From contig NZ_JAHKQI010000002.1 of NCBI RefSeq assembly GCF_018860975.1, forward strand, positions 124,001 to 188,000: DNA of 64,000 nt. Direction: 5' to 3'. The position numbers were made by a program, and so were the translations under genes. Source of the stretch: Lentibacter algarum. Lineage in GTDB: Bacteria; Pseudomonadota; Alphaproteobacteria; Rhodobacterales; Rhodobacteraceae. The notes under the pieces are model-generated. The model saw only the letters and a list, made by a program, of their open reading frames with translations. It did no database searches and had not been told where the DNA came from. Below are positions 1 through 64,000 of this stretch, piece after piece; positions within the stretch are counted from its first letter, which is position 1, and each line of letters begins with the position of its first letter.

Positions 1-129
1 TGTGGCTGTAGCGCCGATTAGATGATACTTCATTTATTTCTCCCAGTTGGTGAGGCCATGCCTCTTGACGAAAGATTTGATCAAGTTTTGTCTGTCTTGG
101 CAAGAGATTCGAGAAAAAGGGGCCGGTTT

Positions 130-840
130 GTGGGCAGTAAGAAGAAGACAGCTAAGTTGCTGAGTTTTACCTCGCAGGATGACACAACAACGGTTGATTT
201 GCCTGCGCATGAAGTCGTCTACCGGCAAATGCGGGAGTTGATCTTGTTTGGCGAATTGGCGCCAGGGCAGCCGATTACGATCCAAGGCATTTGCGAAGAG
301 CTCGGCGCAGGTATGACGCCTGTGCGAGAAGCGATCCGGCGGTTGTGTGCCGAAGGTGCTCTTGCCCTTCAAGGCAACCGGCGCGTTGTTGTTCCCGAAT
401 TGTCAGTCGAGAATGTGAACGAGCTGATTTTTGCGCGGCAAGCCATTGAGCCACAGCTTGTTTTGCGAGCAACCGAGCGAGCAACCGACGCCGAGCTTGA
501 ACAGCTTGCCGAGATTGACAGCGCCCTTGACGCAGCGATCGAGAAGGGTGACTTGCGCAACTACCTTGAACAAAACTACCGCTTTCATGCCACGCTTTAT
601 GCGATGGCTGGTGCGCCCATTCTGGCCGCTTTGGCGGATGGGCTTTGGCTTAGGTTCGGGCCAAGCCTTCGAGTTGTTTGTGGTCGAATGGGCACGCAAA
701 ACCTGCCTGATCAACACCATGAAGCCCTTGATGCTATGCGCGGAGGCGATGCGCAAGCTGCCGCCAAAGCGATGCGTGAGGACGTTATTCAAGGCATGGA
801 ACAAGTGCGGCGTGCGCTTTCTGAAGGCACTATTGATTGA
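130..840 (+). CDS. GntR-family (FadR/FCD) transcriptional regulator
   Basis: Predicted 236-aa DNA-binding regulator. The N-terminal winged helix (roughly residues 24-90) has the GntR pattern HEVVYRQMRELILFGELAPG followed by TPVREAIRRL, and the C-terminal helical FCD ligand domain contains DLRNYLEQNYRFH and QHHEALDAM. I chose GTG at 130 because AAAAAGGGG lies 7 nt before it and the length fits FadR-type proteins. In-frame ATGs at 22 and 58 give longer proteins but have poor ribosome sites. It sits 86 bp upstream of the aminotransferase gene on the same strand, so local control of amino-compound catabolism is a reasonable inference. The effector is unknown. Confidence 0.85.
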   Translation: MGSKKKTAKLLSFTSQDDTTTVDLPAHEVVYRQMRELILFGELAPGQPITIQGICEELGAGMTPVREAIRRLCAEGALALQGNRRVVVPELSVENVNELIFARQAIEPQLVLRATERATDAELEQLAEIDSALDAAIEKGDLRNYLEQNYRFHATLYAMAGAPILAALADGLWLRFGPSLRVVCGRMGTQNLPDQHHEALDAMRGGDAQAAAKAMREDVIQGMEQVRRALSEGTID

Positions 841-926
841 CAGAGATTGACAGTAATTAATTTGATCATATTCTGACGGCAAGATTGATTCACGCCTTTT
901 GAGCGCATTTGAAAGCGAGGCCCGCC

Positions 927-2321
927 ATGAATAAGATCACCAACCACATGCCCACCGAAGAACTGCAACGGCTTGATGCCGCGCATCATATGCACCCTTT
1001 CACCACTGGTGATGAGGTGAACGCAAAAGGCGCGCGCGTGATTACCCGCGCAAAGGGCGTGACGCTGACCGATAGCGAGGGCAACGAGATTCTGGATGCG
1101 ATGGCTGGCTTGTGGTGTGTGAACCTCGGCTATGGCCGCGAAGAGCTTGCCGAAGTTGCAGCGCGGCAGATGAAAGAGCTGCCCTACTACAACACGTTTT
1201 TCCAGACCACACATGTGCCTGCGATTGCTTTGTCAGAGCGGCTGGCGCAGCTTGCACCTGGCGACTTGAACCATGTGTTCTACTCCGGTTCAGGTTCTGA
1301 GGCCAACGATACAAATATCCGCATGGTGCGCACTTATTGGGCAGAAAAAGGAAAGCCCGAGAAGACGGTTATCATCAGCCGGCACAATGCTTACCACGGC
1401 TCGACAGTGGCCGCTTCGGCGCTGGGCGGGATGTCGGGCATGCACGCACAGAGCGGGATGATCCCTGACATTCACCATATCAACCAGCCGAACTGGTGGG
1501 CCGAGGGCGGTGATATGTCGCCTGAGGAGTTTGGCCTTGCGCGCGCGCAGGAGCTTGAGGCGGCGATCTTGGAACTCGGCGAGGGCCGTGTTGCGGCCTT
1601 TATCGGTGAGCCGGTGCAGGGCGCGGGCGGTGTTGTCATTCCGCCAGAAACATACTGGCCCGAGATCCAGCGCATTTGTGACAAATACGAGATCCTTTTG
1701 ATTGCCGATGAAGTGATCTGTGGTTTTGGCCGCACGGGCAACTGGTTTGGCTGTCAGACGCTGGGCATCAAGCCCGATATCATGACTGTCGCCAAGGGGC
1801 TGAGTTCCGGTTATGCGCCGATTTCAGCGAGCATCGTGAGTGATGAAGTTGCGACAGTGATGAACGGGTGTGAGTTTAACCACGGTTACACCTACTCCGG
1901 GCACCCCGTGAGCGCGGCTGTGGCGCTCGAAAACCTACGCATTCTGGACGAGGAGGGCATCGTTGAGACGGCAGGTCGCGAGACTGCGCCCTACTTGAAG
2001 GAGCGGTTTGAAAGCCTTGGCGATCATCCGATGGTTGGCGATGTGCGCATTGTTGGCCTTATGGGCTCGCTGGCGCTGACGCCGGACAAGACCACGCGGG
2101 CGAAGTTTGCGTCTGATGCGGGGACTGTCGGCTTTATGTGCCGCGAGCGGTGCTTCGCCAACAACCTGATCATGCGTCACGTTGGTGATCGCATGGTGAT
2201 TTCACCGCCGTTGGTTATTACCAAGGCCGAGATCGACACGCTGATTGAGCGCGCACGCACGGCGCTTGATGAGGCTTATGAGGAAGTCAAAGCCGCTGGC
2301 CTTTGGGTTGCTGCGAGCTAA
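927..2321 (+). CDS. class III (omega-amino acid type) PLP aminotransferase
   Basis: 464-aa cytosolic PLP enzyme of aminotransferase class III, the family of omega-amino acid:pyruvate and diaminobutyrate-type transaminases. Visible landmarks are GSGSEANDTNIRM (phosphate-binding loop), LLIADEVICGFGRTG (Asp contacting the PLP ring) and TVAKGLSSGYAP with the Schiff-base Lys. ATG at 927 is preferred over the upstream TTG at 909 because GAGG sits 6 nt before it. It is followed by a strong hairpin terminator. The neighbours on the opposite strand are an M20 deacylase and an ectoine-hydrolase-like enzyme, so the amino donor may be a diamine or diamino acid released there. The exact substrate cannot be read from sequence. 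Confidence 0.9.
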   Translation: MNKITNHMPTEELQRLDAAHHMHPFTTGDEVNAKGARVITRAKGVTLTDSEGNEILDAMAGLWCVNLGYGREELAEVAARQMKELPYYNTFFQTTHVPAIALSERLAQLAPGDLNHVFYSGSGSEANDTNIRMVRTYWAEKGKPEKTVIISRHNAYHGSTVAASALGGMSGMHAQSGMIPDIHHINQPNWWAEGGDMSPEEFGLARAQELEAAILELGEGRVAAFIGEPVQGAGGVVIPPETYWPEIQRICDKYEILLIADEVICGFGRTGNWFGCQTLGIKPDIMTVAKGLSSGYAPISASIVSDEVATVMNGCEFNHGYTYSGHPVSAAVALENLRILDEEGIVETAGRETAPYLKERFESLGDHPMVGDVRIVGLMGSLALTPDKTTRAKFASDAGTVGFMCRERCFANNLIMRHVGDRMVISPPLVITKAEIDTLIERARTALDEAYEEVKAAGLWVAAS

Positions 2322-2344
2322 GACAGAGAATCTAGACAAAAGAG

Positions 2345-2380
2345 AAAGCCTAGGCCGAAGTTTTTTGGCCTAGGCTTTTT
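2345..2380. terminator. bidirectional hairpin terminator between convergent genes
   Basis: A 12-bp perfect stem (AAAGCCTAGGCC, 2345-2356, pairing with 2367-2378) with a 10-nt loop is followed by a T run. It ends the aminotransferase transcript. On the - strand the stem overlaps the last codons and stop of the M20 gene, so that gene ends inside its own terminator. Confidence 0.8.
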
Positions 2381-3510
2381 AGCATTTTGAGGCAGGCTTC
2401 TAGTTGCGATTTGGCGATGAATTCGTCGGGTTTGTGGGCTTGGTCAATCGAGCCCGGGCCGCAGACGACGGCAGACAGGCCGAGAGTTTGAAACAGGCCT
2501 GCTTCGGTTCCGAAGGCGACGACATCGGCGCCGTTTTCACCAGTGAGGGCGGCGCAGAGATCGCGGGCTTCGTTGTCGTCCATCGGGGTTAGGCCGGCGA
2601 CTTCGCCTTTGGTTTCCATAGTGATGTTGGCCTCGGGGTGCACGGCTTGCATCGCGGGCAGCAACACGGTTTCGGCGTAGTTCTTCATCTCGCTCTTCAC
2701 GAAGTCATAGTCGCTGTTTTGGACGGGGCGGAACTCCCATTCGACCTCGGCTTTGCCGACGATCACGTTGTGCGCAACACCGCCTGATAGCTTGCCGACA
2801 TTTAGCGTGGTATGCGGCGGCACAAAGCGGCTGTTACTCGGCGCGCGCGACGTGAGCGTGTGTCTGAGTTCAAGCAGTTTGCTGACGTAGCGCACGGCGT
2901 ATTCGGCGGCGTTTACACCCAGCTCGGGGCGCGAGGAATGACCCGCGAGGCCGGTGAAGCTTGTGGTGTATTCGCAGCAGCCTTTGTGGCCCTCGATGAT
3001 GCGCATTTCAGTTGGCTCGCCGATGATGGCGATGGCAGGGCGCAGGCCTTGCTTTTGCAACGCGTCGATCAAGGCGCGTGCCCCGATGCATCCGGTTTCT
3101 TCGTCGTGGGTGAAGGCGAAGTGAATGGGGCGGGTGAGGGTGAGTGTTGCGTAGCGCTCGGCCGTTGCCAAAGTGCAGGCGATGAAGCCCTTCATGTCGC
3201 AGGTGCCGCGACCATAGAGCAGACCATCAGCCTCGCGTAGGGTGAACGGATCGCTGCTCCAGACTTGGTCGGCAACGGGGACAACATCGGAGTGGCCGGA
3301 GAGCACGATGCCGCCGTCACCCTCGGGGCCGAGTGTTGCGAAGAGGTTTGCTTTGCTGCCTGTTGGATCATGAAAGACGTTGACGCGCGCGCCTAAGGCG
3401 GTGAGGTGATCAGCGATAAAGGTGATCATATCGAGGTTGCTGTCGGTTGAGACAGTCGGGAAGGCGATGAGCTGTTCGAGCAGTTCTTGCGCGCGGGTGA
3501 TTGTGCTCAT
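2350..3510 (-). CDS. M20-family deacylase, ArgE-like (acetylornithine deacetylase type)
   Basis: 386-aa metallohydrolase of peptidase family M20. The metal site is visible: SGHSDVVP (His and Asp), GRGTCDMKGF (bridging Asp), HDEETGC (catalytic Glu plus metal Glu) and, near the C-terminus, GSIDQAHKPDEF (last His). Such enzymes remove N-acyl groups from amino acids. The start at 3510 overlaps the stop of the upstream M24 gene by ATGA, implying translational coupling. Because its partner resembles ectoine hydrolase, whose product is N-acetyl-diaminobutyrate, an N-acetyl-diamino acid is a plausible substrate. This is inference. True acetylornithine deacetylase remains possible. Confidence 0.88.
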   Translation of the reverse strand: MSTITRAQELLEQLIAFPTVSTDSNLDMITFIADHLTALGARVNVFHDPTGSKANLFATLGPEGDGGIVLSGHSDVVPVADQVWSSDPFTLREADGLLYGRGTCDMKGFIACTLATAERYATLTLTRPIHFAFTHDEETGCIGARALIDALQKQGLRPAIAIIGEPTEMRIIEGHKGCCEYTTSFTGLAGHSSRPELGVNAAEYAVRYVSKLLELRHTLTSRAPSNSRFVPPHTTLNVGKLSGGVAHNVIVGKAEVEWEFRPVQNSDYDFVKSEMKNYAETVLLPAMQAVHPEANITMETKGEVAGLTPMDDNEARDLCAALTGENGADVVAFGTEAGLFQTLGLSAVVCGPGSIDQAHKPDEFIAKSQLEACLKMLKSLGQKTSA

Positions 3511-4691
3511 GGCTTGATCAACATTTCGCGCGGCAGGTTGCAGAACGTCTCGGGTGCGCCCTCGTCGGTGATGCGGATTGACTCGGTGATCTCGAGGCCC
3601 CAATCGTCCATCCAGAGGCCGGGCATGAAGTGAAATGTCATGCCGGGTTCGAGCACGGTTTCGTCGCTGTCGCGCAGTGAGATCGTGCGTTCGCCCCAGT
3701 CGGGAGGATAGCTGAGCCCGATGGGGTAACCGCAACGCGCGCCGCGCTCGATACCCGCGGCCTCCAGCGGTTTTGCCAAGGCCTCGGAGATGTCGCAGGC
3801 GCGGTTTCCAGCGCGGGCTTTGGCCAGGCCGGCCTCAAGCCCCTCGACAAGGGCAGCCTCGGCGCGTTTGAGCATGTCTGACGGCTCGCCAAGAAAGATC
3901 GTTCGGCTGATCGGGGCGTGATAGCGGCGGTAGCAACCGGAGACTTCAAAGAAAGTTGCCTCACCGCGCGCGAACGGGCGACCATCCCATGTGAGGTGTG
4001 GCGCAGCGGCATCTGAGCCGGAGGGCAAGAGCGGCACGATGGCGGCGTAATCGCCCCAATGGCCGTCTGCTCCGCGCAGGGCGTCACGCTGGATTTCGGC
4101 GACGACTTCGTTTTTGGGCAGGCCAACTTCGACGCGTTCATAAAGACCGTTGATGATCTTGTCGGAAATCTTTCCGGCGCGGCGCATGAGCACCAACTCT
4201 TCCTCTGACTTGATACCTCGCTGCCAATTGACCAGCGCGGTTGCGTCGATGAACTGCGCCTGCGGGAGCTCCTCTAGCAGTGTCTGAAACGCCTTAGCCG
4301 AGAAGTAGTAGTTGTCCATCTCGACGCCGATGCGAACATCCGCTTTGCCAAGCTCCTTGAGCCTCTCTGCGAGGTCTTGCATCGGGTGCCGCTCGGTTGA
4401 TTGGACGTAGTGATCGAGGTAGCCGAAGACTTTCTCATCTTCCATCCAGACCGTGCGGACTGCGCCGTTTGCGTCTTGCCGACGACCCCACCAATATGGC
4501 GCGCCCTCGGAGGTGAGAATGACACCTTGATGCACGTAAAAAGACCACCCGTCGTAGCCTGTGAGCCACGCCATGTTTGACGGGTCTTGAACGTAGAGAA
4601 GATCAATTCCGGCGGCATCCATCGCGGCGCGTGTCAGGGCGAGGCGGCGGGCATACTCGGTTTCGGTGAAGGGCGTGCGTTCAAAATGCAT
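3507..4691 (-). CDS. doeA: M24-fold hydrolase resembling ectoine hydrolase (DoeA/EutD)
   Basis: 394-aa protein with a creatinase N-domain (about 1-150) and a pita-bread C-domain. It strongly recalls ectoine hydrolase: DPSNMAWLTGYDGWSFYVHQ near the N-terminus and GYPIGLSYPPDWGERTISLR near residue 315. The Asp-Asp-His-Glu-Glu metal set of aminopeptidase P is not intact (for example GLSYPPDW stands where GHGIG is usual), which fits creatinase/ectoine-hydrolase-type chemistry rather than proline peptidase activity. It is the first gene of a two-gene - strand unit with the M20 deacylase. The usual ectoine genes (transporter, eutBC, AstE-type doeB) are not in the window, so the substrate could be a related cyclic amidine. 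Confidence 0.78.
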   Translation of the reverse strand: MHFERTPFTETEYARRLALTRAAMDAAGIDLLYVQDPSNMAWLTGYDGWSFYVHQGVILTSEGAPYWWGRRQDANGAVRTVWMEDEKVFGYLDHYVQSTERHPMQDLAERLKELGKADVRIGVEMDNYYFSAKAFQTLLEELPQAQFIDATALVNWQRGIKSEEELVLMRRAGKISDKIINGLYERVEVGLPKNEVVAEIQRDALRGADGHWGDYAAIVPLLPSGSDAAAPHLTWDGRPFARGEATFFEVSGCYRRYHAPISRTIFLGEPSDMLKRAEAALVEGLEAGLAKARAGNRACDISEALAKPLEAAGIERGARCGYPIGLSYPPDWGERTISLRDSDETVLEPGMTFHFMPGLWMDDWGLEITESIRITDEGAPETFCNLPREMLIKP

Positions 4692-4774
4692 CGGCTGGCT
4701 CTCTCTAGTTTGAGAGGAGTGAAGGCCGAAAGCCGAGAGCCGTCAAGTTCAGATGCGACACCTGTGCATTGCGA

Positions 4775-5245
4775 TCAGTCGGAAAAGACAGAGAGGCCAA
4801 GCCACTCGGCGATGAGCGCGGGTTTGTCTTCACCTTCGATCTCGATCGTCAGCAAGTTGGTGCGCAAAAGATCGGTTTCGTTGCGGGCAGTTGCAGCTTG
4901 CAATGTGAAACGCCCACGCAGCCGCGAGCCGCTGCGCACCGGCTGTAGAAAGCGCAGTTTGTTCATACCGTAATTGATGCCCATGACCTGCCCTTCCATC
5001 ATTGGCATGCAGTCATAGGCGAAGCGGCTGGCGAGCGAGAGTGTCAGAAACCCATGTGCGATCGTGCCGCCAAAGGGGGTTTCGGCGGCAGCACGTGTTG
5101 GGTCGATGTGAATCCACTGCTCATCATGGGTTGTGGTCGCGAACTGGTCGATCATCGGCTGGTCAACCAATATCCAGTTAGACACCCCGATCTCGGTTCC
5201 GATCTGGGTTTCACTTAGTTTGAGGGCGTTTTGCAGAGATGACAT
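4775..5245 (-). CDS. MaoC-like (R)-specific enoyl-CoA hydratase
   Basis: 156-aa single hot-dog-fold protein. The hydratase-2 motif appears as DEQWIHIDPTRA (catalytic Asp and His) followed by FGGTIAHGFLTLSL. It is similar to NodN/MaoC proteins that hydrate trans-2-enoyl-CoA to (R)-3-hydroxyacyl-CoA. AAAAGGA lies 7 nt before the ATG. The gene is transcribed away from the adjacent histidine phosphatase. With the MFE-2-like SDR at 10246 it could supply the hydratase step of an (R)-type beta-oxidation, which is inferred from context. Confidence 0.87.
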   Translation of the reverse strand: MSSLQNALKLSETQIGTEIGVSNWILVDQPMIDQFATTTHDEQWIHIDPTRAAAETPFGGTIAHGFLTLSLASRFAYDCMPMMEGQVMGINYGMNKLRFLQPVRSGSRLRGRFTLQAATARNETDLLRTNLLTIEIEGEDKPALIAEWLGLSVFSD

Positions 5246-5325
5246 AGCGAGATCCTTTTGAGCGGCGATTGTTAGACTGGCGGTTTATGACGGGCTGTGC
5301 GTTATTGACGAAAATGGAGAGCAAA

Positions 5326-5982
5326 ATGAATGAAGCGAGACAGCACAGGTTTGCACCGGCCGAAGGCGCGGCTGACCTGCTTTTGGTTCGGCATGGTGAG
5401 ACACAAGCCGCCGTTCGCGGCGAGAGTTTTCCGACGGTTGAGGGGCAGGGAGATCCGGCGCTGCATCCTGACGGAGAGATGCAGGCTGTTTCTGTCGGGG
5501 AGCGGCTGCGTGGAGAAAACATATCGGCGATCTACGTGACCACGATGCAGCGAACGCACCAGACGGCCGCACCTTTGGCGGGGCATCTTGGATTGAAGCC
5601 AAAAGTTGAGCGTGACCTGCGGGAGGTGTTTCTGGGCGACTGGGACGGTGGCGAGTATCGCTTTCGTGCAGCCGAGAAAGACCCGGCCTTTCTGCGTGCC
5701 AAGGAACGGCAGGAGTGGGGTGAGATTCCGGGTGCGGAGACCACGGCGGAGTTTCAGGCGCGGGTTAAGGCGGGTTTGCTGCGCATCGCGGCGGCACACC
5801 CTGATGAGTTGGTCGCCGTTGTTGTGCACGGCGGTGTCATAGCGGCGGCTCTGGCCATCGCAACCGGCACACCGGCGTTCACTTTCATGGGCGCTGAAAA
5901 CGGCTCGATCAGCCGCGTCGTGGTGCGCGGCGAACAGATGATCCTGCGTGGTTTCAACGACGTTTCGCATCTGCGCGGCTAA
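5326..5982 (+). CDS. histidine phosphatase family protein (phosphoglycerate mutase-like)
   Basis: 218-aa protein with the branch-2-less phosphatase signature VRHGETQA near residue 20 (phospho-accepting His) and the second catalytic His in VVVHGGVI. ATG 5326 is chosen because GGAGA precedes it by 5 nt; earlier in-frame ATGs at 5287 and 5314 lack this. It overlaps the converging oxidoreductase gene by 4 bp at the 3' end. A second member of the family lies at 13465 beside a kinase. The substrate is unknown; a phosphorylated acyl intermediate is possible. Confidence 0.85.
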   Translation: MNEARQHRFAPAEGAADLLLVRHGETQAAVRGESFPTVEGQGDPALHPDGEMQAVSVGERLRGENISAIYVTTMQRTHQTAAPLAGHLGLKPKVERDLREVFLGDWDGGEYRFRAAEKDPAFLRAKERQEWGEIPGAETTAEFQARVKAGLLRIAAAHPDELVAVVVHGGVIAAALAIATGTPAFTFMGAENGSISRVVVRGEQMILRGFNDVSHLRG

Positions 5983-6977
5983 GACGTTGTGACGACAACT
6001 TTGCCCAAGACTTTGCGATCTTGTAGCAGTTGCAGTGCGTCGCCTGCCTGAGCCAGCGGGTAGCGCGCTGAAATGCGCGGTTTGATCTTGCCTTCACTGT
6101 AGAGGCGGAAGAGATCGCGCATATTCTCGGCGTGGCTTTGTGGCTCGCGCACTGTATGTGCGCCCCAAAAAACACCGACGACTTGGCAACCTTTGAGCAA
6201 GGTTAAGTTGAGCGGCAGTTTGGGGATGCCAGCGGGAAAGCCGACGACAAGGTAGCGGCCTTTCCATGCGAGGGCACGCACGGTTGGCTCGGCGTAGTCG
6301 CCGCCAACAGCGTCATAGACGACATCAACCCCGTCACCGCCTGTGAGCTTTTTGATCTGCGCGGAGAAATCTTTTTGCGTGGCGCGGTCTGACATATCGC
6401 GCGAATAGATCAGCGTTTCGTCTGCGCCGAGGTCACGGCAAAACTGCGCTTTGTCTTCAGACGAGACAGCCGCGATAACCCGTGCACCAGCGGCTTTGCC
6501 AAGCTCGATTGCAGCTGCGCCGACACCGCCAGCAGCGCCAAGCACCAAGAGCGTTTCGCCGGCCTGAATGTTGGCGCGGTCTTTGAGGGCGTGGTGCGAT
6601 GTTCCGTAGGTGAGCACGAAACATGCGGCTTCATCAAAGGGCATGTTGTCGGGAATTTTGATCGCACTATTGGCATCGGCCAGGATGTGGGTCGCAAACC
6701 CGCCGAAGCCTGTCATGCCAAGCACACGGTCGCCGACAGCGAAACCTGTGACGCCATCACCGACGGCTTCAACCACGCCAGCTATCTCTCCGCCGGGGGC
6801 AAAAGGGCGCGGCGGCTTGACCTGATACATGTCGCGGATGATCAGCGTGTCAGGAAAGTTGACTCCGGCCGCATGCACTTTGATAAGCAATTGTTTTTTG
6901 CCCGGTTCCGGCGTCGGCATATCGGTGAGCACCAGTGTTTCGGGCCCGCCAACCTCTGTGCTGAGCATTGCTTTCAT
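5979..6977 (-). CDS. NADPH:quinone oxidoreductase / zinc-type alcohol dehydrogenase family (MDR)
   Basis: 332-aa medium-chain reductase. GroES-like N-domain with AAGVNFPDTLI and the Rossmann motif GAAGGVGAAAIELGK near residues 145-160. The structural and catalytic zinc Cys clusters of alcohol dehydrogenases are absent, favouring the quinone oxidoreductase / enoyl reductase branch. GAGGGAAG precedes the start. Divergent from the acyl-CoA dehydrogenase at 7108 (130 bp apart), it may reduce an enoyl or enone intermediate of the neighbouring pathway. That role is inferred. Confidence 0.9.
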   Translation of the reverse strand: MKAMLSTEVGGPETLVLTDMPTPEPGKKQLLIKVHAAGVNFPDTLIIRDMYQVKPPRPFAPGGEIAGVVEAVGDGVTGFAVGDRVLGMTGFGGFATHILADANSAIKIPDNMPFDEAACFVLTYGTSHHALKDRANIQAGETLLVLGAAGGVGAAAIELGKAAGARVIAAVSSEDKAQFCRDLGADETLIYSRDMSDRATQKDFSAQIKKLTGGDGVDVVYDAVGGDYAEPTVRALAWKGRYLVVGFPAGIPKLPLNLTLLKGCQVVGVFWGAHTVREPQSHAENMRDLFRLYSEGKIKPRISARYPLAQAGDALQLLQDRKVLGKVVVTTS

Positions 6978-7107
6978 GTTCTTCCCTCAAGTTACGTTCG
7001 GTTAAAAAAGAGACGCGCCGTCACATCTTGTCAATCGTAATATGCTGGTTCATTCTGCATAGCGGAATAGATGTCCGCATTTTGACGCGACGTTTTTGAG
7101 GGAGAAT

Positions 7108-8292
7108 ATGACGATGACTGCAGGCTCCACAGAAAGCCCTACAGAGAGTTTTCGCGCCGAGTTGCGCGGCTGGCTCGAAGAGAACTGCCCCGAGGAAATG
7201 CGCGACGGCGGGTTAACCGAAGACGCGATCTGTTGGGGTGGCAAAGACTGGGTGTTTACTTCGGAGGCGCAAGAGTTGTGGCTTAAGCGCTGCGCCGCCA
7301 AGGGCTATACTGTGCCGACTTGGCCAGTTGAATACGGCGGCGCGGGGCTGAGCCGCGAGCAAGAAAAAGTGTTTGACGAAGAGATGGCGCGTATCAACGC
7401 ACGCTCGCCGCTTGAAAGCTTTGGCATTTGGATGCTCGGGCCAGCCTTGCTGCACTTTGGCACCCACGAACAAAAGCTGCACTACCTTCCGCCCGTGGCG
7501 CGCGGTGAAGTGCGCTGGTGTCAGGGTTACTCGGAGCCGGGCGCGGGCTCTGACCTTGCGAATGTGCAAACCAAGGGCGAGGACAAGGGCGACCACTGGT
7601 TGGTGAACGGCCAGAAGATCTGGACATCATACGCCGACAAAGCCGACTGGATTTTTGCGTTGATCCGCACGGACAAAGACGCGCCCAAGCACAAAGGCAT
7701 TTCGTTTTTGCTGTGCAGTATGGAGCAGGCGGGCGTTGAGACGCGTCCGATCAAAATGATCAGTGGCGTTTCGCCGTTCTGCGAGACATTTTTCACCGAT
7801 GCTGTCATTCCGAAGGAGCAGATTGTTGGTGAAGAAAACAAAGGCTGGGATGTTGCAAAATATCTGCTGACCCACGAGCGCGAGATGATCTCGGGCGGTG
7901 GTGCTGGCCTTTCTGGCGGCGGGCGTGCGCTTGGTGCGGTGCTTGCCGACACGATGGATGTGCTCGACGCCAACACCCGCGCTGACGCGATGCGCTGCGA
8001 AGTTGATGCGCTGGCGATCGGCCTCACGCTCGAGCGCTACAAGGACCAGTCTGAGGCCGGTCAGGGCGCTGGTGATGCTTCGGCGATGCTCAAATATATG
8101 GGCACCGAGCTGAACAAGCAGCGCCATGAGTTGATGATGAACGCCGGCGGCTCGGATGCGCTTGAGTGGGACGGCCCGCTTGGCAACCGCGCGGGTGACT
8201 GGCTGCGCACAAAAGCAAATTCGATTGAAGGTGGCACGAGCGAGGTGATGCTTTCTATCGTTTCGCGGCGTGTTCTTGGGCTACCGGGGTAA
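7108..8292 (+). CDS. acyl-CoA dehydrogenase (large subunit-like)
   Basis: 394-aa flavoenzyme of the acyl-CoA dehydrogenase family: N-terminal helical domain, middle beta domain starting QGYSEPGAGSDLA, and C-terminal helical domain ending with SIEGGTSEVMLSIVSRRVLGLPG. GAGGGAG lies 3 nt before ATG 7108 and 9 nt before the alternative ATG 7114, so either could be used. A second, shorter and diverged acyl-CoA dehydrogenase follows after 5 bp. Adjacent unequal pairs form heterotetramers in steroid catabolism, so a heteromeric enzyme is possible. Substrate probably branched or cyclic, not established. Confidence 0.93.
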   Translation: MTMTAGSTESPTESFRAELRGWLEENCPEEMRDGGLTEDAICWGGKDWVFTSEAQELWLKRCAAKGYTVPTWPVEYGGAGLSREQEKVFDEEMARINARSPLESFGIWMLGPALLHFGTHEQKLHYLPPVARGEVRWCQGYSEPGAGSDLANVQTKGEDKGDHWLVNGQKIWTSYADKADWIFALIRTDKDAPKHKGISFLLCSMEQAGVETRPIKMISGVSPFCETFFTDAVIPKEQIVGEENKGWDVAKYLLTHEREMISGGGAGLSGGGRALGAVLADTMDVLDANTRADAMRCEVDALAIGLTLERYKDQSEAGQGAGDASAMLKYMGTELNKQRHELMMNAGGSDALEWDGPLGNRAGDWLRTKANSIEGGTSEVMLSIVSRRVLGLPG

Positions 8293-8297
8293 GAGAT

Positions 8298-9413
8298 ATG
8301 GTTAAGTTAGTGATGACAGAAGAAGAGACCATGCTCGCCGATATGGCGCGTGGCTTTCTCGACGGCGCAGCGCCTGTAGGCAAGTTGCGTGAAATGCGCG
8401 ATGCGGGCATGACTCACGACGCGGCCCTGTGGAAAGAGATGGCTGATATGGGCTGGGCCGGTGTGCTTGTGCCCGAGGCGGCAGGCGGCTCTGACATGGG
8501 CTTTGCGGCAGCGAATGTGATTGCGCGGGAAATGGGCAAGACGCTTGCTGTCTCGCCGTTCTTGTCAACCGCCGTGATCGCGGCGACAGCATTGCGGCAG
8601 GTGTCTGACACGCGCGCTACGGCGGCCCTTGCGAAGATAGCCAGCGGTGATGTGACCTACGCATTGGCCGTTGACGAGAGCGTGAAATTTGACCCTGACG
8701 CTGTGCAAATGCAGGCCAAGCGTGACGGCAACGGCTTTCGGCTTTCGGGCAAGAAGCAGTTTGTCGTTGATGGCTCTTTGGCGGATCGCGTGCTTGTCTT
8801 GGCGCGCACGGACAACGGGCTGACGCTGTTTGATATACCAGCGGATCGAGCGGGCGTCAGTCGTGAGGCTTCAAGCATGATTGATGCACGTGACGCGGCG
8901 CGGATTACCTTTGAAAATGTCGAGGCGACAGGTGAGGACGTGCTCGGCGCGGTTGACAGCGCGATGGACGTTTTGAAGCCGGCTCTCAATGCAGGGCAGG
9001 CGGCATTGGCCGCAGAAATGACGGGGCTTTCGGCGGGTGCCTTTGGCATGACGGTTGACTACCTCAAAGAGCGCAAGCAATTCGGCGTCGAGATCGGCCG
9101 CTTTCAAGCGCTGCAACACCGTGCTGCGCATTTGTGGTGTGAGATCGAAGTTACTTCCAGTGCTATTCTCAATGCGGGGCGGATGCTGGATGAAGAGCCT
9201 GATAACGCTGAGATGGCCGTATCACTGGCCAAGGCGCGGGCCACGAATACTGCTATTCTGGCGGTGCAAGAAGGTGTGCAGATGCATGGCGGTATCGGCA
9301 TGACCGACGCTTTTGACATGGGCTTTTACATGAAGCGCGCGCGGGTTGGGGCTGAGTGGTTGGGTGACTATTCCTACCACGCCGAAGTCGTCGCGAAACA
9401 CAGAGGTTTTTGA
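8298..9413 (+). CDS. acyl-CoA dehydrogenase (small, partner-like)
   Basis: 371-aa acyl-CoA dehydrogenase family protein, shorter and more diverged than its upstream neighbour. The FAD-contact region is present in VQEGVQMHGGIGMTDAFDMG, and the N-domain begins with EEETMLADMARGFLDG. It lacks the C-terminal EGGTSE stretch of the first enzyme, which is consistent with a non-identical subunit pair. Spaced 5 bp after the first enzyme and 11 bp before an SDR gene, so it is almost surely co-transcribed. Confidence 0.92.
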   Translation: MVKLVMTEEETMLADMARGFLDGAAPVGKLREMRDAGMTHDAALWKEMADMGWAGVLVPEAAGGSDMGFAAANVIAREMGKTLAVSPFLSTAVIAATALRQVSDTRATAALAKIASGDVTYALAVDESVKFDPDAVQMQAKRDGNGFRLSGKKQFVVDGSLADRVLVLARTDNGLTLFDIPADRAGVSREASSMIDARDAARITFENVEATGEDVLGAVDSAMDVLKPALNAGQAALAAEMTGLSAGAFGMTVDYLKERKQFGVEIGRFQALQHRAAHLWCEIEVTSSAILNAGRMLDEEPDNAEMAVSLAKARATNTAILAVQEGVQMHGGIGMTDAFDMGFYMKRARVGAEWLGDYSYHAEVVAKHRGF

Positions 9414-9424
9414 GGAGTTAGACG

Positions 9425-10246
9425 ATGGATATTGATACGTTATTCGGACTTGAGGGCAAGGTTGCCTTGGTCACTGGTGGCGCAACCGGCATTGGACGCA
9501 TGGCCGCCGAGGGCCTCATGCGTGCAGGTGCGACTGTGCTGATCGCCAGCCGCAAGGGCGAGGCTTGCGAGGCCGTCGCGAAAGAGCTGAACGCGCTTGG
9601 CGCGAGTGGTAAAGCTGTTGGTTTCGCGGGTGACGTCGGAACGGAAGAGGGCGTTGACGCGCTGATTGCGAGCGTCAAGGAACGCACTGACAAGCTCGAC
9701 ATTTTGATGAACAATGCGGGCATCACTTGGGGCGCGCCTTTGGGCCAGTTTCCTTTTGCGGCATGGGGCAAGGTGATGGACGTGAACGTTGCTGGCCTGT
9801 TTGACCTTACGCAAAAATTGCTGCCGATGCTGAAAGCGTCGGGTACGGTTGATGACCCGGCCAGAGTTGTTAACGTTGGCTCGGTGATGGGCGAGCGCGA
9901 GATGGGTGACGGGGCCTACAGCTACGCGGCTTCAAAAGCTGCGGTTATTCATATGAGCAAGATTTTGGCTAAGGAGTTGGCGGGTGATGCGATCACCGTG
10001 AACGCCCTTGCGCCGGGGCCATTTGTGAGCCGGATGACGGCCTTTGCAACGCATGACGAAGAAACCCGCAGCAAGGTTGGTGACGATGTGCCGATCGGGC
10101 GTGTGGGCCGTGATGAAGACATCGCAGGTTGCATGCTGTTTTTGTGCGGACGCGGCGGTGCATATATCACCGGTGCGGTTGTGCCTGTTTCCGGTGGCAT
10201 CAATGTTATGTCGGGGCCAAACATATTTGAACAGGCGCTGCACTGA
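9425..10246 (+). CDS. short-chain dehydrogenase/reductase
   Basis: 273-aa classical SDR: cofactor motif TGGATGIG at about residues 19-26, NNAG at about 97, active-site YSYAASKAA (Tyr and Lys). The start has GAGGAG upstream. It ends in TGATG, sharing one base with the next SDR start, which implies tight coupling. Likely oxidises a 3-hydroxyacyl-CoA or other alcohol intermediate of the acyl-CoA pathway. The family is too broad for a specific substrate. Confidence 0.92.
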   Translation: MDIDTLFGLEGKVALVTGGATGIGRMAAEGLMRAGATVLIASRKGEACEAVAKELNALGASGKAVGFAGDVGTEEGVDALIASVKERTDKLDILMNNAGITWGAPLGQFPFAAWGKVMDVNVAGLFDLTQKLLPMLKASGTVDDPARVVNVGSVMGEREMGDGAYSYAASKAAVIHMSKILAKELAGDAITVNALAPGPFVSRMTAFATHDEETRSKVGDDVPIGRVGRDEDIAGCMLFLCGRGGAYITGAVVPVSGGINVMSGPNIFEQALH

Positions 10247-11172
10247 TGAGCGAGATCACATTCAAAGACCGCGTGGCGATCGTTACGGGCGCCGGCACAG
10301 GCCTAGGGCGCTCACATGCGCTTGGGCTGGCAGCGCGTGGTGCTAAGGTTGTTGTCAATGACTTAGGCGTTGGGCGTGATGGTGTCGGAGCTTCCTCGGA
10401 AGCTGCCGATGCGGTTGTTGCCGAGATCAAAGCCGCGGGCGGTGAAGCAATGTCGCACGGCTGCGATGTCTCTGATGAGGCTGGCGTTAAAGACATGGTT
10501 GCGCAAGCGATGGATGCTTGGGGGCGGGTTGATATTGCCGTCAACAACGCAGGTATCCTGCGCGACAAGACATTCGCCAAAATGGAGATGTCAGATTTCC
10601 GCAAGGTGGTTGATGTGCACCTGATTGGTTCAGCCAATGTGGCGCATGCTTGCTGGCCGATTATGCGTGAGCAAAAGTATGGCCGCATTGTATTCACCTC
10701 CTCGGCTTCAGGTATCTACGGCAACTTCGGGCAAGCCAACTATGGTGCTGCGAAGGCGGCTATGCTGGGTTTGATGAACGTGCTGCACATTGAGGGCGCG
10801 CGCGACAACATCCGTGTTAACACCCTCGCCCCGACAGCGGCGACACGGATGACAGAAGAGCTTCTGCCGCCAGAGGCCGCAGAGCTGCTAGCACCTGAAT
10901 TGATCACACCGGGGCTACTGTATCTGGTGTCGGAGGACGCGCCTTCAAAGGTGATCCTTGGTGCTGGCGCTGGCAGTTTTGCTCAGACACGGGTGTATGA
11001 AACCGAGGGCATAACGCTGCTTGATAGTGACAACACGCCCGAAGCGGTTGCAGCGCAGTTTGCTGACGTGAGCGACAACCAAACACAAGAAGAGCTGGCT
11101 GACGCGTTCAGCCAAACCAAGAAATACGCCCTCAATGCAGCTAAGGCCCGTGGCCTTAAGCTGGGTTGGTAA
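10246..11172 (+). CDS. SDR, (R)-3-hydroxyacyl-CoA dehydrogenase domain type (MFE-2-like)
   Basis: 308-aa SDR resembling the dehydrogenase part of peroxisomal multifunctional enzyme 2 (HSD17B4): VAIVTGAGTGLGRSHALG, then VVVNDLGVGRDG (the long NDLG loop typical of that group), NNAG and active-site YGAAKAA. About 50 residues extend beyond the core SDR fold. It pairs logically with the MaoC hydratase at 4775 and the thiolase immediately downstream, giving an (R)-specific beta-oxidation set. The assignment to the MFE-2 subgroup is by motif recognition only. Confidence 0.9.
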   Translation: MSEITFKDRVAIVTGAGTGLGRSHALGLAARGAKVVVNDLGVGRDGVGASSEAADAVVAEIKAAGGEAMSHGCDVSDEAGVKDMVAQAMDAWGRVDIAVNNAGILRDKTFAKMEMSDFRKVVDVHLIGSANVAHACWPIMREQKYGRIVFTSSASGIYGNFGQANYGAAKAAMLGLMNVLHIEGARDNIRVNTLAPTAATRMTEELLPPEAAELLAPELITPGLLYLVSEDAPSKVILGAGAGSFAQTRVYETEGITLLDSDNTPEAVAAQFADVSDNQTQEELADAFSQTKKYALNAAKARGLKLGW

Positions 11173-11196
11173 CAGAGTAAACTCAGGAGAGATATC

Positions 11197-12393
11197 ATGC
11201 GTGACGCAGTCATCGTTTCAACCGCAAGAACACCCATTGGCAAAGCCTATCGGGGCGCCTTTAACAACACGACGCCGCAGGAACTTGCGGGACATGCGAT
11301 CGAGCATGCCGTTGCGCGCGCGGGAGTTGATCCGGCGCAGGTGCAAGACGTGCTGCTCGGAGCGGCTTTGCAACAAGGACACTCGGGCGGCAACATTGCG
11401 CGGCAAGCGGCTGTGCGCGCAGGCTTACCTGTGTCAGTGGCAGGCATGTCGATGGACCGCCAGTGCGCCTCGGGGATGATGGCGATTGCGACTGCCGCCA
11501 AGCAGGTTGTGATGGACGGTATGGATGTTGTTGTCGGCGGCGGCGTTGAGAGCATCTCGATGGTGCAGACACCAGAAATGCGCGTGAAGGCTGATCCATG
11601 GTTGAAGGAAAACAAACCGGAGATTTACATGTCGATGCTGGAAACGGCCGAGACCGTTGCCGAGCGCTACAACGTGAGCCGCGAACGTCAGGACGAGTAT
11701 GCTGCTCGCAGCCAAGACTTGACAGCAAAGGCGCAGGAAGCGGGCCGTTTTGACGACGAAATTGTGCCGCTCAAATCAACCATGCTGGTGCAAGACCGCG
11801 AGACAAAAGAGATCAGCGAGCACGAAGTGACGCTTGCCAAAGACGAGGGCAACCGCCCGGGGACGTCGGCTGAAAACCTTGCTGGCCTCAAGCCAGTGCA
11901 CAAAGACGGAATCCACATAAAGGAAGGCAAGTTCATCACCGCTGGTAACGCTTCGCAGCTGTCAGACGGTGCTTCAGCCTGTGTTGTGATGGAAGCGAAA
12001 GCCGCCGAGAAAGCCGGCCTTCAGCCGCTTGGCCGCTATGTTGGCGTTATGGCTGCGGGCTGTGAGCCTGACGAAATGGGCATTGGCCCGATCTACGCTG
12101 TGCCGCCGCTCTTGAAGGCGCATGGGCTGACGATGGACGACATCGGCCTCTGGGAGCTCAACGAAGCATTCGCCGTGCAAGTGATCCAGTCACGTGATGT
12201 TCTGGGCATTCCTGATGAGCTTCTCAACGTCGATGGCGGCGCGATCTCGATCGGGCACCCCTACGGCATGTCAGGCGCGCGGATGGTTGGGCATGCGCTC
12301 ATTGAGGGCAAACGCCGCGGTGCGAAATACGTTGTTTGCACCATGTGTGTTGGCGGCGGCATGGGCGCTGCTGGCCTGTTCGAGGTTCTGTAA
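11197..12393 (+). CDS. thiolase (acetyl-CoA C-acyltransferase)
   Basis: 398-aa degradative-type thiolase. The acyl-accepting Cys is Cys90 in [27 protein letters not shown] holds the catalytic His; [11 protein letters not shown] holds the second Cys. AGGAGAG precedes the ATG. The TAA stop abuts the ATG of the nitronate monooxygenase-like gene with no spacer. It performs the last, CoA-dependent cleavage of a 3-ketoacyl-CoA in the surrounding pathway. Confidence 0.95.
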
Positions 12394-13383
12394 ATGCGTG
12401 ACGAGAGCCACTTGCCAAAGGCACTTCAGGGGTTGCGAATACCCCTGATCGCTTCGCCTTTGTTCATCATTTCGGTGCCTGAACTGGTTATAGCGCAGTG
12501 CAAAGCGGGTATTGTTGGCTCCTTTCCCGCGCTCAATGCGCGCGAGGGCGAAGGCGAGCACCCGCTGCTCGACACATGGCTGACGCAAATTAAAGAAGAG
12601 CTTGACCGTCACAACCAAGCCAACCCCGACACACCAGCCGCGCCCTATGCGGTGAACCAGATTGTGCACCGCTCGAACGGGCGCCTCGAACGTGATCTGG
12701 AGATTTGTGTGAAGCATGATGTGCCGATCTGGATCACCTCTCTTGGTGCGCGCGTTGAGGTAAACGAAGCCGCCCATTCTTGCGGAGGCATTGTGCTGCA
12801 CGACATCATCAACAACCGCTTTGCTCAGAAGGCGGTTGAGAAAGGTGCTGACGGATTGGTCGCTGTTGCGGCTGGCGCTGGTGGGCACGCCGGGCAGCAG
12901 TCGCCCTTTGCGCTGATGCACGAAATCCGCGAGTGGTTTGACGGGCCAGTGGCTTTGTCAGGCTCTATCGCCACAGGTGAGTCACTGCTGGCGGCGCGGG
13001 CGATGGGCGCTGACTTGGGCTATACAGGATCGCCGTTTATTGCCACGGATGAGGCCAACGCCGACCAAGCTTACAAAGACATGATCGTTGAAAGCGGCGC
13101 AGAAGATATTGTCTATTCCTCGCTGTTCACCGGTGTTTGGGGGAACTACCTCAAAGGCTCGGTTGAGGCGGCGGGTATGGACCCTGACAACTTACCGATG
13201 GCTGACGCATCGACGATGAACTTCGGATCTGACCGCGAAAAGCCGAAGGCCTGGAAAACCATATGGGGATCTGGCCAAGGTATTGGCGCTATCAAATCAG
13301 TTGGGCCTGCGGGCGCGATTGTTGATCGTATGGCTGCTGAATATGCGGCGGCAGGCAAGAAGCTGGCGGCTGAGTTCTCATGA
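12394..13383 (+). CDS. nitronate monooxygenase family FMN enzyme
   Basis: 329-aa TIM-barrel flavoprotein of the nitronate monooxygenase / 2-nitropropane dioxygenase family. The N-terminus has IPLIASPLFIIS, and the catalytic/FMN segment VAAGAGGHAGQQSPFAL is near residue 165. Family members in acyl-CoA clusters (for example IpdC of steroid-ring degradation) act on CoA thioesters rather than nitroalkanes, so the name should not be taken literally. It starts directly after the thiolase stop, which points to a role in the same pathway. Confidence 0.9.
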   Translation: MRDESHLPKALQGLRIPLIASPLFIISVPELVIAQCKAGIVGSFPALNAREGEGEHPLLDTWLTQIKEELDRHNQANPDTPAAPYAVNQIVHRSNGRLERDLEICVKHDVPIWITSLGARVEVNEAAHSCGGIVLHDIINNRFAQKAVEKGADGLVAVAAGAGGHAGQQSPFALMHEIREWFDGPVALSGSIATGESLLAARAMGADLGYTGSPFIATDEANADQAYKDMIVESGAEDIVYSSLFTGVWGNYLKGSVEAAGMDPDNLPMADASTMNFGSDREKPKAWKTIWGSGQGIGAIKSVGPAGAIVDRMAAEYAAAGKKLAAEFS

Positions 13384-13464
13384 ACGTTGCTCTGCCATTG
13401 AAACGGAGCGGGTACGCGCTCGAAGGCGAACGCTGCCACCCGCGCGCCGCCCAAAGGGGGCGTC

Positions 13465-14115
13465 GTGGCTGAACTTCTCGTCATACGCCACGGGCAAGCC
13501 TCGTTCGGGCAGGACAACTATGATGTGCTGTCCGAGCTGGGCCACAAGCAGTCGGCGGCTGTTGGTGCGTTGCTGCGCGAGCTCGGCTGGGCGCCTGACC
13601 GCTTGATCACTGGCAGGCTAACCCGCCAGAAAGAAACGCTAGCCTCTATGGGCTTTGCGCAGGCGCCGGAAGAGCACGCGGGCTTTGATGAGTACGACTT
13701 TGGCGACTTGCTCAACGCGCGTTACAAGGGCGATGTGCCTGACCTCGTGAAGGGCGATCGCAAGACCCATTTCAAGGCGCTACGCGAAACCGTGTTCGAG
13801 TGGCAAGATGCGGCTTTTGACGGCGCTTCGGAAACTTACGCGGAGTTTGCCGAGCGGGTGGAGGCAGCTCGAAAGTTTGCCACCGACACAGAAGCCAAAC
13901 GGGTTTTGGTCGTTTCCTCGGGCGGCGTGATCGGCCAGTTGGCCTCCACGGCTCTTGGCGCGAACAAACGGCACATGATGGAGCTGAACTTGCAGATAAA
14001 GAACACTTCGATGACACGCTTTATGTTCAAAGGCGAGCGCTGCTCTTTGCATGAGTTTAACGCCACACCGCATTTCATGACACGGAGCGGCACGGCTCTG
14101 TTAAGCTACAGTTAG
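13465..14115 (+). CDS. histidine phosphatase family protein
   Basis: 216-aa member of the phosphoglycerate mutase superfamily: VIRHGQASFG at the N-terminus (catalytic His) and VVSSGGVIGQL in place of the usual second His motif (Ser-Ser-Gly-Gly), so one catalytic residue may be altered. GTG start with AAAGGGGG 4 nt upstream. It lies 13 bp before an aminoglycoside-phosphotransferase-fold kinase, a pairing that suggests both act on the same phosphorylated metabolite. Confidence 0.85.
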   Translation: MAELLVIRHGQASFGQDNYDVLSELGHKQSAAVGALLRELGWAPDRLITGRLTRQKETLASMGFAQAPEEHAGFDEYDFGDLLNARYKGDVPDLVKGDRKTHFKALRETVFEWQDAAFDGASETYAEFAERVEAARKFATDTEAKRVLVVSSGGVIGQLASTALGANKRHMMELNLQIKNTSMTRFMFKGERCSLHEFNATPHFMTRSGTALLSYS

Positions 14116-14128
14116 AGGGAGTTTAGGC

Positions 14129-15154
14129 ATGGACACACAAACATTCGACGAGGCCGCAGTTGCCCGCTACTTGCGCGAAAACCTTGCCGGTTTTGAAGGG
14201 CCGATGGAAGTTTCCAAGTTTCAAACCGGCCAGTCAAACCCGACGTTTATGCTAAAAACGCCAGCGCATAATTATGTGCTGCGCCGCAAGCCGCCGGGAG
14301 TTCTTCTCAAGTCAGCGCATGCAGTTGACCGCGAGTTTCGAGTGCAAAAAGCGCTTGAAGGCTCGGAGGTTCCTGTCAGCAAAATGCATCTACTTTGCGA
14401 AGATGATAGCGTGATCGGCTCGATGTTTTATATCATGGACCACGTTGCGGGCCGCAATTTTTCTGATCCTGAGATGCCAGAACTCACGAACGCAGACCGC
14501 AGCGGTGTGATCGACGATATGAACCGCGTGTTGGCGGCCCTGCATGAAGTTGACATCAGCGCTGTGGGGCTAAGTGACTATGGGCCTGAGGGCAACTATT
14601 TCGAGCGACAGGTTGCGCGATGGTCAAAGCAGTATCGGGCTTCCGAAACTGTCGACATTCCGGCGATGAACGAGCTGATGGGTGCGCTGGTTGAGGCGCA
14701 ACCAGCAGACGACGGACAACGCACGCTGGTGCACGGTGATTATCGCATTGATAACATGATCTTTGATGCGACCGGCCCACAGTGCCGTGCGGTGTTAGAC
14801 TGGGAGCTCTCAACCATAGGCCACCCGTTTGCCGACCTCGCTGGTGTGATTATGCAGTGGCAACTGCCTGCTGGTTCCGAAGGCCGAGGTATGGGCGGGC
14901 TTGACCGCAAAGCTTTGGGCCTGCCGTCCGATCAGGAATTTATCGCTCAATACTGTGAGCGTCGCGGCTTGGCGGGCATCGACAATTTTGGGTATTATCT
15001 GGGGTTCTGCTTTTTCCGTATGGCGGGCATTATTCAAGGGGTGCTGAAGCGCGCACTTGATGGTAATGCGTCAAACCCCGAACGTGCGATGAAACTCGGG
15101 GCATTTGTGCCTGTCTTTGCGCAACACGGGCTTGACGCACTGAAGAAAGGTTAA
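14129..15154 (+). CDS. phosphotransferase (APH fold), LvaA/ACAD10-type hydroxyacyl-CoA kinase candidate
   Basis: 341-aa kinase with the APH/choline kinase fold. Motifs: FQTGQSNPTFML (glycine-rich loop), YVLRRKPPG (ATP-binding Lys), LVHGDYRIDNMIF (catalytic Asp and Asn) and VLDWELSTIGHP (metal Asp). This is the type fused to the N-terminus of ACAD10/ACAD11 and used by LvaA to phosphorylate 4-hydroxyacyl-CoA. An ACAD10/11-like dehydrogenase occurs at 61570, which supports a 4-hydroxy acid route. The nearby histidine phosphatase and IclR regulator are probably co-transcribed. Substrate assignment is by family analogy. Confidence 0.86.
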   Translation: MDTQTFDEAAVARYLRENLAGFEGPMEVSKFQTGQSNPTFMLKTPAHNYVLRRKPPGVLLKSAHAVDREFRVQKALEGSEVPVSKMHLLCEDDSVIGSMFYIMDHVAGRNFSDPEMPELTNADRSGVIDDMNRVLAALHEVDISAVGLSDYGPEGNYFERQVARWSKQYRASETVDIPAMNELMGALVEAQPADDGQRTLVHGDYRIDNMIFDATGPQCRAVLDWELSTIGHPFADLAGVIMQWQLPAGSEGRGMGGLDRKALGLPSDQEFIAQYCERRGLAGIDNFGYYLGFCFFRMAGIIQGVLKRALDGNASNPERAMKLGAFVPVFAQHGLDALKKG

Positions 15155-15160
15155 AGCGGT

Positions 15161-15955
15161 ATGGCGGACGAGTTCCAGCATGACGACAGCAAGGAGCGAA
15201 ACTTCGTCACGGCTCTGGCGCGCGGGCTTGAAATTTTGCGTTGCTTTCGCAGTGGTGAGGTGACGCTAACCAACTCTGATTTTTCGGAACGCACGGGTCT
15301 TCCCAAGGCGACAATTTCGCGGCTGACCTACACGCTCTGTGCGCTGGATTATCTGGTTGCTGACCATCGCGCAGGAACTTACCGGCTGAGTGCAGGGGTG
15401 CTGCATTTGGGGTTTGGTGTGTTGTCGGCAATGGACATACAGGACCGTGCCCAACAGCAGATGGAGCAGCTACGCGATGGACCGAACTCCTACATCACCG
15501 TTGCGATTGGTGAACAGCACCAGCTGGATGTGGTTTACCTCGCGACTTGCAACAGCCGCGAAGACGTTTCGTTGGCGATTGGAGTCGGCACGCGCTTGCC
15601 GATCTTTCACTCGGCCATAGGGCAGGCGATCTTGGTTGGCATGACCGACGACGCCCGCGAAGCGGTGTTTGAAATTGCCGGGCGTCGGGGGCCAGAGGTT
15701 GAAGCAGAAGGCCGATCGAGATTTTCCGAAGCCAGCGCTGTTTATCAGGACAAAGGCTTCTGCACGGGCTACGGCACTTGGCGATCTGACGTGAACGGCG
15801 TTGCTGTTCCGGTATTCTCGCTTAGTGGGTCACGGGTGTATGGATTGAACACGGGAGGCCCCTCCTTTCGTGTGAAACCCAAGCAGCTTGAGGCTGTCTA
15901 TGGCCCGATGCTTATCGAGTCAGCGAAGGCCTTGAGTGTTCGGCCTGCGAATTGA
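15161..15955 (+). CDS. IclR-family transcriptional regulator
   Basis: 264-aa regulator with an N-terminal winged HTH (ALARGLEILRCFRSG, then LPKATISRLTYTLCALDYL) and a C-terminal IclR effector domain. It sits 6 bp after the kinase gene on the same strand and ahead of a 188-bp gap, so it probably ends the first acyl-CoA operon and regulates it or the following serine hydrolase/AACS genes. The ligand cannot be predicted. Confidence 0.92.
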   Translation: MADEFQHDDSKERNFVTALARGLEILRCFRSGEVTLTNSDFSERTGLPKATISRLTYTLCALDYLVADHRAGTYRLSAGVLHLGFGVLSAMDIQDRAQQQMEQLRDGPNSYITVAIGEQHQLDVVYLATCNSREDVSLAIGVGTRLPIFHSAIGQAILVGMTDDAREAVFEIAGRRGPEVEAEGRSRFSEASAVYQDKGFCTGYGTWRSDVNGVAVPVFSLSGSRVYGLNTGGPSFRVKPKQLEAVYGPMLIESAKALSVRPAN

Positions 15956-16143
15956 TTGTTCTGCGGTGTCAAGTTTCGTAAGGAAACTTCGGCCAGCAAA
16001 CTTGACTCTTCTCGGGTGTGTGCGAGTCTTTCAAAGTGACAGATGGCGTCAAAGTTGGCGAAACGCTGCATCTCTAATTTGCGGGTCGAGCAGGCGCAGC
16101 CGATTGCAAAGGGAATGCACCGGAAATGACTGGAGGATTGCAA

Positions 16144-17352
16144 GTGAAAAACGGCTTTGAGAAGCATCGTCTTGAGCGGATCAGGGGTTGGATGCAGGGC
16201 TATGTTGACGACCAGAAATATGCTGGTTGTTCGGTCTTGATTTCTCAGAATGGCAATGAGGTTTTCTACCACGATTGTGGCCTGCGTGACATTGCCAACA
16301 AACAGCCGTTTCGGCGCAACACCGTGGCGCGCATCTATTCGATGACCAAGCCGATAACCTCGGCTGCGCTGATGCTGCTGGTCGAGCGTGGTTTGGTGCA
16401 TCTGGATGCGCCTGTGTCGGAGTTTATCTCTGGTTTTTCTGAGGCGCGCTGCCTTGTTAAGGGCGCGACAGACATCACCCAAACTGAGCCATGCGCGACG
16501 CCGACACTGCACCAAGTGCTCACGCATACATCTGGTTTAAGTTACTCATTCAACAGTGGTCCGGTGTCTGACGCGATGCGCGAGAAGAAGCTTGATTTCG
16601 CGCCTGGCCCGCAGACCCTAGAGCAAGTGGCGAATGAAGTCGCGAGCTTGCCGTTGGTCTTTCATCCTGGCACGCGCTGGGAGTATTCTGTCGGCATCGA
16701 CATCATCGGTCGTGTGATAGAAGTTATCACCGGAAAGTCGCTTGAGGCGTTTTTGATCGAGGAGTTTTTCGACACGCTGGGCATGAACGAAACACGCTTT
16801 CGCGTGCCAAAGGGAACTCAAGAACGCTATGCCGCTCTCTATACGCCCTTGGCTGGCAGCTCGTTTGATCTGAGTGCAACAGCCAAAAGCAAAGACAGTT
16901 TGCGGCAGGCTGATGACACTGAAAACTCGCCGTTTCTTGACACAACATTGCAATCCGGCGGCGGCGGCTTGCTCGGAACGATTGATGACTACCTCAAGTT
17001 CACAGAAATGTTGCGCAAGGGCGGTAGCGGTATCCTGTCACCACACACAGTTTCGTTTATGATGCGCAACCATTTGAACGGTGACATCGCGTCGATGGGC
17101 CCTTCCAGCTTTGCTGAACAGCCGATGGAGGGAATGGGCTTTGGTATTGGCGGGGCCGTCGTGCTTGACGCGGCGCGTGCGCGGGTTCCCGGATCAGATG
17201 GCGACTTCTCTTGGGGTGGCATGGCGTCGACATTCTTTTGGATCGATCCTGTGCATGACTTGTCGGTTGTGTTTTTCACACAGCTCGCACCGAGCAGTTC
17301 ATACCCTTCAAGGGCACAACTCAAGGCGCTGGTACAAGGAGCTCTGAGATGA
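16144..17352 (+). CDS. serine hydrolase, class C beta-lactamase fold
   Basis: 402-aa beta-lactamase-fold esterase/amidase with the SxxK motif in IYSMTKPITSAALMLL near residue 65. GTG 16144 is preferred because GGAGG lies 7 nt upstream; an ATG at 16126 would place that site inside the gene. No signal peptide is evident, so a cytosolic esterase is more likely than an antibiotic hydrolase. Its stop overlaps the start of acetoacetyl-CoA synthetase (ATGA), suggesting it liberates an acid that the synthetase then activates, for example a 3-hydroxybutyrate or acetoacetate ester. This is inference. Confidence 0.88.
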   Translation: MKNGFEKHRLERIRGWMQGYVDDQKYAGCSVLISQNGNEVFYHDCGLRDIANKQPFRRNTVARIYSMTKPITSAALMLLVERGLVHLDAPVSEFISGFSEARCLVKGATDITQTEPCATPTLHQVLTHTSGLSYSFNSGPVSDAMREKKLDFAPGPQTLEQVANEVASLPLVFHPGTRWEYSVGIDIIGRVIEVITGKSLEAFLIEEFFDTLGMNETRFRVPKGTQERYAALYTPLAGSSFDLSATAKSKDSLRQADDTENSPFLDTTLQSGGGGLLGTIDDYLKFTEMLRKGGSGILSPHTVSFMMRNHLNGDIASMGPSSFAEQPMEGMGFGIGGAVVLDAARARVPGSDGDFSWGGMASTFFWIDPVHDLSVVFFTQLAPSSSYPSRAQLKALVQGALR

Positions 17353-19304
17353 GTGGAAAGGTTCTGTGGACGCCGAGCGAGGAACGCGCCGATGCTTCAA
17401 CCATGGCGCAGTTCGAGCGTTACGTCAAAGAGACACGCGGCCTGACGTTTGACGACTACAACGCCATGTGGCGTTGGAGCGTTGATGATCTGGAGGATTT
17501 CTGGAATGCGATCTGGGATTTCTTTGATGTGCGTGCTTCTGTGCGGCCCGAGAAAATCCTGGTGAAGCGACAACTGCCCGACATGGAATGGGGCACAGGC
17601 GGGTTGCTTAACTACGCTGAAAACATCTTGAAAAACGCCGAGGGGCGCGAGGGCGATCAAGCGCTTATCGTGCAGTCAGAAACCTTTGGCCGCTCCGAGC
17701 TGACATGGGGGCAACTGCGAAGCCGGGTTGCCAGTGTCGCGGCGCGATTGCGGGGGATGGGTGTTGAGCAGGGTGACCGCGTTGTAGCGATACTGCCCAA
17801 CACCGAAACGGCGTTAATCGCCTGTCTGGCCAGTGCGAGCATCGGAGCTGTCTGGTCGCTTTGTGCGCCTGACATGGGGCACGTTGCTATCCTTGACCGC
17901 TTCAAACAAATCGCGCCGAAAGTGCTGATTGCGCAAGACGGATATGTGCACGCAGGCAAGACCATTGACCGCCGCGATGTGCTGGCCGAGATCGGTGCGG
18001 GCCTTCCTTCTGTAGCGCAATTTGTGACGCTGCCTGTTGTCGGCGGCCTGCCTGAAGGGCATGTCGCTTGGGGTGATCTTGTCAAAGACAACGTGAAGTT
18101 TGAGCCGCTGCAGGTGCCTTTCGAGCACCCTTTGTGGATTGTCTATTCCTCCGGCACAACAGGCAACCCTAAGCCTATCGTGCATGGGCACGGTGGCATC
18201 ATAATTGAGTCGTGCAAGCAGTCGCTGCACATAGATATATCCAGCAAGGATCGCTATTGCTGGCTCACCTCTTCGGGCTGGATCATGTGGAACAACCAGT
18301 GGGTTTCTCTGGGGCAAGGGGCGACTGTCGCGATCTTTGATGGCGCGCCGAACTACCCTGATTTCGGTGTTATTTGGCGCTTTATTGCCGCTGAAAAGCT
18401 GACATATTTTGGCGCAGGGGCGGCTTACTTTAGCTCCAGCATGAAGGCCGGAGTAAAGCCGCGCGAGGAGGTTGACCTAAGCGCGTTGCTGTCGCTTGGC
18501 TCGACCGGCTCGCCGCTGTCGGCTGACACTTACGACTGGATTTACCGCGATGTGAAAGCCGATCAATGGCTGGCACCGATCTCGGGTGGAACTGACCTCG
18601 CCGGTGCTTTTGTTGGCGGACACCCGGGGATGCCTGTGCGGGCTGGCGAAATGCAGTGCCGCCTTCTGGGCAATGCTGTGCGTGCATATGACCCGTCGGG
18701 CAACGAACTTACGGGAGAAGTTGGCGAGCTGGTTTGCACCGAGCCGCTGCCCTCTATGCCGCTATACTTCTGGGGTGATGATGACGGTAGCCGCCTGTTT
18801 GACAGCTACTTTGCCGACTATGAGGGCGTCTGGAGGCATGGCGACTGGATCGCGATTGATGAACAAGGTGCGAGTGTGATCTATGGCCGCTCGGACGCTA
18901 CGATCAACCGCAAGGGCTTGCGGCTTGGTTCGGCGGAAATTTACCAAGCTGTTGAGGGGCTTGAAGCGGTTGCCGACAGCCTTGTGGTTGATCTGGAGTT
19001 TCTCGGCAAAGAAAGCTTTATGCCGCTTTTTGTCGTGCCTGCTGATGGCGTGGCGTTTGATGACAGGCTCAAAGAGCAGATCACCGCTGTGATCCGTGAG
19101 CAGGTTTCGGCAAGGTTTGTGCCCAATGAGATTGTCGAAGTCGCGCAGATACCCCGCACGCTTTCTGGGAAGAAACTTGAAGTTCCAGTGAAAAAGCTGT
19201 TGCTTGGCGGTGATCCTTCAAAGGTGGTGAACCGTGATAGTATGGCAAACCCCGAGAGCTTTGATTTCTTTATCGCCTACGCGAATGCACGGGCCAAAAC
19301 CTAA
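17349..19304 (+). CDS. acetoacetyl-CoA synthetase (acetoacetate-CoA ligase)
   Basis: 651-aa ANL-superfamily ligase of the length and layout of acetoacetyl-CoA synthetases. Core motifs: IVYSSGTTGNPKPIVHGHGG near 265 (ATP loop), WIMWNNQWVSLG typical of this subfamily, YGRSDATINRKGLRLGSAEI in the hinge region, and RTLSGKKLEVPVKKLL with the catalytic C-terminal Lys. It activates acetoacetate with ATP and CoA in the cytosol, feeding the thiolase. Translationally coupled to the upstream hydrolase and 9 bp before tesB. Confidence 0.93.
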   Translation: MSGKVLWTPSEERADASTMAQFERYVKETRGLTFDDYNAMWRWSVDDLEDFWNAIWDFFDVRASVRPEKILVKRQLPDMEWGTGGLLNYAENILKNAEGREGDQALIVQSETFGRSELTWGQLRSRVASVAARLRGMGVEQGDRVVAILPNTETALIACLASASIGAVWSLCAPDMGHVAILDRFKQIAPKVLIAQDGYVHAGKTIDRRDVLAEIGAGLPSVAQFVTLPVVGGLPEGHVAWGDLVKDNVKFEPLQVPFEHPLWIVYSSGTTGNPKPIVHGHGGIIIESCKQSLHIDISSKDRYCWLTSSGWIMWNNQWVSLGQGATVAIFDGAPNYPDFGVIWRFIAAEKLTYFGAGAAYFSSSMKAGVKPREEVDLSALLSLGSTGSPLSADTYDWIYRDVKADQWLAPISGGTDLAGAFVGGHPGMPVRAGEMQCRLLGNAVRAYDPSGNELTGEVGELVCTEPLPSMPLYFWGDDDGSRLFDSYFADYEGVWRHGDWIAIDEQGASVIYGRSDATINRKGLRLGSAEIYQAVEGLEAVADSLVVDLEFLGKESFMPLFVVPADGVAFDDRLKEQITAVIREQVSARFVPNEIVEVAQIPRTLSGKKLEVPVKKLLLGGDPSKVVNRDSMANPESFDFFIAYANARAKT

Positions 19305-19313
19305 GGCCTAGAC

Positions 19314-20186
19314 ATGACACCTGCTGACGAACTGCTGCATCTTTTGGACATTGAACAGCTGGAAATTGATCTGTTCCGCGGCGTCGGTAGCGGCGGTGAA
19401 ACCACGATGCGTATCTTTGGTGGTCATGTGATCGCACAGGCCCTGATGGCGGCATACCGCACCGTGCCTGACCGACTGTGCCACTCGTTGCATGCCTATT
19501 TTATCCGCCCGGGTGATCCAAAAATTCCTGTTATATATCAAGTAGATCGCGCCCGTGACGGCGGCAGTTTTACGACACGCCGGGTTGTTGCTATTCAACA
19601 CGGCAAGCAGATTTTCAACCTGTCGGCTTCGTTTCACATCGATGAAAGCGGTTGGGAATATCAGCACCCGATGCAGGTTGAAGGCACGCCGGAAGACTGG
19701 CCGAACCGCGATGATCTTCGCGCCGCGAACGTCGGGAAGCTGCCCGAGAAATATCACGATGATTTCTTACGCCAACGCCCGATCGAGCTGCGTGAAGTTG
19801 CGCCGCGTGACTTCTTCACGCCAGAGAAAACCAGCGACAAGAACCAGCTTTGGTTCCGTATGGAAGCCGCCAAAGGACAGGGCCCGCAGATGCAGCACTG
19901 TTTGCTGGCATACGCCTCTGACATGAACCTGCTCGGCTCTTCATTGCGGCCGCATGGGCTGACTTGGTTTCAGGGCAAGGTTATGACCGCGAGCCTTGAT
20001 CATGCGATGTGGTTTCACGCACCGATCGAGTTTTCGGACTGGCACATGTATGATTTAGACGCGCCCTGGACGGGCGGCGCGCGGGGGTTTAACCGCGGGG
20101 CGATCTTTTCGCAGAGCGGTGAACTGGTTGCCAGTGTGGCCCAGGAGGGGCTGATGCGACCGCTTAAGCCCAAGGCGCCTGAATAA
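19314..20186 (+). CDS. tesB: acyl-CoA thioesterase II
   Basis: 290-aa double hot-dog thioesterase. FGGHVIAQALMAAYRTVP and LHAYFIRPGDPKIPVIYQVD mark the first domain; SLDHAMWFHAP and EGLMRPL mark the second, matching TesB landmarks. It releases free fatty acids from acyl-CoA, possibly recycling CoA when the surrounding degradation pathway is overloaded. It is the last gene of the + strand acyl-CoA region. Confidence 0.95.
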   Translation: MTPADELLHLLDIEQLEIDLFRGVGSGGETTMRIFGGHVIAQALMAAYRTVPDRLCHSLHAYFIRPGDPKIPVIYQVDRARDGGSFTTRRVVAIQHGKQIFNLSASFHIDESGWEYQHPMQVEGTPEDWPNRDDLRAANVGKLPEKYHDDFLRQRPIELREVAPRDFFTPEKTSDKNQLWFRMEAAKGQGPQMQHCLLAYASDMNLLGSSLRPHGLTWFQGKVMTASLDHAMWFHAPIEFSDWHMYDLDAPWTGGARGFNRGAIFSQSGELVASVAQEGLMRPLKPKAPE

Positions 20187-20685
20187 GGAAACACCCATGT
20201 TAAACTGGGGTTTCTAACATCTGTTAATGGCTACGTTCCGCTTGGTTAACGGCGTAATAGCGGCTGTGACTCGGGTGCATATAGCAGTGCATACCATAGT
20301 GCAGAACGCGTATGCACAGTTTTGGCAGGCAAAATCGGTTAACGCAGCGTGCGCTCGCAGCGGGAGAAATGCGGCATGAGCGAAAAACTTCATGCTGTCG
20401 CGCAGCAGAATAACCGGCCATTCGTGCAGGTGGCAACCATAACCGAGACGTGGACTTCCCAGACTAAAGCGCATGCAGCGGATACTCGTGCACGAATCCC
20501 AAATCTTTGTCTGCGGATGCAACAACGGCTTTTCGGCGACGCATCGGAACGACCAAAACAAGTGCTTTCGCCAGTTTTTGAGCGGTTTTCTTCTGTTCCC
20601 GGCCACAACAGCTGCCCGATTTCATTCTTTCAATCCTCGGCCAAGTTCGGTATCCAACGCGCGTGTAACAAGGCCGAGGTGAGAC
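20187..20685. other. 499-bp intergenic gap
   Basis: I see no credible gene. Just after tesB is a weak hairpin (AAACACCC at 20189-20196 pairing with GGGGTTT at 20207-20213, one bulge) that could end transcription. Around 20273-20315 GTGCATA occurs twice, with TATGCAC as an inverted copy. Promoters for the exporter operon should lie here, but no box could be fixed with confidence. Confidence 0.4.
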
Positions 20686-21858
20686 TTGAATTCACAGAAG
20701 ACAGACGATGCCTTGGTGCAACCTGCGGCGAGTGCTCGGTCGAACAGCCTTGTGCCGGTTTCAACGCCGCAGCGAACTCCATCGCTGGGCAAAAGCAGAC
20801 GTTTTGCGGTTGTTGTCGCTGGCTTGGCTGTTCTTGTGCTGGCTGCGGCCTGGTGGGGGCTGAATGCAAGCGGCGGAGCGCCTCGTACCGCTATGGAAAC
20901 ACTTGTGGCTGGCCCGGTCGAGCGGGTTCTGGCCGTCAGCGGGCGGACCGAAACCGATATCCATTCTGATATCAGGTCCTTGGTCACTGCACGCGTGACC
21001 GAGGTCTTGGTGAACGAAGGCAATAGCGTCGCGGCGGGTGATGCGCTTGTCATTCTGGATGCCGCGCAACAAGGCAGCCGCGTCAGACAGGCCTTGGCGG
21101 TGCTGGATGCGGCGATCCTGAGAGAGCAGAGCGCGCAAGCGGATCGGGATCGCGTGGCAAGACTAAGCGGAACGGTATCGGCCGTCGCCCTCGACAATGC
21201 TGAGCGGGATCTTGCTCTGGCCAAGGCCGAGGTCGCCCGACTGAGGGCGGCGCTTGAACAGGCGCGCCTGACTTTGCCGGACTATCGGATCACCGCCCCA
21301 ATCAGCGGTCTTGTGCTGGATCGGTCGGTCGAGCCGGGCGACCTGATCAGCCCCTCCGATATCCTGATGCGCCTTGCGAACAAGGACAACCTGCATGTCG
21401 AGGTTCAGGTCGACGAGATCTACGCTGACGAAATCCGCGTTGGCCAGCGCGCTTGGCTGCAATTGGCAGGGCGGACGGAAACCCTGACCGGTGCGGTGTT
21501 CTTTGTTGCCGCCGAGGTGGATGAATTGACGGGTAGCCTGCGGGTCAAACTGACCTTCGACACTGTCCCAGACGCGCAGATCGGCCTGACCACGGTTGCG
21601 AATATCCGGATTGAGACGGTTGCCAGGGCGGTGACTGTGCCGCGTAGCGCTATGGTGTCCAGCGGAGCAGATGCCGCCGTCTTTGTGCTGCGCAAAGGGA
21701 AGGCCCACCTGACCCCGATATCCTATGTCGACTGGCCGGCGGATCGGGTCGAGGTCGTGTCCGGGCTAACCGAGGGCGACCGGATCGTGCTGTCCCCCGA
21801 GGGCATCGAAGACGGTCAGGCGCTGAACGCGCAAGACACCGCAGCAGCAAGCGATTAG
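20686..21858 (+). CDS. periplasmic adaptor (HlyD/MacA-type) of an ABC exporter
   Basis: 390-aa membrane-fusion protein. A cytoplasmic N-tail of about 40 residues precedes one transmembrane helix (FAVVVAGLAVLVLAAAWWGL). Next come a barrel-sandwich half, VLVNEGNSVAAGDALVILD, a coiled-coil hairpin (about 130-190, rich in Ala, Arg and Glu), and the matching half YRITAPISGLVLDRSVEPGD. The TTG start is supported by GAGGTGAG just upstream. It forms a tripartite-type exporter with the permease (4-bp gap) and ATPase that follow. The cargo is unknown. Confidence 0.88.
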   Translation: MNSQKTDDALVQPAASARSNSLVPVSTPQRTPSLGKSRRFAVVVAGLAVLVLAAAWWGLNASGGAPRTAMETLVAGPVERVLAVSGRTETDIHSDIRSLVTARVTEVLVNEGNSVAAGDALVILDAAQQGSRVRQALAVLDAAILREQSAQADRDRVARLSGTVSAVALDNAERDLALAKAEVARLRAALEQARLTLPDYRITAPISGLVLDRSVEPGDLISPSDILMRLANKDNLHVEVQVDEIYADEIRVGQRAWLQLAGRTETLTGAVFFVAAEVDELTGSLRVKLTFDTVPDAQIGLTTVANIRIETVARAVTVPRSAMVSSGADAAVFVLRKGKAHLTPISYVDWPADRVEVVSGLTEGDRIVLSPEGIEDGQALNAQDTAAASD

Positions 21859-21862
21859 GCCC

Positions 21863-23071
21863 ATGCGCTATGGTCTCAAAGTTGCCTTGCGGCATTTGAC
21901 GTCCAACCTCTCCCAGACGGGATTGCTGGTGTTTGGCGTGGCTGTGGCGGTCTTTATCTTCATCTTCATGAGCGCGCTGATCGGCGGGCTGGCCGACCTC
22001 ATGGTCAACCGGACGCTGGGTGGTCTGGCTCATGTCACGATCAAGGTCGAAGACAAGGCGCTGCCTTTGCTTAAGACCGACTCCGAAGCCAGGGTTCTTG
22101 TAGCACGGCAGAAATCCACCCGCGACACCACCGGTATACAGGACGCCATGCCTTTGCTGCCGGTCATCGATCAGGTGCCCGGTGTTGCCGTCAGCTCGGC
22201 TCAGATCACCGGCGGCGCTGTGCTGATCCGGGGCGAACGTGTGCGACAGGTCAGCGTGACCGGGCTTGCCCCCGATCGGGTCACCGCGATCATCCCCTTT
22301 GAACGGTATTTGCATACCGGGCGATTGTCGTTGGAAGGGGATGGGATATTGATCGGGGCCATCCTTGCCAATGACATGAACTTGTCGGTCGAGAGCCCGG
22401 TGACCCTGCGCACCGACCAGGGCAACACCGCAATACTTCGCGTTTCTGGCATCTTTTCGTCCGGCGTTGGCCAGCTTGATACCGCGTCGGCCTATCTTGA
22501 TATCCGCACCGCCCGCAACCTTTTCGACATGCCCAATGCCGTGTCCCGGATCGAGCTCAAGCTGACAGACCTTTACGACGCCGAAACGGTTGCCGCCCGG
22601 ATCGTGGCCACGACCGGGCTTGACGCGGAACCCTGGACGGCAACCGCCCAACAGCTTTACGAGGGGCTTCGGGCACAGTCCGATACCGGGCTGATCCTCA
22701 AATCCTTTGCGCTGCTCACCATTGTGATCGGGGTTGCCTCGTCGCTGATGTTGACGACCTATCGCCGGCGGCCCGAGATCGGCATCATGCGCGCCATGGG
22801 GGCCAGCCAAAACTTCATCCTGTTCGTTTTCGTGTCGCAAGGGGCCATCATCGGGCTGTTTGGCGGTCTCATCGGCGCAGGGCTTGGAGTGGCGATCCTG
22901 ACGCCTCTGACACCGATCGGCGAGGTGCGTTCGGGACAATTGCCGATCGACGTGGCGCAAGGATCCATTGGTCTTGCCATTGCGTTGACCATGATTGGCG
23001 CGACACTTGCAGCGATCCTGCCCGCCCGTGCCGCCTCGCGAATCGACCCGGTAGAGGCGATCGGCCAATGA
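21863..23071 (+). CDS. ABC transporter permease, FtsX/LolCE/MacB type
   Basis: 402-aa permease with four predicted membrane helices: one at the N-terminus (LLVFGVAVAVFIFIFMSAL), a long periplasmic domain (about 45-270), then three near the C-terminus. The conserved coupling region RRRPEIGIMRAMGAS and the ending ARAASRIDPVEAIGQ identify the MacB/LolC family. It overlaps the ATPase gene by 4 bp. Such transporters work by transmission of periplasmic movements rather than classical substrate passage. Confidence 0.92.
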   Translation: MRYGLKVALRHLTSNLSQTGLLVFGVAVAVFIFIFMSALIGGLADLMVNRTLGGLAHVTIKVEDKALPLLKTDSEARVLVARQKSTRDTTGIQDAMPLLPVIDQVPGVAVSSAQITGGAVLIRGERVRQVSVTGLAPDRVTAIIPFERYLHTGRLSLEGDGILIGAILANDMNLSVESPVTLRTDQGNTAILRVSGIFSSGVGQLDTASAYLDIRTARNLFDMPNAVSRIELKLTDLYDAETVAARIVATTGLDAEPWTATAQQLYEGLRAQSDTGLILKSFALLTIVIGVASSLMLTTYRRRPEIGIMRAMGASQNFILFVFVSQGAIIGLFGGLIGAGLGVAILTPLTPIGEVRSGQLPIDVAQGSIGLAIALTMIGATLAAILPARAASRIDPVEAIGQ

Positions 23072-23757
23072 TGCCCTCTGACGAAACGCCCCTGCTGGAA
23101 CTGCAGGACCTGACCAAGACTTTTGGCACGGGCGAGACCGCTACGCAGGTGTTGAAGGGCCTGAACTTGACCTTACAGAAAGGCGGCATGATCGCCCTTC
23201 TCGGCGCATCCGGCTCGGGCAAGAGCACCTTGCTGAACATTCTCGGCACCCTGTTGCGACCAACATCAGGAGGTTTCACAATGCTGGGGCAGAACCTTTT
23301 CACGGCAAACGATGCAACCCTGACCGACTTTCGCAATCGCCACATCGGCTTTGTCTTCCAGCTCCACAACCTGTTGCCCGATTTCACCGCGCTGGAGAAC
23401 GTCATTTTTCCGAGCGCAGTGCGCGATGGTGTCGAACGCCCCGCCGCCCGCCGCCGCGGTGCCGAACTTCTCGACATCGTGGGTCTCAGCGACCGTATCA
23501 ACTTCCGAGCAACAAAACTGTCGGGAGGTCAGAAACAACGCGTCGCTGTGGCCCGCGCCCTGATGAATAACCCCGACCTGATCCTTGCAGATGAACCGAC
23601 AGGCAATTTGGACAGCAAGTCAGCGCAGCAGGTTATGGACCTGATCACGCGGGTGAACAAAAGCGAAAACACAGCGTTCCTGATTTCAACCCACGACGAG
23701 GATATCGCCGCGCAATGCACAAGTCGGATCGAAATCAGGGACGGGCGGATTTCCTGA
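23068..23757 (+). CDS. ABC transporter ATPase, LolD/MacB type
   Basis: 229-aa ATPase with Walker A GASGSGKST at residues 46-54, signature LSGGQKQRVAVARAL, Walker B LILADEPTG and the switch His in ISTHDED. Size and family match LolD/MacB partner ATPases. The start overlaps the permease stop. No terminator is obvious afterwards; the Stealth gene converges 81 bp away. Confidence 0.94.
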   Translation: MMPSDETPLLELQDLTKTFGTGETATQVLKGLNLTLQKGGMIALLGASGSGKSTLLNILGTLLRPTSGGFTMLGQNLFTANDATLTDFRNRHIGFVFQLHNLLPDFTALENVIFPSAVRDGVERPAARRRGAELLDIVGLSDRINFRATKLSGGQKQRVAVARALMNNPDLILADEPTGNLDSKSAQQVMDLITRVNKSENTAFLISTHDEDIAAQCTSRIEIRDGRIS

Positions 23758-23838
23758 TTGGTCTGTCATACTATTCCTGCTCACACAGGGGCATGTTCAA
23801 TCCACCGTTTATCGTGTGCTCGTGTAGCCCAGTTGGTT

Positions 23839-24855
23839 CTATCCAGTGCCACGATTGTTCGGTTTTGGCCCGGGAAAGCCGCCAATTGCCACGCTTAGCC
23901 AGTCACGCGCCTCAGGGACGACCCGTTCCAACTGGGGCAAATCGTTGACGCAAAGAAACTTGATCACAGAGTCAGTCGCCCTGCGCAAAAGCGACATCGT
24001 TTCGGACGGACAGCATCCTAGCCCTTGGCCACTCTTGATATGAAGGTAATCTTCGGTCACCGAAAAATCAGCCTCATGCGCTGCAATGCATGCGTGATTA
24101 TGCAGGCCTTGAGGAAAAAACTGGCTCAAATCGCGAAATCGATGCCGGATATTGTTCATGAAAACATCTCGGTGCTGATCAAACAGCTGTGACAGGACCG
24201 AACGCCGGAGTGGATGAACCACATGGGCAGATGAAAACAACCTAGTCTCATCAAACCCCAGTAAGCGGGCAGCGTTCAGCTGCATGTAGAGATGGAATTT
24301 GGTGGGATCATGTCGGGCTTCGGGACTTCGCAGAGCATCGCCATAATCCACCCACTTTCCGCGCAGAACTGGAGAAAGCCCTTCAAACACGTCAGTTGGC
24401 TGCAAGGGCGCGGTTAAAAACACGTCATCGTTGAAATACATAAATCGCTCGCTAAGCCCGTTTATCCTCCAGATCATGCTTTCAATTGCCAGTGAATTGA
24501 ACGTGGGAAGCACCGCTGCAAATTCGCCAAAAATCTCACGATGAAAAACGAAGTTTACTTTTGCCCGCAGACTGTCCGAAAGACCTGGCAGGCTCGGCAT
24601 TTCGTCGTCGACAACAATCCAGACTTTGCGCACCCAAGGTGCGTAGTTCTCTATTGATTGCAGGCAGTACAGGATTTCGTCGTTGCAAGCCCAACGATGC
24701 GGATTGCTCGCGTTTTCATGAAGCGGGTGATGTGCTTTCGCCATGTACCGGTTACGCCTGCGGTAGTGGTTTTCTGAGCTTCCGTCGACCCAGGTAATGA
24801 CGGCATCGATGGGGCCATCGGTTCTGGTTTCCGCATTGAACAGGTTTGTCTGCAT
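23839..24855 (-). CDS. Stealth-family sugar-phosphate transferase
   Basis: 338-aa protein with the Stealth conserved regions: CR1 DAVITWVDGSSENH at about residue 13, CR2 CNDEILYCLQSIENYAPWVRK onward to RFMYFNDDVFL, CR3 around SAHVVHPLRRSVL, and CR4 near the C-terminus. The family includes GlcNAc-1-phosphotransferases and capsule hexose-phosphate transferases. ATG 24855 follows AAGG by 6 nt. No other capsule or glycan gene is nearby, so this is an orphan copy whose acceptor is unknown; horizontal gain is possible. Confidence 0.88.
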   Translation of the reverse strand: MQTNLFNAETRTDGPIDAVITWVDGSSENHYRRRNRYMAKAHHPLHENASNPHRWACNDEILYCLQSIENYAPWVRKVWIVVDDEMPSLPGLSDSLRAKVNFVFHREIFGEFAAVLPTFNSLAIESMIWRINGLSERFMYFNDDVFLTAPLQPTDVFEGLSPVLRGKWVDYGDALRSPEARHDPTKFHLYMQLNAARLLGFDETRLFSSAHVVHPLRRSVLSQLFDQHRDVFMNNIRHRFRDLSQFFPQGLHNHACIAAHEADFSVTEDYLHIKSGQGLGCCPSETMSLLRRATDSVIKFLCVNDLPQLERVVPEARDWLSVAIGGFPGPKPNNRGTG

Positions 24856-25088
24856 GTTCTGCCTTAACTCCAGTCTCACCTTTTCAAGCTTCCAGCACCT
24901 ATTGACGAAACATCTGGCCTCGAGCCTAAGTATTGGCTGATTGGGTTTTTATATCGGCACTGCGGGTCAGTCGACCAAACAGGGCTGACAGGGCGGGTCG
25001 CATTGGCAGGAAGTGCTTCCCAAACCAACGTAAAGGCGCCAGCGCCCGAGGCAATGGAACCGTCCGGCTGCCGAACATGAAAGCGGCT

Positions 25089-25607
25089 TTAGGCCGCGCA
25101 GCCCGGAATGCGCACCACGGCTTCGGAGTTTGAGACAAACACATCGGTGAATTGTCCGTTTTGGGTGATAACGCCGACAGTTGCCCCCACGATTTCATCG
25201 TCCGCAACCGTAATTTCACGGCTTCCGTTGGTGTCGTCCACGTCTATGGTAAAGCTCACGGCCTGGCCCATTGGCAGGCTGTCCAGCTCAAGTGTTACAG
25301 ATCTGTCGCCATCGAACACATCCGTTGCACGGCTTACAAGGTGCTGACCCGACACAATCTGAAACGGCTGAAAAACCTCGACTCCCGGTCCTGTGTCAGT
25401 CACGTCAAAGACCAGACCAGATGCGGACTTCGAAAGATCAATCGTGACCTTGGCGGCGGGAAGATCACATGCCCCGATGTTGGTGACGAGGAATTTGTCT
25501 TTCGGCGCGCCTTCAATGAAAGCGACCTTCACGTCGGCAAGTGATGGCGAGGCAACAAGGCTGGCGACGGCCAGAACGACGATGGTTTTCAAGGTGTTTC
25601 CAATCAT
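25089..25607 (-). CDS. secreted protein of unknown function
   Basis: 172-aa protein with a clear signal peptide (TLKTIVVLAVASLVASPSLA, cleavage after Ala) and a mature domain rich in beta-prone segments, for example DKFLVTNIGACDLPAAKVTIDL, ending IPGCAA. Two Cys residues could form a disulfide. I do not recognise the family with confidence. It lies 109 bp downstream of the fasciclin gene on the same strand and may be co-expressed with it. The ATG at 25607 is chosen over 25628 because the signal peptide is then normally placed. Confidence 0.75.
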   Translation of the reverse strand: MIGNTLKTIVVLAVASLVASPSLADVKVAFIEGAPKDKFLVTNIGACDLPAAKVTIDLSKSASGLVFDVTDTGPGVEVFQPFQIVSGQHLVSRATDVFDGDRSVTLELDSLPMGQAVSFTIDVDDTNGSREITVADDEIVGATVGVITQNGQFTDVFVSNSEAVVRIPGCAA

Positions 25608-25671
25608 TTTGCGGCTGTCATCAACCATTGGGATATTGCCAGCTCAACTGAGTGACCTCAGCAGGGGCAAA

Positions 25672-25697
25672 CCGTTCCGACGCCATCGCCGGAACGG
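25672..25697. terminator. inverted repeat between fasciclin and secreted-protein genes
   Basis: An 8-bp perfect stem (CCGTTCCG at 25672-25679 with CGGAACGG at 25690-25697) has a 10-nt loop. Only three T residues follow on the - strand, so it may attenuate or stabilise the transcript rather than end it. Confidence 0.35.
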
Positions 25698-25716
25698 AAT
25701 GCTGTCCTGAACAGGC

Positions 25717-26202
25717 TTATTCGGGCAGGATAACGGCGTCGATCACGTGGATGACCCCGTTGGACGCTGCAATGTCTGCCGTGACAACGTTGGCGCCGTT
25801 CACTGTAACGCCGCCCTCGGTCATGATAGTGACGTCACCACCCTGTGCTGTTTTCGCCATCATGTTGTTGCTCAAATCGCCGCTCATCACCTTGCCTGGT
25901 ACAACGTGATAGGTAAGGATGGCCGTCAATTTGTCCTTGTTCTCGGGCTTCAGCAGGTCCTCGACGGTTCCTGCAGGCAGCGCGGCAAAGGCTTCATCGG
26001 TTGGGGCGAACACGGTAAACGGACCCTCGCTCTTAAGCGTATCAACCAGACCGGCTGCCTGAACGGCAGCAACGAGTGTCCCGAAGGAACCGGCGTCGAT
26101 GGCGGTGTCTACGATGTCTTTCGAGTGGCCATCGGCGAATGCCGCGGTTGCTGAAAACATGGCAATGGCGGTCGATGTGGCGAGAAAAGTTCTGCGTAAC
26201 AT
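25717..26202 (-). CDS. secreted fasciclin (FAS1) domain protein
   Basis: 161-aa exported protein: signal peptide ([23 protein letters not shown]) followed by one FAS1 domain. FAS1 landmarks are [33 protein letters not shown] and the C-terminal [18 protein letters not shown] sits 4 nt before ATG 26202, favouring it over 26217. FAS1 proteins mediate adhesion or bind small lipophilic ligands. The promoter region carries a full TGATCC-N18-TAA site, placing this gene in the putative RpoE/ChrR stress regulon. Confidence 0.93.
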
Positions 26203-26244
26203 GGTATCTCCATTCATTTGTGACCCGCGTTGTGCGGAATATAA

Positions 26245-26274
26245 AGGTTACGGATCACTCACCTGATCGGATCA
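26245..26274 (-). promoter_or_regulatory. putative RpoE-type promoter of the fasciclin gene
   Basis: Reading on the - strand: TGATCC (26274-26269), 18-nt spacer, TAACCT (26250-26245). This matches the pattern before the ECF sigma gene at 34424. The inferred start of transcription, about 26238, leaves a leader of about 36 nt. Confidence 0.65.
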
Positions 26275-26443
26275 AAAATGGTGCGCTTTTTTTTGGGAAC
26301 AACCAAATCTCCTACGGCAAACGACGACAGCCATGCCGCTTTCGGTTCCGTTCTCATCATCTGACCGGACACCCTTGGCGGCCTGTGGTCATTTGGCTAT
26401 TCGATCGGTCAAAAAAAGGCACCGTCCGGCGATCGACAGGTGC

Positions 26444-27976
26444 TTATACAGTCTCGCCCGAGTCCAGCCGACCCAGCCAATCCGTCGCGTCACTTAATAC
26501 AGCTTTTCGTTGGCCCGCATCGCGCTTGTCCCAACCTCGGTAAATAACGGCCATTCTAGGGTTGTGTTGAAAGCGGTCCCGGTTGCGTTCGATGAAGTGC
26601 CAGTAGAGAAGATTGAAGGGGCAAGCCCGCGCGCCCGTCTTGGCTCTGACGTCGTAGTGGCAGCCGGTACAATAGTCTGACATCTTGGATATGTAGTTGC
26701 CTGATGAAACATATGGCTTGGATGCGACCACACCGCCGTCTGCGTACTGACTCATCCCAATGGTGTTGGGCGCTTCGACCCATTCGAACGCATCGACAAA
26801 AACGGAAAGATACCAATGGTGCACTGCCCCCGGGTCAAGGCCGGCAAGCAGGGCAAAGTTGCCCGTGATCATCAGTCTTTGGATGTGGTGGGCGTAGGCG
26901 TGATCTCGGGTCTGACCCACAACTTCGCTAACACACCGCATGTGCGTTTCGCCCCCCCAGAAAAGAGGAGGAAGCGAGCGACTGTGGTCCAAAGCATTTC
27001 GTGACGTGTAGTCCGGGCCTTCGAAGAAATAGATGCCCCGCACGTATTCGCGCCAGCCAATGATCTGCCTGATGAACCCTTCGACCGCATTGAGAGGCAC
27101 CGTACCTGCACGCCAGGCCTCTTCAGCCCGTAGGCAAACTTCCATTGGCTGAAGAAGGCCAATGTTGAGATATGGCGAGATGACCGCATGCCAAAGCCAA
27201 GGTTCACCTGCGACCATGGCATCCTGATAATCACCAAATCGCGCAAGAGTATGGGTTATGAAGTGGTCCAGAACCTCAAGAGCCTGTTCCCGATCCGTTG
27301 CGAACTTGAAGGGGTGCAATTCCCCAAAGTGCTCCGCGAAACGATCTTCGACGAGGTCAAGCACGTCGCCGACAACAGTGTCGGGTTGGAAACCAGGCGG
27401 TTTCGGAGGGCGGGCGTCTTCTGGTACAGGCTTGCGGTTCTGGCTGTCATAGTTCCACTTTCCCCCCGCCGGTGCGTTTCCCTCCATCAGCAGACCTGTC
27501 TTGCGCCGGACCTGCCGATAGAACCACTCCATTCGAAGTTCCTTGCGGCCCTCCGCCCAGTTGGCGAACTCCTTGGGCGAGGTGACAAAGCGGTCATCCG
27601 GTAACTGGCGTACGAAAAGCGGCAGATCGTTCAGTGCCGCTATCAACCTCCATTCTCCGGGGGTCGTGGCAATAATTTCATCGGCCTCAAACTCTGAGGC
27701 ATGGCGGACGATCTCACCCGGAATTGAACCCGTGTTGGCCTCATCATCGAGTTTGCTGTAAGCGACTGTCCAGCCATCTTCTCGAAGTGCCACTGCAAAT
27801 TTGCGCATCGCAGCCAGAACAAGCGCGATCTTTTGGGGATGATGCGAGACGTAAGTTGCCTCTGCCATGACCTCGGCCATTATGACCACGTCCCGCTCTT
27901 TTTCAGCTGTTCGCAGGGAAGAGATGTCAGCACATAGTTGGTCACCAAGCACCAAAATGAGACGCGGTTTCACCAT
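26444..27976 (-). CDS. FeS-type bacterial photolyase/cryptochrome (PhrB/CryB family)
   Basis: 510-aa DNA photolyase-like flavoprotein of the FeS-BCP group, known from Agrobacterium PhrB ((6-4) repair) and Rhodobacter CryB. The start is LILVLGDQLCAD, typical of this group. Four Cys placed to hold a 4Fe-4S cluster are Cys348, Cys436, Cys439 and Cys452, nearly the spacing of PhrB. MGMSQ-type and EAPNTIGMSQYADGG flavin-site segments are present. ATG 27976 overlaps the upstream SDR stop by 7 bp. It is the third gene of a DUF2256-SDR-photolyase unit. Confidence 0.94.
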   Translation of the reverse strand: MVKPRLILVLGDQLCADISSLRTAEKERDVVIMAEVMAEATYVSHHPQKIALVLAAMRKFAVALREDGWTVAYSKLDDEANTGSIPGEIVRHASEFEADEIIATTPGEWRLIAALNDLPLFVRQLPDDRFVTSPKEFANWAEGRKELRMEWFYRQVRRKTGLLMEGNAPAGGKWNYDSQNRKPVPEDARPPKPPGFQPDTVVGDVLDLVEDRFAEHFGELHPFKFATDREQALEVLDHFITHTLARFGDYQDAMVAGEPWLWHAVISPYLNIGLLQPMEVCLRAEEAWRAGTVPLNAVEGFIRQIIGWREYVRGIYFFEGPDYTSRNALDHSRSLPPLFWGGETHMRCVSEVVGQTRDHAYAHHIQRLMITGNFALLAGLDPGAVHHWYLSVFVDAFEWVEAPNTIGMSQYADGGVVASKPYVSSGNYISKMSDYCTGCHYDVRAKTGARACPFNLLYWHFIERNRDRFQHNPRMAVIYRGWDKRDAGQRKAVLSDATDWLGRLDSGETV

Positions 27977-28635
27977 GGGACGGGTTTCCCCGCCCAATCG
28001 AAAAAGCCACCATTCTGGGCCGAAGTCAGTTGATCAAGAACCTCAACAAGGTTCGTGGCTGCCTCACTCGCTGCCACCTTTGGATGCCCGGGATAGGCTT
28101 TGGTGAACGATGTCTCCACCGTACCCGGATGCAATGACACAACAACGGCATCTTTCCGCTTTCTCGCGATCTCGATGGCAGCCGTGCGCACAATCTGATT
28201 GGCCGCAGCCTTGGCCGCGCGATAGCTATACCAGCCCCCCAGGTGGTTATCGCCGATCGACCCGACCCGGGCAGTGAGAACACCCACCACGCAACGCGAA
28301 CCATGCGGCAAAAGCCGTGGCAGGTTTTTCAGCACCAACGCCGGGCCAATGGCATTCACCGCCATGACCCGTGCCATGTTTTCTGCGTCAACCTCGGCGA
28401 GAGACTTCTCGGGGCGTGCGCCCTCAGGGGCCAGAATGCCACTGGCTACCAAAACCGTTTCGAAGGGCCCACGGAGCTTGTTCATGGCATCCTCAACACT
28501 CGTGGGGTCGTTCATATCGAACCCGTCTGCGGTGCGCGAAAGCCGCGTCACTTCAGTGCCTTTTGTTGCAAGAACCGTGCATAGCGCCGTGCCGATCCCT
28601 CCGGAGGCCCCTATGACAAGTGCGCGGCGCGTCAT
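27970..28635 (-). CDS. SDR family oxidoreductase, C-factor-like, linked to photolyase
   Basis: 221-aa SDR with NAD(P) motif GASGGIG at residues 9-15 and active-site YSYRAAKAA. Overall it resembles the CsgA/C-factor-type SDRs that commonly neighbour photolyase genes. ATG 28635 overlaps the DUF2256 stop (ATGA) and its own stop overlaps the photolyase start, so the three genes are translationally coupled. Function unknown. The longer frame to 28746 would cover the DUF2256 gene in another frame and is not used. Confidence 0.9.
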
Positions 28636-28775
28636 CCTGCTTTTACCTTTCGCGACCTGCGACAGCGCTCGGAACAGTATCGCACATTGCTCCAGGATCT
28701 GGACCATTTTCGACGCCACGAGAACGGGCGGCAACACACCGGGCATGTTTTCGATGGCATCTGGCTTTTTCGCAC
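28632..28775 (-). CDS. DUF2256 microprotein (zinc-ribbon-like)
   Basis: 47-aa protein, GTG start, with the DUF2256 pattern: [16 protein letters not shown] followed by VRYCSERCR. The CPxC and CxxxC pairs look like a small zinc ribbon. GGGAGG lies 9 nt before GTG 28775; an internal ATG at 28760 is an alternative. The stop overlaps the SDR start by ATGA. DUF2256 proteins recur beside cryptochrome/photolyase genes, but their role is not known. It is missed if only ORFs above 60 codons are considered. Confidence 0.85.
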
Positions 28776-28838
28776 GGTCCTTAACCTCCCGAGACCTGAA
28801 TCCGCATGGTGATCAGGTCCGCATTCTCGATCATGTTT

Positions 28839-28868
28839 CTGATACGGTCCAGGCTCAGATTCAGATCA
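28839..28868 (-). promoter_or_regulatory. weak RpoE-type promoter candidate for the DUF2256-SDR-photolyase unit
   Basis: On the - strand: TGATCT (28868-28863), 18-nt spacer, TATCAG (28844-28839). Spacing equals the strong sites, but both boxes deviate by one or more bases. Confidence 0.35.
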
Positions 28869-28894
28869 CAAACGAATTCCAATCTGGGCTTTTT

Positions 28895-28924
28895 TGAACC
28901 ATCCACGGTTGGCCTTCGTATTTG
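28895..28924 (+). promoter_or_regulatory. weak RpoE-type promoter candidate for the CPD photolyase
   Basis: TGAACC (28895-28900), 18-nt spacer, TATTTG (28919-28924), one mismatch in the -35 box. The inferred transcription start near 28930 lies just before ATG 28952 and would exclude the earlier ATG at 28928. Confidence 0.4.
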
Positions 28925-28951
28925 GAAATGAAAGCAATAGGCCGCGTAGAG

Positions 28952-30364
28952 ATGAACGAATCAACACCGATAATCATCTGGTTTCGAAGAGATTTCAGGC
29001 TGGCTGATCACCCGGCGCTTGCTGAAGCAAGCAGAAGCGGGCGCCCCATTGTTCCAGTGGTCTTGCTGGACGAGGTTGTCGAAACCTTCGGTTCCGCCCC
29101 CAGATGGCGCCTGTCGCAAGCGATTGAACAATTCGAAGCTCGCCTGAAGCAAGTTGGATCCCGGCTGATCTTGCGTCGTGGCACCGCCGCAGACGAACTG
29201 CTCGCTCTGGCGCGTGAAACCGGAGCGGGGGACATCTGGTGGAGCCGGGCTTATGATCCCGAAGCAATCGCGCGTGACATCAAAGTCAAATCGGGTCTGA
29301 AAGACGCGGGTTTTGGGGCGAAAAGCTGGCCCGGCCACCTTCTGTTCGAACCCTGGGCAGTGAAGACCAAGCAGGGCGGTTTCTTCAAGATCTACAGCCC
29401 GATGTGGCGTGCCGTTAAAGATCTGGACGTCGCGCCGCCTGACCCTGCGCCACTGCGGCTTTTGGCACCTGAGAAGTGGCCGGACACTGATCGGCTTTCG
29501 GACTGGGCGCTCGACAAGAGTATGGATCGGGGGGCACAGGTCTTGGCCCGACATGCAAATGTTGGCGAACCCGCAGCCCATGAGCGCCTTGCTAATTTCC
29601 TGTGCGGGTCAATCGGTGACTACAAGGAGCGTCGCGACTACCTGGCGCAAAACGCGACCTCCCGCCTGTCTGAGAATTTGGCCTGGGGTGAGATCGGTCC
29701 GCGTACGGTCTGGCATGCTGGACTGCGTGCGCATCTGGAAGGTCAAAGAGGGGCAGAGCACTTCCTGAAAGAACTGGTATGGCGCGAATTTTCTTACCAT
29801 CTGGTTTTCCACACCCCCGAGATCACTCGTAAGAACTGGAGATCGGAATGGGACGCCTTCCCTTGGTCGGATCATGAGGACGAAGCAGTCTTGCGATGGA
29901 AGCAGGGGCGGACGGGTGTTCCCCTCGTTGATGCTGCCATGCGGGAGATGTATGTCACCGGCCACATGCATAATCGGGGCCGCATGATTGTTGGGTCCTT
30001 TCTTACCAAACACATGCTCAAGCATTGGCGAATTGGACAGAAGTGGTTCGAAGAGTGCCTGATTGATTGGGACCCTGCAGCGAACGCTATGGGATGGCAA
30101 TGGGTTGCGGGGAGCGGACCGGATGCTGCGCCCTATTTCCGCGTTTTCAACCCCGAAACACAGGCGCAAAAGTTCGATGCCGAGCAGAAGTACATTCAAA
30201 GATATGTGGCCGAGTGCGCACCGGACCCCGGCCCAGCGGCTCTGGCGTTTTTCGACGCCTGCCCGCGCGCTTGGGGGCTTTCGCCGGATGATGCTTATCC
30301 GACCCCGATTGTCGGGCTTGCTGAAGGGCGCAAAAGGGCTCTCGCAGCCTACGAGGCCCATTGA
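28952..30364 (+). CDS. phr: deoxyribodipyrimidine photolyase, class I (CPD)
   Basis: 470-aa light-dependent DNA repair enzyme. N-terminal antenna domain begins IIIWFRRDFRLADHPALAEA; the C-terminal FAD domain contains LVWREFSYHLVFHTPE, GRTGVPLVDAAMREMYVTG, MHNRGRMIVGSFLTKH and the terminal WQWVAGSGPDAAPYFRVFNP. These are the standard class I CPD photolyase blocks. ATG 28952 is preferred to 28928 because a promoter-like element overlaps the latter. Divergent from the FeS-photolyase unit; in Rhodobacter sphaeroides the photolyase phrA is an RpoE target. Confidence 0.94.
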   Translation: MNESTPIIIWFRRDFRLADHPALAEASRSGRPIVPVVLLDEVVETFGSAPRWRLSQAIEQFEARLKQVGSRLILRRGTAADELLALARETGAGDIWWSRAYDPEAIARDIKVKSGLKDAGFGAKSWPGHLLFEPWAVKTKQGGFFKIYSPMWRAVKDLDVAPPDPAPLRLLAPEKWPDTDRLSDWALDKSMDRGAQVLARHANVGEPAAHERLANFLCGSIGDYKERRDYLAQNATSRLSENLAWGEIGPRTVWHAGLRAHLEGQRGAEHFLKELVWREFSYHLVFHTPEITRKNWRSEWDAFPWSDHEDEAVLRWKQGRTGVPLVDAAMREMYVTGHMHNRGRMIVGSFLTKHMLKHWRIGQKWFEECLIDWDPAANAMGWQWVAGSGPDAAPYFRVFNPETQAQKFDAEQKYIQRYVAECAPDPGPAALAFFDACPRAWGLSPDDAYPTPIVGLAEGRKRALAAYEAH

Positions 30365-30422
30365 TGGTGGCGGTAGGCCAAGCGTCCAATTCGGTTTTCC
30401 GGTGAGAAACAGAGAGAGTATA

Positions 30423-30563
30423 ATGAAGAAATCAAGCGAAGGCGTCGTAGTCTTGCAGACAACATCGCACGGCAGCGTCGCAGATGGCGCGCACATTATC
30501 TACGAAGACGGGTCCTGCCCACTCTGGTTTGAGAGCATATCGAGAGGATTGGCTGTATGTTAA
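30423..30563 (+). pseudogene. short ORF resembling the start of a DUF393 (DCC) thiol oxidoreductase
   Basis: 46-codon ORF starting MKKSSEGVV and containing YEDGSCPLWFE. In DUF393/DCC proteins this region reads DGxCPxC and is followed by about 100 more residues. Here the second Cys is replaced and the frame ends at once, so it looks like a truncated remnant. It lies between phr and the CIA30 gene and overlaps the latter by 7 bp. It might still serve as a leader that couples CIA30 translation. Confidence 0.5.
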
Positions 30564-31027
30564 AACTAGAAACAAACTGGCAGTTTGTCGCTGATGCAGT
30601 CATGGGCGGAGTCTCACGCGGTCGAATTGCCAATCAGGTTGTGGATGGACGCAGCGCGACACGACTGACCGGGATGGTCTCGCTGGAAAACAACGGCGGC
30701 TTCATTCAGATGGCATCGGACCTGAAGCGGGACGGTTCAGGTTTGGATGCCAGCAACTGGGCCGGCATCGAGATTGATGTCTGCGGCAATGATGAGATTT
30801 ATGATCTTCGCATTAGAACAGATGATCTGGACCGGCCATGGCAATCCTTTCGCGCGCCATTCCATGCATCGGCGCAATGGACAACTGTGCGATTGCCCTT
30901 TCCGGACTTTGAACCTCACAAGACGGACAACGTTCTTGATCCTGCCAAGTTGCGTCGCATCGGCATCGTTGCAGTTGGCCGCGTTTTTCAAGCGGACGTC
31001 GCTGTTTCGGATGCCAGGCTATTTTGA
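30557..31027 (+). CDS. CIA30-family protein
   Basis: 156-aa protein of the CIA30 (complex I intermediate-associated protein 30) family, a jelly-roll carbohydrate-binding-like fold. Landmarks are WQFVADAVMGGVSRGRI, then GFIQMASDL and RIGIVAVGRVFQADV near the C-terminus. No signal peptide. Bacterial members are often found in photolyase/stress gene clusters. It follows phr on the same strand, so co-transcription is likely. Molecular role unknown. Confidence 0.85.
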   Translation: MLKLETNWQFVADAVMGGVSRGRIANQVVDGRSATRLTGMVSLENNGGFIQMASDLKRDGSGLDASNWAGIEIDVCGNDEIYDLRIRTDDLDRPWQSFRAPFHASAQWTTVRLPFPDFEPHKTDNVLDPAKLRRIGIVAVGRVFQADVAVSDARLF

Positions 31028-31175
31028 ACAACAATCGGCTTCTGTTTTAGGGTGTTCTCATTTGATCTCTGGATTGCGAAACCATGAACGCTTTTGAGGC
31101 ACTGGACCAAGCCGCTCGCGTGGCACTGGCGCGTTTGGCCAATGTAAGGTGTGACGCTTCTGCAGCCACGCGCCT

Positions 31176-31955
31176 TTATCGATGTTCAGCCGGTTTCAAC
31201 AGTCGTTCGATTTCTGACAATCGAACGATCACGTCCTCACGATAGGTGTCCGTCCGCTCGTCAGCTTCGACGTTATGTGCGTCTTGCATCGAATTGACGA
31301 CCAATCCAACTACGAGGTTTACCACAACAAAAGTCGTGATCAGAATGAAGGGCACGAAGAAGAGCCAGGCGTGGGGAAAGACATCCATGACCGGGCGTGC
31401 GATTCCCATGGACCAACTTTCCAGGGTCATGATCTGGAACAGAGAATAGGCCGAACCACCCAATGTCCCAAACCATTCTGGGAAAGCTGACCCAAACAGT
31501 TTGGTCGCGATGACCGAGCCGATGTAGAATACAAACCCCATTAAAAGAAAAACGGAACCCATCCCGGGTAAGGCGTTGATTAATCCTTCCACAACCCGAC
31601 GCAAGGTTGGCGCGGCCGAGACAACACGAAAGAGTCTGAGAACCCTAAGTGCACGTAGAACCGATAGGCCCTGTGTGACGGGAACAAGTGCAACCGCAAC
31701 GATCAGAAAGTCGAAGTTGTTCCATCCGCTGCGGAAAAATTGCCATCGGTTAACGTAAATCTTCGTGGCGAGTTCGACGACAAAAATGGCAAGGCATATC
31801 GCGTCCAGCGTCAGGATGATCGACCCGAATTTCGACATCGCTTCCTGCGAGGTTTCTACGCCCAGAACGATCGCGTTGAATAAGATCACAGCCAGGATGA
31901 AGTGCCGGAAAACCCGGTGTTCGATCAGATTCCGAAGGGGTTCACGGGCTCGCAC
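31176..31955 (-). CDS. voltage-gated sodium channel, BacNav (NaChBac) type
   Basis: 259-aa six-helix channel subunit that should form tetramers. S4 voltage sensor: VLRALRVLRLFRVV with Arg at 101, 104, 107 and 110. Selectivity filter TLESWSM at residues 177-183, identical to the NavAb/NavMs filter. S6 (FVVVNLVVGLVVNSMQDA) leads into a charged C-terminal helix (DVIVRLSEIERLL) suited to a coiled coil. GTG 31955 is chosen because AAAGGAGAAG lies upstream at about 9 nt. It lies 124 bp downstream of nhaA on the same strand, linking Na+ entry with Na+/H+ antiport. Confidence 0.94.
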   Translation of the reverse strand: MRAREPLRNLIEHRVFRHFILAVILFNAIVLGVETSQEAMSKFGSIILTLDAICLAIFVVELATKIYVNRWQFFRSGWNNFDFLIVAVALVPVTQGLSVLRALRVLRLFRVVSAAPTLRRVVEGLINALPGMGSVFLLMGFVFYIGSVIATKLFGSAFPEWFGTLGGSAYSLFQIMTLESWSMGIARPVMDVFPHAWLFFVPFILITTFVVVNLVVGLVVNSMQDAHNVEADERTDTYREDVIVRLSEIERLLKPAEHR

Positions 31956-32079
31956 TTTAGTCTTCTCCTTTGCCCCTGTTTTCCTGGCGCTCTTCTCTGC
32001 ACCGCGCCAATGCGCGGCCGGTTCAATTGGACTGCTCGTCAGAGCTGAGAGGGCTGGCCGAGGACGACCCTTCCCTGAT

Positions 32080-33273
32080 TCAGTCGGCTGGTACCGCTGA
32101 GGTGGCGGGCTTGGCGGCAGCCGTGCGCAACACAGCAAACCCCAGCAGGCCAGACAGCACAGAGCCGGTAACAACACCAAGCCGCACCGCATTCAAAGTG
32201 TCATCGCTGCTAAATGCGAGAGAGCCGATGAACAGGCTCATAGTGAAGCCAACGCCGGTCAAGCAGGCCACACCGTAGATATGGCGCCAGGTCACCCCTT
32301 CTGGTAGCTTGGCAAGCCCGCTTTTCACACCAACCCAGGTGACAATCAGAACGCCCGCCTGCTTGCCGAAAAACAGGCCCGCAATGATACCGAGAGTCAA
32401 AGGTTGCGTGAAATCGTCAACGGTTAGCCCGACAAGGCTGACCCCGGCATTGGCGAAGGCAAAGATCGGCAGGATCAAGAAGGCCACCCAAGGGTGCAGG
32501 CCATGTTCGATCCGGTGCAGCAGCGCCTTGTCCCCATTGTTTTCTTTCAATGGGATGGTCAGGGCGATCAGCACACCAGCCAGTGTCGCATGCACACCTG
32601 ATTTGAGCACAAACACCCACATGAACACGCCGACGATCAGGTAGGGTGCAATCCGCTGCACACCCATGCGGTTCAGTGTCACCGCAAGCGCAAAGCCCAA
32701 CATCGACAGCGTCAGCGCGTTGGTGGATAGATCAGACGTGTAAAACACCGCGATGATCACGATTGCGCCAAGGTCGTCGATGATCGCAACTGCCAAAAGG
32801 AAAACCTTGAGCGCCACCGGGACCCGGGAGCCAAGAAGCGCGAGAATGCCCAGCGCGAATGCAATATCGGTGGCGGTCGGAATGGCCCAGCCCCGCAGGT
32901 TTTCAGGGGTGCCCCAATTGAGCGCGGTAAAAACCACTCCGGGCACAATCATCCCGCCGATGGCGGCCAGAACAGGTAGCGCCGCCTTGTCGAAACTGGA
33001 CAACTCGCCGGTCAGAACTTCGCGTTTGATCTCCAGCCCCACCAGGAAAAAGAAAATCGCCATCAGGCCATCGTTGATCCAAAGAAGTGCCGGTTTCGAG
33101 ATTTCAAATGCGCCGACGCCCATCCGGACATTGGTGTTCAGAAAACCATCGTAAAGCGGCGCCAAAACGCTGTTTGCAGCCACCATGGCCATAAGGGCGA
33201 CCCCCATCAACACCAGCCCAGCACTGGCTTCGAGTTTCATGAAGGTTTGAATGCGCGACAAGGTCTTTTCCAC
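32080..33273 (-). CDS. nhaA: Na+/H+ antiporter NhaA
   Basis: 397-aa inner-membrane antiporter of usual NhaA length with about 12 helices. The ion-binding pair is in LAVAIIDDLGAIVIIAVFY (two Asp), and WAIPTATDIAFALGILALLGSRVP is the family hallmark. It expels Na+ in exchange for H+. The LysR-family gene at 33376 diverges from it with 102 bp between. It precedes the sodium channel gene on the same strand. Confidence 0.96.
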   Translation of the reverse strand: MEKTLSRIQTFMKLEASAGLVLMGVALMAMVAANSVLAPLYDGFLNTNVRMGVGAFEISKPALLWINDGLMAIFFFLVGLEIKREVLTGELSSFDKAALPVLAAIGGMIVPGVVFTALNWGTPENLRGWAIPTATDIAFALGILALLGSRVPVALKVFLLAVAIIDDLGAIVIIAVFYTSDLSTNALTLSMLGFALAVTLNRMGVQRIAPYLIVGVFMWVFVLKSGVHATLAGVLIALTIPLKENNGDKALLHRIEHGLHPWVAFLILPIFAFANAGVSLVGLTVDDFTQPLTLGIIAGLFFGKQAGVLIVTWVGVKSGLAKLPEGVTWRHIYGVACLTGVGFTMSLFIGSLAFSSDDTLNAVRLGVVTGSVLSGLLGFAVLRTAAAKPATSAVPAD

Positions 33274-33375
33274 GGATGGCTCCCATGCAGATACGGTGGT
33301 TTAATCTGATATTGGTTGTCCGCAACATATTTCAAATATATGCTTCTTATAATTAATATAGTTTGAGGCTATGAA

Positions 33376-34278
33376 ATGCGGCCGACCTTGCGCCAGTTGG
33401 AATACATTGTTGCGGTAGCTGAAACCGGGCGGATCGGTTTGGCTGCTGCGCAGCTTAACGTCAGTCAGCCAAGCCTGTCGGCCCAACTAACCGCGATCGA
33501 GGACGACCTGGGTGTATCCTTGTTCCAGCGCGGGCGGTCCGGTGCCAAACCAACACCCATCGGCGACGAGATCGTTCGACGTGCCCGGCAAATCCTGCAC
33601 GAGTTACAAGACCTGCGCGCCACAGCGCAGGGAGATGGCATTTTCCAGGGGCGGCTGCGCCTGGGCGTATTGCCATCAATCGGGCCCTACCTTCTGCCCG
33701 GGGTCGTCAGGCGTTTGCACAGAGAACACCCCGGTTTGCGTCTGGTGGTCCGCGAAGAAAGCACCCGCGACCTTGATGAAGGGCTGCGTAGCGGCCGGCT
33801 CGACATGATCATTTCCACCCCCGAAGACCACCCAGGGGCCCTGCACACGCACCTCTTTACGGAACGGTTTTGGATTGCCATGGCCTTGGATCATCCGCTT
33901 GTAAACAACACAGAGCCGGTGGATCTTGGGGCCCTGAAGGGGCAAACTTTCCTGACGCTGGGCCCGAAGTATCGGCTGTCACATATCGTCGCGAGTCTCG
34001 CCGCCCGGGCTGGTGGACGTGTGTCTGACGAATATGAAGGGACAAGCCTTGATGCGATCCGCCTGATGGCGGCGGGCGGCGCTGGAATCGCAGTCCTTCC
34101 CAGCATCTACGCCGCGACTGAGGCCCGCCGCGGCACGGATGTCAGCTTGCGTGCGCTGAAAGATGCAGCTGCAATCCGTGAAATTGCGCTTGTCCAGCCG
34201 CTGTTGCCAGAACCCAGGTCTGGCAGTGATCTGCTGGTCGAGATTCTTTGCAGCGAAGCGAACATTATAAATGATTGA
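33376..34278 (+). CDS. LysR-family transcriptional regulator
   Basis: 300-aa LysR regulator: HTH near residues 18-37 (IGLAAAQLNVSQPSLSAQLT) and a periplasmic-binding-like effector domain from about 90. The layout resembles the OxyR branch, but the redox Cys pair is missing: the only clear Cys is near the C-terminus (EILCSEAN). GAGG lies 8 nt before the ATG. Divergence from nhaA suggests it controls the antiporter and perhaps the Na+ channel. Confidence 0.92.
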   Translation: MRPTLRQLEYIVAVAETGRIGLAAAQLNVSQPSLSAQLTAIEDDLGVSLFQRGRSGAKPTPIGDEIVRRARQILHELQDLRATAQGDGIFQGRLRLGVLPSIGPYLLPGVVRRLHREHPGLRLVVREESTRDLDEGLRSGRLDMIISTPEDHPGALHTHLFTERFWIAMALDHPLVNNTEPVDLGALKGQTFLTLGPKYRLSHIVASLAARAGGRVSDEYEGTSLDAIRLMAAGGAGIAVLPSIYAATEARRGTDVSLRALKDAAAIREIALVQPLLPEPRSGSDLLVEILCSEANIIND

Positions 34279-34280
34279 TG

Positions 34281-34299
34281 CCAAAACCCGCAGTTTTGG
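34281..34299 (+). terminator. hairpin terminator after the LysR gene
   Basis: CCAAAAC and GTTTTGG form a 7-bp stem with a 5-nt loop, starting two bases after the stop codon and followed by GTTT. Moderate strength. Confidence 0.5.
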
Positions 34300-34423
34300 G
34301 TTTCCATCCGAGAGATTGGCCCGGATCAAACGTGGGGGTGTAAGTGAGCCCTTAGATTATTCGAACTGCTTGCGTAGTCCCTTAATCATCTGGGTCGTTG
34401 CCCGATCAAAATCCAAAAAAATG

Positions 34424-34453
34424 TGATCCGCATCTCACAGACCTCCGTAAAGA
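34424..34453 (+). promoter_or_regulatory. putative autoregulated RpoE-type promoter of the ECF sigma gene
   Basis: TGATCC (34424-34429), 18-nt spacer, TAAAGA (34448-34453). This resembles the RpoE-type promoter pattern I recall for Rhodobacter and recurs at 26245, 37542 and 37602. The inferred start of transcription falls at about 34459, almost on the chosen ATG, so the mRNA may be leaderless or the real start may be the ATG at 34506. Confidence 0.7.
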
Positions 34454-34457
34454 GAGT

Positions 34458-35099
34458 ATGTTGACACAAACTCTTGATAACCCGCGCAACGCTCGTCATG
34501 CTCCTATGGCCCGCCGTTACGAAAGAACGCCTGTGTCGCAAACCGAAACCGAAACCGAATTATCGGAGCAAACTCACTGGATGATTGCCGTTCGCGATAA
34601 CCGTGACCGCAATGCGTTTGCGGCGCTGTTCGATCATTTTGCTCCACGGCTCAAAGGATTCATCATCCGCTCGGGGGCGTCGGCGCATCAGGCGGAAGAA
34701 ATCGTTCAGGACGTGATGCTGACGATCTGGCGCAAGGCGGCGATGTTTGATCCGCACCGCGCCCAAGTGTCGGCCTGGATTTATCAAATTGCTCGCAACC
34801 GCCAGATCGACATCGCGCGCAAAGAAAACCGCCCCATGCCGGAAGAGCTGAAAGAAGAACCGGGCATGGAACCCGATGCCAGCCAAATCCTTGCCATCGA
34901 ACAGGAGGCCGGACAGTTGAAGCAAGCCCTTGCCACGCTTAAACCCGAGCAGCGCGAGATAGTTGAAAAGGCCTATCTGGGCGAGTTGACCCATCAGGAG
35001 ATCAGCGCCCAGACCGGCCTGCCACTTGGAACCATTAAATCACGTATCCGGCTCGGCCTGGAACGTCTGAGACACGAGTTGAAGGACCTCAAGCAATGA
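34458..35099 (+). CDS. rpoE: ECF sigma factor, RpoE of the ChrR group
   Basis: 213-aa sigma-70 family ECF factor. Region 2: RNAFAALFDHFAPRLKGFI to EEIVQDVMLTIWRKAAMFD; region 4: REIVEKAYLGELTHQEISAQ and GTIKSRIRLGLERLRHEL. The immediately overlapping chrR gene (ATGA) makes it the RpoE that answers singlet oxygen. The first 30-40 residues are not conserved and are Thr/Glu-rich, so the start is uncertain (34458 or 34506). A sigma-dependent promoter just upstream implies autoregulation. Confidence 0.94.
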   Translation: MLTQTLDNPRNARHAPMARRYERTPVSQTETETELSEQTHWMIAVRDNRDRNAFAALFDHFAPRLKGFIIRSGASAHQAEEIVQDVMLTIWRKAAMFDPHRAQVSAWIYQIARNRQIDIARKENRPMPEELKEEPGMEPDASQILAIEQEAGQLKQALATLKPEQREIVEKAYLGELTHQEISAQTGLPLGTIKSRIRLGLERLRHELKDLKQ

Positions 35100-35731
35100 G
35101 TGCCATAACCCACCATATCCCTGATGCCATGCTGGCCGCCTATGCGGCGGGAAATCTCCCGCACGCCTTCGCCGTCGCCGTGGCCAGCCATGTGTCGCTT
35201 TGCGCTGAGTGCCGTGTGGCCCTAGAAGCGCATCAAGCGGTTGGCGGAGCCGTTCTGGAAGACACCGGTGCCGTTGCGGTTTCATCGTCTCTCAAGGACA
35301 ATATTCTGGCCCAACTCGATGCGCCATTCACGCCGGAACCGGTTTATGAGCGCAACGGGATTTTCCCCGGGCCGGTTATGGAGGCGATGAACGGCCGTGC
35401 ACCACGTTGGAAAAAGCTGGGCATGGGCGTGCGACAGGACATCCTGTCAGCGGATGCCAATGGTTCGGTGCGCCTGCTTTACATTCCGCCGCGACAGGCG
35501 GTTCCGGATCACAGTCATAACGGATTGGAGCTGACCCTCGTTCTGCAGGGCAGTTTTAGCGACGAGACAGGGCGGTTCGGGGTTGGTGATCTGGAGATCG
35601 CTGATGAGAATTTGGAGCATACCCCGGTTGCCGATCCTGGTGAGGCCTGCATTTGTCTGGCGGCTACGGACGCGCGGTTGAGGTTTCGCGCACTTGTGCC
35701 CAGGCTGCTACAGCCCTTGTTTCGAATTTAG
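35096..35731 (+). CDS. chrR: ChrR-type zinc anti-sigma factor with cupin domain
   Basis: 211-aa cytosolic anti-sigma factor. The N-terminal anti-sigma domain has the zinc ligands His6, His32, Cys36 and Cys39 (SHVSLCAEC), nearly the spacing of Rhodobacter sphaeroides ChrR. The C-terminal cupin has a second metal site: His139, His141, Glu145 and His175. ChrR holds RpoE inactive and releases it when singlet oxygen is sensed. Coupled to the sigma gene by a 4-bp overlap and followed by a strong terminator. Confidence 0.95.
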   Translation: MSAITHHIPDAMLAAYAAGNLPHAFAVAVASHVSLCAECRVALEAHQAVGGAVLEDTGAVAVSSSLKDNILAQLDAPFTPEPVYERNGIFPGPVMEAMNGRAPRWKKLGMGVRQDILSADANGSVRLLYIPPRQAVPDHSHNGLELTLVLQGSFSDETGRFGVGDLEIADENLEHTPVADPGEACICLAATDARLRFRALVPRLLQPLFRI

Positions 35732-35760
35732 AGATACCCCTCAAAGAATGAACGTCATGG

Positions 35761-35789
35761 AACCACCAGTTTTCTGGTGGTTTCTTTTT
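35761..35789 (+). terminator. rho-independent terminator after rpoE-chrR
   Basis: AACCACCAG and CTGGTGGTT form a 9-bp perfect stem with a TTTT loop, followed by a T-rich tract. It lies 30 bp after the chrR stop. Confidence 0.85.
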
Positions 35790-36041
35790 GTTTTCGACGA
35801 ATTACAGCACGGAGCCGTGGGGATGTGATCCGCTGAGGGCGCAGCGGGGCATGCCTTTGGCCAAATTCATTTTAGGAGCCGATCGGCCAAAGCCCCCAAG
35901 CATGTAAAACATACGCTAGATTGTCGGCAGGTCGGACAGGTGCGTGCAAACTGCTACCCCGGTGACATTTACTGCAGACCAAGGCAACGTCAGGCGCAGC
36001 TGAAATGGGCGCACGACCCCTTCATCTGAGCCGGTTTTGGG
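35790..36041. other. intergenic gap between chrR terminator and SDR gene
   Basis: No gene recognised. A TGATCC at 35826 is followed after 18 nt by CATGCC, so it does not complete the promoter pattern and leads to no gene. A small inverted repeat (CCGCTG/CAGCGG) overlaps it. Confidence 0.4.
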
Positions 36042-36767
36042 TTACTTTCTTCGGTAAACGACAATGTCAGGCAGGTAGTCCAAGCTGCGGATCAGCCATG
36101 AGAACGGAGCGGGGAAATCAGTGCGAAAACGCCGTTTTCCCATCGCTCGGAGCACCTTTTGCGCGGCATCTTCGGGTGTCATCAACATTGGCATGCGAAA
36201 ACTGTTTTTCTGGGTCAGGCGGGTCTTGATAAAACCTGGATTTACCAGCCGGACCACGACGCCCGTACCATTGAGATCAAACCGCATGGTTTCCGCCAGG
36301 CTGACCAACGCAGCCTTGCTGGCCCCATAACCGATCGCGGCGGGCAGGCCATGGTATCCGGCCAATGACCCGACCAGTGTGATATCGCCGTGTCCCTGTT
36401 CGACAAATTGCGGCACAACCTCGCCCAGAACGCGGAGCGCTCCGGTGAAATTGACATCCGCCATGGCGAGAACAGTGTCGCTATCCCAATCGGTCGCGCG
36501 CATCGGTTCGTAGGATCCAACATTGTAGATCACACCGTGCAGGTCACCAATGGAGGCTGCGGCCCGACGCACTGCGTCAATGTCCGTGACATCCAGGGCG
36601 AGTACGCGCGCACCGGATATCTCGGTACTCAGAGAGTCAAGCCGATCCGCATTGCGCGCAGACAGGACCAAGCGAGCGCCTTTAGCATTCAATTGTTTTG
36701 CCAGGGCACGCCCCAAGCCTTCGCTAGCGCCAATCAGCCAGTAGGTTTTGCCGGAGAAGTCAGTCAT
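36042..36767 (-). CDS. SDR family oxidoreductase of the RpoE lipid module
   Basis: 241-aa SDR with GASEGLG at residues 12-18 and active-site YGASKAA; near the end RRFRTDFPAPFSWLIRSLDYLP suggests membrane association. ATG 36767 overlaps the DUF1365 stop by 4 bp; longer frames read through that gene. A short-chain dehydrogenase is part of the RpoE regulon cluster in Rhodobacter sphaeroides, and the substrate may be a lipid. The reaction itself is unknown. Confidence 0.9.
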   Translation of the reverse strand: MTDFSGKTYWLIGASEGLGRALAKQLNAKGARLVLSARNADRLDSLSTEISGARVLALDVTDIDAVRRAAASIGDLHGVIYNVGSYEPMRATDWDSDTVLAMADVNFTGALRVLGEVVPQFVEQGHGDITLVGSLAGYHGLPAAIGYGASKAALVSLAETMRFDLNGTGVVVRLVNPGFIKTRLTQKNSFRMPMLMTPEDAAQKVLRAMGKRRFRTDFPAPFSWLIRSLDYLPDIVVYRRK

Positions 36768-37537
36768 TTGCCGGCCCCGCGAAGATTGTGGCTCTCGGTC
36801 ATTGGGTGTTCTGGTGCGGGCTGTTTTTTCAAAAAGGGCGCGCGTTTCAGGTAGAGAATGGCGGCCTGCCAATGGATCAGGGCTAGCACCCGAACCGCCC
36901 CCAGCGGGCGGCGGACTGCGGCCCATAGCAGAGACGCATTGGTCGCAGGGCGACGTTTGCCCGACAACGTGGCCAGAACGCCCTGGTCTCCATTTTCAAA
37001 TGCAATGCGGATGTCGACTTCTGTCTCGCTCACGCCGAAATTGAACCGGTAGTGACCCGCCACCTTTTGAAAGGGCGACACATGCATCAGTTTCTCGGCG
37101 ATCAGCGTGTCTTTCCTTTTGATCGGGCTGAAATCATCATGCGCGCAGAAATAGCAATGACGCTGGCCGAAGGTGCTGTTGACCTCGGCGACAAAGGCCC
37201 GTGGCGTGCCGTCCACCAATGCGATCCAGAAGCTGACCGGATTAAAATGGAACCACAGGAAACTGGGTTGGGTTAGCAGCAAAAGCTGGGCGCCTTCTGT
37301 TTCAAACCCTCGGGTTTGCAGAACCTCCTTAAACCACGCCACGCCATGGCCTTCACCCCGGATGCCACCGTGGCGATGGTCCCAAAGGGACCAAAGGTTG
37401 AAGCGGTTGCGCGACATCACCCAAGGTGTCGAACCCCCCAGGTCGCTCAGCACGTAGTCCACACCGTAACTGAACGCATTTTTCAGCGCGCCGCGCCGGG
37501 CGTGGTGGGTTTGGGCCTGTATATGTTCCAACATCAT
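36764..37537 (-). CDS. DUF1365 family protein
   Basis: 257-aa protein of the DUF1365 family: HIQAQTHHARRGALKNAFSYGVDYVL at the N-terminus (this stretch spans residues 4-29), LLTQPSFLWFHFNPVSFWIAL and FAVEVNSTFGQRH-like FVAEVNSTFGQRHCYF in the middle. Members almost always sit with an FAD oxidoreductase and a CFA-synthase-like enzyme, as here (divergently, 123 bp away). The activity is unknown, presumably in modification of unsaturated fatty acyl chains. Its promoter site ends only a few bases before the ATG, so it may be translated from a leaderless mRNA. Confidence 0.88.
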   Translation of the reverse strand: MMLEHIQAQTHHARRGALKNAFSYGVDYVLSDLGGSTPWVMSRNRFNLWSLWDHRHGGIRGEGHGVAWFKEVLQTRGFETEGAQLLLLTQPSFLWFHFNPVSFWIALVDGTPRAFVAEVNSTFGQRHCYFCAHDDFSPIKRKDTLIAEKLMHVSPFQKVAGHYRFNFGVSETEVDIRIAFENGDQGVLATLSGKRRPATNASLLWAAVRRPLGAVRVLALIHWQAAILYLKRAPFLKKQPAPEHPMTESHNLRGAGK

Positions 37538-37541
37538 ACAA

Positions 37542-37571
37542 ATATTACGCGCGCGCGAGTGCCTTGGATCA
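37542..37571 (-). promoter_or_regulatory. putative RpoE-type promoter, leftward
   Basis: On the - strand: TGATCC (37571-37566), 18-nt spacer of mostly CG repeats, TAATAT (37547-37542). It would drive DUF1365 and the SDR, with the transcript starting at or next to the ATG at 37537 or 37534. Confidence 0.65.
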
Positions 37572-37601
37572 CTTCGCGCAGAAATTTTTCAAACAAATAA
37601 A

Positions 37602-37631
37602 TGATCCGAACCTTCGGGCCCTGCGTAAACC
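37602..37631 (+). promoter_or_regulatory. putative RpoE-type promoter, rightward
   Basis: TGATCC (37602-37607), 18-nt spacer, TAAACC (37626-37631). It would drive the FAD oxidoreductase/CFA-synthase operon, giving a leader of about 22 nt that contains GACGAGG before ATG 37661. Confidence 0.68.
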
Positions 37632-37660
37632 TCTCATAACAGTTGCAAGACGAGGACTGC

Positions 37661-39004
37661 ATGTTCGATCAAACTCAAGGCCCACGCAAAAAGATCGCCA
37701 TTGTCGGAGGCGGCATCTCGGGACTTTCGGCAGCCTATTATCTGTCGCCCTATCACGATGTCACTCTATTCGAGGCCGCCCCCAGGTTGGGCGGGCATGC
37801 GCGCACGGTTATGGCAGGGAAAAACGGGGACCAACCCGTCGATACCGGCTTCATTGTGTTCAATTACGTGACCTATCCCTACCTGACTCGGTTGTTTCGT
37901 GACCTCGACGTGCCCGTCATCAAAAGCGAGATGAGCTTTGGTGCCAGCATCAACGATGGCTGGTTGGAATATGGCCTGTCCGGCATGGGTGCGATTACCG
38001 CTCAAAAACGCAATCTTCTGCGCCCGCAGTTTTACAAGATGATCGCCGACATCATCCGTTACGGCAAGCACGCCGAAGCCGCCGCAAAAGATGACAACAA
38101 AACCATTGGCGAACTGGTCGACGAACTTGGTCTGGGCGACTGGTTTCGCAACAACTACCTGATGCCGATGTGCGGCGCGATCTGGTCAACACCGGTGGAT
38201 GACGTGGACCAGTTCCCGGCGAAATCTCTGGTGCAGTTCTTTCGCAACCATGCGCTTCTGGCAGGGGCGGGCCAGCATCAATGGTGGACGGTCAAGGGCG
38301 GCAGCATCGAATATGTTCGCCGACTTGAAGCCGCATTGATCGCGCGCGGCTGTTCCATTCACACCAACACGCCGGTCCATCGTGCACAGCGTGATGCATT
38401 TGAGGTTCGAATTGACGCGGGCGATGGCCTGTCCGTGGAGTTTGATGAGATGATCCTGGCCTGCCATTCGGATCAGGCGCTTCGCATTCTGGGCGAGGAC
38501 GCCAGCGATGCCGAAAGCAATGCTCTTGGCAGTATCCGTTACCAGCCAAACACCGCCGTTTTGCATTCCGATCCGGGTCAGATGCCCAAGCGGCGCGCCT
38601 GTTGGTCAAGCTGGGCCTACCGTTCGCAGGGTGGAGATATCGGGGTCACTTACTGGATGAACAAGCTTCAAAATATCCCGGAAGATGATCCGCTGTTTGT
38701 CACCCTGAACCCGTCAACCGAAATTCCGCAGGAAGCGGTGTATGACAAGGTTGAGTTCGCCCACCCGGTGTTCGATCAGGCTGCGCTGCGGGCACAGCAG
38801 GACATCCGCCAGATGCAGGGCCGCAATCGGACGTGGTTTGCCGGCGCCTGGAACCGTCACGGATTTCACGAAGATGGCATCGCGAGTGCCGTGCGCATCG
38901 TGCGTGCACTTAACGAACGTCACCAAGCTAAAGGAATTGACCATGCGCTTCACCAACAAAGCCCTGAAATCGAACTTCCTGTCGACCTGCGAGCGTCTGC
39001 GTGA
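37661..39004 (+). CDS. FAD-dependent amine-oxidase-like oxidoreductase of the RpoE lipid module
   Basis: 447-aa flavoprotein with the dinucleotide motif VGGGISGLSAAYYLS near residue 10, then EAAPRLGGHART and DTGFIVFNYVTYPYL; the C-terminal FAD contact is TWFAGAWNRHGFHEDGIASAVRI. Similar to the flavin amine oxidase/desaturase-like protein in the Rhodobacter RpoE cluster that is tied to methylated and furan fatty acids (Ufa proteins). GAGG sits 5 nt before ATG 37661. Its 3' end overlaps the CFA-synthase gene by 62 bp. Likely acts on methylated acyl chains; not proven. Confidence 0.9.
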   Translation: MFDQTQGPRKKIAIVGGGISGLSAAYYLSPYHDVTLFEAAPRLGGHARTVMAGKNGDQPVDTGFIVFNYVTYPYLTRLFRDLDVPVIKSEMSFGASINDGWLEYGLSGMGAITAQKRNLLRPQFYKMIADIIRYGKHAEAAAKDDNKTIGELVDELGLGDWFRNNYLMPMCGAIWSTPVDDVDQFPAKSLVQFFRNHALLAGAGQHQWWTVKGGSIEYVRRLEAALIARGCSIHTNTPVHRAQRDAFEVRIDAGDGLSVEFDEMILACHSDQALRILGEDASDAESNALGSIRYQPNTAVLHSDPGQMPKRRACWSSWAYRSQGGDIGVTYWMNKLQNIPEDDPLFVTLNPSTEIPQEAVYDKVEFAHPVFDQAALRAQQDIRQMQGRNRTWFAGAWNRHGFHEDGIASAVRIVRALNERHQAKGIDHALHQQSPEIELPVDLRASA

Positions 39005-40100
39005 CGGGCAGTTGACCCTGCGCACGCCCGAGGGTGAACGCTATCATTTTGGTCATTCCGGCCCCGAGGCGGAAATGGTCATTCGCGATTGGGGGGCCGT
39101 GTCTGCCTTGGCGGCGCATGGACAGGTGGGCCTGGGCGAAACCTATGTTCAGGGCCTGTGGGACACGCCGTCGGTTGAAGGGCTGATGTCGGTCGCGATG
39201 AACAATCGCGATCATCTGGGCGCTTACGATCAGGCCAGCCCGTTCAACAAGGCCAAGTTTCGGCTGGTTGATACTGTCATGCGGGCCAATTCGCGCCGTG
39301 GATCACGCAAAAATATCCGCTCGCACTATGATGTCGGCAATGAGTTTTACGGGCTTTGGCTGGACGAAGGGATGACCTATTCGTCGGGGCTGTTCGAACA
39401 GGCCGACGATGATCTGACGCGCGCGCAATCGCGCAAGAATGAACGCGTGTTGTCGCGACTGGGTCACGGAGAGCGTACGCTTGAAATCGGCTGTGGCTGG
39501 GGCGGGTTTGCCGAACACGCGAGCTCCGAAGGCCGCGACGTGACCGGCGTGACTATCTCGCGCAATCAACACAGCTATGCTGAATGCCGCCTTGATGGGC
39601 GCGCTGACATTCAATTGTGCGATTACCGCGACATCAACGGGCAATATGACAACATCGTATCGATCGAAATGATCGAGGCGGTGGGCGCCCGTTACTGGCC
39701 AAGCTATTTCGCGACACTCAAGCGAAACCTGGCTGAAGGAGGGCGTGTTCTGTTGCAGGCGATCACCGTCAAGGACAACTTTTTCGACACCTATAAGAGC
39801 TCATCCGATTACATCCGCCAATATGTCTTTCCCGGCGGCATGCTGTTGTCGGACAGCGTGATCGAACATCAGGCCAAAGGGGCCGGGTTTGAGGTCCGCG
39901 ACAATTTCGCTTTCGGTCAGGATTACGCCCGAACCTGCCGGATCTGGGCGGAACGTCTGAGCGCTCAAAAACGTCGGATTTCCGAGATGGGATATAGCGA
40001 CGGCTTCTTCCGCAACTGGCAATACTACCTCGAGATTTGCGCCGCCTCCTTTGCCGTCGGCCACACCAATGTTGTGCAGGTTGAGCTGGCTCATGCGTAG
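38943..40100 (+). CDS. CFA-synthase-like SAM methyltransferase
   Basis: 385-aa member of the cyclopropane-fatty-acyl-phospholipid synthase family. The SAM site is RTLEIGCGWGGFAEHASSEG near residue 180; IEMIEAVGARYWPSYF is the conserved post-II block. In Rhodobacter sphaeroides CFA-like enzymes under RpoE add a methyl group to cis-vaccenoyl chains en route to furan fatty acids; this protein may act similarly instead of making cyclopropanes. AAGGA lies 7 nt before ATG 38943, which is inside the upstream gene. Confidence 0.92.
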   Translation: MRFTNKALKSNFLSTCERLRDGQLTLRTPEGERYHFGHSGPEAEMVIRDWGAVSALAAHGQVGLGETYVQGLWDTPSVEGLMSVAMNNRDHLGAYDQASPFNKAKFRLVDTVMRANSRRGSRKNIRSHYDVGNEFYGLWLDEGMTYSSGLFEQADDDLTRAQSRKNERVLSRLGHGERTLEIGCGWGGFAEHASSEGRDVTGVTISRNQHSYAECRLDGRADIQLCDYRDINGQYDNIVSIEMIEAVGARYWPSYFATLKRNLAEGGRVLLQAITVKDNFFDTYKSSSDYIRQYVFPGGMLLSDSVIEHQAKGAGFEVRDNFAFGQDYARTCRIWAERLSAQKRRISEMGYSDGFFRNWQYYLEICAASFAVGHTNVVQVELAHA

Positions 40101-40587
40101 ACTTTTGCTGATAGCCGCTACACTTCTTGTTCCGTTAAGCGCGCAGGCCTCAACCGTCAAATCCGCCCTGCCCGGTGCCGAGTTGCGTGGTGTTGCGACC
40201 TTTCGATATGTCGGCTTTCCTCTCTATGAAGCACGGCTTTTCACCCAATCCGGCGCACCACTGGACTGGAACAAGGATTTCGGGCTCGAACTGAAATACA
40301 TGCGCAAGCTGACCGGATATGACCTTGTCGAGGGGACAATGCGCGAACTCAACCGGACCGGGCCTGCCTTGCCGGTGCGGGATCAACTGCAGATATGCTT
40401 CCGGGATGTCCGCAAGGGCGACCGCTATGTCGCCGTATCCAAGGGGCAAAACCAGATCGGGTTCTGGCTTAACGGGACCCGCGTCTGCACCCTGCGCCAC
40501 CCGCAGATCAAAACCCGCTTCATGGCGATTTTCCTGGGCGACAACTCGCGCTCGAAATACTTCACCCGGGAGCTGAAGGGCCAGTGA
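40093..40587 (+). CDS. secreted chalcone-isomerase-like protein
   Basis: 164-aa exported protein: signal peptide MRRLLLIAATLLVPLSAQA, then a chalcone-isomerase-like fold with GVATFRYVGFPLYEARLF and KYMRKLTGYDLVEGTM. Bacterial relatives lack flavonoid activity, and some relatives bind fatty acids, which would fit the lipid module. Starts 8 bp before the CFA-like gene ends and overlaps the following transporter start. Confidence 0.85.
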   Translation: MRRLLLIAATLLVPLSAQASTVKSALPGAELRGVATFRYVGFPLYEARLFTQSGAPLDWNKDFGLELKYMRKLTGYDLVEGTMRELNRTGPALPVRDQLQICFRDVRKGDRYVAVSKGQNQIGFWLNGTRVCTLRHPQIKTRFMAIFLGDNSRSKYFTRELKGQ

Positions 40588-41813
40588 TGCTTTACCCGCG
40601 CGTCAGCCTCTATGCGCTGATGCTGGCTGCGGCTGGCATCCCGCTCTATATCCACCTGCCGCGCTTTGCCTCGGTAGAGCTTGGGATCGGGCTGGGCACC
40701 ATTGGGACCATCCTTTTGGTCATCCGACTGATAGATCTTGTTCAGGACCCGCTGATCGGCTGGGCGATTGACCGCTGGCCGCGCGCGCAAGCATTGTTTG
40801 CCACCACTGCCGCCGTGGGTCTGGCTATCGGATTCCCCATGCTGTTTTCGCCACGATCGGGGCCAAACGTCATCCCGCAACTCGTGGCGATCCTGGTGTT
40901 GCTGTTCTCGGCCTACAGCCTAGGCATGATCCTGCTCTACGGGCGTAGCGCGACACTTGCGAAGGAACCAACGCCCAAGGCGTTGATGACGCTCGCCGCC
41001 TTTCGCGAAGGCGGCATGCTTGCCGGCGTGATCATAGCCGCGATTGCGCCTGCCGTTTTCATCGCCTTGGGATACGGGGCGCAGGGCTATCCTGCCTTTG
41101 GTCAGTTTCTGGGTGTGATTGCTTTGATTGCAGCCGCGATCACCCTGCCAATCTGGCGGCGCACCCCTATCCAAGGGGATGGCTTTTCGCTTGCGGGCCT
41201 CAGTCAGGCCGGGGCGCTGCGGCTTTTGGCGCTTGCGCTGGTCAACAGCCTGCCTGTTGCCATCACATCCACGCTCTTTTTGTTCTTTGTCGAGGACCGC
41301 CTGCAATTGCCGGGCAAAGCCGGACCTTTGTTGATCCTGTTCTTCCTCAGCGCCGGTCTCAGCGTTCCGCTCTGGGCGCGCATGAGCCAACGGCTGGGCG
41401 CGAAAACCACCCTGGTGATGGCCATGCCACTGGCCATTCTGGGTTTTGTCGGCGCGGCATTCCTGGCGCCCGGCAACTTGGTGGGATTTGCTTTGGTTTG
41501 TGTGGCCTCCGGGGCCGCACTGGGGGCCGATATGGTGATCCTCCCGGCCATGTTTTCCGTGGCGCTGACCAAGGCGGGCCTGAAGGCGTCACTGGCGTTT
41601 GGTATCTGGTCCTTCGCCGGCAAGCTTGGCCTTGCACTGGCCGCATTTGCCGTCCTGCCCATGCTAGAGCGTAGTGGCTTTACTCCGGGTGCATCCAACA
41701 GTGCCACGGCATTGCACACGCTCAACATCACTTACGCCGTTATTCCCTGCATCCTGAAACTTGGCGCGCTGGCTCTTGTGCTTGCGCTCCCCAGAGAGGA
41801 CCAACCGATATGA
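40587..41813 (+). CDS. MFS/GPH-type membrane transporter
   Basis: 408-aa protein with about 12 membrane helices. The loop after helix 2, RLIDLVQDPLIGWAIDRWPRA, is the GPH/MFS signature (DPLIG..D). A GPH-family symporter also sits in the RpoE-controlled cluster of Rhodobacter sphaeroides. Start ATG 40587 shares a base with the upstream stop (TGATG). The substrate may be a lipid or lipid precursor; unknown. Confidence 0.88.
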   Translation: MLYPRVSLYALMLAAAGIPLYIHLPRFASVELGIGLGTIGTILLVIRLIDLVQDPLIGWAIDRWPRAQALFATTAAVGLAIGFPMLFSPRSGPNVIPQLVAILVLLFSAYSLGMILLYGRSATLAKEPTPKALMTLAAFREGGMLAGVIIAAIAPAVFIALGYGAQGYPAFGQFLGVIALIAAAITLPIWRRTPIQGDGFSLAGLSQAGALRLLALALVNSLPVAITSTLFLFFVEDRLQLPGKAGPLLILFFLSAGLSVPLWARMSQRLGAKTTLVMAMPLAILGFVGAAFLAPGNLVGFALVCVASGAALGADMVILPAMFSVALTKAGLKASLAFGIWSFAGKLGLALAAFAVLPMLERSGFTPGASNSATALHTLNITYAVIPCILKLGALALVLALPREDQPI

Positions 41814-42367
41814 AACTCCTTACTGCCCTGCTTGTTGTGGTCCTTCTGATCGCGCTCGCCAAATCCATGTTTCTTAGCTTTCGCGCGCAGAACCCATCGG
41901 ACTATGCCGACAGCGGCCCTGCCTTTTCGCCCAAAACGCATTTGTCGGGCGAGATCCTGTCCGAGGGTTTGATCTATGGACCAACCGGCAAGATGACCAA
42001 CAGCTTCGTTGCCAGAATGGTCGGCGAATGGGACGGTGACACCGGCACGCTGAGTGAAGAGTTCACCTATTCCAACGGCAAGCAACATAGCCGCAAATGG
42101 TATCTTAAACTCGGCGAAGGTAACAGCTTTACCGCCACCGCCGAGGATATCGTCGGTGAGGCGCGTGGCACCGTGTCCGGATCAACCATCAAAATGGAAT
42201 ACCAAATCGTACTGCCAGAGGACGCCGGCGGTCACACCCTGACCGCGATCGATTGGCTTTATCTGACCGAAAACGGTGTCATCATGAACAAATCCGAGAT
42301 GCGCAAGTTTGGCGTCAAAGTGGCCGAGCTGATTGCAACAATGCGCCCCAACCCCGATGCACAGTAA
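41810..42367 (+). CDS. DUF3833 family protein
   Basis: 185-aa protein with an N-terminal membrane anchor or uncleaved signal (LLTALLVVVLLIALAKSMFL) and a beta-rich DUF3833 domain: GEILSEGLIYGPTGKMTNSF, then SEEFTYSNGKQHSRKWYLK. A second DUF3833 protein, a lipoprotein, lies at 43212. Both probably act on the periplasmic face of the membrane. Overlaps the transporter stop by 4 bp. Molecular role unknown, but the family consistently accompanies CFA-like/DUF1365 genes. Confidence 0.87.
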   Translation: MKLLTALLVVVLLIALAKSMFLSFRAQNPSDYADSGPAFSPKTHLSGEILSEGLIYGPTGKMTNSFVARMVGEWDGDTGTLSEEFTYSNGKQHSRKWYLKLGEGNSFTATAEDIVGEARGTVSGSTIKMEYQIVLPEDAGGHTLTAIDWLYLTENGVIMNKSEMRKFGVKVAELIATMRPNPDAQ

Positions 42368-42406
42368 TAATGGACGTGTGTTTGTGAACGAAAAGGATCT
42401 GTCGTG

Positions 42407-43138
42407 ATGCCCCGAAAAATACCTGGTCTTGCGATTGCGGTTATGCTGGCGACCATCGCGTTTGCCCTTTCGCCGCTTTTGACAAGCGAATTCGCCGGTT
42501 ACCGGCCCGAGCAGTTTCCCGTGGTTCTGGAATTCTGGCCGGTGCAGCCAGCGGGCTGGGCCTTTGGCATCTGGGGCGTGATTTACATCTGGTTAATCCT
42601 CGGGTCGATCTGGGGGTTACTGAATGCGCCGCACGACCTGCATTGGCAGAAAATGCGTGCACCTTTGTTGGTGAGTCTTGGCCTCGGCATATTCTGGATT
42701 GCCACCGCCAATGCCGCGCCAATTCTGGCGACGATCATGATCGTTGCTATGGCGGGTTTTGCGATAGCGGCGATGCTGCGCGCGGGAAACGACGCGCCAG
42801 CCTGGCAGGCCCGACCAGTTGCGCTTTATGCTGGCTGGTTGACGGCGGCGACGGGGGTCGGAACGGGCGTGGTTCTTGGTGGATATGGCGTGCTGACCGC
42901 GCAGGTTGCTGCACTGGCCATGCTGGCTGCGGTTTTGGTTGTCGCAGTTATAGTTCAGTCCTTCCGACCGGCAGAATGGGCCTATCCGCTGGCGGTTATG
43001 TGGGCTCTGATCGGGGTCATTGCCGCCAATGCACCTTCTGAAAACTGGTCTGTGAGTGCGCTGTCTGCGGTCGGGATCGTCACGCTGGCCGTTAGGGTCC
43101 TTCTGAGCAGTCAGTCAGGTCGAGCTTGGCGCATGTGA
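42407..43138 (+). CDS. TspO-like tryptophan-rich membrane protein
   Basis: 243-aa integral membrane protein with about seven hydrophobic segments. PAGWAFGIWGVIYIWLILGS resembles the tryptophan-rich TspO/MBR core, and AEWAYPLAVMWALIGV recurs later, so it is probably a distant, longer TspO relative. Classical TspO proteins bind porphyrins and take part in light and oxygen responses, fitting the context. AAGGA lies 9 nt before the ATG. Identity is tentative. Confidence 0.75.
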   Translation: MPRKIPGLAIAVMLATIAFALSPLLTSEFAGYRPEQFPVVLEFWPVQPAGWAFGIWGVIYIWLILGSIWGLLNAPHDLHWQKMRAPLLVSLGLGIFWIATANAAPILATIMIVAMAGFAIAAMLRAGNDAPAWQARPVALYAGWLTAATGVGTGVVLGGYGVLTAQVAALAMLAAVLVVAVIVQSFRPAEWAYPLAVMWALIGVIAANAPSENWSVSALSAVGIVTLAVRVLLSSQSGRAWRM

Positions 43139-43211
43139 CAACGACACATCTTCCGCAACCCAATTGCAAAAAGCTTCGCGAAAAATCCAGCTTTGTACTC
43201 ATGAGACCCCA

Positions 43212-43736
43212 ATGAAAAAGACACTTGCCCTTCTGGCCGTTTCAACCCTGGTTGCCTGCTCCGGAACCCCGGATGTTGAGGACAGAACCCTTTCTAACCA
43301 ATCGTTCAATCTTGAGGAATTTTTTGAGGGCAAGACCGTAGCCCATGGTCAGTTTCAGGACGTTTTCGGCAATGTTCAACGTCGGTTCGATGTTCAGATT
43401 ACCGGAACATGGGATGGCCGCTTTCTGAAACTGGTGGAAAATTTCAGCTATGACGACGGCGATACCGAACAGCGCATCTGGACACTTGAAAAGACCGGTG
43501 AGGATACCTGGAAAGGCACGGCGCCCGGTGTTTTGGGCACAGCCAAAGGCCGCGAAAACGGCGACACGTTCAACTGGGTCTATCGCATCGACTTGCCGGT
43601 CCGAAAAGGAACGATGCGCGTCGATTTCGATGATTGGATGTGGCTGCTGACAAAAGACCGGGTGCTGAACCGGGCCTATGTTTCCCGATTTGGCGTTCGC
43701 GTCGGCGAAGCGATAATCGTGTTCGAAAAGAAGTGA
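43212..43736 (+). CDS. DUF3833 lipoprotein
   Basis: 174-aa predicted lipoprotein: signal MKKTLALLAVSTLVACSG with lipobox LVAC (Cys16). The mature part repeats the DUF3833 layout of the protein at 41810: EEFFEGKTVAHGQFQDVFG, ENFSYDDGDTEQRIWTLEK and WMWLLTKDRVLNRAY. It closes the lipid module. The long frame upstream of 43212 has no ribosome site and is not used. Confidence 0.88.
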   Translation: MKKTLALLAVSTLVACSGTPDVEDRTLSNQSFNLEEFFEGKTVAHGQFQDVFGNVQRRFDVQITGTWDGRFLKLVENFSYDDGDTEQRIWTLEKTGEDTWKGTAPGVLGTAKGRENGDTFNWVYRIDLPVRKGTMRVDFDDWMWLLTKDRVLNRAYVSRFGVRVGEAIIVFEKK

Positions 43737-44254
43737 ATGACGAATGTCGAAAAAGTGGCCAAAACAACTGCAGCTATCTAAAACCGATTGTTGCAGTATC
43801 GGGCGGAGCTGACCGTCAGCACAAGTGCACGCCGAAATTTGACGATGACGCCGCAATGATCGCTGCATATCGGGTACATGCCCCGAACGATAGTATTGTA
43901 CGGTTGAGACGCCGCACGGAGCTCACTTTCCAAGCCGAGTGAGCTGAAGTGAATTGCAAACCAGCCATTCGAGAGCATGCGGCGAACGTAAGAAACGTCC
44001 GCGATCTGTGTGTTTGACGTCTGATTTTCGCGGTGGCTTGCGTGAATGACCGTTCCTTCCGCGGCAAAGCAGCAATTCTTGGGCACCGAGCTTACAGTTC
44101 GCAGATCAATCGGACATCCAGGTTATCAAACTCAAAGCCCACTTCTTTGGACAGAGACTGTAAGGCGCTACGTAAACCGTAAACAAGCGTGTCGCCCATT
44201 GTTTGTAGCTCTGACTGCTTATTCGCACAAACGGCCGGACCAACAATAGCGGTT
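43737..44254. other. 518-bp intergenic gap
   Basis: No gene recognised. Several ORFs of up to about 100 codons cross it on both strands, none with a family signature, a convincing start, or continuity with the neighbours. It may be decayed sequence between the converging lipid module and LysR gene. Confidence 0.4.
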
Positions 44255-45154
44255 TCATGCACCATCAGGACATAACGTCGGATCACTCGCGAGGTGATCA
44301 ATGAGCCGACGCACGCGTGTCGTAAGATGCCGGTTTTGGGGAAAGAGCGCGGCCACAACATAGGGTGAGACGCGGTGCTCGGCGAATAGTTCGACCAGCT
44401 TGCCGGATTTCAAGGCATCTGCAACTGTGTAGGCTGGGCATCGCGCGATTGCGGCGCCCGCTGCGGCGATGCGGGCTGATCCTGCCGGCGCGCTCATGCG
44501 AAAGCGTCCGGTCACCTGCACCGCTTCTTCTTGGCCTTCGATACGAAATCTCCAAACGGTCGGCTCTGTCATATTGCCATCAAGAATACACTCGTGGGTG
44601 GCTAATGTGCGTGGGTGAGCGGGCGTCCCCGCACGTTCCAGATAGGCAGGAGATGCACAAACGACCAAGGGCATGCGACCAAGCTGGCGCATTTTGAGTG
44701 AGCTATCGCGCATGGGGCCAATTCGGATGGCAAGGTCAATCCCCTCGTCGACGATGGAGACCCTTCGGTCCGAGAACTGTAGATCAAGTTCGACATTCGG
44801 GTGTTTCGCGGCAAAGCGCGCGAGAGATGGTGCAAGACGCAAAGTGCCAAAGCCGGTAGGCGCCGAGATGTGGATCACGCCGCGCAGCGAGGCCTGTTCA
44901 TTTTTGACGCGTTCTTCAAGCTCATCAAACCCGTCAAGAAGCGGCTCGCACAGCGCCAGATATGTCGCGCCTGCATCAGTCAAAGCCACGCTGCGCGTCG
45001 TGCGGTTAAGCAGTTGCACACCGAGCGCGTTCTCCAAATCTGCTACGTATTTGCTGACCAAACGCGCCGATCGCCCCATCCGCTGTGCTGCGACGGTGAA
45101 TGAGGCGTTCTTTGCAACCAGCGCAAATGCGCGCATGCGATCAATCTTGTCCAT
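44255..45154 (-). CDS. LysR-family transcriptional regulator (CrgA-like)
   Basis: 299-aa LysR regulator. N-terminal HTH: MRAFALVAKNASFTVAAQRMGRSARLVSKYVADLE, close to the CrgA/aaeR-type subgroup; the effector domain contains HISAPTGFGTLRLAPSLARF. It diverges from the glutathione S-transferase gene (107 bp between), which it probably regulates. Confidence 0.93.
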   Translation of the reverse strand: MDKIDRMRAFALVAKNASFTVAAQRMGRSARLVSKYVADLENALGVQLLNRTTRSVALTDAGATYLALCEPLLDGFDELEERVKNEQASLRGVIHISAPTGFGTLRLAPSLARFAAKHPNVELDLQFSDRRVSIVDEGIDLAIRIGPMRDSSLKMRQLGRMPLVVCASPAYLERAGTPAHPRTLATHECILDGNMTEPTVWRFRIEGQEEAVQVTGRFRMSAPAGSARIAAAGAAIARCPAYTVADALKSGKLVELFAEHRVSPYVVAALFPQNRHLTTRVRRLIDHLASDPTLCPDGA

Positions 45155-45261
45155 CTTATTGCGCCCTTTCAGGGCTTAAACTTACACTAAAACCGGCAAT
45201 TATCGCAATGCAATGTAGCAGGTATGTCAGTTCAAGACGCTCAAAATGACTGGAGACACCG

Positions 45262-45885
45262 ATGCCAAACGCCGTTCGCATTCACCATTTCGCCAAATCA
45301 GGGCACGCGCATCGTGCCTTGGTGTTCGCCAAACTCGCAGGAATTGCACATGAGGCCGTGCCCGTTGATCTGGCCGCTGGCGCGCATAAGTCGCCCGAAT
45401 TTCTGGCCATGAACCCCAATGGCCAGGTCCCGGTTCTGGAAGACGGCGATGCGATTGTGCCGGATTCGAACGCGATCCTTGTCTACCTTGCCCGGACCTA
45501 TGCGCCCGACTGGATACCCGACACGCCCGTGGCTGAGGCCGAGGTCCAGCGCTGGCTCACGCTCGCTGCCGGTGAAATTGCCTTTGGGTCCTGCGCTGCG
45601 CGTTTGATCACTGTGTTTGGCGCGCCTTTGGACGCAGATTTCGCGGCCGCAACCGCCGAGAAAGCGATGCAGAAACTGGAACACGGGCTTGAAGGGCGCG
45701 AGTGGCTTGTCGGGGATCGCCCGACGATCGCGGATGTGGCGACGTATTCGTACACGGCACATGCGCCCGAGGGGAACGTGTCGCTGGATCCCTATCCCAA
45801 CGTGCGTGCGTGGCTTGCCCGTTTTGAAGCCTTGCCCGGGTTTGAGGCGATGCCTGCAACTGCAGTCGGTCTGTTGGCCGAATAA
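45262..45885 (+). CDS. glutathione S-transferase
   Basis: 207-aa GST: thioredoxin-like N-domain with [21 protein letters not shown] (gamma-Glu-binding Asp-Ser) and an all-helical C-domain with [13 protein letters not shown]-like [13 protein letters not shown]. It may detoxify electrophiles by conjugation or act as a peroxidase. First gene of a three-gene run (GST, DUF1348, flavoprotein) under the divergent LysR. Confidence 0.93.
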
Positions 45886-45896
45886 GGAGACTTGTG

Positions 45897-46373
45897 ATGA
45901 GCAAGGAAGCACCCCGCCATCCATTACCGCCTTTCACCAAGGAAACGGCCACCGAAAAGGTGCGCCTTGCTGAAGATGGGTGGAACAGCCGTGACGCGGC
46001 CAAGGTCGCGCTCGCCTATACGCCGGACAGCAAGTGGCGTAATCGGGCCGAGTTTCCCGAAGGTCGTGCCCAGATCGAAGAATTCCTGACACGCAAATGG
46101 GCCAAAGAATTGGACTATCGCCTGATCAAGGAGTTGTGGGTTCATGATGGGAGCCGCATCGCGGTGCGATACGCCTATGAATACCATGATGACAGCGGGA
46201 ATTGGTTTCGCGCCTATGGCAACGAAAACTGGGAGTTCGACGAGAACGGCTATATGGAACGTCGGTTCGCCAGCATCAACGAACACCCGATCGCAGAAGC
46301 GGATCGCAAGTTCCGCTGGCCGCTGGGGCGGCGACCAGACGATCACTCCAGCCTGAGTGATTTGGGACTCTAA
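45897..46373 (+). CDS. DUF1348 / NTF2-like protein
   Basis: 158-aa protein of the DUF1348 family, an NTF2/SnoaL-like cone fold: [40 protein letters not shown] and [21 protein letters not shown] lies 6 nt before ATG 45897. It follows the GST gene by 11 bp. Members of this fold bind small hydrophobic molecules; the reaction is unknown. Confidence 0.9.
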
Positions 46374-46442
46374 GCCGTCATTCGGGAGCATCGAAATGCC
46401 CTCGAATGAAACCTCCAAAGGCAATGGCGGAAGGATCCGACA

Positions 46443-48413
46443 ATGACGCAAATACATCGGTCACATAAGGGGGAGTTGCTGCTGCAAGAACGGCGTAACA
46501 CACCCAAAGAGCTTCGGGCCGCCATTCCACAGGCCATCGACAGACACATGCCCCAACAGCATGCGGAGTTCTTTGCGGGCCTGCCCTACCTGCCCCTGGC
46601 AACGCTCGACCAACGGGGGCGTCCTTGGGTCAGTCTTCTGGTCACTATATCGGATGACAATCCATCCTTCGGGATCACGGTATCGGGGGACAACACAACG
46701 GATGTCATAGCCCAGGCCAACCCCTTTGACCCATTCGCGCGGGCCTTGCAGCAAGCACCGATATCTGGCGGTGAAAAGCGTCTGTTTGCGGGCGTCGGCA
46801 TAGATTTCACCAACCGTCGGCGCAACAAGATCGCCGGAGCAATCAGCCGTGCCTTTGTTGGCGCTGCGGGGAAGATACGGCTTCAGCTACTCTCCGATCA
46901 ACATCTTGGGAACTGCCCGAAATACATTACCGTCCGCAGTTTAGCGCCCACACGGCGCAAGGCCGAGGTGGCACTTGACAGCTTTGACAGTATCACCTCT
47001 GCCTTGCCCGAAGCTGCCAAAGCCGTGATTGACCGCGCAAGCACCGTCTTTCTGGCGACAAAACACATAGCAAAGGACGATGTTGCGAGCGCACAGACCG
47101 ATATGGGTATGAACCATCGCGGTGGTGCGCCGGGCTTTGTCCGCATGTACGAAGAAACGGCGGATGACGAGGTCACGACCTACTTGGTTTTGCCTGACCA
47201 TTCCGGCAATCGCTTTTATCAGTCTTTGGGCAATATCGAGACGGACCCACAGGTCGGACTCCTGTTTCCGGATTTCGCCACGGGCGATGTGTTGTACGTC
47301 ACGGGTGAGGCTGAAAACCTGTTAGACGATGACGCAGAAGCCCTGATGCCGCGGGTGAGCTTGGTGACGCGTATCAAGGTAACTGGGGCGGTTCTGGTCA
47401 ATGAGGGGCTTGACCTGACACTCACGTCCGAGGAGCAGCTCTCGCCCTATAATCCGCCGGTGAAGCTCTTGCGGCAAGAACTGGAGCAGTTGGGGCATGC
47501 CCCGTTGATCCACGAGAAGACGGCGATCTCGGCCACGCTTGTTTCAACACAAACCCTGTCTGACACTATCATGACATTCAACTTCCGGCTCTCATCGCCG
47601 ATCGCTGCGCCCTTGCCCGGTGGATTTGGCGTCTTTGATTTCTCGGGTCTTCTGGATCGAGGCTACAGCCACATGAACGAAGCCACCCCGCAGCTGGTGA
47701 ACGAAGATTTCGTCCGAACATGGACACTTTCCAGCGCACCGCAATTTGACCGGAATGCCAATGAGTTCCGCCCAACCGACCATGTCAGCGTTACCGTTAA
47801 ATGCAAACCGGGTGGATTGCTGTCAAATGTGCTGCACGACAATGCCCACACACTCATCGCGAACACTCTGCCGGTCGCCTTCAAGGGAACCGGTGCCGGG
47901 TTCACCTGTTTCGCGAAAGGTCCCAACGGGACGGCCCCAACTGTCCCGCCAAAGATGCTTTGGATCGCTGGCGGTGTTGGCATTACGCCATTCATGTCGA
48001 TGTGGGACGGGATCGTGCAGATCGCAAAGACAAATCCGGATCTGGTTTCGACCGATATCGTGCTTCTGTTTGCCGGGCGTGATGACGATATCAGCGTCTT
48101 GAACCATTTTGGGTCGCAGCAAGGCTCGCTACCCGGTCACGTGAAGCTTCGCATCGCGGCCTTTCAAAGCGTAAGCAGGTCGCCTTCTGCTGCACGATCT
48201 GCTATGGATAGTCTGCATGAAATGGTTCCCAGCAACATACTGAAACTAGAAAAACGACGCATGGGGATTGAAGATATTCAATCCGTCACAGAGCTGAACG
48301 CGCGTGAAGTGTTCATGTGTGGACCTGACGGCTTGATGAATGGCACCGAAACAATGCTCACCGAATTGGGCGTCGAACAGTTTCGACGTCACCGCGAAAC
48401 ATTTATCTTCTGA
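46443..48413 (+). CDS. fusion of PNPOx-like domain and ferredoxin-NADP reductase-like domain
   Basis: 656-aa flavoprotein. Residues about 30-340 hold a pyridoxamine-phosphate-oxidase-like split barrel (FFAGLPYLPLATLDQRGRPW, with a second barrel-like segment around GNRFYQSLGNIETDP). Residues about 360-656 form an FAD/NAD(P) reductase: WIAGGVGITPFMSMW and REVFMCGPDGLM. No C-terminal 2Fe-2S Cys cluster is seen, so electrons would go straight to the PNPOx flavin or to a separate partner. GGAAGGA precedes the ATG. Probably a cytosolic NAD(P)H-dependent redox enzyme of the GST/LysR set. Confidence 0.88.
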   Translation: MTQIHRSHKGELLLQERRNTPKELRAAIPQAIDRHMPQQHAEFFAGLPYLPLATLDQRGRPWVSLLVTISDDNPSFGITVSGDNTTDVIAQANPFDPFARALQQAPISGGEKRLFAGVGIDFTNRRRNKIAGAISRAFVGAAGKIRLQLLSDQHLGNCPKYITVRSLAPTRRKAEVALDSFDSITSALPEAAKAVIDRASTVFLATKHIAKDDVASAQTDMGMNHRGGAPGFVRMYEETADDEVTTYLVLPDHSGNRFYQSLGNIETDPQVGLLFPDFATGDVLYVTGEAENLLDDDAEALMPRVSLVTRIKVTGAVLVNEGLDLTLTSEEQLSPYNPPVKLLRQELEQLGHAPLIHEKTAISATLVSTQTLSDTIMTFNFRLSSPIAAPLPGGFGVFDFSGLLDRGYSHMNEATPQLVNEDFVRTWTLSSAPQFDRNANEFRPTDHVSVTVKCKPGGLLSNVLHDNAHTLIANTLPVAFKGTGAGFTCFAKGPNGTAPTVPPKMLWIAGGVGITPFMSMWDGIVQIAKTNPDLVSTDIVLLFAGRDDDISVLNHFGSQQGSLPGHVKLRIAAFQSVSRSPSAARSAMDSLHEMVPSNILKLEKRRMGIEDIQSVTELNAREVFMCGPDGLMNGTETMLTELGVEQFRRHRETFIF

Positions 48414-48660
48414 GTCCGTCGTCCGGCCAGAAGTGGAAATTGGTACCGGCCGCAGCATCGGTGAGTATGGGCTCGAAGCAGCCAAGTGGCGGCGCGAAGT
48501 GTCGCTTGCCCCAGCCCCGCAGGATCAAATGCTGCGACCGACCCTTTCCTTCCGTTCATGGGTGCGCGTCAACGCTGCAGCGCAGCCCGTCGTTTCCGGC
48601 ATTTTCTATGACAGCAAGGTTGGGCGCTGGTCGAAAAGTTGCAGTGCGTTGCAACCCTCC

Positions 48661-49608
48661 TTATTCCGGCCAAACCACACGAAAGCCCTGATGTGTGGTC
48701 GTGCTATCCGGCGAGGTGCCGGACCGAGCAGCGATCCTGTAGCGGTAGCAGTATGAAGAGTGACACAGGAACGACCCGCCTTTGGACAGTTTATAGCCCT
48801 TCATCGCGGCAAGCCGCTGGCGTACGTGTTTTTTCAACGATTTGATGCGATAGGCGTCGGCCGTCCATTCCCAGACATTGCCCACGACATTGTACAAGCC
48901 GTAGCCATTCGGCTCATAGTGTTTGGCCGGAGCAGTGGTCACGAAGCCGTCTTTGGCACTGTTGGATTTGGGAAATTCGCCCTGCCAGATATTGCAGGGT
49001 TGGAAATCGGCGTCATCGGGTTCGCGGTTACCCCAGGGAAAGCGCACATCGCCAAGGCCGCCACGGGCGGCATGTTCCCACTCTGCCTCGGTGGGCAGGC
49101 GGCCACCGGCCCATTTGGCGTAGGCCTGTGCATCGTTCCACGAGATATGAACGACGGGATGGTCAGGCCTCCACACAGTCTCCATAGTGCCCGGCCCGTT
49201 GATATCGCGCCAGTTGGCGCCATCCACGCGGCGCCACCATTCGACGTCCTTTACGCCAAATGTCGGACCAAGCCCTTCCGGAACCTGCATCCAGAAGACG
49301 AAGGACCAGCCAAACCTCTCGGCTTCGGTGACATAGCCGGTTTCGCTGATGAACCCGGCGAATTGCGCATTCGTGACCGTGGTCGCCCCGATGCGAAAGG
49401 GTTTCACGCGGGTGTTCCGGATCGGGTCTTCGCCGTCATCCGGGATCTCGGGGCGGCTGGTGCCAGTGAGCGACCCACCACCCGGAATGCGCAGGGCATC
49501 ATCCGGTATGCGTTTCCCGCCGGTGGCGATGGGCGCGGCAAGTGGCGTATCGGCCCCCGCACTTCGTGAGGGGCTACAGCAGCTGCCTTTTTTCGTGTCT
49601 GGTTGCAT
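48661..49608 (-). CDS. formylglycine-generating enzyme (sulfatase maturase)
   Basis: 315-aa FGE/SUMF1 family protein. The active-site pair is Cys282 and Cys287 in GGSFLCHSSYCYRYR, matching the aerobic FGE catalytic cysteines, and NVVGNVWEWTADAY and RLPTEAEWEHAARGG are family blocks. It converts the Cys of CxPxR motifs in sulfatases to formylglycine with O2. Both sulfatases here (52156 and 57376) carry such motifs. Last gene of a five-gene - strand operon starting with the MarR regulator. A CC pair at residues 10-11 is not part of the known site. Confidence 0.94.
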   Translation of the reverse strand: MQPDTKKGSCCSPSRSAGADTPLAAPIATGGKRIPDDALRIPGGGSLTGTSRPEIPDDGEDPIRNTRVKPFRIGATTVTNAQFAGFISETGYVTEAERFGWSFVFWMQVPEGLGPTFGVKDVEWWRRVDGANWRDINGPGTMETVWRPDHPVVHISWNDAQAYAKWAGGRLPTEAEWEHAARGGLGDVRFPWGNREPDDADFQPCNIWQGEFPKSNSAKDGFVTTAPAKHYEPNGYGLYNVVGNVWEWTADAYRIKSLKKHVRQRLAAMKGYKLSKGGSFLCHSSYCYRYRIAARSGTSPDSTTTHQGFRVVWPE

Positions 49609-49617
49609 GGGATGAAC

Positions 49618-50691
49618 TTAGGTTTTTGATGAGCCATTTCCAAGCCGCTTGAACAGCAAACCGGTCAGACCCACGGTGAATAATATGCGAAACAGGTGAT
49701 GGGTCGAGACAAGAACTGGACTGACCCCGAGGCTTAGCGCGATTAGGCTCATCTCGGTGACCCCACCGGGCGCAAAGCTGATCAGCAATGTCTGGAAAGA
49801 CATTGAAATGAAATGCCCCAGCATCAATGCCAACCCCGACGCAATGGCGAGAGTCGCCATGACCGATACAAACCCAAGCGCGAGGGCGGACAACAAGCGT
49901 CGCGGGGTGGTCTTGGCAAACTGAGCGCCGAGGCTTGCGCCGACGATCAGCTGGGCCAGGTTGAGAAGTGCCGGAGGCCCGCCCAGATCGATGGCCCCCG
50001 AAGATTGCAGGATCGCTGTCAAAACCAATGGACCAAGCAACGGGGCCGCCGGCAATCGCGAGGCTTTGCCGATCCAAAGGCCAACGGGGGCTATCGTCGC
50101 CACCATCAGCCAATCCCGCCATTCGGATGGACCCTTTTCCAGTGTCTGGCTCGCGGCGCTGCCTACCACTTCTCCGGTCACCACCAGAAAAAGCAAGGGA
50201 ACAATCAGGATCACCAGAACGATACGCACGAAATGCTGGATGCTCAGGGTTTCGACATCTCCGCCCGCTTTCGTCCCCATTTCTACCGCTTCGATCAGCC
50301 CGCCCGGCATGGCTGCGTAGAACGAGGTTGGCCGGTCATAGCCGCCCAGATAGTGAAAAATGATATAGTTCGACGCCTGCGCGAGAACGACAAAACCCAT
50401 CATCGCGCACAGGGTGACGGCAAGGGTTGGCACCATGGACAACACTTCAGACGTGAAGGTCGTGCCAATCATCGTGCCGATCACGGCAATGAACACTTCT
50501 CGCAAGGTTTTGGGGAAGAAAACCGGACCGCCGGTGCGCGCGGCGAATGTCAGCGCAAGGACCGCCGTTGCCACCAGGCTTCCAAGAAGGAAGGGAATGG
50601 GCCACCCCATCGCAAGCGCTGCAAACGCCCCCGCCAAAGCTGATGCGAGGACCAGTGTCAATTGCAGGGCTTTGGATTTGAGGTCTGTCAT
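49618..50691 (-). CDS. AbrB-duplication family membrane protein
   Basis: 357-aa polytopic inner-membrane protein with two related halves of about five helices each; each half carries a similar PG motif (AAMPGGLIEAVEMG and SFAPGGVTEMSLIA). This is the membrane 'AbrB' family, which is not the DNA-binding AbrB and is sometimes misnamed ammonia monooxygenase. A transport role is likely but unproven. Lies 9 bp before the FGE gene and 43 bp after the dehydrogenase, so it may export or import a metabolite of the sulfatase pathway. Confidence 0.88.
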   Translation of the reverse strand: MTDLKSKALQLTLVLASALAGAFAALAMGWPIPFLLGSLVATAVLALTFAARTGGPVFFPKTLREVFIAVIGTMIGTTFTSEVLSMVPTLAVTLCAMMGFVVLAQASNYIIFHYLGGYDRPTSFYAAMPGGLIEAVEMGTKAGGDVETLSIQHFVRIVLVILIVPLLFLVVTGEVVGSAASQTLEKGPSEWRDWLMVATIAPVGLWIGKASRLPAAPLLGPLVLTAILQSSGAIDLGGPPALLNLAQLIVGASLGAQFAKTTPRRLLSALALGFVSVMATLAIASGLALMLGHFISMSFQTLLISFAPGGVTEMSLIALSLGVSPVLVSTHHLFRILFTVGLTGLLFKRLGNGSSKT

Positions 50692-50734
50692 GCGGATAGC
50701 CGTTCTGTTTGACAAAGCAACGCAGCGTTTCCGG

Positions 50735-52120
50735 TCAGTTCACCGACACCAGTTTTCCGGGATTCATGATGTTCAGCGGATCAATGGATTGCTTCAGCTG
50801 CGCCATGAACAGATACGCCTCACCGTGTTCTTCCATCATGTATTTCTTCTTGCCGGTTCCGACGCCGTGTTCGCCCGTCACCGTGCCCCCAAAGGACAGC
50901 GCCGTCCGGTTCACATCGGATGCCAGTTGCTTGGCACGGGCCATTTCGTCGGCATTGTCAGGGTCGATCAGGATCAAGAGGTGGTAGTTTCCGTCTCCAA
51001 CATGTCCCACGATCGGGGCGATCAGGCCAGACTCGGCTATCAGCTCTTTTGTGCGCGCAATACAATCTGCCAGCGCTGAAATGGGCACGCAGCAATCCGT
51101 GACAACGCCTTCGCAGCCTTTGCGCAGCGACTTGCCCGCGTAATAGGCGTTGTGACGTGCTTGCCAAAGTCGCTCGCGATCTTCCAGTTTGGTCGCCCAG
51201 TCAAAGCCGGACACTCCGAATTCTTCCGCGACGCTTTCGAACAGGTCCACCTGTTCTTTGACACCCGCCTCGGACCCGTGAAACTCGAGGAATAGATGCG
51301 GTTTTTCGGGAAGGTTCAAGCCAGGGTTGAAGATGTTCATGCCCTTCATCTGCACTTCGTCCAAAAGCTCAATCCGGGCCATGGGTAGTCCCATTTGAAT
51401 GGCCGTGATCACCGTGTTCACAGCATCATCGATGGTTTTGAAGGCGCAGGTGGCTGAAAGCTCGGTATCCGGCCGCCCGAACAGACGCAGGGTCAGTTCG
51501 GTGATGATGCCCAAGGTGCCCTCGGACCCCACGAACAGATGGGTCAGGTCGTACCCCGCCGAGGATTTCCGCGCGCGCGATCCCGTGTTGATCACTCTGC
51601 CATCCGGAAGGACAACCTCGAGCGCCAGAACGTTTTCACGCATGGTACCATAGCGCACGGTATTGGTCCCTGATGCGCGGGTCGAGGCCATGCCGCCCAG
51701 CGTGGCGTCCGCCCCCGGATCAACCGTGAACATCAAGCCCGTCGCGCGCAGGTCGTCGTTCAACTGCGTCCGCGTGACACCTGGTTGCACAACGGCGTCC
51801 AGATCGCTTTCGTGGATTTCCAGAACCTTGTTCATCCGACTTGTGTCCACACTGATCCCTCCATGGATCGGGATCACATGGCCTTCCAGAGATGTGCCGA
51901 TACCAAAGGGCACAACGGGTATCTTGTGGGCTGAACAGATCTTCATAATCGCCGACACTTCTTCCGTGCTTTCAGGGAAGGCCACGGCATCTGGCAATGC
52001 TGGTTCCGAATAGGCTTCGTCGCGACCGTGGATTTCGCGCACGGATTGGCCCGTGGACAAACGGTCGCCCAAAAGGGCTTTCAACTCTGAAATAGCTAAA
52101 GAAATAGTGTCCTGCATCAT
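50735..52120 (-). CDS. FAD-linked 2-hydroxy acid dehydrogenase (D-lactate dehydrogenase/GlcD type)
   Basis: 461-aa flavoprotein: PCMH FAD domain with VVPFGIGTSLEGHVIP and FTVDPGADATLGGMASTRASG, then a C-terminal FAD-oxidase domain ending with GTVTGEHGVGTGKKKYM and DPLNIMNPGKLV. The family oxidises D-lactate, glycolate or other D-2-hydroxy acids to 2-keto acids, passing electrons to a quinone or cytochrome. It lies 35 bp downstream of a sulfatase gene, so the desulfated product may be a 2-hydroxy acid. Specificity is inferred. Confidence 0.93.
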   Translation of the reverse strand: MMQDTISLAISELKALLGDRLSTGQSVREIHGRDEAYSEPALPDAVAFPESTEEVSAIMKICSAHKIPVVPFGIGTSLEGHVIPIHGGISVDTSRMNKVLEIHESDLDAVVQPGVTRTQLNDDLRATGLMFTVDPGADATLGGMASTRASGTNTVRYGTMRENVLALEVVLPDGRVINTGSRARKSSAGYDLTHLFVGSEGTLGIITELTLRLFGRPDTELSATCAFKTIDDAVNTVITAIQMGLPMARIELLDEVQMKGMNIFNPGLNLPEKPHLFLEFHGSEAGVKEQVDLFESVAEEFGVSGFDWATKLEDRERLWQARHNAYYAGKSLRKGCEGVVTDCCVPISALADCIARTKELIAESGLIAPIVGHVGDGNYHLLILIDPDNADEMARAKQLASDVNRTALSFGGTVTGEHGVGTGKKKYMMEEHGEAYLFMAQLKQSIDPLNIMNPGKLVSVN

Positions 52121-52155
52121 GGCAGATCCTCGTGTTGAATTGTCGCAAAGGCCGC

Positions 52156-53601
52156 TCAGGTGGCGGGCGGCGGCGTTGCGGATGGCGCGCCCAGTTTCGA
52201 TGCGGCCTCTTTGCCGCCATAGGTTTCGATCATCGCGTCCTGATCTTCGAAGGCTTCCGCATTGACGGTGTCCGGGTCGCAGATCTTGCGAAGCTCTGCC
52301 TGCATCCGGGCAAGGTCATCCGCGTAGGCAGGGTTCTGCGCCTGGTTGGTCAACTCTTCAGGGTCTTCGGCCAGATTGAACAGCTCAGGCTCATAGCCCA
52401 CATATTCGATCAGTTTCAGATCGCCCTTGCGCAGCATGAACTCGCCGGACACCGCGCCGATCGCGTGGTATTCGCTGAACACGGCGCGATCGGTGTCGTC
52501 TTCGGACGCGGCAATGTCATAGAGCGATTTCCCGGGCCTCTCGCCCGGAAGCTCGGCATCAAAGTGGTCGATGATCGTCTCCGAGATGTCCAACAGGCTT
52601 GTCGTCGTGTGGCTGGTCGGTCGGGGATCGGCTCCCAAATCGGGAGCAGGTGCAACAATCAGCGGGATTGCGGCAGATTCCTCATACATGTTCATCTTGC
52701 CCCAGAGATCGCGGACGCCAAGGTTTTCGCCGTGGTCACTGGAATAGATGATCGTGGTATTGTCGAACTGCCCGCTTTCCTTCAACGCTGAGACGATCCG
52801 CCCGACATTGTGGTCCATGTAGCTGGTCAGCCCGTAATACGAGGCAATCGCGACGCGCCGCTCTTCCTCATCCTTCCAGCCATCTTCTCCGACCATCGCA
52901 TCCGCCATTTTGTCCATCCAGGGGTGGCGCGCGTAGCCGTCCTTGAGCCGCAGCTTGTCTGGCGGAAGCTTGTCCAAGGGATAGAGGTCATAGAACTCCT
53001 GAGGCGAGATCAGCGGGTGGTGTGGCGCAACAAGGCCAACATAAAGGCACCAGGGCGCGGCGCTGTCTTGGGTCTTGGCCAGCCAGTCACAGGTCATGTC
53101 CGTGACGCTGCGATCGTATTTGGTGTAGCTGCTTTCCCCCGGCCCGATTGTATCGCCCATCATCCGCACGTGTTTGTTGTAAACGCGTTCGTCCTCGCGG
53201 CGGATCGAGCCCCAGACCATGCCGACCCCATCGGCCACATGCATTGGGATATGCTGGACGTCAAAGCCGCTGTCATCCTCTTCATGACGGTAATGCAGCT
53301 TGCCGATGGATTCGACGCGAACGCCTTTGTCCTGCAACGCATGCCCCCAGCCACGCGGCGTTCCCTTGTAGGGCATCGCGTTGTCCCAGTTGCGGATGTC
53401 GTGCACTTGCCGACCTGTCGCAAAGGCTGCGCGGGCAGGAACGCAGATCGGGGAAGGCGTGTAGGCGTTGGTAAAGCGCGTGCCGCGCGCCGCCAGTTCA
53501 TCCAGATGCGGTGTCTGCACCACCGGATGGTGCGCGCAGGACATGGCACGGGCCTGGTGCTGGTCCGAAAGGATGACGAGAAGGTTTGGGGTGGATGTCA
53601 T
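52156..53601 (-). CDS. type I sulfatase (alkaline phosphatase superfamily)
   Basis: 481-aa sulfatase. The formylglycine site is Cys53 in SPICVPARAAFATG (CxPxR). Metal ligands are Asp13-Gln14 (LSDQH) and SSDHGENLG near 255. No signal peptide, so desulfation occurs in the cytoplasm after uptake by the divergent TctABC system. Second gene of the MarR operon, 3 bp after marR. The substrate is unknown; the ending has a Pro/Ala-rich tail. Confidence 0.93.
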   Translation of the reverse strand: MTSTPNLLVILSDQHQARAMSCAHHPVVQTPHLDELAARGTRFTNAYTPSPICVPARAAFATGRQVHDIRNWDNAMPYKGTPRGWGHALQDKGVRVESIGKLHYRHEEDDSGFDVQHIPMHVADGVGMVWGSIRREDERVYNKHVRMMGDTIGPGESSYTKYDRSVTDMTCDWLAKTQDSAAPWCLYVGLVAPHHPLISPQEFYDLYPLDKLPPDKLRLKDGYARHPWMDKMADAMVGEDGWKDEEERRVAIASYYGLTSYMDHNVGRIVSALKESGQFDNTTIIYSSDHGENLGVRDLWGKMNMYEESAAIPLIVAPAPDLGADPRPTSHTTTSLLDISETIIDHFDAELPGERPGKSLYDIAASEDDTDRAVFSEYHAIGAVSGEFMLRKGDLKLIEYVGYEPELFNLAEDPEELTNQAQNPAYADDLARMQAELRKICDPDTVNAEAFEDQDAMIETYGGKEAASKLGAPSATPPPAT

Positions 53602-53604
53602 TGT

Positions 53605-54093
53605 TTACTCTTCTTCCTGTTCGGGGGCCGGGATGTCGAAATCGGTCTTTTGCGCGGCGTTCGCCAAGACCTTGATCGACTTGTAGATAACGGCCAGCTC
53701 GTCTTCGGTGAGTGTCGCCACCAGATGCCGCTGGCGTTCGTCCAGCACGGGTCCAAGGCGCTCGTGAGCCTTGCGCGCTTTGTCGGTCAACTCGATCACA
53801 TGCTGGCGTTTGTCATTTTCATAGGGGTGAAGCACCACGTAGCCCTTTTGCTCAAGGGCTCCAAGCATCTTGCTGAACTGGCTTTTGTCGATCCCGGTCG
53901 CCTTGCGCACCGGCGTTGTGGTGTTTTCGATGCCAAGCGCGACAACCCGAACGATCCGCCATTGGGCAAGATTCAGATCACCATAGGCAGAAATGATGAC
54001 CTTTGCCTGCGCGTTCAGCGCCGAGTGCAATTGCGCGATCTGGAAGGGCAGCAGCAGGCCCAATCTGATCGCGCTTTCATCCGAATTCGTCAT
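53605..54093 (-). CDS. MarR-family transcriptional regulator
   Basis: 163-aa winged-helix repressor. Recognition region: LNLAQWRIVRVVALG, VRKATGIDKSQFSKMLGALEQKGYV and the wing KRQHVIELTDKA. ATG 54093 follows AAGGA by 8 nt; the frame to 54192 would read through the palindrome and is not used. It heads the sulfatase/FGE operon and diverges from tctC, with a perfect palindrome between them. It probably represses both operons until the sulfated substrate or a product binds. Confidence 0.93.
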   Translation of the reverse strand: MTNSDESAIRLGLLLPFQIAQLHSALNAQAKVIISAYGDLNLAQWRIVRVVALGIENTTTPVRKATGIDKSQFSKMLGALEQKGYVVLHPYENDKRQHVIELTDKARKAHERLGPVLDERQRHLVATLTEDELAVIYKSIKVLANAAQKTDFDIPAPEQEEE

Positions 54094-54114
54094 TTTCACA
54101 ATCCTTCGCTTCAC

Positions 54115-54131
54115 CTGAATTTTTATCAGGT
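54115..54131. repeat. short inverted repeat in the marR-tctC region
   Basis: CCTGA and TCAGG flank a 7-nt AT-rich centre (CCTGAATTTTTATCAGG). It lies 2 bp from the larger palindrome and may be a promoter-proximal second operator half-site pair. Confidence 0.35.
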
Positions 54132-54133
54132 TA

Positions 54134-54167
54134 GTGGAAAAGTCAACTTGATTGTTGACTTTTCCAC
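54134..54167. promoter_or_regulatory. perfect palindrome, candidate MarR operator
   Basis: Arms GTGGAAAAGTCAAC (54134-54147) and GTTGACTTTTCCAC (54154-54167) are exact inverted copies of 14 bp around TTGATT. It lies 40 bp before the marR start and 51 bp before tctC, the right place to control both transcripts. GTTGAC-like and TTGACT segments could also serve as -35 boxes. Confidence 0.7.
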
Positions 54168-54218
54168 CTTTTTGCGCGACATGTGACGCCAACGAATTTG
54201 TGCTTCAGGGAGGAAAAC

Positions 54219-55166
54219 ATGAAGAAGTTGCTTAAATCTGCGGTGGTTGCCGCCACGATTCTCGGAACGTCTACGGCCGCATTTGCAGAGGACTGGACCC
54301 CGCCGGGCCCCATCAAGATGATCATCGCATTTGCCGCTGGTGGCGGTGCTGACACGCAGGCGCGATTGATCGCGGAAGAGCTTGAAGCGGCGCAAGGTTG
54401 GAAGGTTATCCCTGAGCAAGTCACTGGCAAGGGTGGGTTGAACGCTGTGAATGCAGTTAAAGATGCGCCTGCAGATGGCACAACAATCGCCATGATCGTA
54501 ACGAGCAGCCTTGGCTATAGCATGGTCGCCTCGAAAACGGGTTCACCACAGGACGTGACGCTGATCACCACAACCGCAGGCACGCAAATGGGGATCGTCG
54601 CGCTTGCCGACAAAGGCTGGAAAACGCTTGGTGACGTTATTGAAGCGGCCAAAGGCGGCCAAGAAATCCGTTTTGGAGTGATGACTCCGGCATTGGCTGA
54701 CATTGCCTATGTGATTGGCAAAGAAAACGGCGTCGACTTCAACATCATCTCGGTCAAGGGAGGCAAGGCTGTCACGAACGGCCTGAACGCTGGCGACATG
54801 GATATTGGTTTCGGTGCAGGCGTCCAGGCGAAAGCCGTAGCCGCAGGCGATATGGTCGAACTGGCCTCCGCACGCAGCGAACCGTTGAAGAACTCGCCCG
54901 ACGCCCCGCTTCTGTCCGATTATGGTGTCGACTTCGTGAGTGAACTTGCGTTCTTGTTTGTGGGTCCAAAGGATATGGATCCTGCAGCGCGCGCTGCAAT
55001 TGCATCTGCAATCGCCGAGGTTGCAACCAAAGAAGGCGGCAAGGCCAATGCCTTCCTCATGAAAGGTTTTGGCGGAGCAATGATCCTCACCGGAGAAGAG
55101 CTTGAAGCCACAGTTCAGGATGCATACGACTCCTCAGGCGCACTGATCGCGGCAGCCGCTGACTAA
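54219..55166 (+). CDS. tctC: tripartite tricarboxylate transporter substrate-binding protein
   Basis: 315-aa periplasmic binding protein (Bug/TctC family): signal peptide MKKLLKSAVVAATILGTST with cleavage after AFA, then GPIKMIIAFAAGGGADTQAR, the usual ligand-loop start. GGGAGG lies directly upstream of ATG 54219. It captures a carboxylate, here probably sulfated, for TctB and TctA, whose genes follow. Controlled by the adjacent palindrome. Confidence 0.94.
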   Translation: MKKLLKSAVVAATILGTSTAAFAEDWTPPGPIKMIIAFAAGGGADTQARLIAEELEAAQGWKVIPEQVTGKGGLNAVNAVKDAPADGTTIAMIVTSSLGYSMVASKTGSPQDVTLITTTAGTQMGIVALADKGWKTLGDVIEAAKGGQEIRFGVMTPALADIAYVIGKENGVDFNIISVKGGKAVTNGLNAGDMDIGFGAGVQAKAVAAGDMVELASARSEPLKNSPDAPLLSDYGVDFVSELAFLFVGPKDMDPAARAAIASAIAEVATKEGGKANAFLMKGFGGAMILTGEELEATVQDAYDSSGALIAAAAD

Positions 55167-55238
55167 GGCCCCTCTACTCAGATCGCGGGCGGCGTTCGCG
55201 CCATCCGCTCCCCCCCTCAGTCAACCAATGAGTTCGAT

Positions 55239-55781
55239 ATGCGAAACCTCTCTGCCCGCACGGCACTGGGTCTGGGCTGTATTGCCTTCGCTCTGATCCT
55301 TGCCTTCATCTGGATACCCCTCGACACCGAGACCTGGCTGGTCGAACGCAAACGTGGCCGTTACATCGTCGGTGACAGTCTTGCTCCGACACTGGCTGCG
55401 GGTTTCATTCTGATGGCAGGTGTGATGCTGCTGTTTGAACGACACTCGCCTGACTATCACCCTTCTCGACAAAATCTGGTATTCATCGGGGCGATTTCGA
55501 TCGTCGGCGTCATTGGCATCCTGCTGATGCGTTGGGCCGGGCCTGTTGCCGCCAGTCTGGTTGCGGCCGAGGAATACAGGCTTCTTCGCGACACCGCGCC
55601 CTGGAAATATATCGGTTTTGTGCTTGGAGGCGGTACGATGGTCTTCTGTATCGTGGCCTTTGTCGAACAGCGTGCAACATGGCGCGCATTGTGGGTCACG
55701 CTGGTGGCTGTCATCGGCATCATCGTTCTTTATGACCTGCCGTTTGACGACGTTCTTCTGCCACCGAATGGGGATGTCTGA
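55239..55781 (+). CDS. tctB: tripartite tricarboxylate transporter small membrane protein
   Basis: 180-aa protein with four predicted membrane helices (first LGLGCIAFALILAFIWIPL), matching TctB size and layout. Its stop shares one base with the tctA start (TGATG). It bridges the binding protein and the large permease. TctB proteins are poorly conserved, so the call rests mainly on position and topology. Confidence 0.88.
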   Translation: MRNLSARTALGLGCIAFALILAFIWIPLDTETWLVERKRGRYIVGDSLAPTLAAGFILMAGVMLLFERHSPDYHPSRQNLVFIGAISIVGVIGILLMRWAGPVAASLVAAEEYRLLRDTAPWKYIGFVLGGGTMVFCIVAFVEQRATWRALWVTLVAVIGIIVLYDLPFDDVLLPPNGDV

Positions 55782-57379
55782 TGACCGATTTGGGCACCCT
55801 CGACTATATTTGGCTTGGCATACTCGCGGTCTTTCAGGGACCCGAGGCATTCTCTCTCCTTGGCGTTTCTGTCTCGATCACCGTGATGATGGTGGCCTTC
55901 GGTCTGATCCTCGGGATCATTGTGGGTGCAACGCCGGGGTTGGGCGGTGTCATCGCTATGGCCATTTCCCTGCCCATCCTGATTTCGATTTTCGGGTTCA
56001 ACTCAGACGCGCTGTTGCCCGTTCTCGGCTTCCTGATCGGCGTCATGAAAGGATCTACCGTCGGAGGGGCGGTTCCGGCGATCCTGTTTAACACGCCCGG
56101 AACACCCGACGCCTATATGACCACGCTTGACGGCTATCCGATGGCCAAGTCCGGCAAGGCGCGCAAAGCACTCAAGATCTCGCATTTCTCCTCGGTCACG
56201 GGCGACACATTTTCAGATATCGTGCTGATCGTCTGTGCGCCTTTCCTGGCGATCCTGGTCGAAACCTATCTGGACCTTCCCGAGAAGACGGCGCTCCTGA
56301 TCCTGTCGCTCAGCTTTATTGCAGCCGTGGTAGGCGGGTCTGCGGCCAAGGGTCTGTTGAGCTGCGGGCTGGGACTTTTGGCCGTCTATATAGGTACCGG
56401 TGAAGACTTTTACCCCCGCCTCAGCTTTGGCAGTGCCGCGCTTTCGGACGGAATCCCGATTACGGCTGCGGTCATTGGTGTGCTCGTCATCGGGGCAATT
56501 TTCACCGAGCTAGAAAACCTTTGGCACCAAAAGCGCCACACCGGGGCAATCGAAGTCGCCAAGGACGAAGGGGACCAGCGACTGCACTGGGCCGATATTC
56601 GCCAGATATTTCCCCATATTGGTCGCTCGGCCATTATCGGCACGATCATTGGGGCACTTCCCGGGGTCGGTTCGACGCTTGCCGCCACCATCGGATACGC
56701 GACCGGAAAACGGATTTATGCAAAGAAGAAAAAGCCCGAAGACCCCGAGTTCGGACAGGGTGCGCCCGAGGGTATCGCCGCCACCGAGGCCGCGAATTCC
56801 TCGGTTTCCGGCGCGAACCTGATTCCCGTCCTGTCGCTTGGTATCCCCGGCAATACGGCCGCCGTTTTCTTGATCCTCGCCGCGGAATCCATCGGCGGGT
56901 TCAACCCGGGGCCTGCGGTTTTCAAGTTCTCGTCAGACCTGAACCCCGAGCTGGTGATCGCATTCGGTCTATTCACGACCATGATCCTTGCCAATCTTTT
57001 GAACTGGACGGTCGGCGGGGTTTTCATGAGGTCACTTGGCGCCCTGGTGCGTATCCCGAAACAGTATCTATTGCCGGTTGTCCTGCTGCTGACCCTCGCG
57101 TCCCTGTACGTTCAGGAAACCTCGATGAGCGCGATCTGGTTCGCCTTCGGGTTCGGCATCCTTGGTTACTTCATGATGCGCTTTGCGATCTCACCACTGC
57201 CCTTCGTGATCGGGTTCGTTCTGGGCGGGCGCATTGAAGACACCGCACGGCAGGCGTTTTCCGCAACCGGAGGCGACCCTTGGTTCCTCCTCAAAAGCCC
57301 GATCGCGGCGGCGTTCATCCTGTGCGCCTTCGCCGTGATCTTTCTTTCTCTCCGCAAGCCAAAGGTAGACATCACATGA
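55781..57379 (+). CDS. tctA: tripartite tricarboxylate transporter large permease
   Basis: 532-aa polytopic permease with the TctA hallmarks: GATPGLGGVIAMAISLPI near residue 48 and GALPGVGSTLAATIGYATGKR near 292, plus LSLGIPGNTAAVFLILA. It imports the substrate with an ion gradient. Overlaps the sulfatase gene by ATGA, tying uptake directly to desulfation. Confidence 0.95.
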   Translation: MTDLGTLDYIWLGILAVFQGPEAFSLLGVSVSITVMMVAFGLILGIIVGATPGLGGVIAMAISLPILISIFGFNSDALLPVLGFLIGVMKGSTVGGAVPAILFNTPGTPDAYMTTLDGYPMAKSGKARKALKISHFSSVTGDTFSDIVLIVCAPFLAILVETYLDLPEKTALLILSLSFIAAVVGGSAAKGLLSCGLGLLAVYIGTGEDFYPRLSFGSAALSDGIPITAAVIGVLVIGAIFTELENLWHQKRHTGAIEVAKDEGDQRLHWADIRQIFPHIGRSAIIGTIIGALPGVGSTLAATIGYATGKRIYAKKKKPEDPEFGQGAPEGIAATEAANSSVSGANLIPVLSLGIPGNTAAVFLILAAESIGGFNPGPAVFKFSSDLNPELVIAFGLFTTMILANLLNWTVGGVFMRSLGALVRIPKQYLLPVVLLLTLASLYVQETSMSAIWFAFGFGILGYFMMRFAISPLPFVIGFVLGGRIEDTARQAFSATGGDPWFLLKSPIAAAFILCAFAVIFLSLRKPKVDIT

Positions 57380-58890
57380 CACGCCCAAACATCCTATTCA
57401 TCACGTCCGACCAGCAGCGCGGCGATTGCTATGGTTTTCGGGGCCGCAATGTCTACACCCCGCATCTGGACATGCTGGCCGCCGAAGGCACCAGCCTTGA
57501 AACGGTTGTGACACCCTGCGTGGTCTGCCAGCCCGCGCGGGCCTCAATCCTGACAGGTCTGTTGCCACGTACCCATGGCGTGCACGACAACGGGATCGAT
57601 CTGGATCCGGAACTGGGTGAAAAGGGATTTGCGGCTTCGCTGTCTGCGGCGGGTTATCACACGGCCAAGATAGGCAAAGCGCATTTTGCGACCTATCACA
57701 CCTTTGGAGACAGCGACACGGTCGAGTCCATTCCGGGTTCGGCCAAAGTGCCAGAGGGGTGGCGCGGGCCCTATATGGGCTTCGATCATGCGGAACTCGT
57801 CCACATCGGCCACAATTGGTGGCTTCCTGAGAAACCACCCGCCGGGCTGGCCTATGAAGAATGGTATTACGGCGATGGTCGGGGCGAACAGAAAAACAAG
57901 CTGCTTTGGGAAAGCCATCGCGATCACAAGGATGCACCGCAGGTCTGGTCGTCCAAACTGCCCGTAGCTTATCACAATTCAACCTGGATTGCCGATCGTG
58001 CCATAGATTTCATCAAGCAGGACCATGACAAACCGTTCTGTATGTGGGTGTCATTCCCCGACCCGCACCACCCCTTTGACTGCCCCGAACCATGGGCCTC
58101 GCTGCACAAGCCGGAAGACGTGGACCTGCCAGAACACCGAACGCGCGACTTCGAAGGCCGCCCGTGGTGGCACAAGGCAGCGGTCGAGACCAAGATCGAA
58201 GGCAAGGGCGCCGAGGTCCGCACCAGCTATTCGCGCTATCCGGAAATACCGGATGAGCACCTGCGCGAGGTGATCGCCAATACCTATGGTCAGCTGTCGC
58301 TGATCGACCATTCAGTGGGGCGTATCATCGCCGAACTGGAAGCACAGGGTTTGGCGGATAACACCTATATCGTCTACACCGCCGACCATGGAGATTGGCT
58401 GGGCGACCATGGCTTGGTTCTGAAAGGGCCGATGCCGTTTGAAGGGCTGTTGAATGTCCGCGCCATCGTGAAAGGCCCCGATGTCCCCGTCGGAAAAGTC
58501 AGCTTTGAGCCGCTCTCGACACTTGATCTGGGCGCGACCTTCATGGATTGGGCGGGGGCAGACAGCCTGATGGATATACACGGACAGTCCATGCGCGATG
58601 TGATCTCGGGGGACGGCACACGCGAGGCCGCAATGAGCGAGTGGGAACTTCTGCCCGGTCGCGTGGGTGTTGGCCTGTCTCTTCGCACCGTGCGCAGCAA
58701 AACGGCCAAGCTGACCGTGGACCTGCAATCCGGTGCGGGAGAGATGTATGATCTGGAGAATGATCCGCATGAGCTTCGCAACGTGTTTGATGACCCCGAC
58801 TACGCATCGATCAAGGCTGATCTGACCGAGATCCTGATGTCGCGCCCGGACGATATGCGGCCCAATCAGGTGCCGGTGGGAATGGCCTAA
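57376..58890 (+). CDS. type I sulfatase coupled to TctABC
   Basis: 504-aa sulfatase. Formylglycine site Cys51 in CVVCQPARASILTG (CxPxR); Asp12-Gln13 (SDQQRG) and ADHGDWLGDHGL provide metal ligands. No signal peptide, so it is cytosolic. Distinct from the sulfatase at 52156 in sequence and length. Because its start overlaps the tctA stop, it is likely to act on the transported compound. The shared FGE at 48661 would mature it. Confidence 0.94.
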   Translation: MTRPNILFITSDQQRGDCYGFRGRNVYTPHLDMLAAEGTSLETVVTPCVVCQPARASILTGLLPRTHGVHDNGIDLDPELGEKGFAASLSAAGYHTAKIGKAHFATYHTFGDSDTVESIPGSAKVPEGWRGPYMGFDHAELVHIGHNWWLPEKPPAGLAYEEWYYGDGRGEQKNKLLWESHRDHKDAPQVWSSKLPVAYHNSTWIADRAIDFIKQDHDKPFCMWVSFPDPHHPFDCPEPWASLHKPEDVDLPEHRTRDFEGRPWWHKAAVETKIEGKGAEVRTSYSRYPEIPDEHLREVIANTYGQLSLIDHSVGRIIAELEAQGLADNTYIVYTADHGDWLGDHGLVLKGPMPFEGLLNVRAIVKGPDVPVGKVSFEPLSTLDLGATFMDWAGADSLMDIHGQSMRDVISGDGTREAAMSEWELLPGRVGVGLSLRTVRSKTAKLTVDLQSGAGEMYDLENDPHELRNVFDDPDYASIKADLTEILMSRPDDMRPNQVPVGMA

Positions 58891-58902
58891 CGAGATCCCA
58901 AC

Positions 58903-59037
58903 TTGCCGACGATCACATCGTGCCGAGGTATTCGCCAGCTCTGCCAGCGGCGAATACCCAAAATGTTCCATGACTATGCGGAATTTGAATCTTACACGGT
59001 TTCGATGTTCCGCCGTAACGAAACCATTTTCGAATAG
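58903..59037 (+). pseudogene. remnant of an L-lactate dehydrogenase-like (LldD/FMN alpha-hydroxy acid) gene
   Basis: A 44-codon open stretch from TTG 58903 reads LPTIT, then IRQLCQRRIPKMFHDYAEFE and SYTVSMFRRNETIFE before TAG. This closely follows the N-terminus of LldD-type enzymes (RRVPKMFxDY...S.TE.T.R.N). The rest of the roughly 380-residue enzyme is not found downstream. It begins 12 bp after the sulfatase stop, so a hydroxy-acid dehydrogenase gene probably once ended this operon. Confidence 0.55.
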
Positions 59038-59638
59038 GTTCCGACCTGTTGACACGTTGGCGCCGTTGTGACCGGCATCCATACCCGCAGGAAGACGGCC
59101 AGTGAAGCGGCGCGGACACCTTTCGCCTTTGCGCCGGTAGGTGAGCTGGGCATCCGGAACGCCACCGGGAAAATCAAGGACAACTGTGGCAGAAAGTCCT
59201 ACACGAACTGTAGACAGCAGGAGGTAAATCTCTGCTTCTGAAAGAAGACCTGGACCAGCTTGCGCTCGCGGCAAATAACCGGTTGCCAGTCCTTGGTGTT
59301 TTTCTCTGCATACGTAAGGTGCCGAAAACTGCCGTTGGGGCCAACGCGGCGAACTAGTGCTAAGTCCCGCTCCTCGATAGCTGGTCGTGGTTGCAGCGAA
59401 TGGGCGGTTCGAAATTCGCGCCTCAGACTGGCTTTGAATGACCGGTCTGGCGACATCGGCTGCAACGCGGCGATGAGCGTGCCGCGCGTGCGAGCGGATG
59501 CTGCGTCAGCAAACACTCGGAAGGGTAACGGCTGCTTTGTCCGCGCTGAGGGCCTTTGCTTGGGTTGAAGGGAATGTCTGGTTTGGGCCAGATATACTTG
59601 ACCTTTCAGCCAGTGTTAAGCTGCGTTGGGTGCTGGTT
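59038..59638. other. intergenic gap after the lldD-like remnant
   Basis: About 600 bp without a recognisable intact gene. Overlapping ORFs of up to about 100 codons occur on both strands, but none shows a family motif or ribosome site. The stretch looks like decayed coding sequence at the junction between the sulfatase locus and the acyl-CoA operon. Confidence 0.4.
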
Positions 59639-60010
59639 TTATCCGAACACGAAAAAGCAGAGTTTGTTGCCATCAAAGTCACGCACGTAGGCGCCGTAGA
59701 AGCGGTCGGGGATGCGCTGGCCGGGGGCACCGTCGCAGGTTGCGCCGAGGGAGATTGCTTTGTTGTAGAGCGCTTCGGCTTCTTCTTTGCTGCTCGTCGG
59801 AAAGGCGACCATTGTGCCGTTGCCAGCGGTCGGGGCCTCTTTGTTGAAGGGTTCACAGACCGCCAGCATAGGCTCGCCGCGCTTGGTGCCGATGAAGGCG
59901 ATGCGGCCAGAGTCGATCACGACTTTGGCGCCTTGGGCTTCAAACAGGGAGGTGTAGAACTCTTTGGCGCGGGTCATGTCTGAAACGCCGAGTGTTGTAT
60001 ATCCGATCAT
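59639..60010 (-). CDS. VOC (glyoxalase/bleomycin resistance) family protein
   Basis: 123-aa single-unit VOC protein: GYTTLGVSDMTRAKEFYTSLF at the start and DRFYGAYVRDFDGNKLCFFVF at the end, with a metal-type Glu/His pattern only partly kept. Function within the family cannot be chosen from sequence. Last gene of the - strand acyl-CoA operon, 18 bp after an SDR gene. Confidence 0.9.
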   Translation of the reverse strand: MIGYTTLGVSDMTRAKEFYTSLFEAQGAKVVIDSGRIAFIGTKRGEPMLAVCEPFNKEAPTAGNGTMVAFPTSSKEEAEALYNKAISLGATCDGAPGQRIPDRFYGAYVRDFDGNKLCFFVFG

Positions 60011-60028
60011 AGGGGTCGTCCTTTTTCT

Positions 60029-60802
60029 TTAGGTTTCAATCTCGCCAAAGCGGCGGTTGAGTTTGCGCATGCCGCCGATCCAGCGGTCGTAGTTGTCGGT
60101 TTTGGCGCGCATGTAGTTGATGACTTCTTTATGCGGCAGAACCAAAAACTCCTCAGCGCGGATAGTCTGCACGCAGGCTTCTGCTACGGGCTCCGGCTCC
60201 ATCATTCCGTCGATGGCGGCGACGTGGTCTTCGTGGCCGCGTGTCATCTCGGTGCGCACGGCTTGCGGGCAAAGGACACTGACTTTGATACCTTGGTCGC
60301 CATATGTCATTGCCAGCCATTCGGCCAAACCGACAGCGGCGTGCTTTGTGACGCCGTAGGGGGCCGAGCCGACTTGGTTGAGCAGACCTGCCGCCGAGGA
60401 GGTGTTGAGCAAGTAGCCACCGCCACGCGCCGACATGAGCGGCACGAGGGCACGGGCGGCCCAGACGTGTGACATCACGTTGATGTCCCAGATACGCTGC
60501 CAGTCGTCGTCAGGAACCTCAACGCCGCCAGCAACAGAGATGCCAGCGTTGGAGCAGAAGAGATCAATCGGGCCGATGTCGCGCTCGACGGTTTCGATCA
60601 GTTGCACGATCTCGTCTGCAACGCCGACATTGACGCCGTAAGCTGTGCCGCCGATCTCGCTCGCTGTCGCCTGTGCGCCCTCAAGGTTGAGGTCAACACA
60701 AGCGATGTGCTTGGCGCCCTCGGCGGCGAAGCGTTGGCACATGGCCTGCCCAATGCCGCTGGCCGCGCCTGTCACGACGATGATTTTGCCTTTAAGCTCC
60801 AT
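60029..60802 (-). CDS. short-chain dehydrogenase/reductase
   Basis: 257-aa SDR: GAASGIG at residues 13-19, SNAGIS near 88 and active-site YGVTKHA (Tyr, Lys). Ends RWIGGMRKLNRRFGEIET, which together with NYMRAKTDNYDRWI is typical of SDRs in acyl-CoA clusters. Three bases from the next SDR gene, so co-transcribed. Likely oxidises a hydroxyacyl intermediate. Confidence 0.92.
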   Translation of the reverse strand: MELKGKIIVVTGAASGIGQAMCQRFAAEGAKHIACVDLNLEGAQATASEIGGTAYGVNVGVADEIVQLIETVERDIGPIDLFCSNAGISVAGGVEVPDDDWQRIWDINVMSHVWAARALVPLMSARGGGYLLNTSSAAGLLNQVGSAPYGVTKHAAVGLAEWLAMTYGDQGIKVSVLCPQAVRTEMTRGHEDHVAAIDGMMEPEPVAEACVQTIRAEEFLVLPHKEVINYMRAKTDNYDRWIGGMRKLNRRFGEIET

Positions 60803-60805
60803 GCC

Positions 60806-61573
60806 TCAGCTCCACATGCTTGAGCCGCCGCAGACGGTGAGCGCCTGTCCGGTCATGTATTTGCTGGCGTCAGAGCCAAGGAATACAGCAAGGCCTGCAA
60901 AGTCGTCAGGCTCGCCCAAACGCTGGAGCGGGATGGCCTTTGAGTATTTCTCCTCAACGCCTGGTTTGTCCCAAAGCTCGCGGGCGAAGTCGGTTTTGAC
61001 CAGCCCGGGGCAGATCGCGTTAAAGCGGATGCCTTTCGGGCCGAGCTCGGCCGCTAAGTTGCGCACGAGGCCGATGAGTGCGAGCTTTGACATGCCGTAG
61101 GTTCCCAGTGTGTCGGAAGCCCTAAACGCGCCGATCGAGGAGGTGAACATCATCGAGCCGCCTTTGCCTTCCATGTCGGGCGCGACCATTTTCGCCAGCC
61201 AGAGGTTTGACTGCACATTGGCGTTCATGGTGCGCTCGTAGGCCTCATCGGAGATGCCGGTGATCGGGCCGTAGTAGGGGTTCACACCTGCATTGCCGAC
61301 GACGATGTCGATAGGGCCAGCAACCTCATGCGTTTTGTCGACCAGCGCTTGCAGGCTGTCTTTGTGCACGATGTTTGAGGCAATGCCATGGGCGCGCTTG
61401 CCGCCCACTGCTTCGTTGATTTGCGCGGCGGCGGCGTCAAGCTCGTCTTGGGTGCGCGACGATATCACCACTGTCGCACCGTGCTTGGCGAGGCCGAGGG
61501 CCATCTCGTAACCCATGCCTTTGGATGCGCCTGTGAGCAGCGCGACTTTGCCTGTCAGATCAAACAAGTTCAT
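60806..61573 (-). CDS. short-chain dehydrogenase/reductase
   Basis: 255-aa classical SDR: TGASKGMGYEMALGLAKHG, VGNAGVNPYYG and active-site YGMSKLA; the C-terminus MTGQALTVCGGSSMW is the usual final strand. Overlaps the acyl-CoA dehydrogenase stop by 4 bp (ATGA). It resembles the LvaD/ACAD-cluster SDRs in context only. Probably an NAD(P)-dependent hydroxyacyl dehydrogenase of the pathway. Confidence 0.92.
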   Translation of the reverse strand: MNLFDLTGKVALLTGASKGMGYEMALGLAKHGATVVISSRTQDELDAAAAQINEAVGGKRAHGIASNIVHKDSLQALVDKTHEVAGPIDIVVGNAGVNPYYGPITGISDEAYERTMNANVQSNLWLAKMVAPDMEGKGGSMMFTSSIGAFRASDTLGTYGMSKLALIGLVRNLAAELGPKGIRFNAICPGLVKTDFARELWDKPGVEEKYSKAIPLQRLGEPDDFAGLAVFLGSDASKYMTGQALTVCGGSSMWS

Positions 61574-62880
61574 CCCATGAACCCCCCTGAGCCGCGGGCT
61601 TGTGTGTCGCCTTTGATGGCGTCTTGGCGCGAGTTGCTGTCTTTGTAAGTTTGCACCTCGTGGCGTGCGATGACGTGATGGTGCACCTCATCGGGGCCGT
61701 CAGCATAGCGCAGGGTGCGTTGCTGTGCATACATACCAGAGAGCGGCGACCACTGGCTGATGCCTGTCGCGCCGTGCACCTGCATGGCTTGGTCGATGAT
61801 GTCGCAAACCTGCTCCGGCACTTTGGCCTTGATCATGCTGACCCAGATGCGGGCTTCCTTGTTGCCGAGCACGTCCATCGCTTTGGCGGCTTTCAGCACC
61901 AGCAGGCGCATGGATTCGATCTCGATCTTGGCGCGGGAAATGGTTTCCATGTTCTTGCCGAGATCAACGATCTTCTTGCCAAAGGCCACGCGGTTGAGGC
62001 CACGGTCGATCATCAGATCAAGCGCTTTCTCGGCTTGTCCGATAGAGCGCATGCAGTGGTGAATACGGCCTGGTCCGAGGCGCACCTGGCTGATCTCAAA
62101 GCCTTTGCCCTCACCCCAGAGGATGTTCTCTTCCGGCACGCGCACGTTGGTAAACCGGATGTGCATATGCCCGTGCGGCGCGTCGTCATGGCCGAAAACG
62201 TGCATCGGGCCGACGATCTCGACACCGGGGTGATCCATCGGCACGAGGATTTGGGATTGCTGGCGGAAGGCCTCAGCGTCGGGGGAGGTTTTGACCATCA
62301 CGATCATGATTTTGCAGCGCGGATCACCGGCACCAGAGATATAGTATTTCTCGCCGTTCATCACCCACTCGCCGTTTTCCAGCACCGCAGTCATGCCGAT
62401 GTTCTTGGCATCCGAGGAGGCGCGATCAGGTTCGGTCATGGCAAAAGCCGAGCGGATTTCACCGGCCAAGAGCGGCTTCAGCCACTGTTCTTTTTGGGCG
62501 GGTGTGCCGATGCGCTCGAGCACTTCCATGTTGCCCGTGTCTGGCGCCGAGCAGTTAAGGGTTTCCGAGGCGAGGGGGTTCTTGCCCAGCTCGGCAGCGA
62601 TGTAGGCATAGTCGAGGTTGGCCAAGCCTTCGCCTGTTTCGGCGTTGGGCAAGAAGAAGTTCCAAAGCCCCGCGTCTCGGGCTTTTTGTTTGGCTTCTTC
62701 GAGCAGTTCAAGCTGGCGCGGATGGTATGACCAGCGATCCTCGCGGCCTTCACCGAGTCGGTGAAACTCTTCTGTCATCGGATCAACATTTTCGCGGATG
62801 TGCTTGATGACTGCGTTCAGGAGCGGTTTGGCTTTGTCGGAAATGCCAAGGTTGTTCAGGTTTGTATCTTTGTCAGACAT
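61570..62880 (-). CDS. acyl-CoA dehydrogenase, ACAD10/ACAD11-like
   Basis: 436-aa dehydrogenase with features of the ACAD10/11 branch: NCSAPDTGNMEVLERIGT, GEIRSAFAMTEPDRASSDA, DPRCKIMIVMVKT, VFGHDDAPHGH and LGPGRIHHCMRSIGQAEKAL, ending RYADGPDEVH. In mammals this domain is fused to an APH-type kinase and handles 4-phosphorylated acyl-CoAs. A free-standing kinase of that type is at 14129. Followed by two SDR genes and preceded by an enoyl-CoA hydratase, forming a complete beta-oxidation unit. Confidence 0.93.
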   Translation of the reverse strand: MSDKDTNLNNLGISDKAKPLLNAVIKHIRENVDPMTEEFHRLGEGREDRWSYHPRQLELLEEAKQKARDAGLWNFFLPNAETGEGLANLDYAYIAAELGKNPLASETLNCSAPDTGNMEVLERIGTPAQKEQWLKPLLAGEIRSAFAMTEPDRASSDAKNIGMTAVLENGEWVMNGEKYYISGAGDPRCKIMIVMVKTSPDAEAFRQQSQILVPMDHPGVEIVGPMHVFGHDDAPHGHMHIRFTNVRVPEENILWGEGKGFEISQVRLGPGRIHHCMRSIGQAEKALDLMIDRGLNRVAFGKKIVDLGKNMETISRAKIEIESMRLLVLKAAKAMDVLGNKEARIWVSMIKAKVPEQVCDIIDQAMQVHGATGISQWSPLSGMYAQQRTLRYADGPDEVHHHVIARHEVQTYKDSNSRQDAIKGDTQARGSGGFMG

Positions 62881-62904
62881 TTAGGTGCCTCCTATTTGGC
62901 AAGA

Positions 62905-63684
62905 TTATTTGTTGACCCAGTTGGGCGCACGCTTTGCAACGAAGGCGTCGACGCCTTCTTTGAAATCTTCGGTTTTTGACAGATCGGCGATCACTTCACG
63001 AGAGAAAGCGATGCTGTCTTTCATGCCGTCACGCAGGTGCATGTCATTGAGCACCCGCTTGGTTGCTTTGACGGCAGAAGGCGAGACCGCGCAGAGCTGC
63101 TCGGCTTTTTCCATCGCTTTTTCCATCAGCTGATCGGCGGGGTAGACAGCGTTGACGCAGCCCAGCTCAAGCGCCTCGGCGGCACTGATCGTGCGGCCTG
63201 TGAACATGAGCTCTTGCGCGGCCAAACGGCCAATGTAGCGTGACAGACGCTGCACACCGGAAGCAGCTGCAAAGAAGCCGACTTTGACTTCAGGCAAGGC
63301 GAACTTGGCGGTGTCAGCCGCGAGGATGATGTCGCAAGACAGCGCAGTTTCAAACCCGCCGCCCATGGCAAAGCCGTTGACGGCTGCGATGATAGGTTTC
63401 TCCAGATCAAAGCGCGAGGAGAGGCCGGCAAAGCCTGTCTCGGTCATCTTGGCTTTGCTTGTGCCCGCTGCCGTTGCTTTCAGATCATTGCCAGCGGTGA
63501 AGGCCTTGTCGCCCGCGCCTGTGAGCACGGCAACCCAGAGGTCTTGATTGGCAGCGAACTTGTCCCAGCAGTCGGCCATCTCGTTGTGCATATCGACGTG
63601 CACTGCGTTGTAAACTTCCGGGCGGTTCATGGTGACAAGTAGCACATGTCCGCGCGTCTCGGTCTTGATAAACTCGTAGCTCAT
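62905..63684 (-). CDS. enoyl-CoA hydratase/isomerase family protein
   Basis: 259-aa crotonase-fold protein: oxyanion-hole segments AFTAGNDLKA and AVNGFAMGGGFETALSCDIILA, then LPEVKVGFFAAASGVQRLSR. The catalytic Glu of true hydratases is not clearly in place (FFAAASG), so isomerase or hydrolase activity is possible. Overlaps the upstream 3-hydroxyacyl-CoA dehydrogenase gene by 4 bp. Confidence 0.92.
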   Translation of the reverse strand: MSYEFIKTETRGHVLLVTMNRPEVYNAVHVDMHNEMADCWDKFAANQDLWVAVLTGAGDKAFTAGNDLKATAAGTSKAKMTETGFAGLSSRFDLEKPIIAAVNGFAMGGGFETALSCDIILAADTAKFALPEVKVGFFAAASGVQRLSRYIGRLAAQELMFTGRTISAAEALELGCVNAVYPADQLMEKAMEKAEQLCAVSPSAVKATKRVLNDMHLRDGMKDSIAFSREVIADLSKTEDFKEGVDAFVAKRAPNWVNK

Positions 63685-64000
63685 ACTTTTAGTCCTCCGG
63701 TGTCGATTTCGGTGAATTTGCCACCGTCAGCCGCGAGTTTGCGCAGCGTTTGGGCGGGTGTAAATGCCGGATCTGCCGCGCCGAGTTTTTCCATTACGTC
63801 AAGCACCGCCTGCGCGCCGACCATGTCGCCGTAAAACATCGGGCCGCCTTTGTCGGCGGGCCAGCCGTAGCCGTTGAGCCAGACAACATCGATATCAGAA
63901 GGACGCTGGGCTTTGTTCTCCTCAAGGATTTTGATGGCTTCGTTGATCATCGGATAGATGCAGTTTTCGATGATCTCCTCCGCGCTCATGGAGCTTGGCT
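63681..64000 (-). CDS. 3-hydroxyacyl-CoA dehydrogenase, C-terminal part (runs off the window)
   Basis: Partial gene; the frame stays open to the window edge. The visible 106 residues match the last domain of multifunctional FadB/FadJ-type enzymes: EIIENCIYPMINEAIKILEE, then SDIDVVWLNGYGWPADKGGP with PMFYGD. The full protein would be about 700 residues with a hydratase domain first. Coupled to the downstream enoyl-CoA hydratase gene (ATGA). Confidence 0.9.
   Translation of the reverse strand, partial: PSSMSAEEIIENCIYPMINEAIKILEENKAQRPSDIDVVWLNGYGWPADKGGPMFYGDMVGAQAVLDVMEKLGAADPAFTPAQTLRKLAADGGKFTEIDTGGLKV

Follow-up and report, generated by a model that had tools for sequence, protein, structure and literature searches.

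The window, a 64-kb stretch of contig NZ_JAHKQI010000002.1 from Lentibacter algarum (assembly GCF_018860975.1, genome 3.65 Mb), carries the gene of an ECF sigma factor, rpoE, followed by that of its anti-sigma factor, chrR. Read from the ATG at the expected transcription start (+1), rpoE (34458..35099, plus strand) encodes 213 aa with Pfam sigma-70 regions 2 and 4, and the best PDB match of the product is the RpoE of entry 2q1z (E 4.7e-60). The rpoE stop codon overlaps the start of chrR (35096..35731, plus strand) in an ATGA junction. ChrR, which has a cupin domain, scores 205.5 bits against TIGR02451 (cut-off 124.5) and lies above the cut-off of Cupin_7; its zf-HC2 score of 19.7 stays under that model's cut-off of 22.2, and the equivalog NF051881 is also under cut-off. 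The zinc ligands described for Rhodobacter sphaeroides ChrR (His6, His31, Cys35 and Cys38; His141, His143, Glu147 and His177) are matched by spacing in the window protein by H6, H32, C36, C39, H139, H141, E145 and H175. In an alignment of 21 sequences assembled without the R. sphaeroides protein, seven of these are invariant and C39 is nearly so. The sequence features of group ECF11 are present: ECF sigma regions 2 and 4, an adjacent ChrR, the zinc ligands and TGATCC-N16-CGTA before rpoE. Across 394 family genomes, nothing among the matches listed exceeds 77% identity to R. sphaeroides RpoE.

Downstream of chrR lies a set of furan-fatty-acid genes in two divergent units. On the minus strand, a ufaO-like gene of the DUF1365 family (36764..37537; PF07103, E 5.7e-61) is followed at its 3' end by an SDR-family oxidoreductase (36042..36773), recognised by its family match and RSP1087-like by position. 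On the plus strand, a ufaD-like FAD amine oxidase (37661..39004; PF01593, E 2.3e-23 for the ORF from 37643) precedes a ufaM-like methyltransferase of the cyclopropane synthase family (38943..40100, start approximate; PF02353, E 2.2e-75 for the ORF from 38742) and a GPH/MFS transporter (40584..41813; PF13347), RSP1089-like by position. The names ufaD, ufaO and ufaM follow the gene order reported in PMC7380195 rather than a sequence comparison with R. sphaeroides. The cluster is well conserved: in the best 80 of 588 confirmed candidate loci, rpoE and chrR are found in 80, ufaO and ufaD in 78, the SDR gene in 75 and ufaM in 70.

Promoter sites and their genes

The sequence-only reading of this DNA had reported four exact TGATCC boxes, each with TAA 18 nt further on and each correctly placed before a start. 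The count and the placement hold, and the positions it gave for the two minus-strand sites were 3 nt off. All four sites share the longer form TGATCC-N16-CGTAA, which is the motif published for RpoE-ChrR (ECF11) promoters (PMC5036791, PMC4336711, PMC5507510). They lie 5' of rpoE (34424..34450, plus strand; ATG at 34458), ufaO (37545..37571, minus strand; ATG at 37537), ufaD (37602..37628, plus strand; ATG at 37661) and the fasciclin gene fas1 (26248..26274, minus strand; ATG at 26202). Homologues of ufaD, ufaO and ufaM with RpoE promoters, the core of the regulon, are therefore represented in the window.

It is vanishingly improbable that the four sites reflect chance or base composition rather than promoters. 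The window contains TGATCC-N18-TAA exactly four times where chance predicts 0.13, none of 100 shuffles reaches four, and Markov controls yield on average 0.05 sites at the full score of 11/11, so the chance reading is refuted for the exact sites. What can be said for it concerns the weaker ones: sites of at least 9/11 with a GTA core number seven, where 20 Markov controls average 4.2 and reach 8 at most, and there is therefore no numerical excess of weaker sites. Beyond the window, the pattern TGATCCN{15,16}CGTAA matches the genome six times and its reversed form not once; four matches are the window sites, and the other two (one N16, one N15) both fall within ORFs. The window sites, moreover, recur before homologous genes. 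The looser form TGATCYN{15,17}CGTAW gives 29 matches against one for the reversed control, with far lower specificity: of the 28 classified, 22 overlap mechanically called ORFs of at least 120 aa (the fas1 and rpoE sites being two of the 22), and four others (L008, L014, L016 and L027) lie outside such ORFs. Outside these four matches, the search added no further confident regulon member.

The sites might instead be served by another ECF factor, since the genome has five sigma genes by PF04542, and a second ECF gene adjoins another FAS1 gene on contig C7. This is very unlikely, given that the sites fit the published RpoE-ChrR consensus and that one of them precedes rpoE itself, as it does in 80 of 80 named loci.

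The product of fas1 (25717..26202, minus strand) has one FAS1/fasciclin domain (PF02469, E 5.8e-42 for the ORF from 26217) and, by inspection only, an N-terminal signal peptide. A site of at least 9/11 stands before 12 of 30 fas1 homologues, the window's own included, and before none of the 30 when the stretches are reversed. A FAS1-domain gene with a conserved RpoE-type promoter supports the proposal that FAS1 belongs to the RpoE-ChrR regulon here. As a novelty the proposal falls away, because RSP_1409, a Beta-Ig-H3/fasciclin protein, already figures among the RpoE-controlled genes of R. sphaeroides (log2 2.8 and 4.5, singlet oxygen; PMC7074977, Table 1) and an Azospirillum brasilense fasciclin under RpoE-ChrR is cited in PMC10949492; fasciclin is a known member. 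As a separate observation, hairpins in the 5' leaders of fas1 are no more than suggestive, with mean z of −0.90 (12 leaders) and −0.79 (11) versus +0.20 for 71 ufaD leaders.

The photolyase gene phr (28952..30364, plus strand; PF03441, PF00875) is preceded by a weaker site, TGAACC-N16-CGTAT (28895..28921, plus strand; 9/11). At least 9/11 is reached before 14 of 30 homologues (own included) and in none of the 30 reversed stretches, and this footprint makes phr a probable further member. A candidate site of score 9 before SDR-DPRP, TGATCT-N16-CGTAT (28842..28868, minus strand), was dropped for lack of conservation, at 9 or more in 3 of 30 loci (own included) versus 1 of 30 reversed; a photolyase-related/SDR pair is listed under RpoE2 in Shewanella (PMC4336711). 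By eye, a 17-codon reading frame opens 7 nt past this site.

The start codon of rpoE

In the window, the expected +1 of the rpoE promoter falls on the first base of the start codon, the A at 34458. The positions of the sites and the geometry of rpoE across relatives can be seen directly in the genomes; the sample comprised 136 non-identical promoters out of 140 loci, and the 80 named loci above. The ATG lies 7–8 nt past the −10 box in every one of the 80 named loci (77 at N7, three at N8) and in 128 of the 136 promoters. The eight misfits are two with the ATG at N10, two without a site and four others, and one extra locus has no rpoE match. The base directly 5' of the ATG is a pyrimidine in all 119 N7 cases, and positions −7 to −2 are little conserved. 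A Shine-Dalgarno-like 4-mer precedes the ATG in one of 128 rpoE genes, compared with 65 of 75 ufaD and all 15 fas1 genes. In the window, the ufaD ATG stands 32 nt from its −10 box, a distance that includes a GAGGA ribosome site. These leadered ufaD promoters calibrate the start site, with a purine in 88% at the same offset and A in 57 of 76; for the RpoE9 promoter of Sinorhizobium meliloti, the mapped start is reported 9 nt downstream.

The rpoE AUG is thus placed where RNA synthesis should begin and has no Shine-Dalgarno site, which suggests that the mRNA begins at its start codon, i.e. is leaderless. The ufaO mRNA of the window is likewise predicted to be leaderless, the expected +1 being the A of its ATG. 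An exact composite of promoter and ATG is present in 267 of 394 family genomes and absent from 127, with 0 for the reversed control in the table. In 30 sampled loci, 31 composite matches comprise 26 at rpoE and three at ufaO, in frame; beyond the family, rpoE accounts for only 8 of 28 sampled matches. No account of a leaderless rpoE was found in the open-licence literature searched, which is weak evidence of absence.

The regulon could be as described and RpoE nevertheless be translated from a start codon further inside the gene that has a Shine-Dalgarno site; the promoter-side AUG would then be a leftover or the start of a minor long form. Some later in-frame start codon exists in 128 of 128 rpoE genes, with a Shine-Dalgarno-like 4-mer before an ATG, GTG or TTG in 63 of them, so an internal start is conceivable. 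The alignment of the 184-aa R. sphaeroides RpoE chain of 2q1z with the window protein begins only at residue 33 of the latter, the N-terminal stretch being absent, and R. sphaeroides rpoE may therefore start lower down. Against this, the AUG is held in frame at 7–8 nt in 128 of 136 promoters despite spacer drift. Between the AUG and region 2, stops interrupt frame +1 in 126 of 128 genes and frame +2 in 104 of 128, whereas frame 0 is open (itself part of how the genes were selected), and the second codon has a middle T, specifying a hydrophobic residue, in 96 of 106. By contrast, codon-position bias across codons 2–11 is weak (560/583/717, compared with 565/617/574 for the spacer of the promoter, from non-independent pairs) and lends the promoter-side start no support. 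On balance an internal start seems unlikely, and translation from the promoter-side AUG is the preferred reading.

A proposed circuit and what it would mean

The locus is very probably an RpoE-ChrR (ECF11) singlet-oxygen regulon with a predicted leaderless rpoE mRNA. The assignment to the regulon, already made by the sequence-only reading, is borne out because the sigma gene, the TIGR02451 ChrR, the promoter, the furan-fatty-acid genes and the footprinted photolyase site fit the published one. ChrR would keep RpoE inactive until singlet oxygen leads to its loss, as is known in R. sphaeroides and assumed here by analogy. Freed RpoE, with RNA polymerase, would then initiate at TGATCC-N16-CGTA promoters, the predicted targets in the window being rpoE-chrR, ufaO-SDR, ufaD-ufaM-transporter, fas1 and probably phr. 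The autoregulated rpoE mRNA would start at the A of its AUG and be translated without a leader, and chrR translation may be coupled to that of rpoE through the ATGA overlap.

More tentatively, the rpoE AUG may be fused to the RpoE promoter throughout the family and in some other alphaproteobacteria, such that only RNA started by RpoE is translated well. RNA from read-through or a foreign promoter would lack a ribosome site at this AUG and remain largely silent. If the start is leaderless, the singlet-oxygen switch would therefore be self-licensing, with no 5'-leader control.

The regulon itself is a known circuit confirmed in another genome. The leaderless geometry of rpoE is the point added to the earlier reading, and it matters more. 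If it is true family-wide, RpoE gene models should begin at the promoter-side AUG, 5'-leader control of rpoE would be ruled out and RpoE output would rest on leaderless translation. An mRNA of the master gene that starts at the start codon would be an unusual way to run a switch.

Comparison with known systems

The closest counterpart is the RpoE-ChrR system (ECF11) of R. sphaeroides, with the same types of sigma and anti-sigma factor; its promoter, TGATCC(N15)GCGTA (PMC5036791), is the window motif. That regulon also includes ufaD, ufaO and ufaM (PMC7380195), a photolyase and the fasciclin RSP_1409 (PMC7074977). The arrangement differs: R. sphaeroides has an RSP1091-1087 operon upstream of rpoE, whereas in the window the genes stand after chrR in the divergent units ufaO-SDR and ufaD-ufaM-transporter, both of which have a site of their own. 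The window has no fas1 behind chrR, and the site is carried instead by a different FAS1 lineage, 47–55% identical to the FAS1s found behind chrR. The likeness of RSP_1409/Fdp and the A. brasilense fasciclin to the window's fas1 is that of a FAS1-domain gene linked to RpoE.

In Shewanella (RpoE2-ChrR) and Pseudomonas syringae (PSPTO_1043), the promoter consensus is that of the window (PMC4336711, PMC5507510) and the target sets differ from it; in Shewanella, the first transcribed base is an A that follows the boxes. For leaderless mRNAs, the reference is Sinorhizobium meliloti, where RNA-seq mapped 171 start sites at which AUG is the first transcribed base. By contrast, the leaderless rpoE proposed here derives from comparison, and concerns one regulator gene across a family.

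Promoter sites and the genes behind them

The sequence-only reading claimed four exact TGATCC-N18-TAA sites linking a sigma gene, a lipid module and a fasciclin gene. All four are present in the window, where 0.13 are expected and none of 100 shuffles reaches four; the coordinates given for the two plus-strand sites are correct, and those for the two minus-strand sites are off by 3 nt. The sites share a longer form, TGATCC-N16-CGTAA, and lie, as proposed, 5′ of the ECF sigma gene rpoE (34458..35099, +), a DUF1365 gene (36764..37537, −), an FAD amine oxidase gene (37661..39004, +) and the FAS1 gene fas1 (25717..26202, −). Behind rpoE follows the ChrR gene (35096..35731, +), and behind the amine oxidase gene a cyclopropane-synthase-family gene and a GPH transporter gene. 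From the gene order described for the furan fatty acid pathway (PMC7380195), we infer that the DUF1365 gene is ufaO (RSP1090), the amine oxidase gene ufaD (RSP1091) and the methyltransferase gene ufaM. The window ChrR has counterparts, with matched spacing, of all eight residues published as zinc ligands of R. sphaeroides ChrR. A Stealth-family (CR1/CR2) gene (23839-24879, −) lies downstream of the fas1 region.

Occurrence of the motif at random frequency elsewhere would count against such a regulon. The exact motif withstands this objection, given the shuffle expectation, the genome scan and an empty reversed control: TGATCCN{15,16}CGTAA has six matches in the 3.65 Mb genome, four being the window sites and two lying within ORFs, and the reversed pattern has none. 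Relaxed motifs do not withstand it. TGATCYN{15,17}CGTAW gives 29 genome matches against one for the reversed pattern, with ORF overlap in 22 of the 28 classified, and window sites matching at 9 or more of 11 box positions number seven against a control mean of 4.2 and maximum of 8, which is no clear excess.

The cluster, fas1 and the photolyase gene in relatives

An alignment of 21 ChrR sequences, run against genome contigs, yielded 588 confirmed candidates, of which the best 80, hence the nearest, are considered here. The organisms named for them are Rhodobacteraceae, which suggests the same family for the window. All 80 loci have rpoE adjoining chrR; ufaO and ufaD are nearby in 78, in either a window-like layout, downstream of chrR, or an R. 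sphaeroides-like layout, upstream of rpoE and divergent. The window ChrR shares 89-90% identity with its counterparts in Ruegeria pomeroyi SZCCDBG043 and two Aliiroseovarius, and 72-82% with those in other Aliiroseovarius; within its own genus, where four of five genomes have ChrR, identity is 61-62%. The window FAS1 is 87% identical to that of another genus (genome G012) and at most 62% within its own. Since both proteins are closer to other genera than to their own, their sequences suggest horizontal exchange of the rpoE-chrR region (34458-35731) and of fas1.

Among 60 genomes searched for fas1, 35 had a match, and 30 loci were drawn from these; N16 sites of at least 9/11 precede the gene in 12, the window's own included, and in none read backwards. 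Within the best 80 of 588 ChrR loci, fas1 is present in 16 and directly behind chrR in 15, 12 of them with a site. These 15 chrR-linked FAS1 proteins are 47-55% identical to the window FAS1, the sixteenth, at locus L161, where it does not follow chrR, shares 80% with it, and the window holds no copy of the chrR-linked lineage, so FAS1 seems to have entered the regulon more than once. In most fas1 leaders examined (window 26203-26240, −; L030-L059; L136-L215), short stem-loops whose sequences differ are placed after the expected +1 and before the ribosome site, with modest z-scores. A second sigma-FAS1 link lies elsewhere in the same genome (L124 1537-4033; contig C7, about 859.0-861.5 kb), where a further ECF sigma gene forms a row with genes for a 239-aa anti-sigma-like protein, another FAS1 protein and an MsrB-like protein, the anti-sigma-like and MsrB-like genes being named by inspection.

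The photolyase gene phr (28952..30364, +) is preceded by TGAACC-N16-CGTAT. It is probably a regulon member, because 14 of 30 photolyase loci, counting the window's, reach a score of at least 9, compared with 0/30 reversed. In several relatives the sites before fas1 and phr have TGAACC, ACATCC or TGATCT, and a few rpoE promoters (L149, L245) have TGAACC or a 15-nt spacer.

Position of the rpoE start codon

In the window, 7 nt separate the CGTAA box from the ATG of rpoE, and likewise from that of ufaO. In the best 80 of 588 loci the rpoE ATG is in frame, with a spacing of 7 nt in 77 and of 8 nt in 3. Three fetches pooled 140 loci, one without an rpoE hit; removal of identical promoters left 136, with spacings of N7 in 119, N8 in 9 and N10 in 2, no site scoring 9 in 2, and 4 that fall in none of these groups. 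Selection for an ATG and a site score of at least 9 gave 106 distinct N7 promoters, in which CGTA is invariant, conservation is low from −7 to −2, and −1 is C or T without exception, as it is in 119/119 of the pooled set.

The exact composite TGATCC-N16-CGTA-N7-Y-ATG occurs in 267 of the 394 genomes of the family and, among other families of the class, in 43 of 381, the reversed control being without a hit in the table for either; the 127 family genomes without it may include some that lack rpoE-chrR and some with variant promoters. Thirty sampled family loci hold 31 matches, in frame with rpoE (26) or ufaO (3), or with neither (2). Outside the family, 8 of 28 sampled loci concern rpoE and the remainder other genes or chance-like matches. 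The pattern there also stands 5′ of photolyase genes, identified by match in L352 and by inspection in L358, and, again by inspection, of genes for apparently secreted proteins (L342, L343, L360).

This position points to an RNA start (+1) at the A of the ATG, on several lines of sequence evidence. In 88% of the ufaD promoters, whose transcripts have an ordinary leader, the base at the equivalent offset is a purine (A in 57/76). For the RpoE9 promoter of S. meliloti, ending CGTC, a distance of 9 nt to the mapped start downstream is reported; at N7, counting nine bases on from CGTA reaches the A of the rpoE ATG, and the two cases differ by one base should the 9 nt be an interval of nine full bases. 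An SD-like 4-mer stands before the ATG in 1/128 rpoE loci, compared with 65/75 ufaD and 15/15 fas1 starts. From the ATG to region 2, stops interrupt frame +1 in 126/128 and frame +2 in 104/128 loci, the open frame 0 being part of the selection. In 33 window-like loci the ufaO ATG stands at N7 (21), N10 (10), N8 (one) or N9 (one), a spacing by which ufaO appears to be leaderless or nearly so. Against a start at this AUG, 63/128 rpoE genes also offer a start codon further on that has an SD-like 4-mer before it, the alignment of the crystallised R. sphaeroides RpoE with the window protein begins only at residue 33 of the latter, the codon-position signal is weak, and the exact composite is absent from 127 of the 394 family genomes.

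In other systems ChrR is lost on singlet oxygen and the sigma factor is autoregulated. With +1 at the ATG, the rpoE transcript would begin with AUG and be translated by leaderless initiation, and chrR translation would follow by coupling. In the boldest reading, the rpoE AUG would be functional only on RpoE-initiated RNA, making a self-licensing switch. Searches of a library of open-licence papers listed none on leaderless rpoE/ChrR.

Comparison with known RpoE-ChrR regulons

The window promoter is that published for R. sphaeroides, TGATCC(N15)GCGTA (PMC5036791), Shewanella, TGATCC with CGTATT or CGTAAT (PMC4336711), and P. syringae, TGATCC-N16-CGTA (PMC5507510). A published table of the RpoE regulon of R. 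sphaeroides includes the fasciclin RSP_1409, its log2 changes being 2.8 and 4.5 (PMC7074977), and an Azospirillum fasciclin under RpoE-ChrR is cited in PMC10949492. Because promoter and fasciclin link are already published, the original finding, as stated, is of an ordinary kind; to the known regulon are added two details, the fas1 sites across relatives and the photolyase as a probable member.
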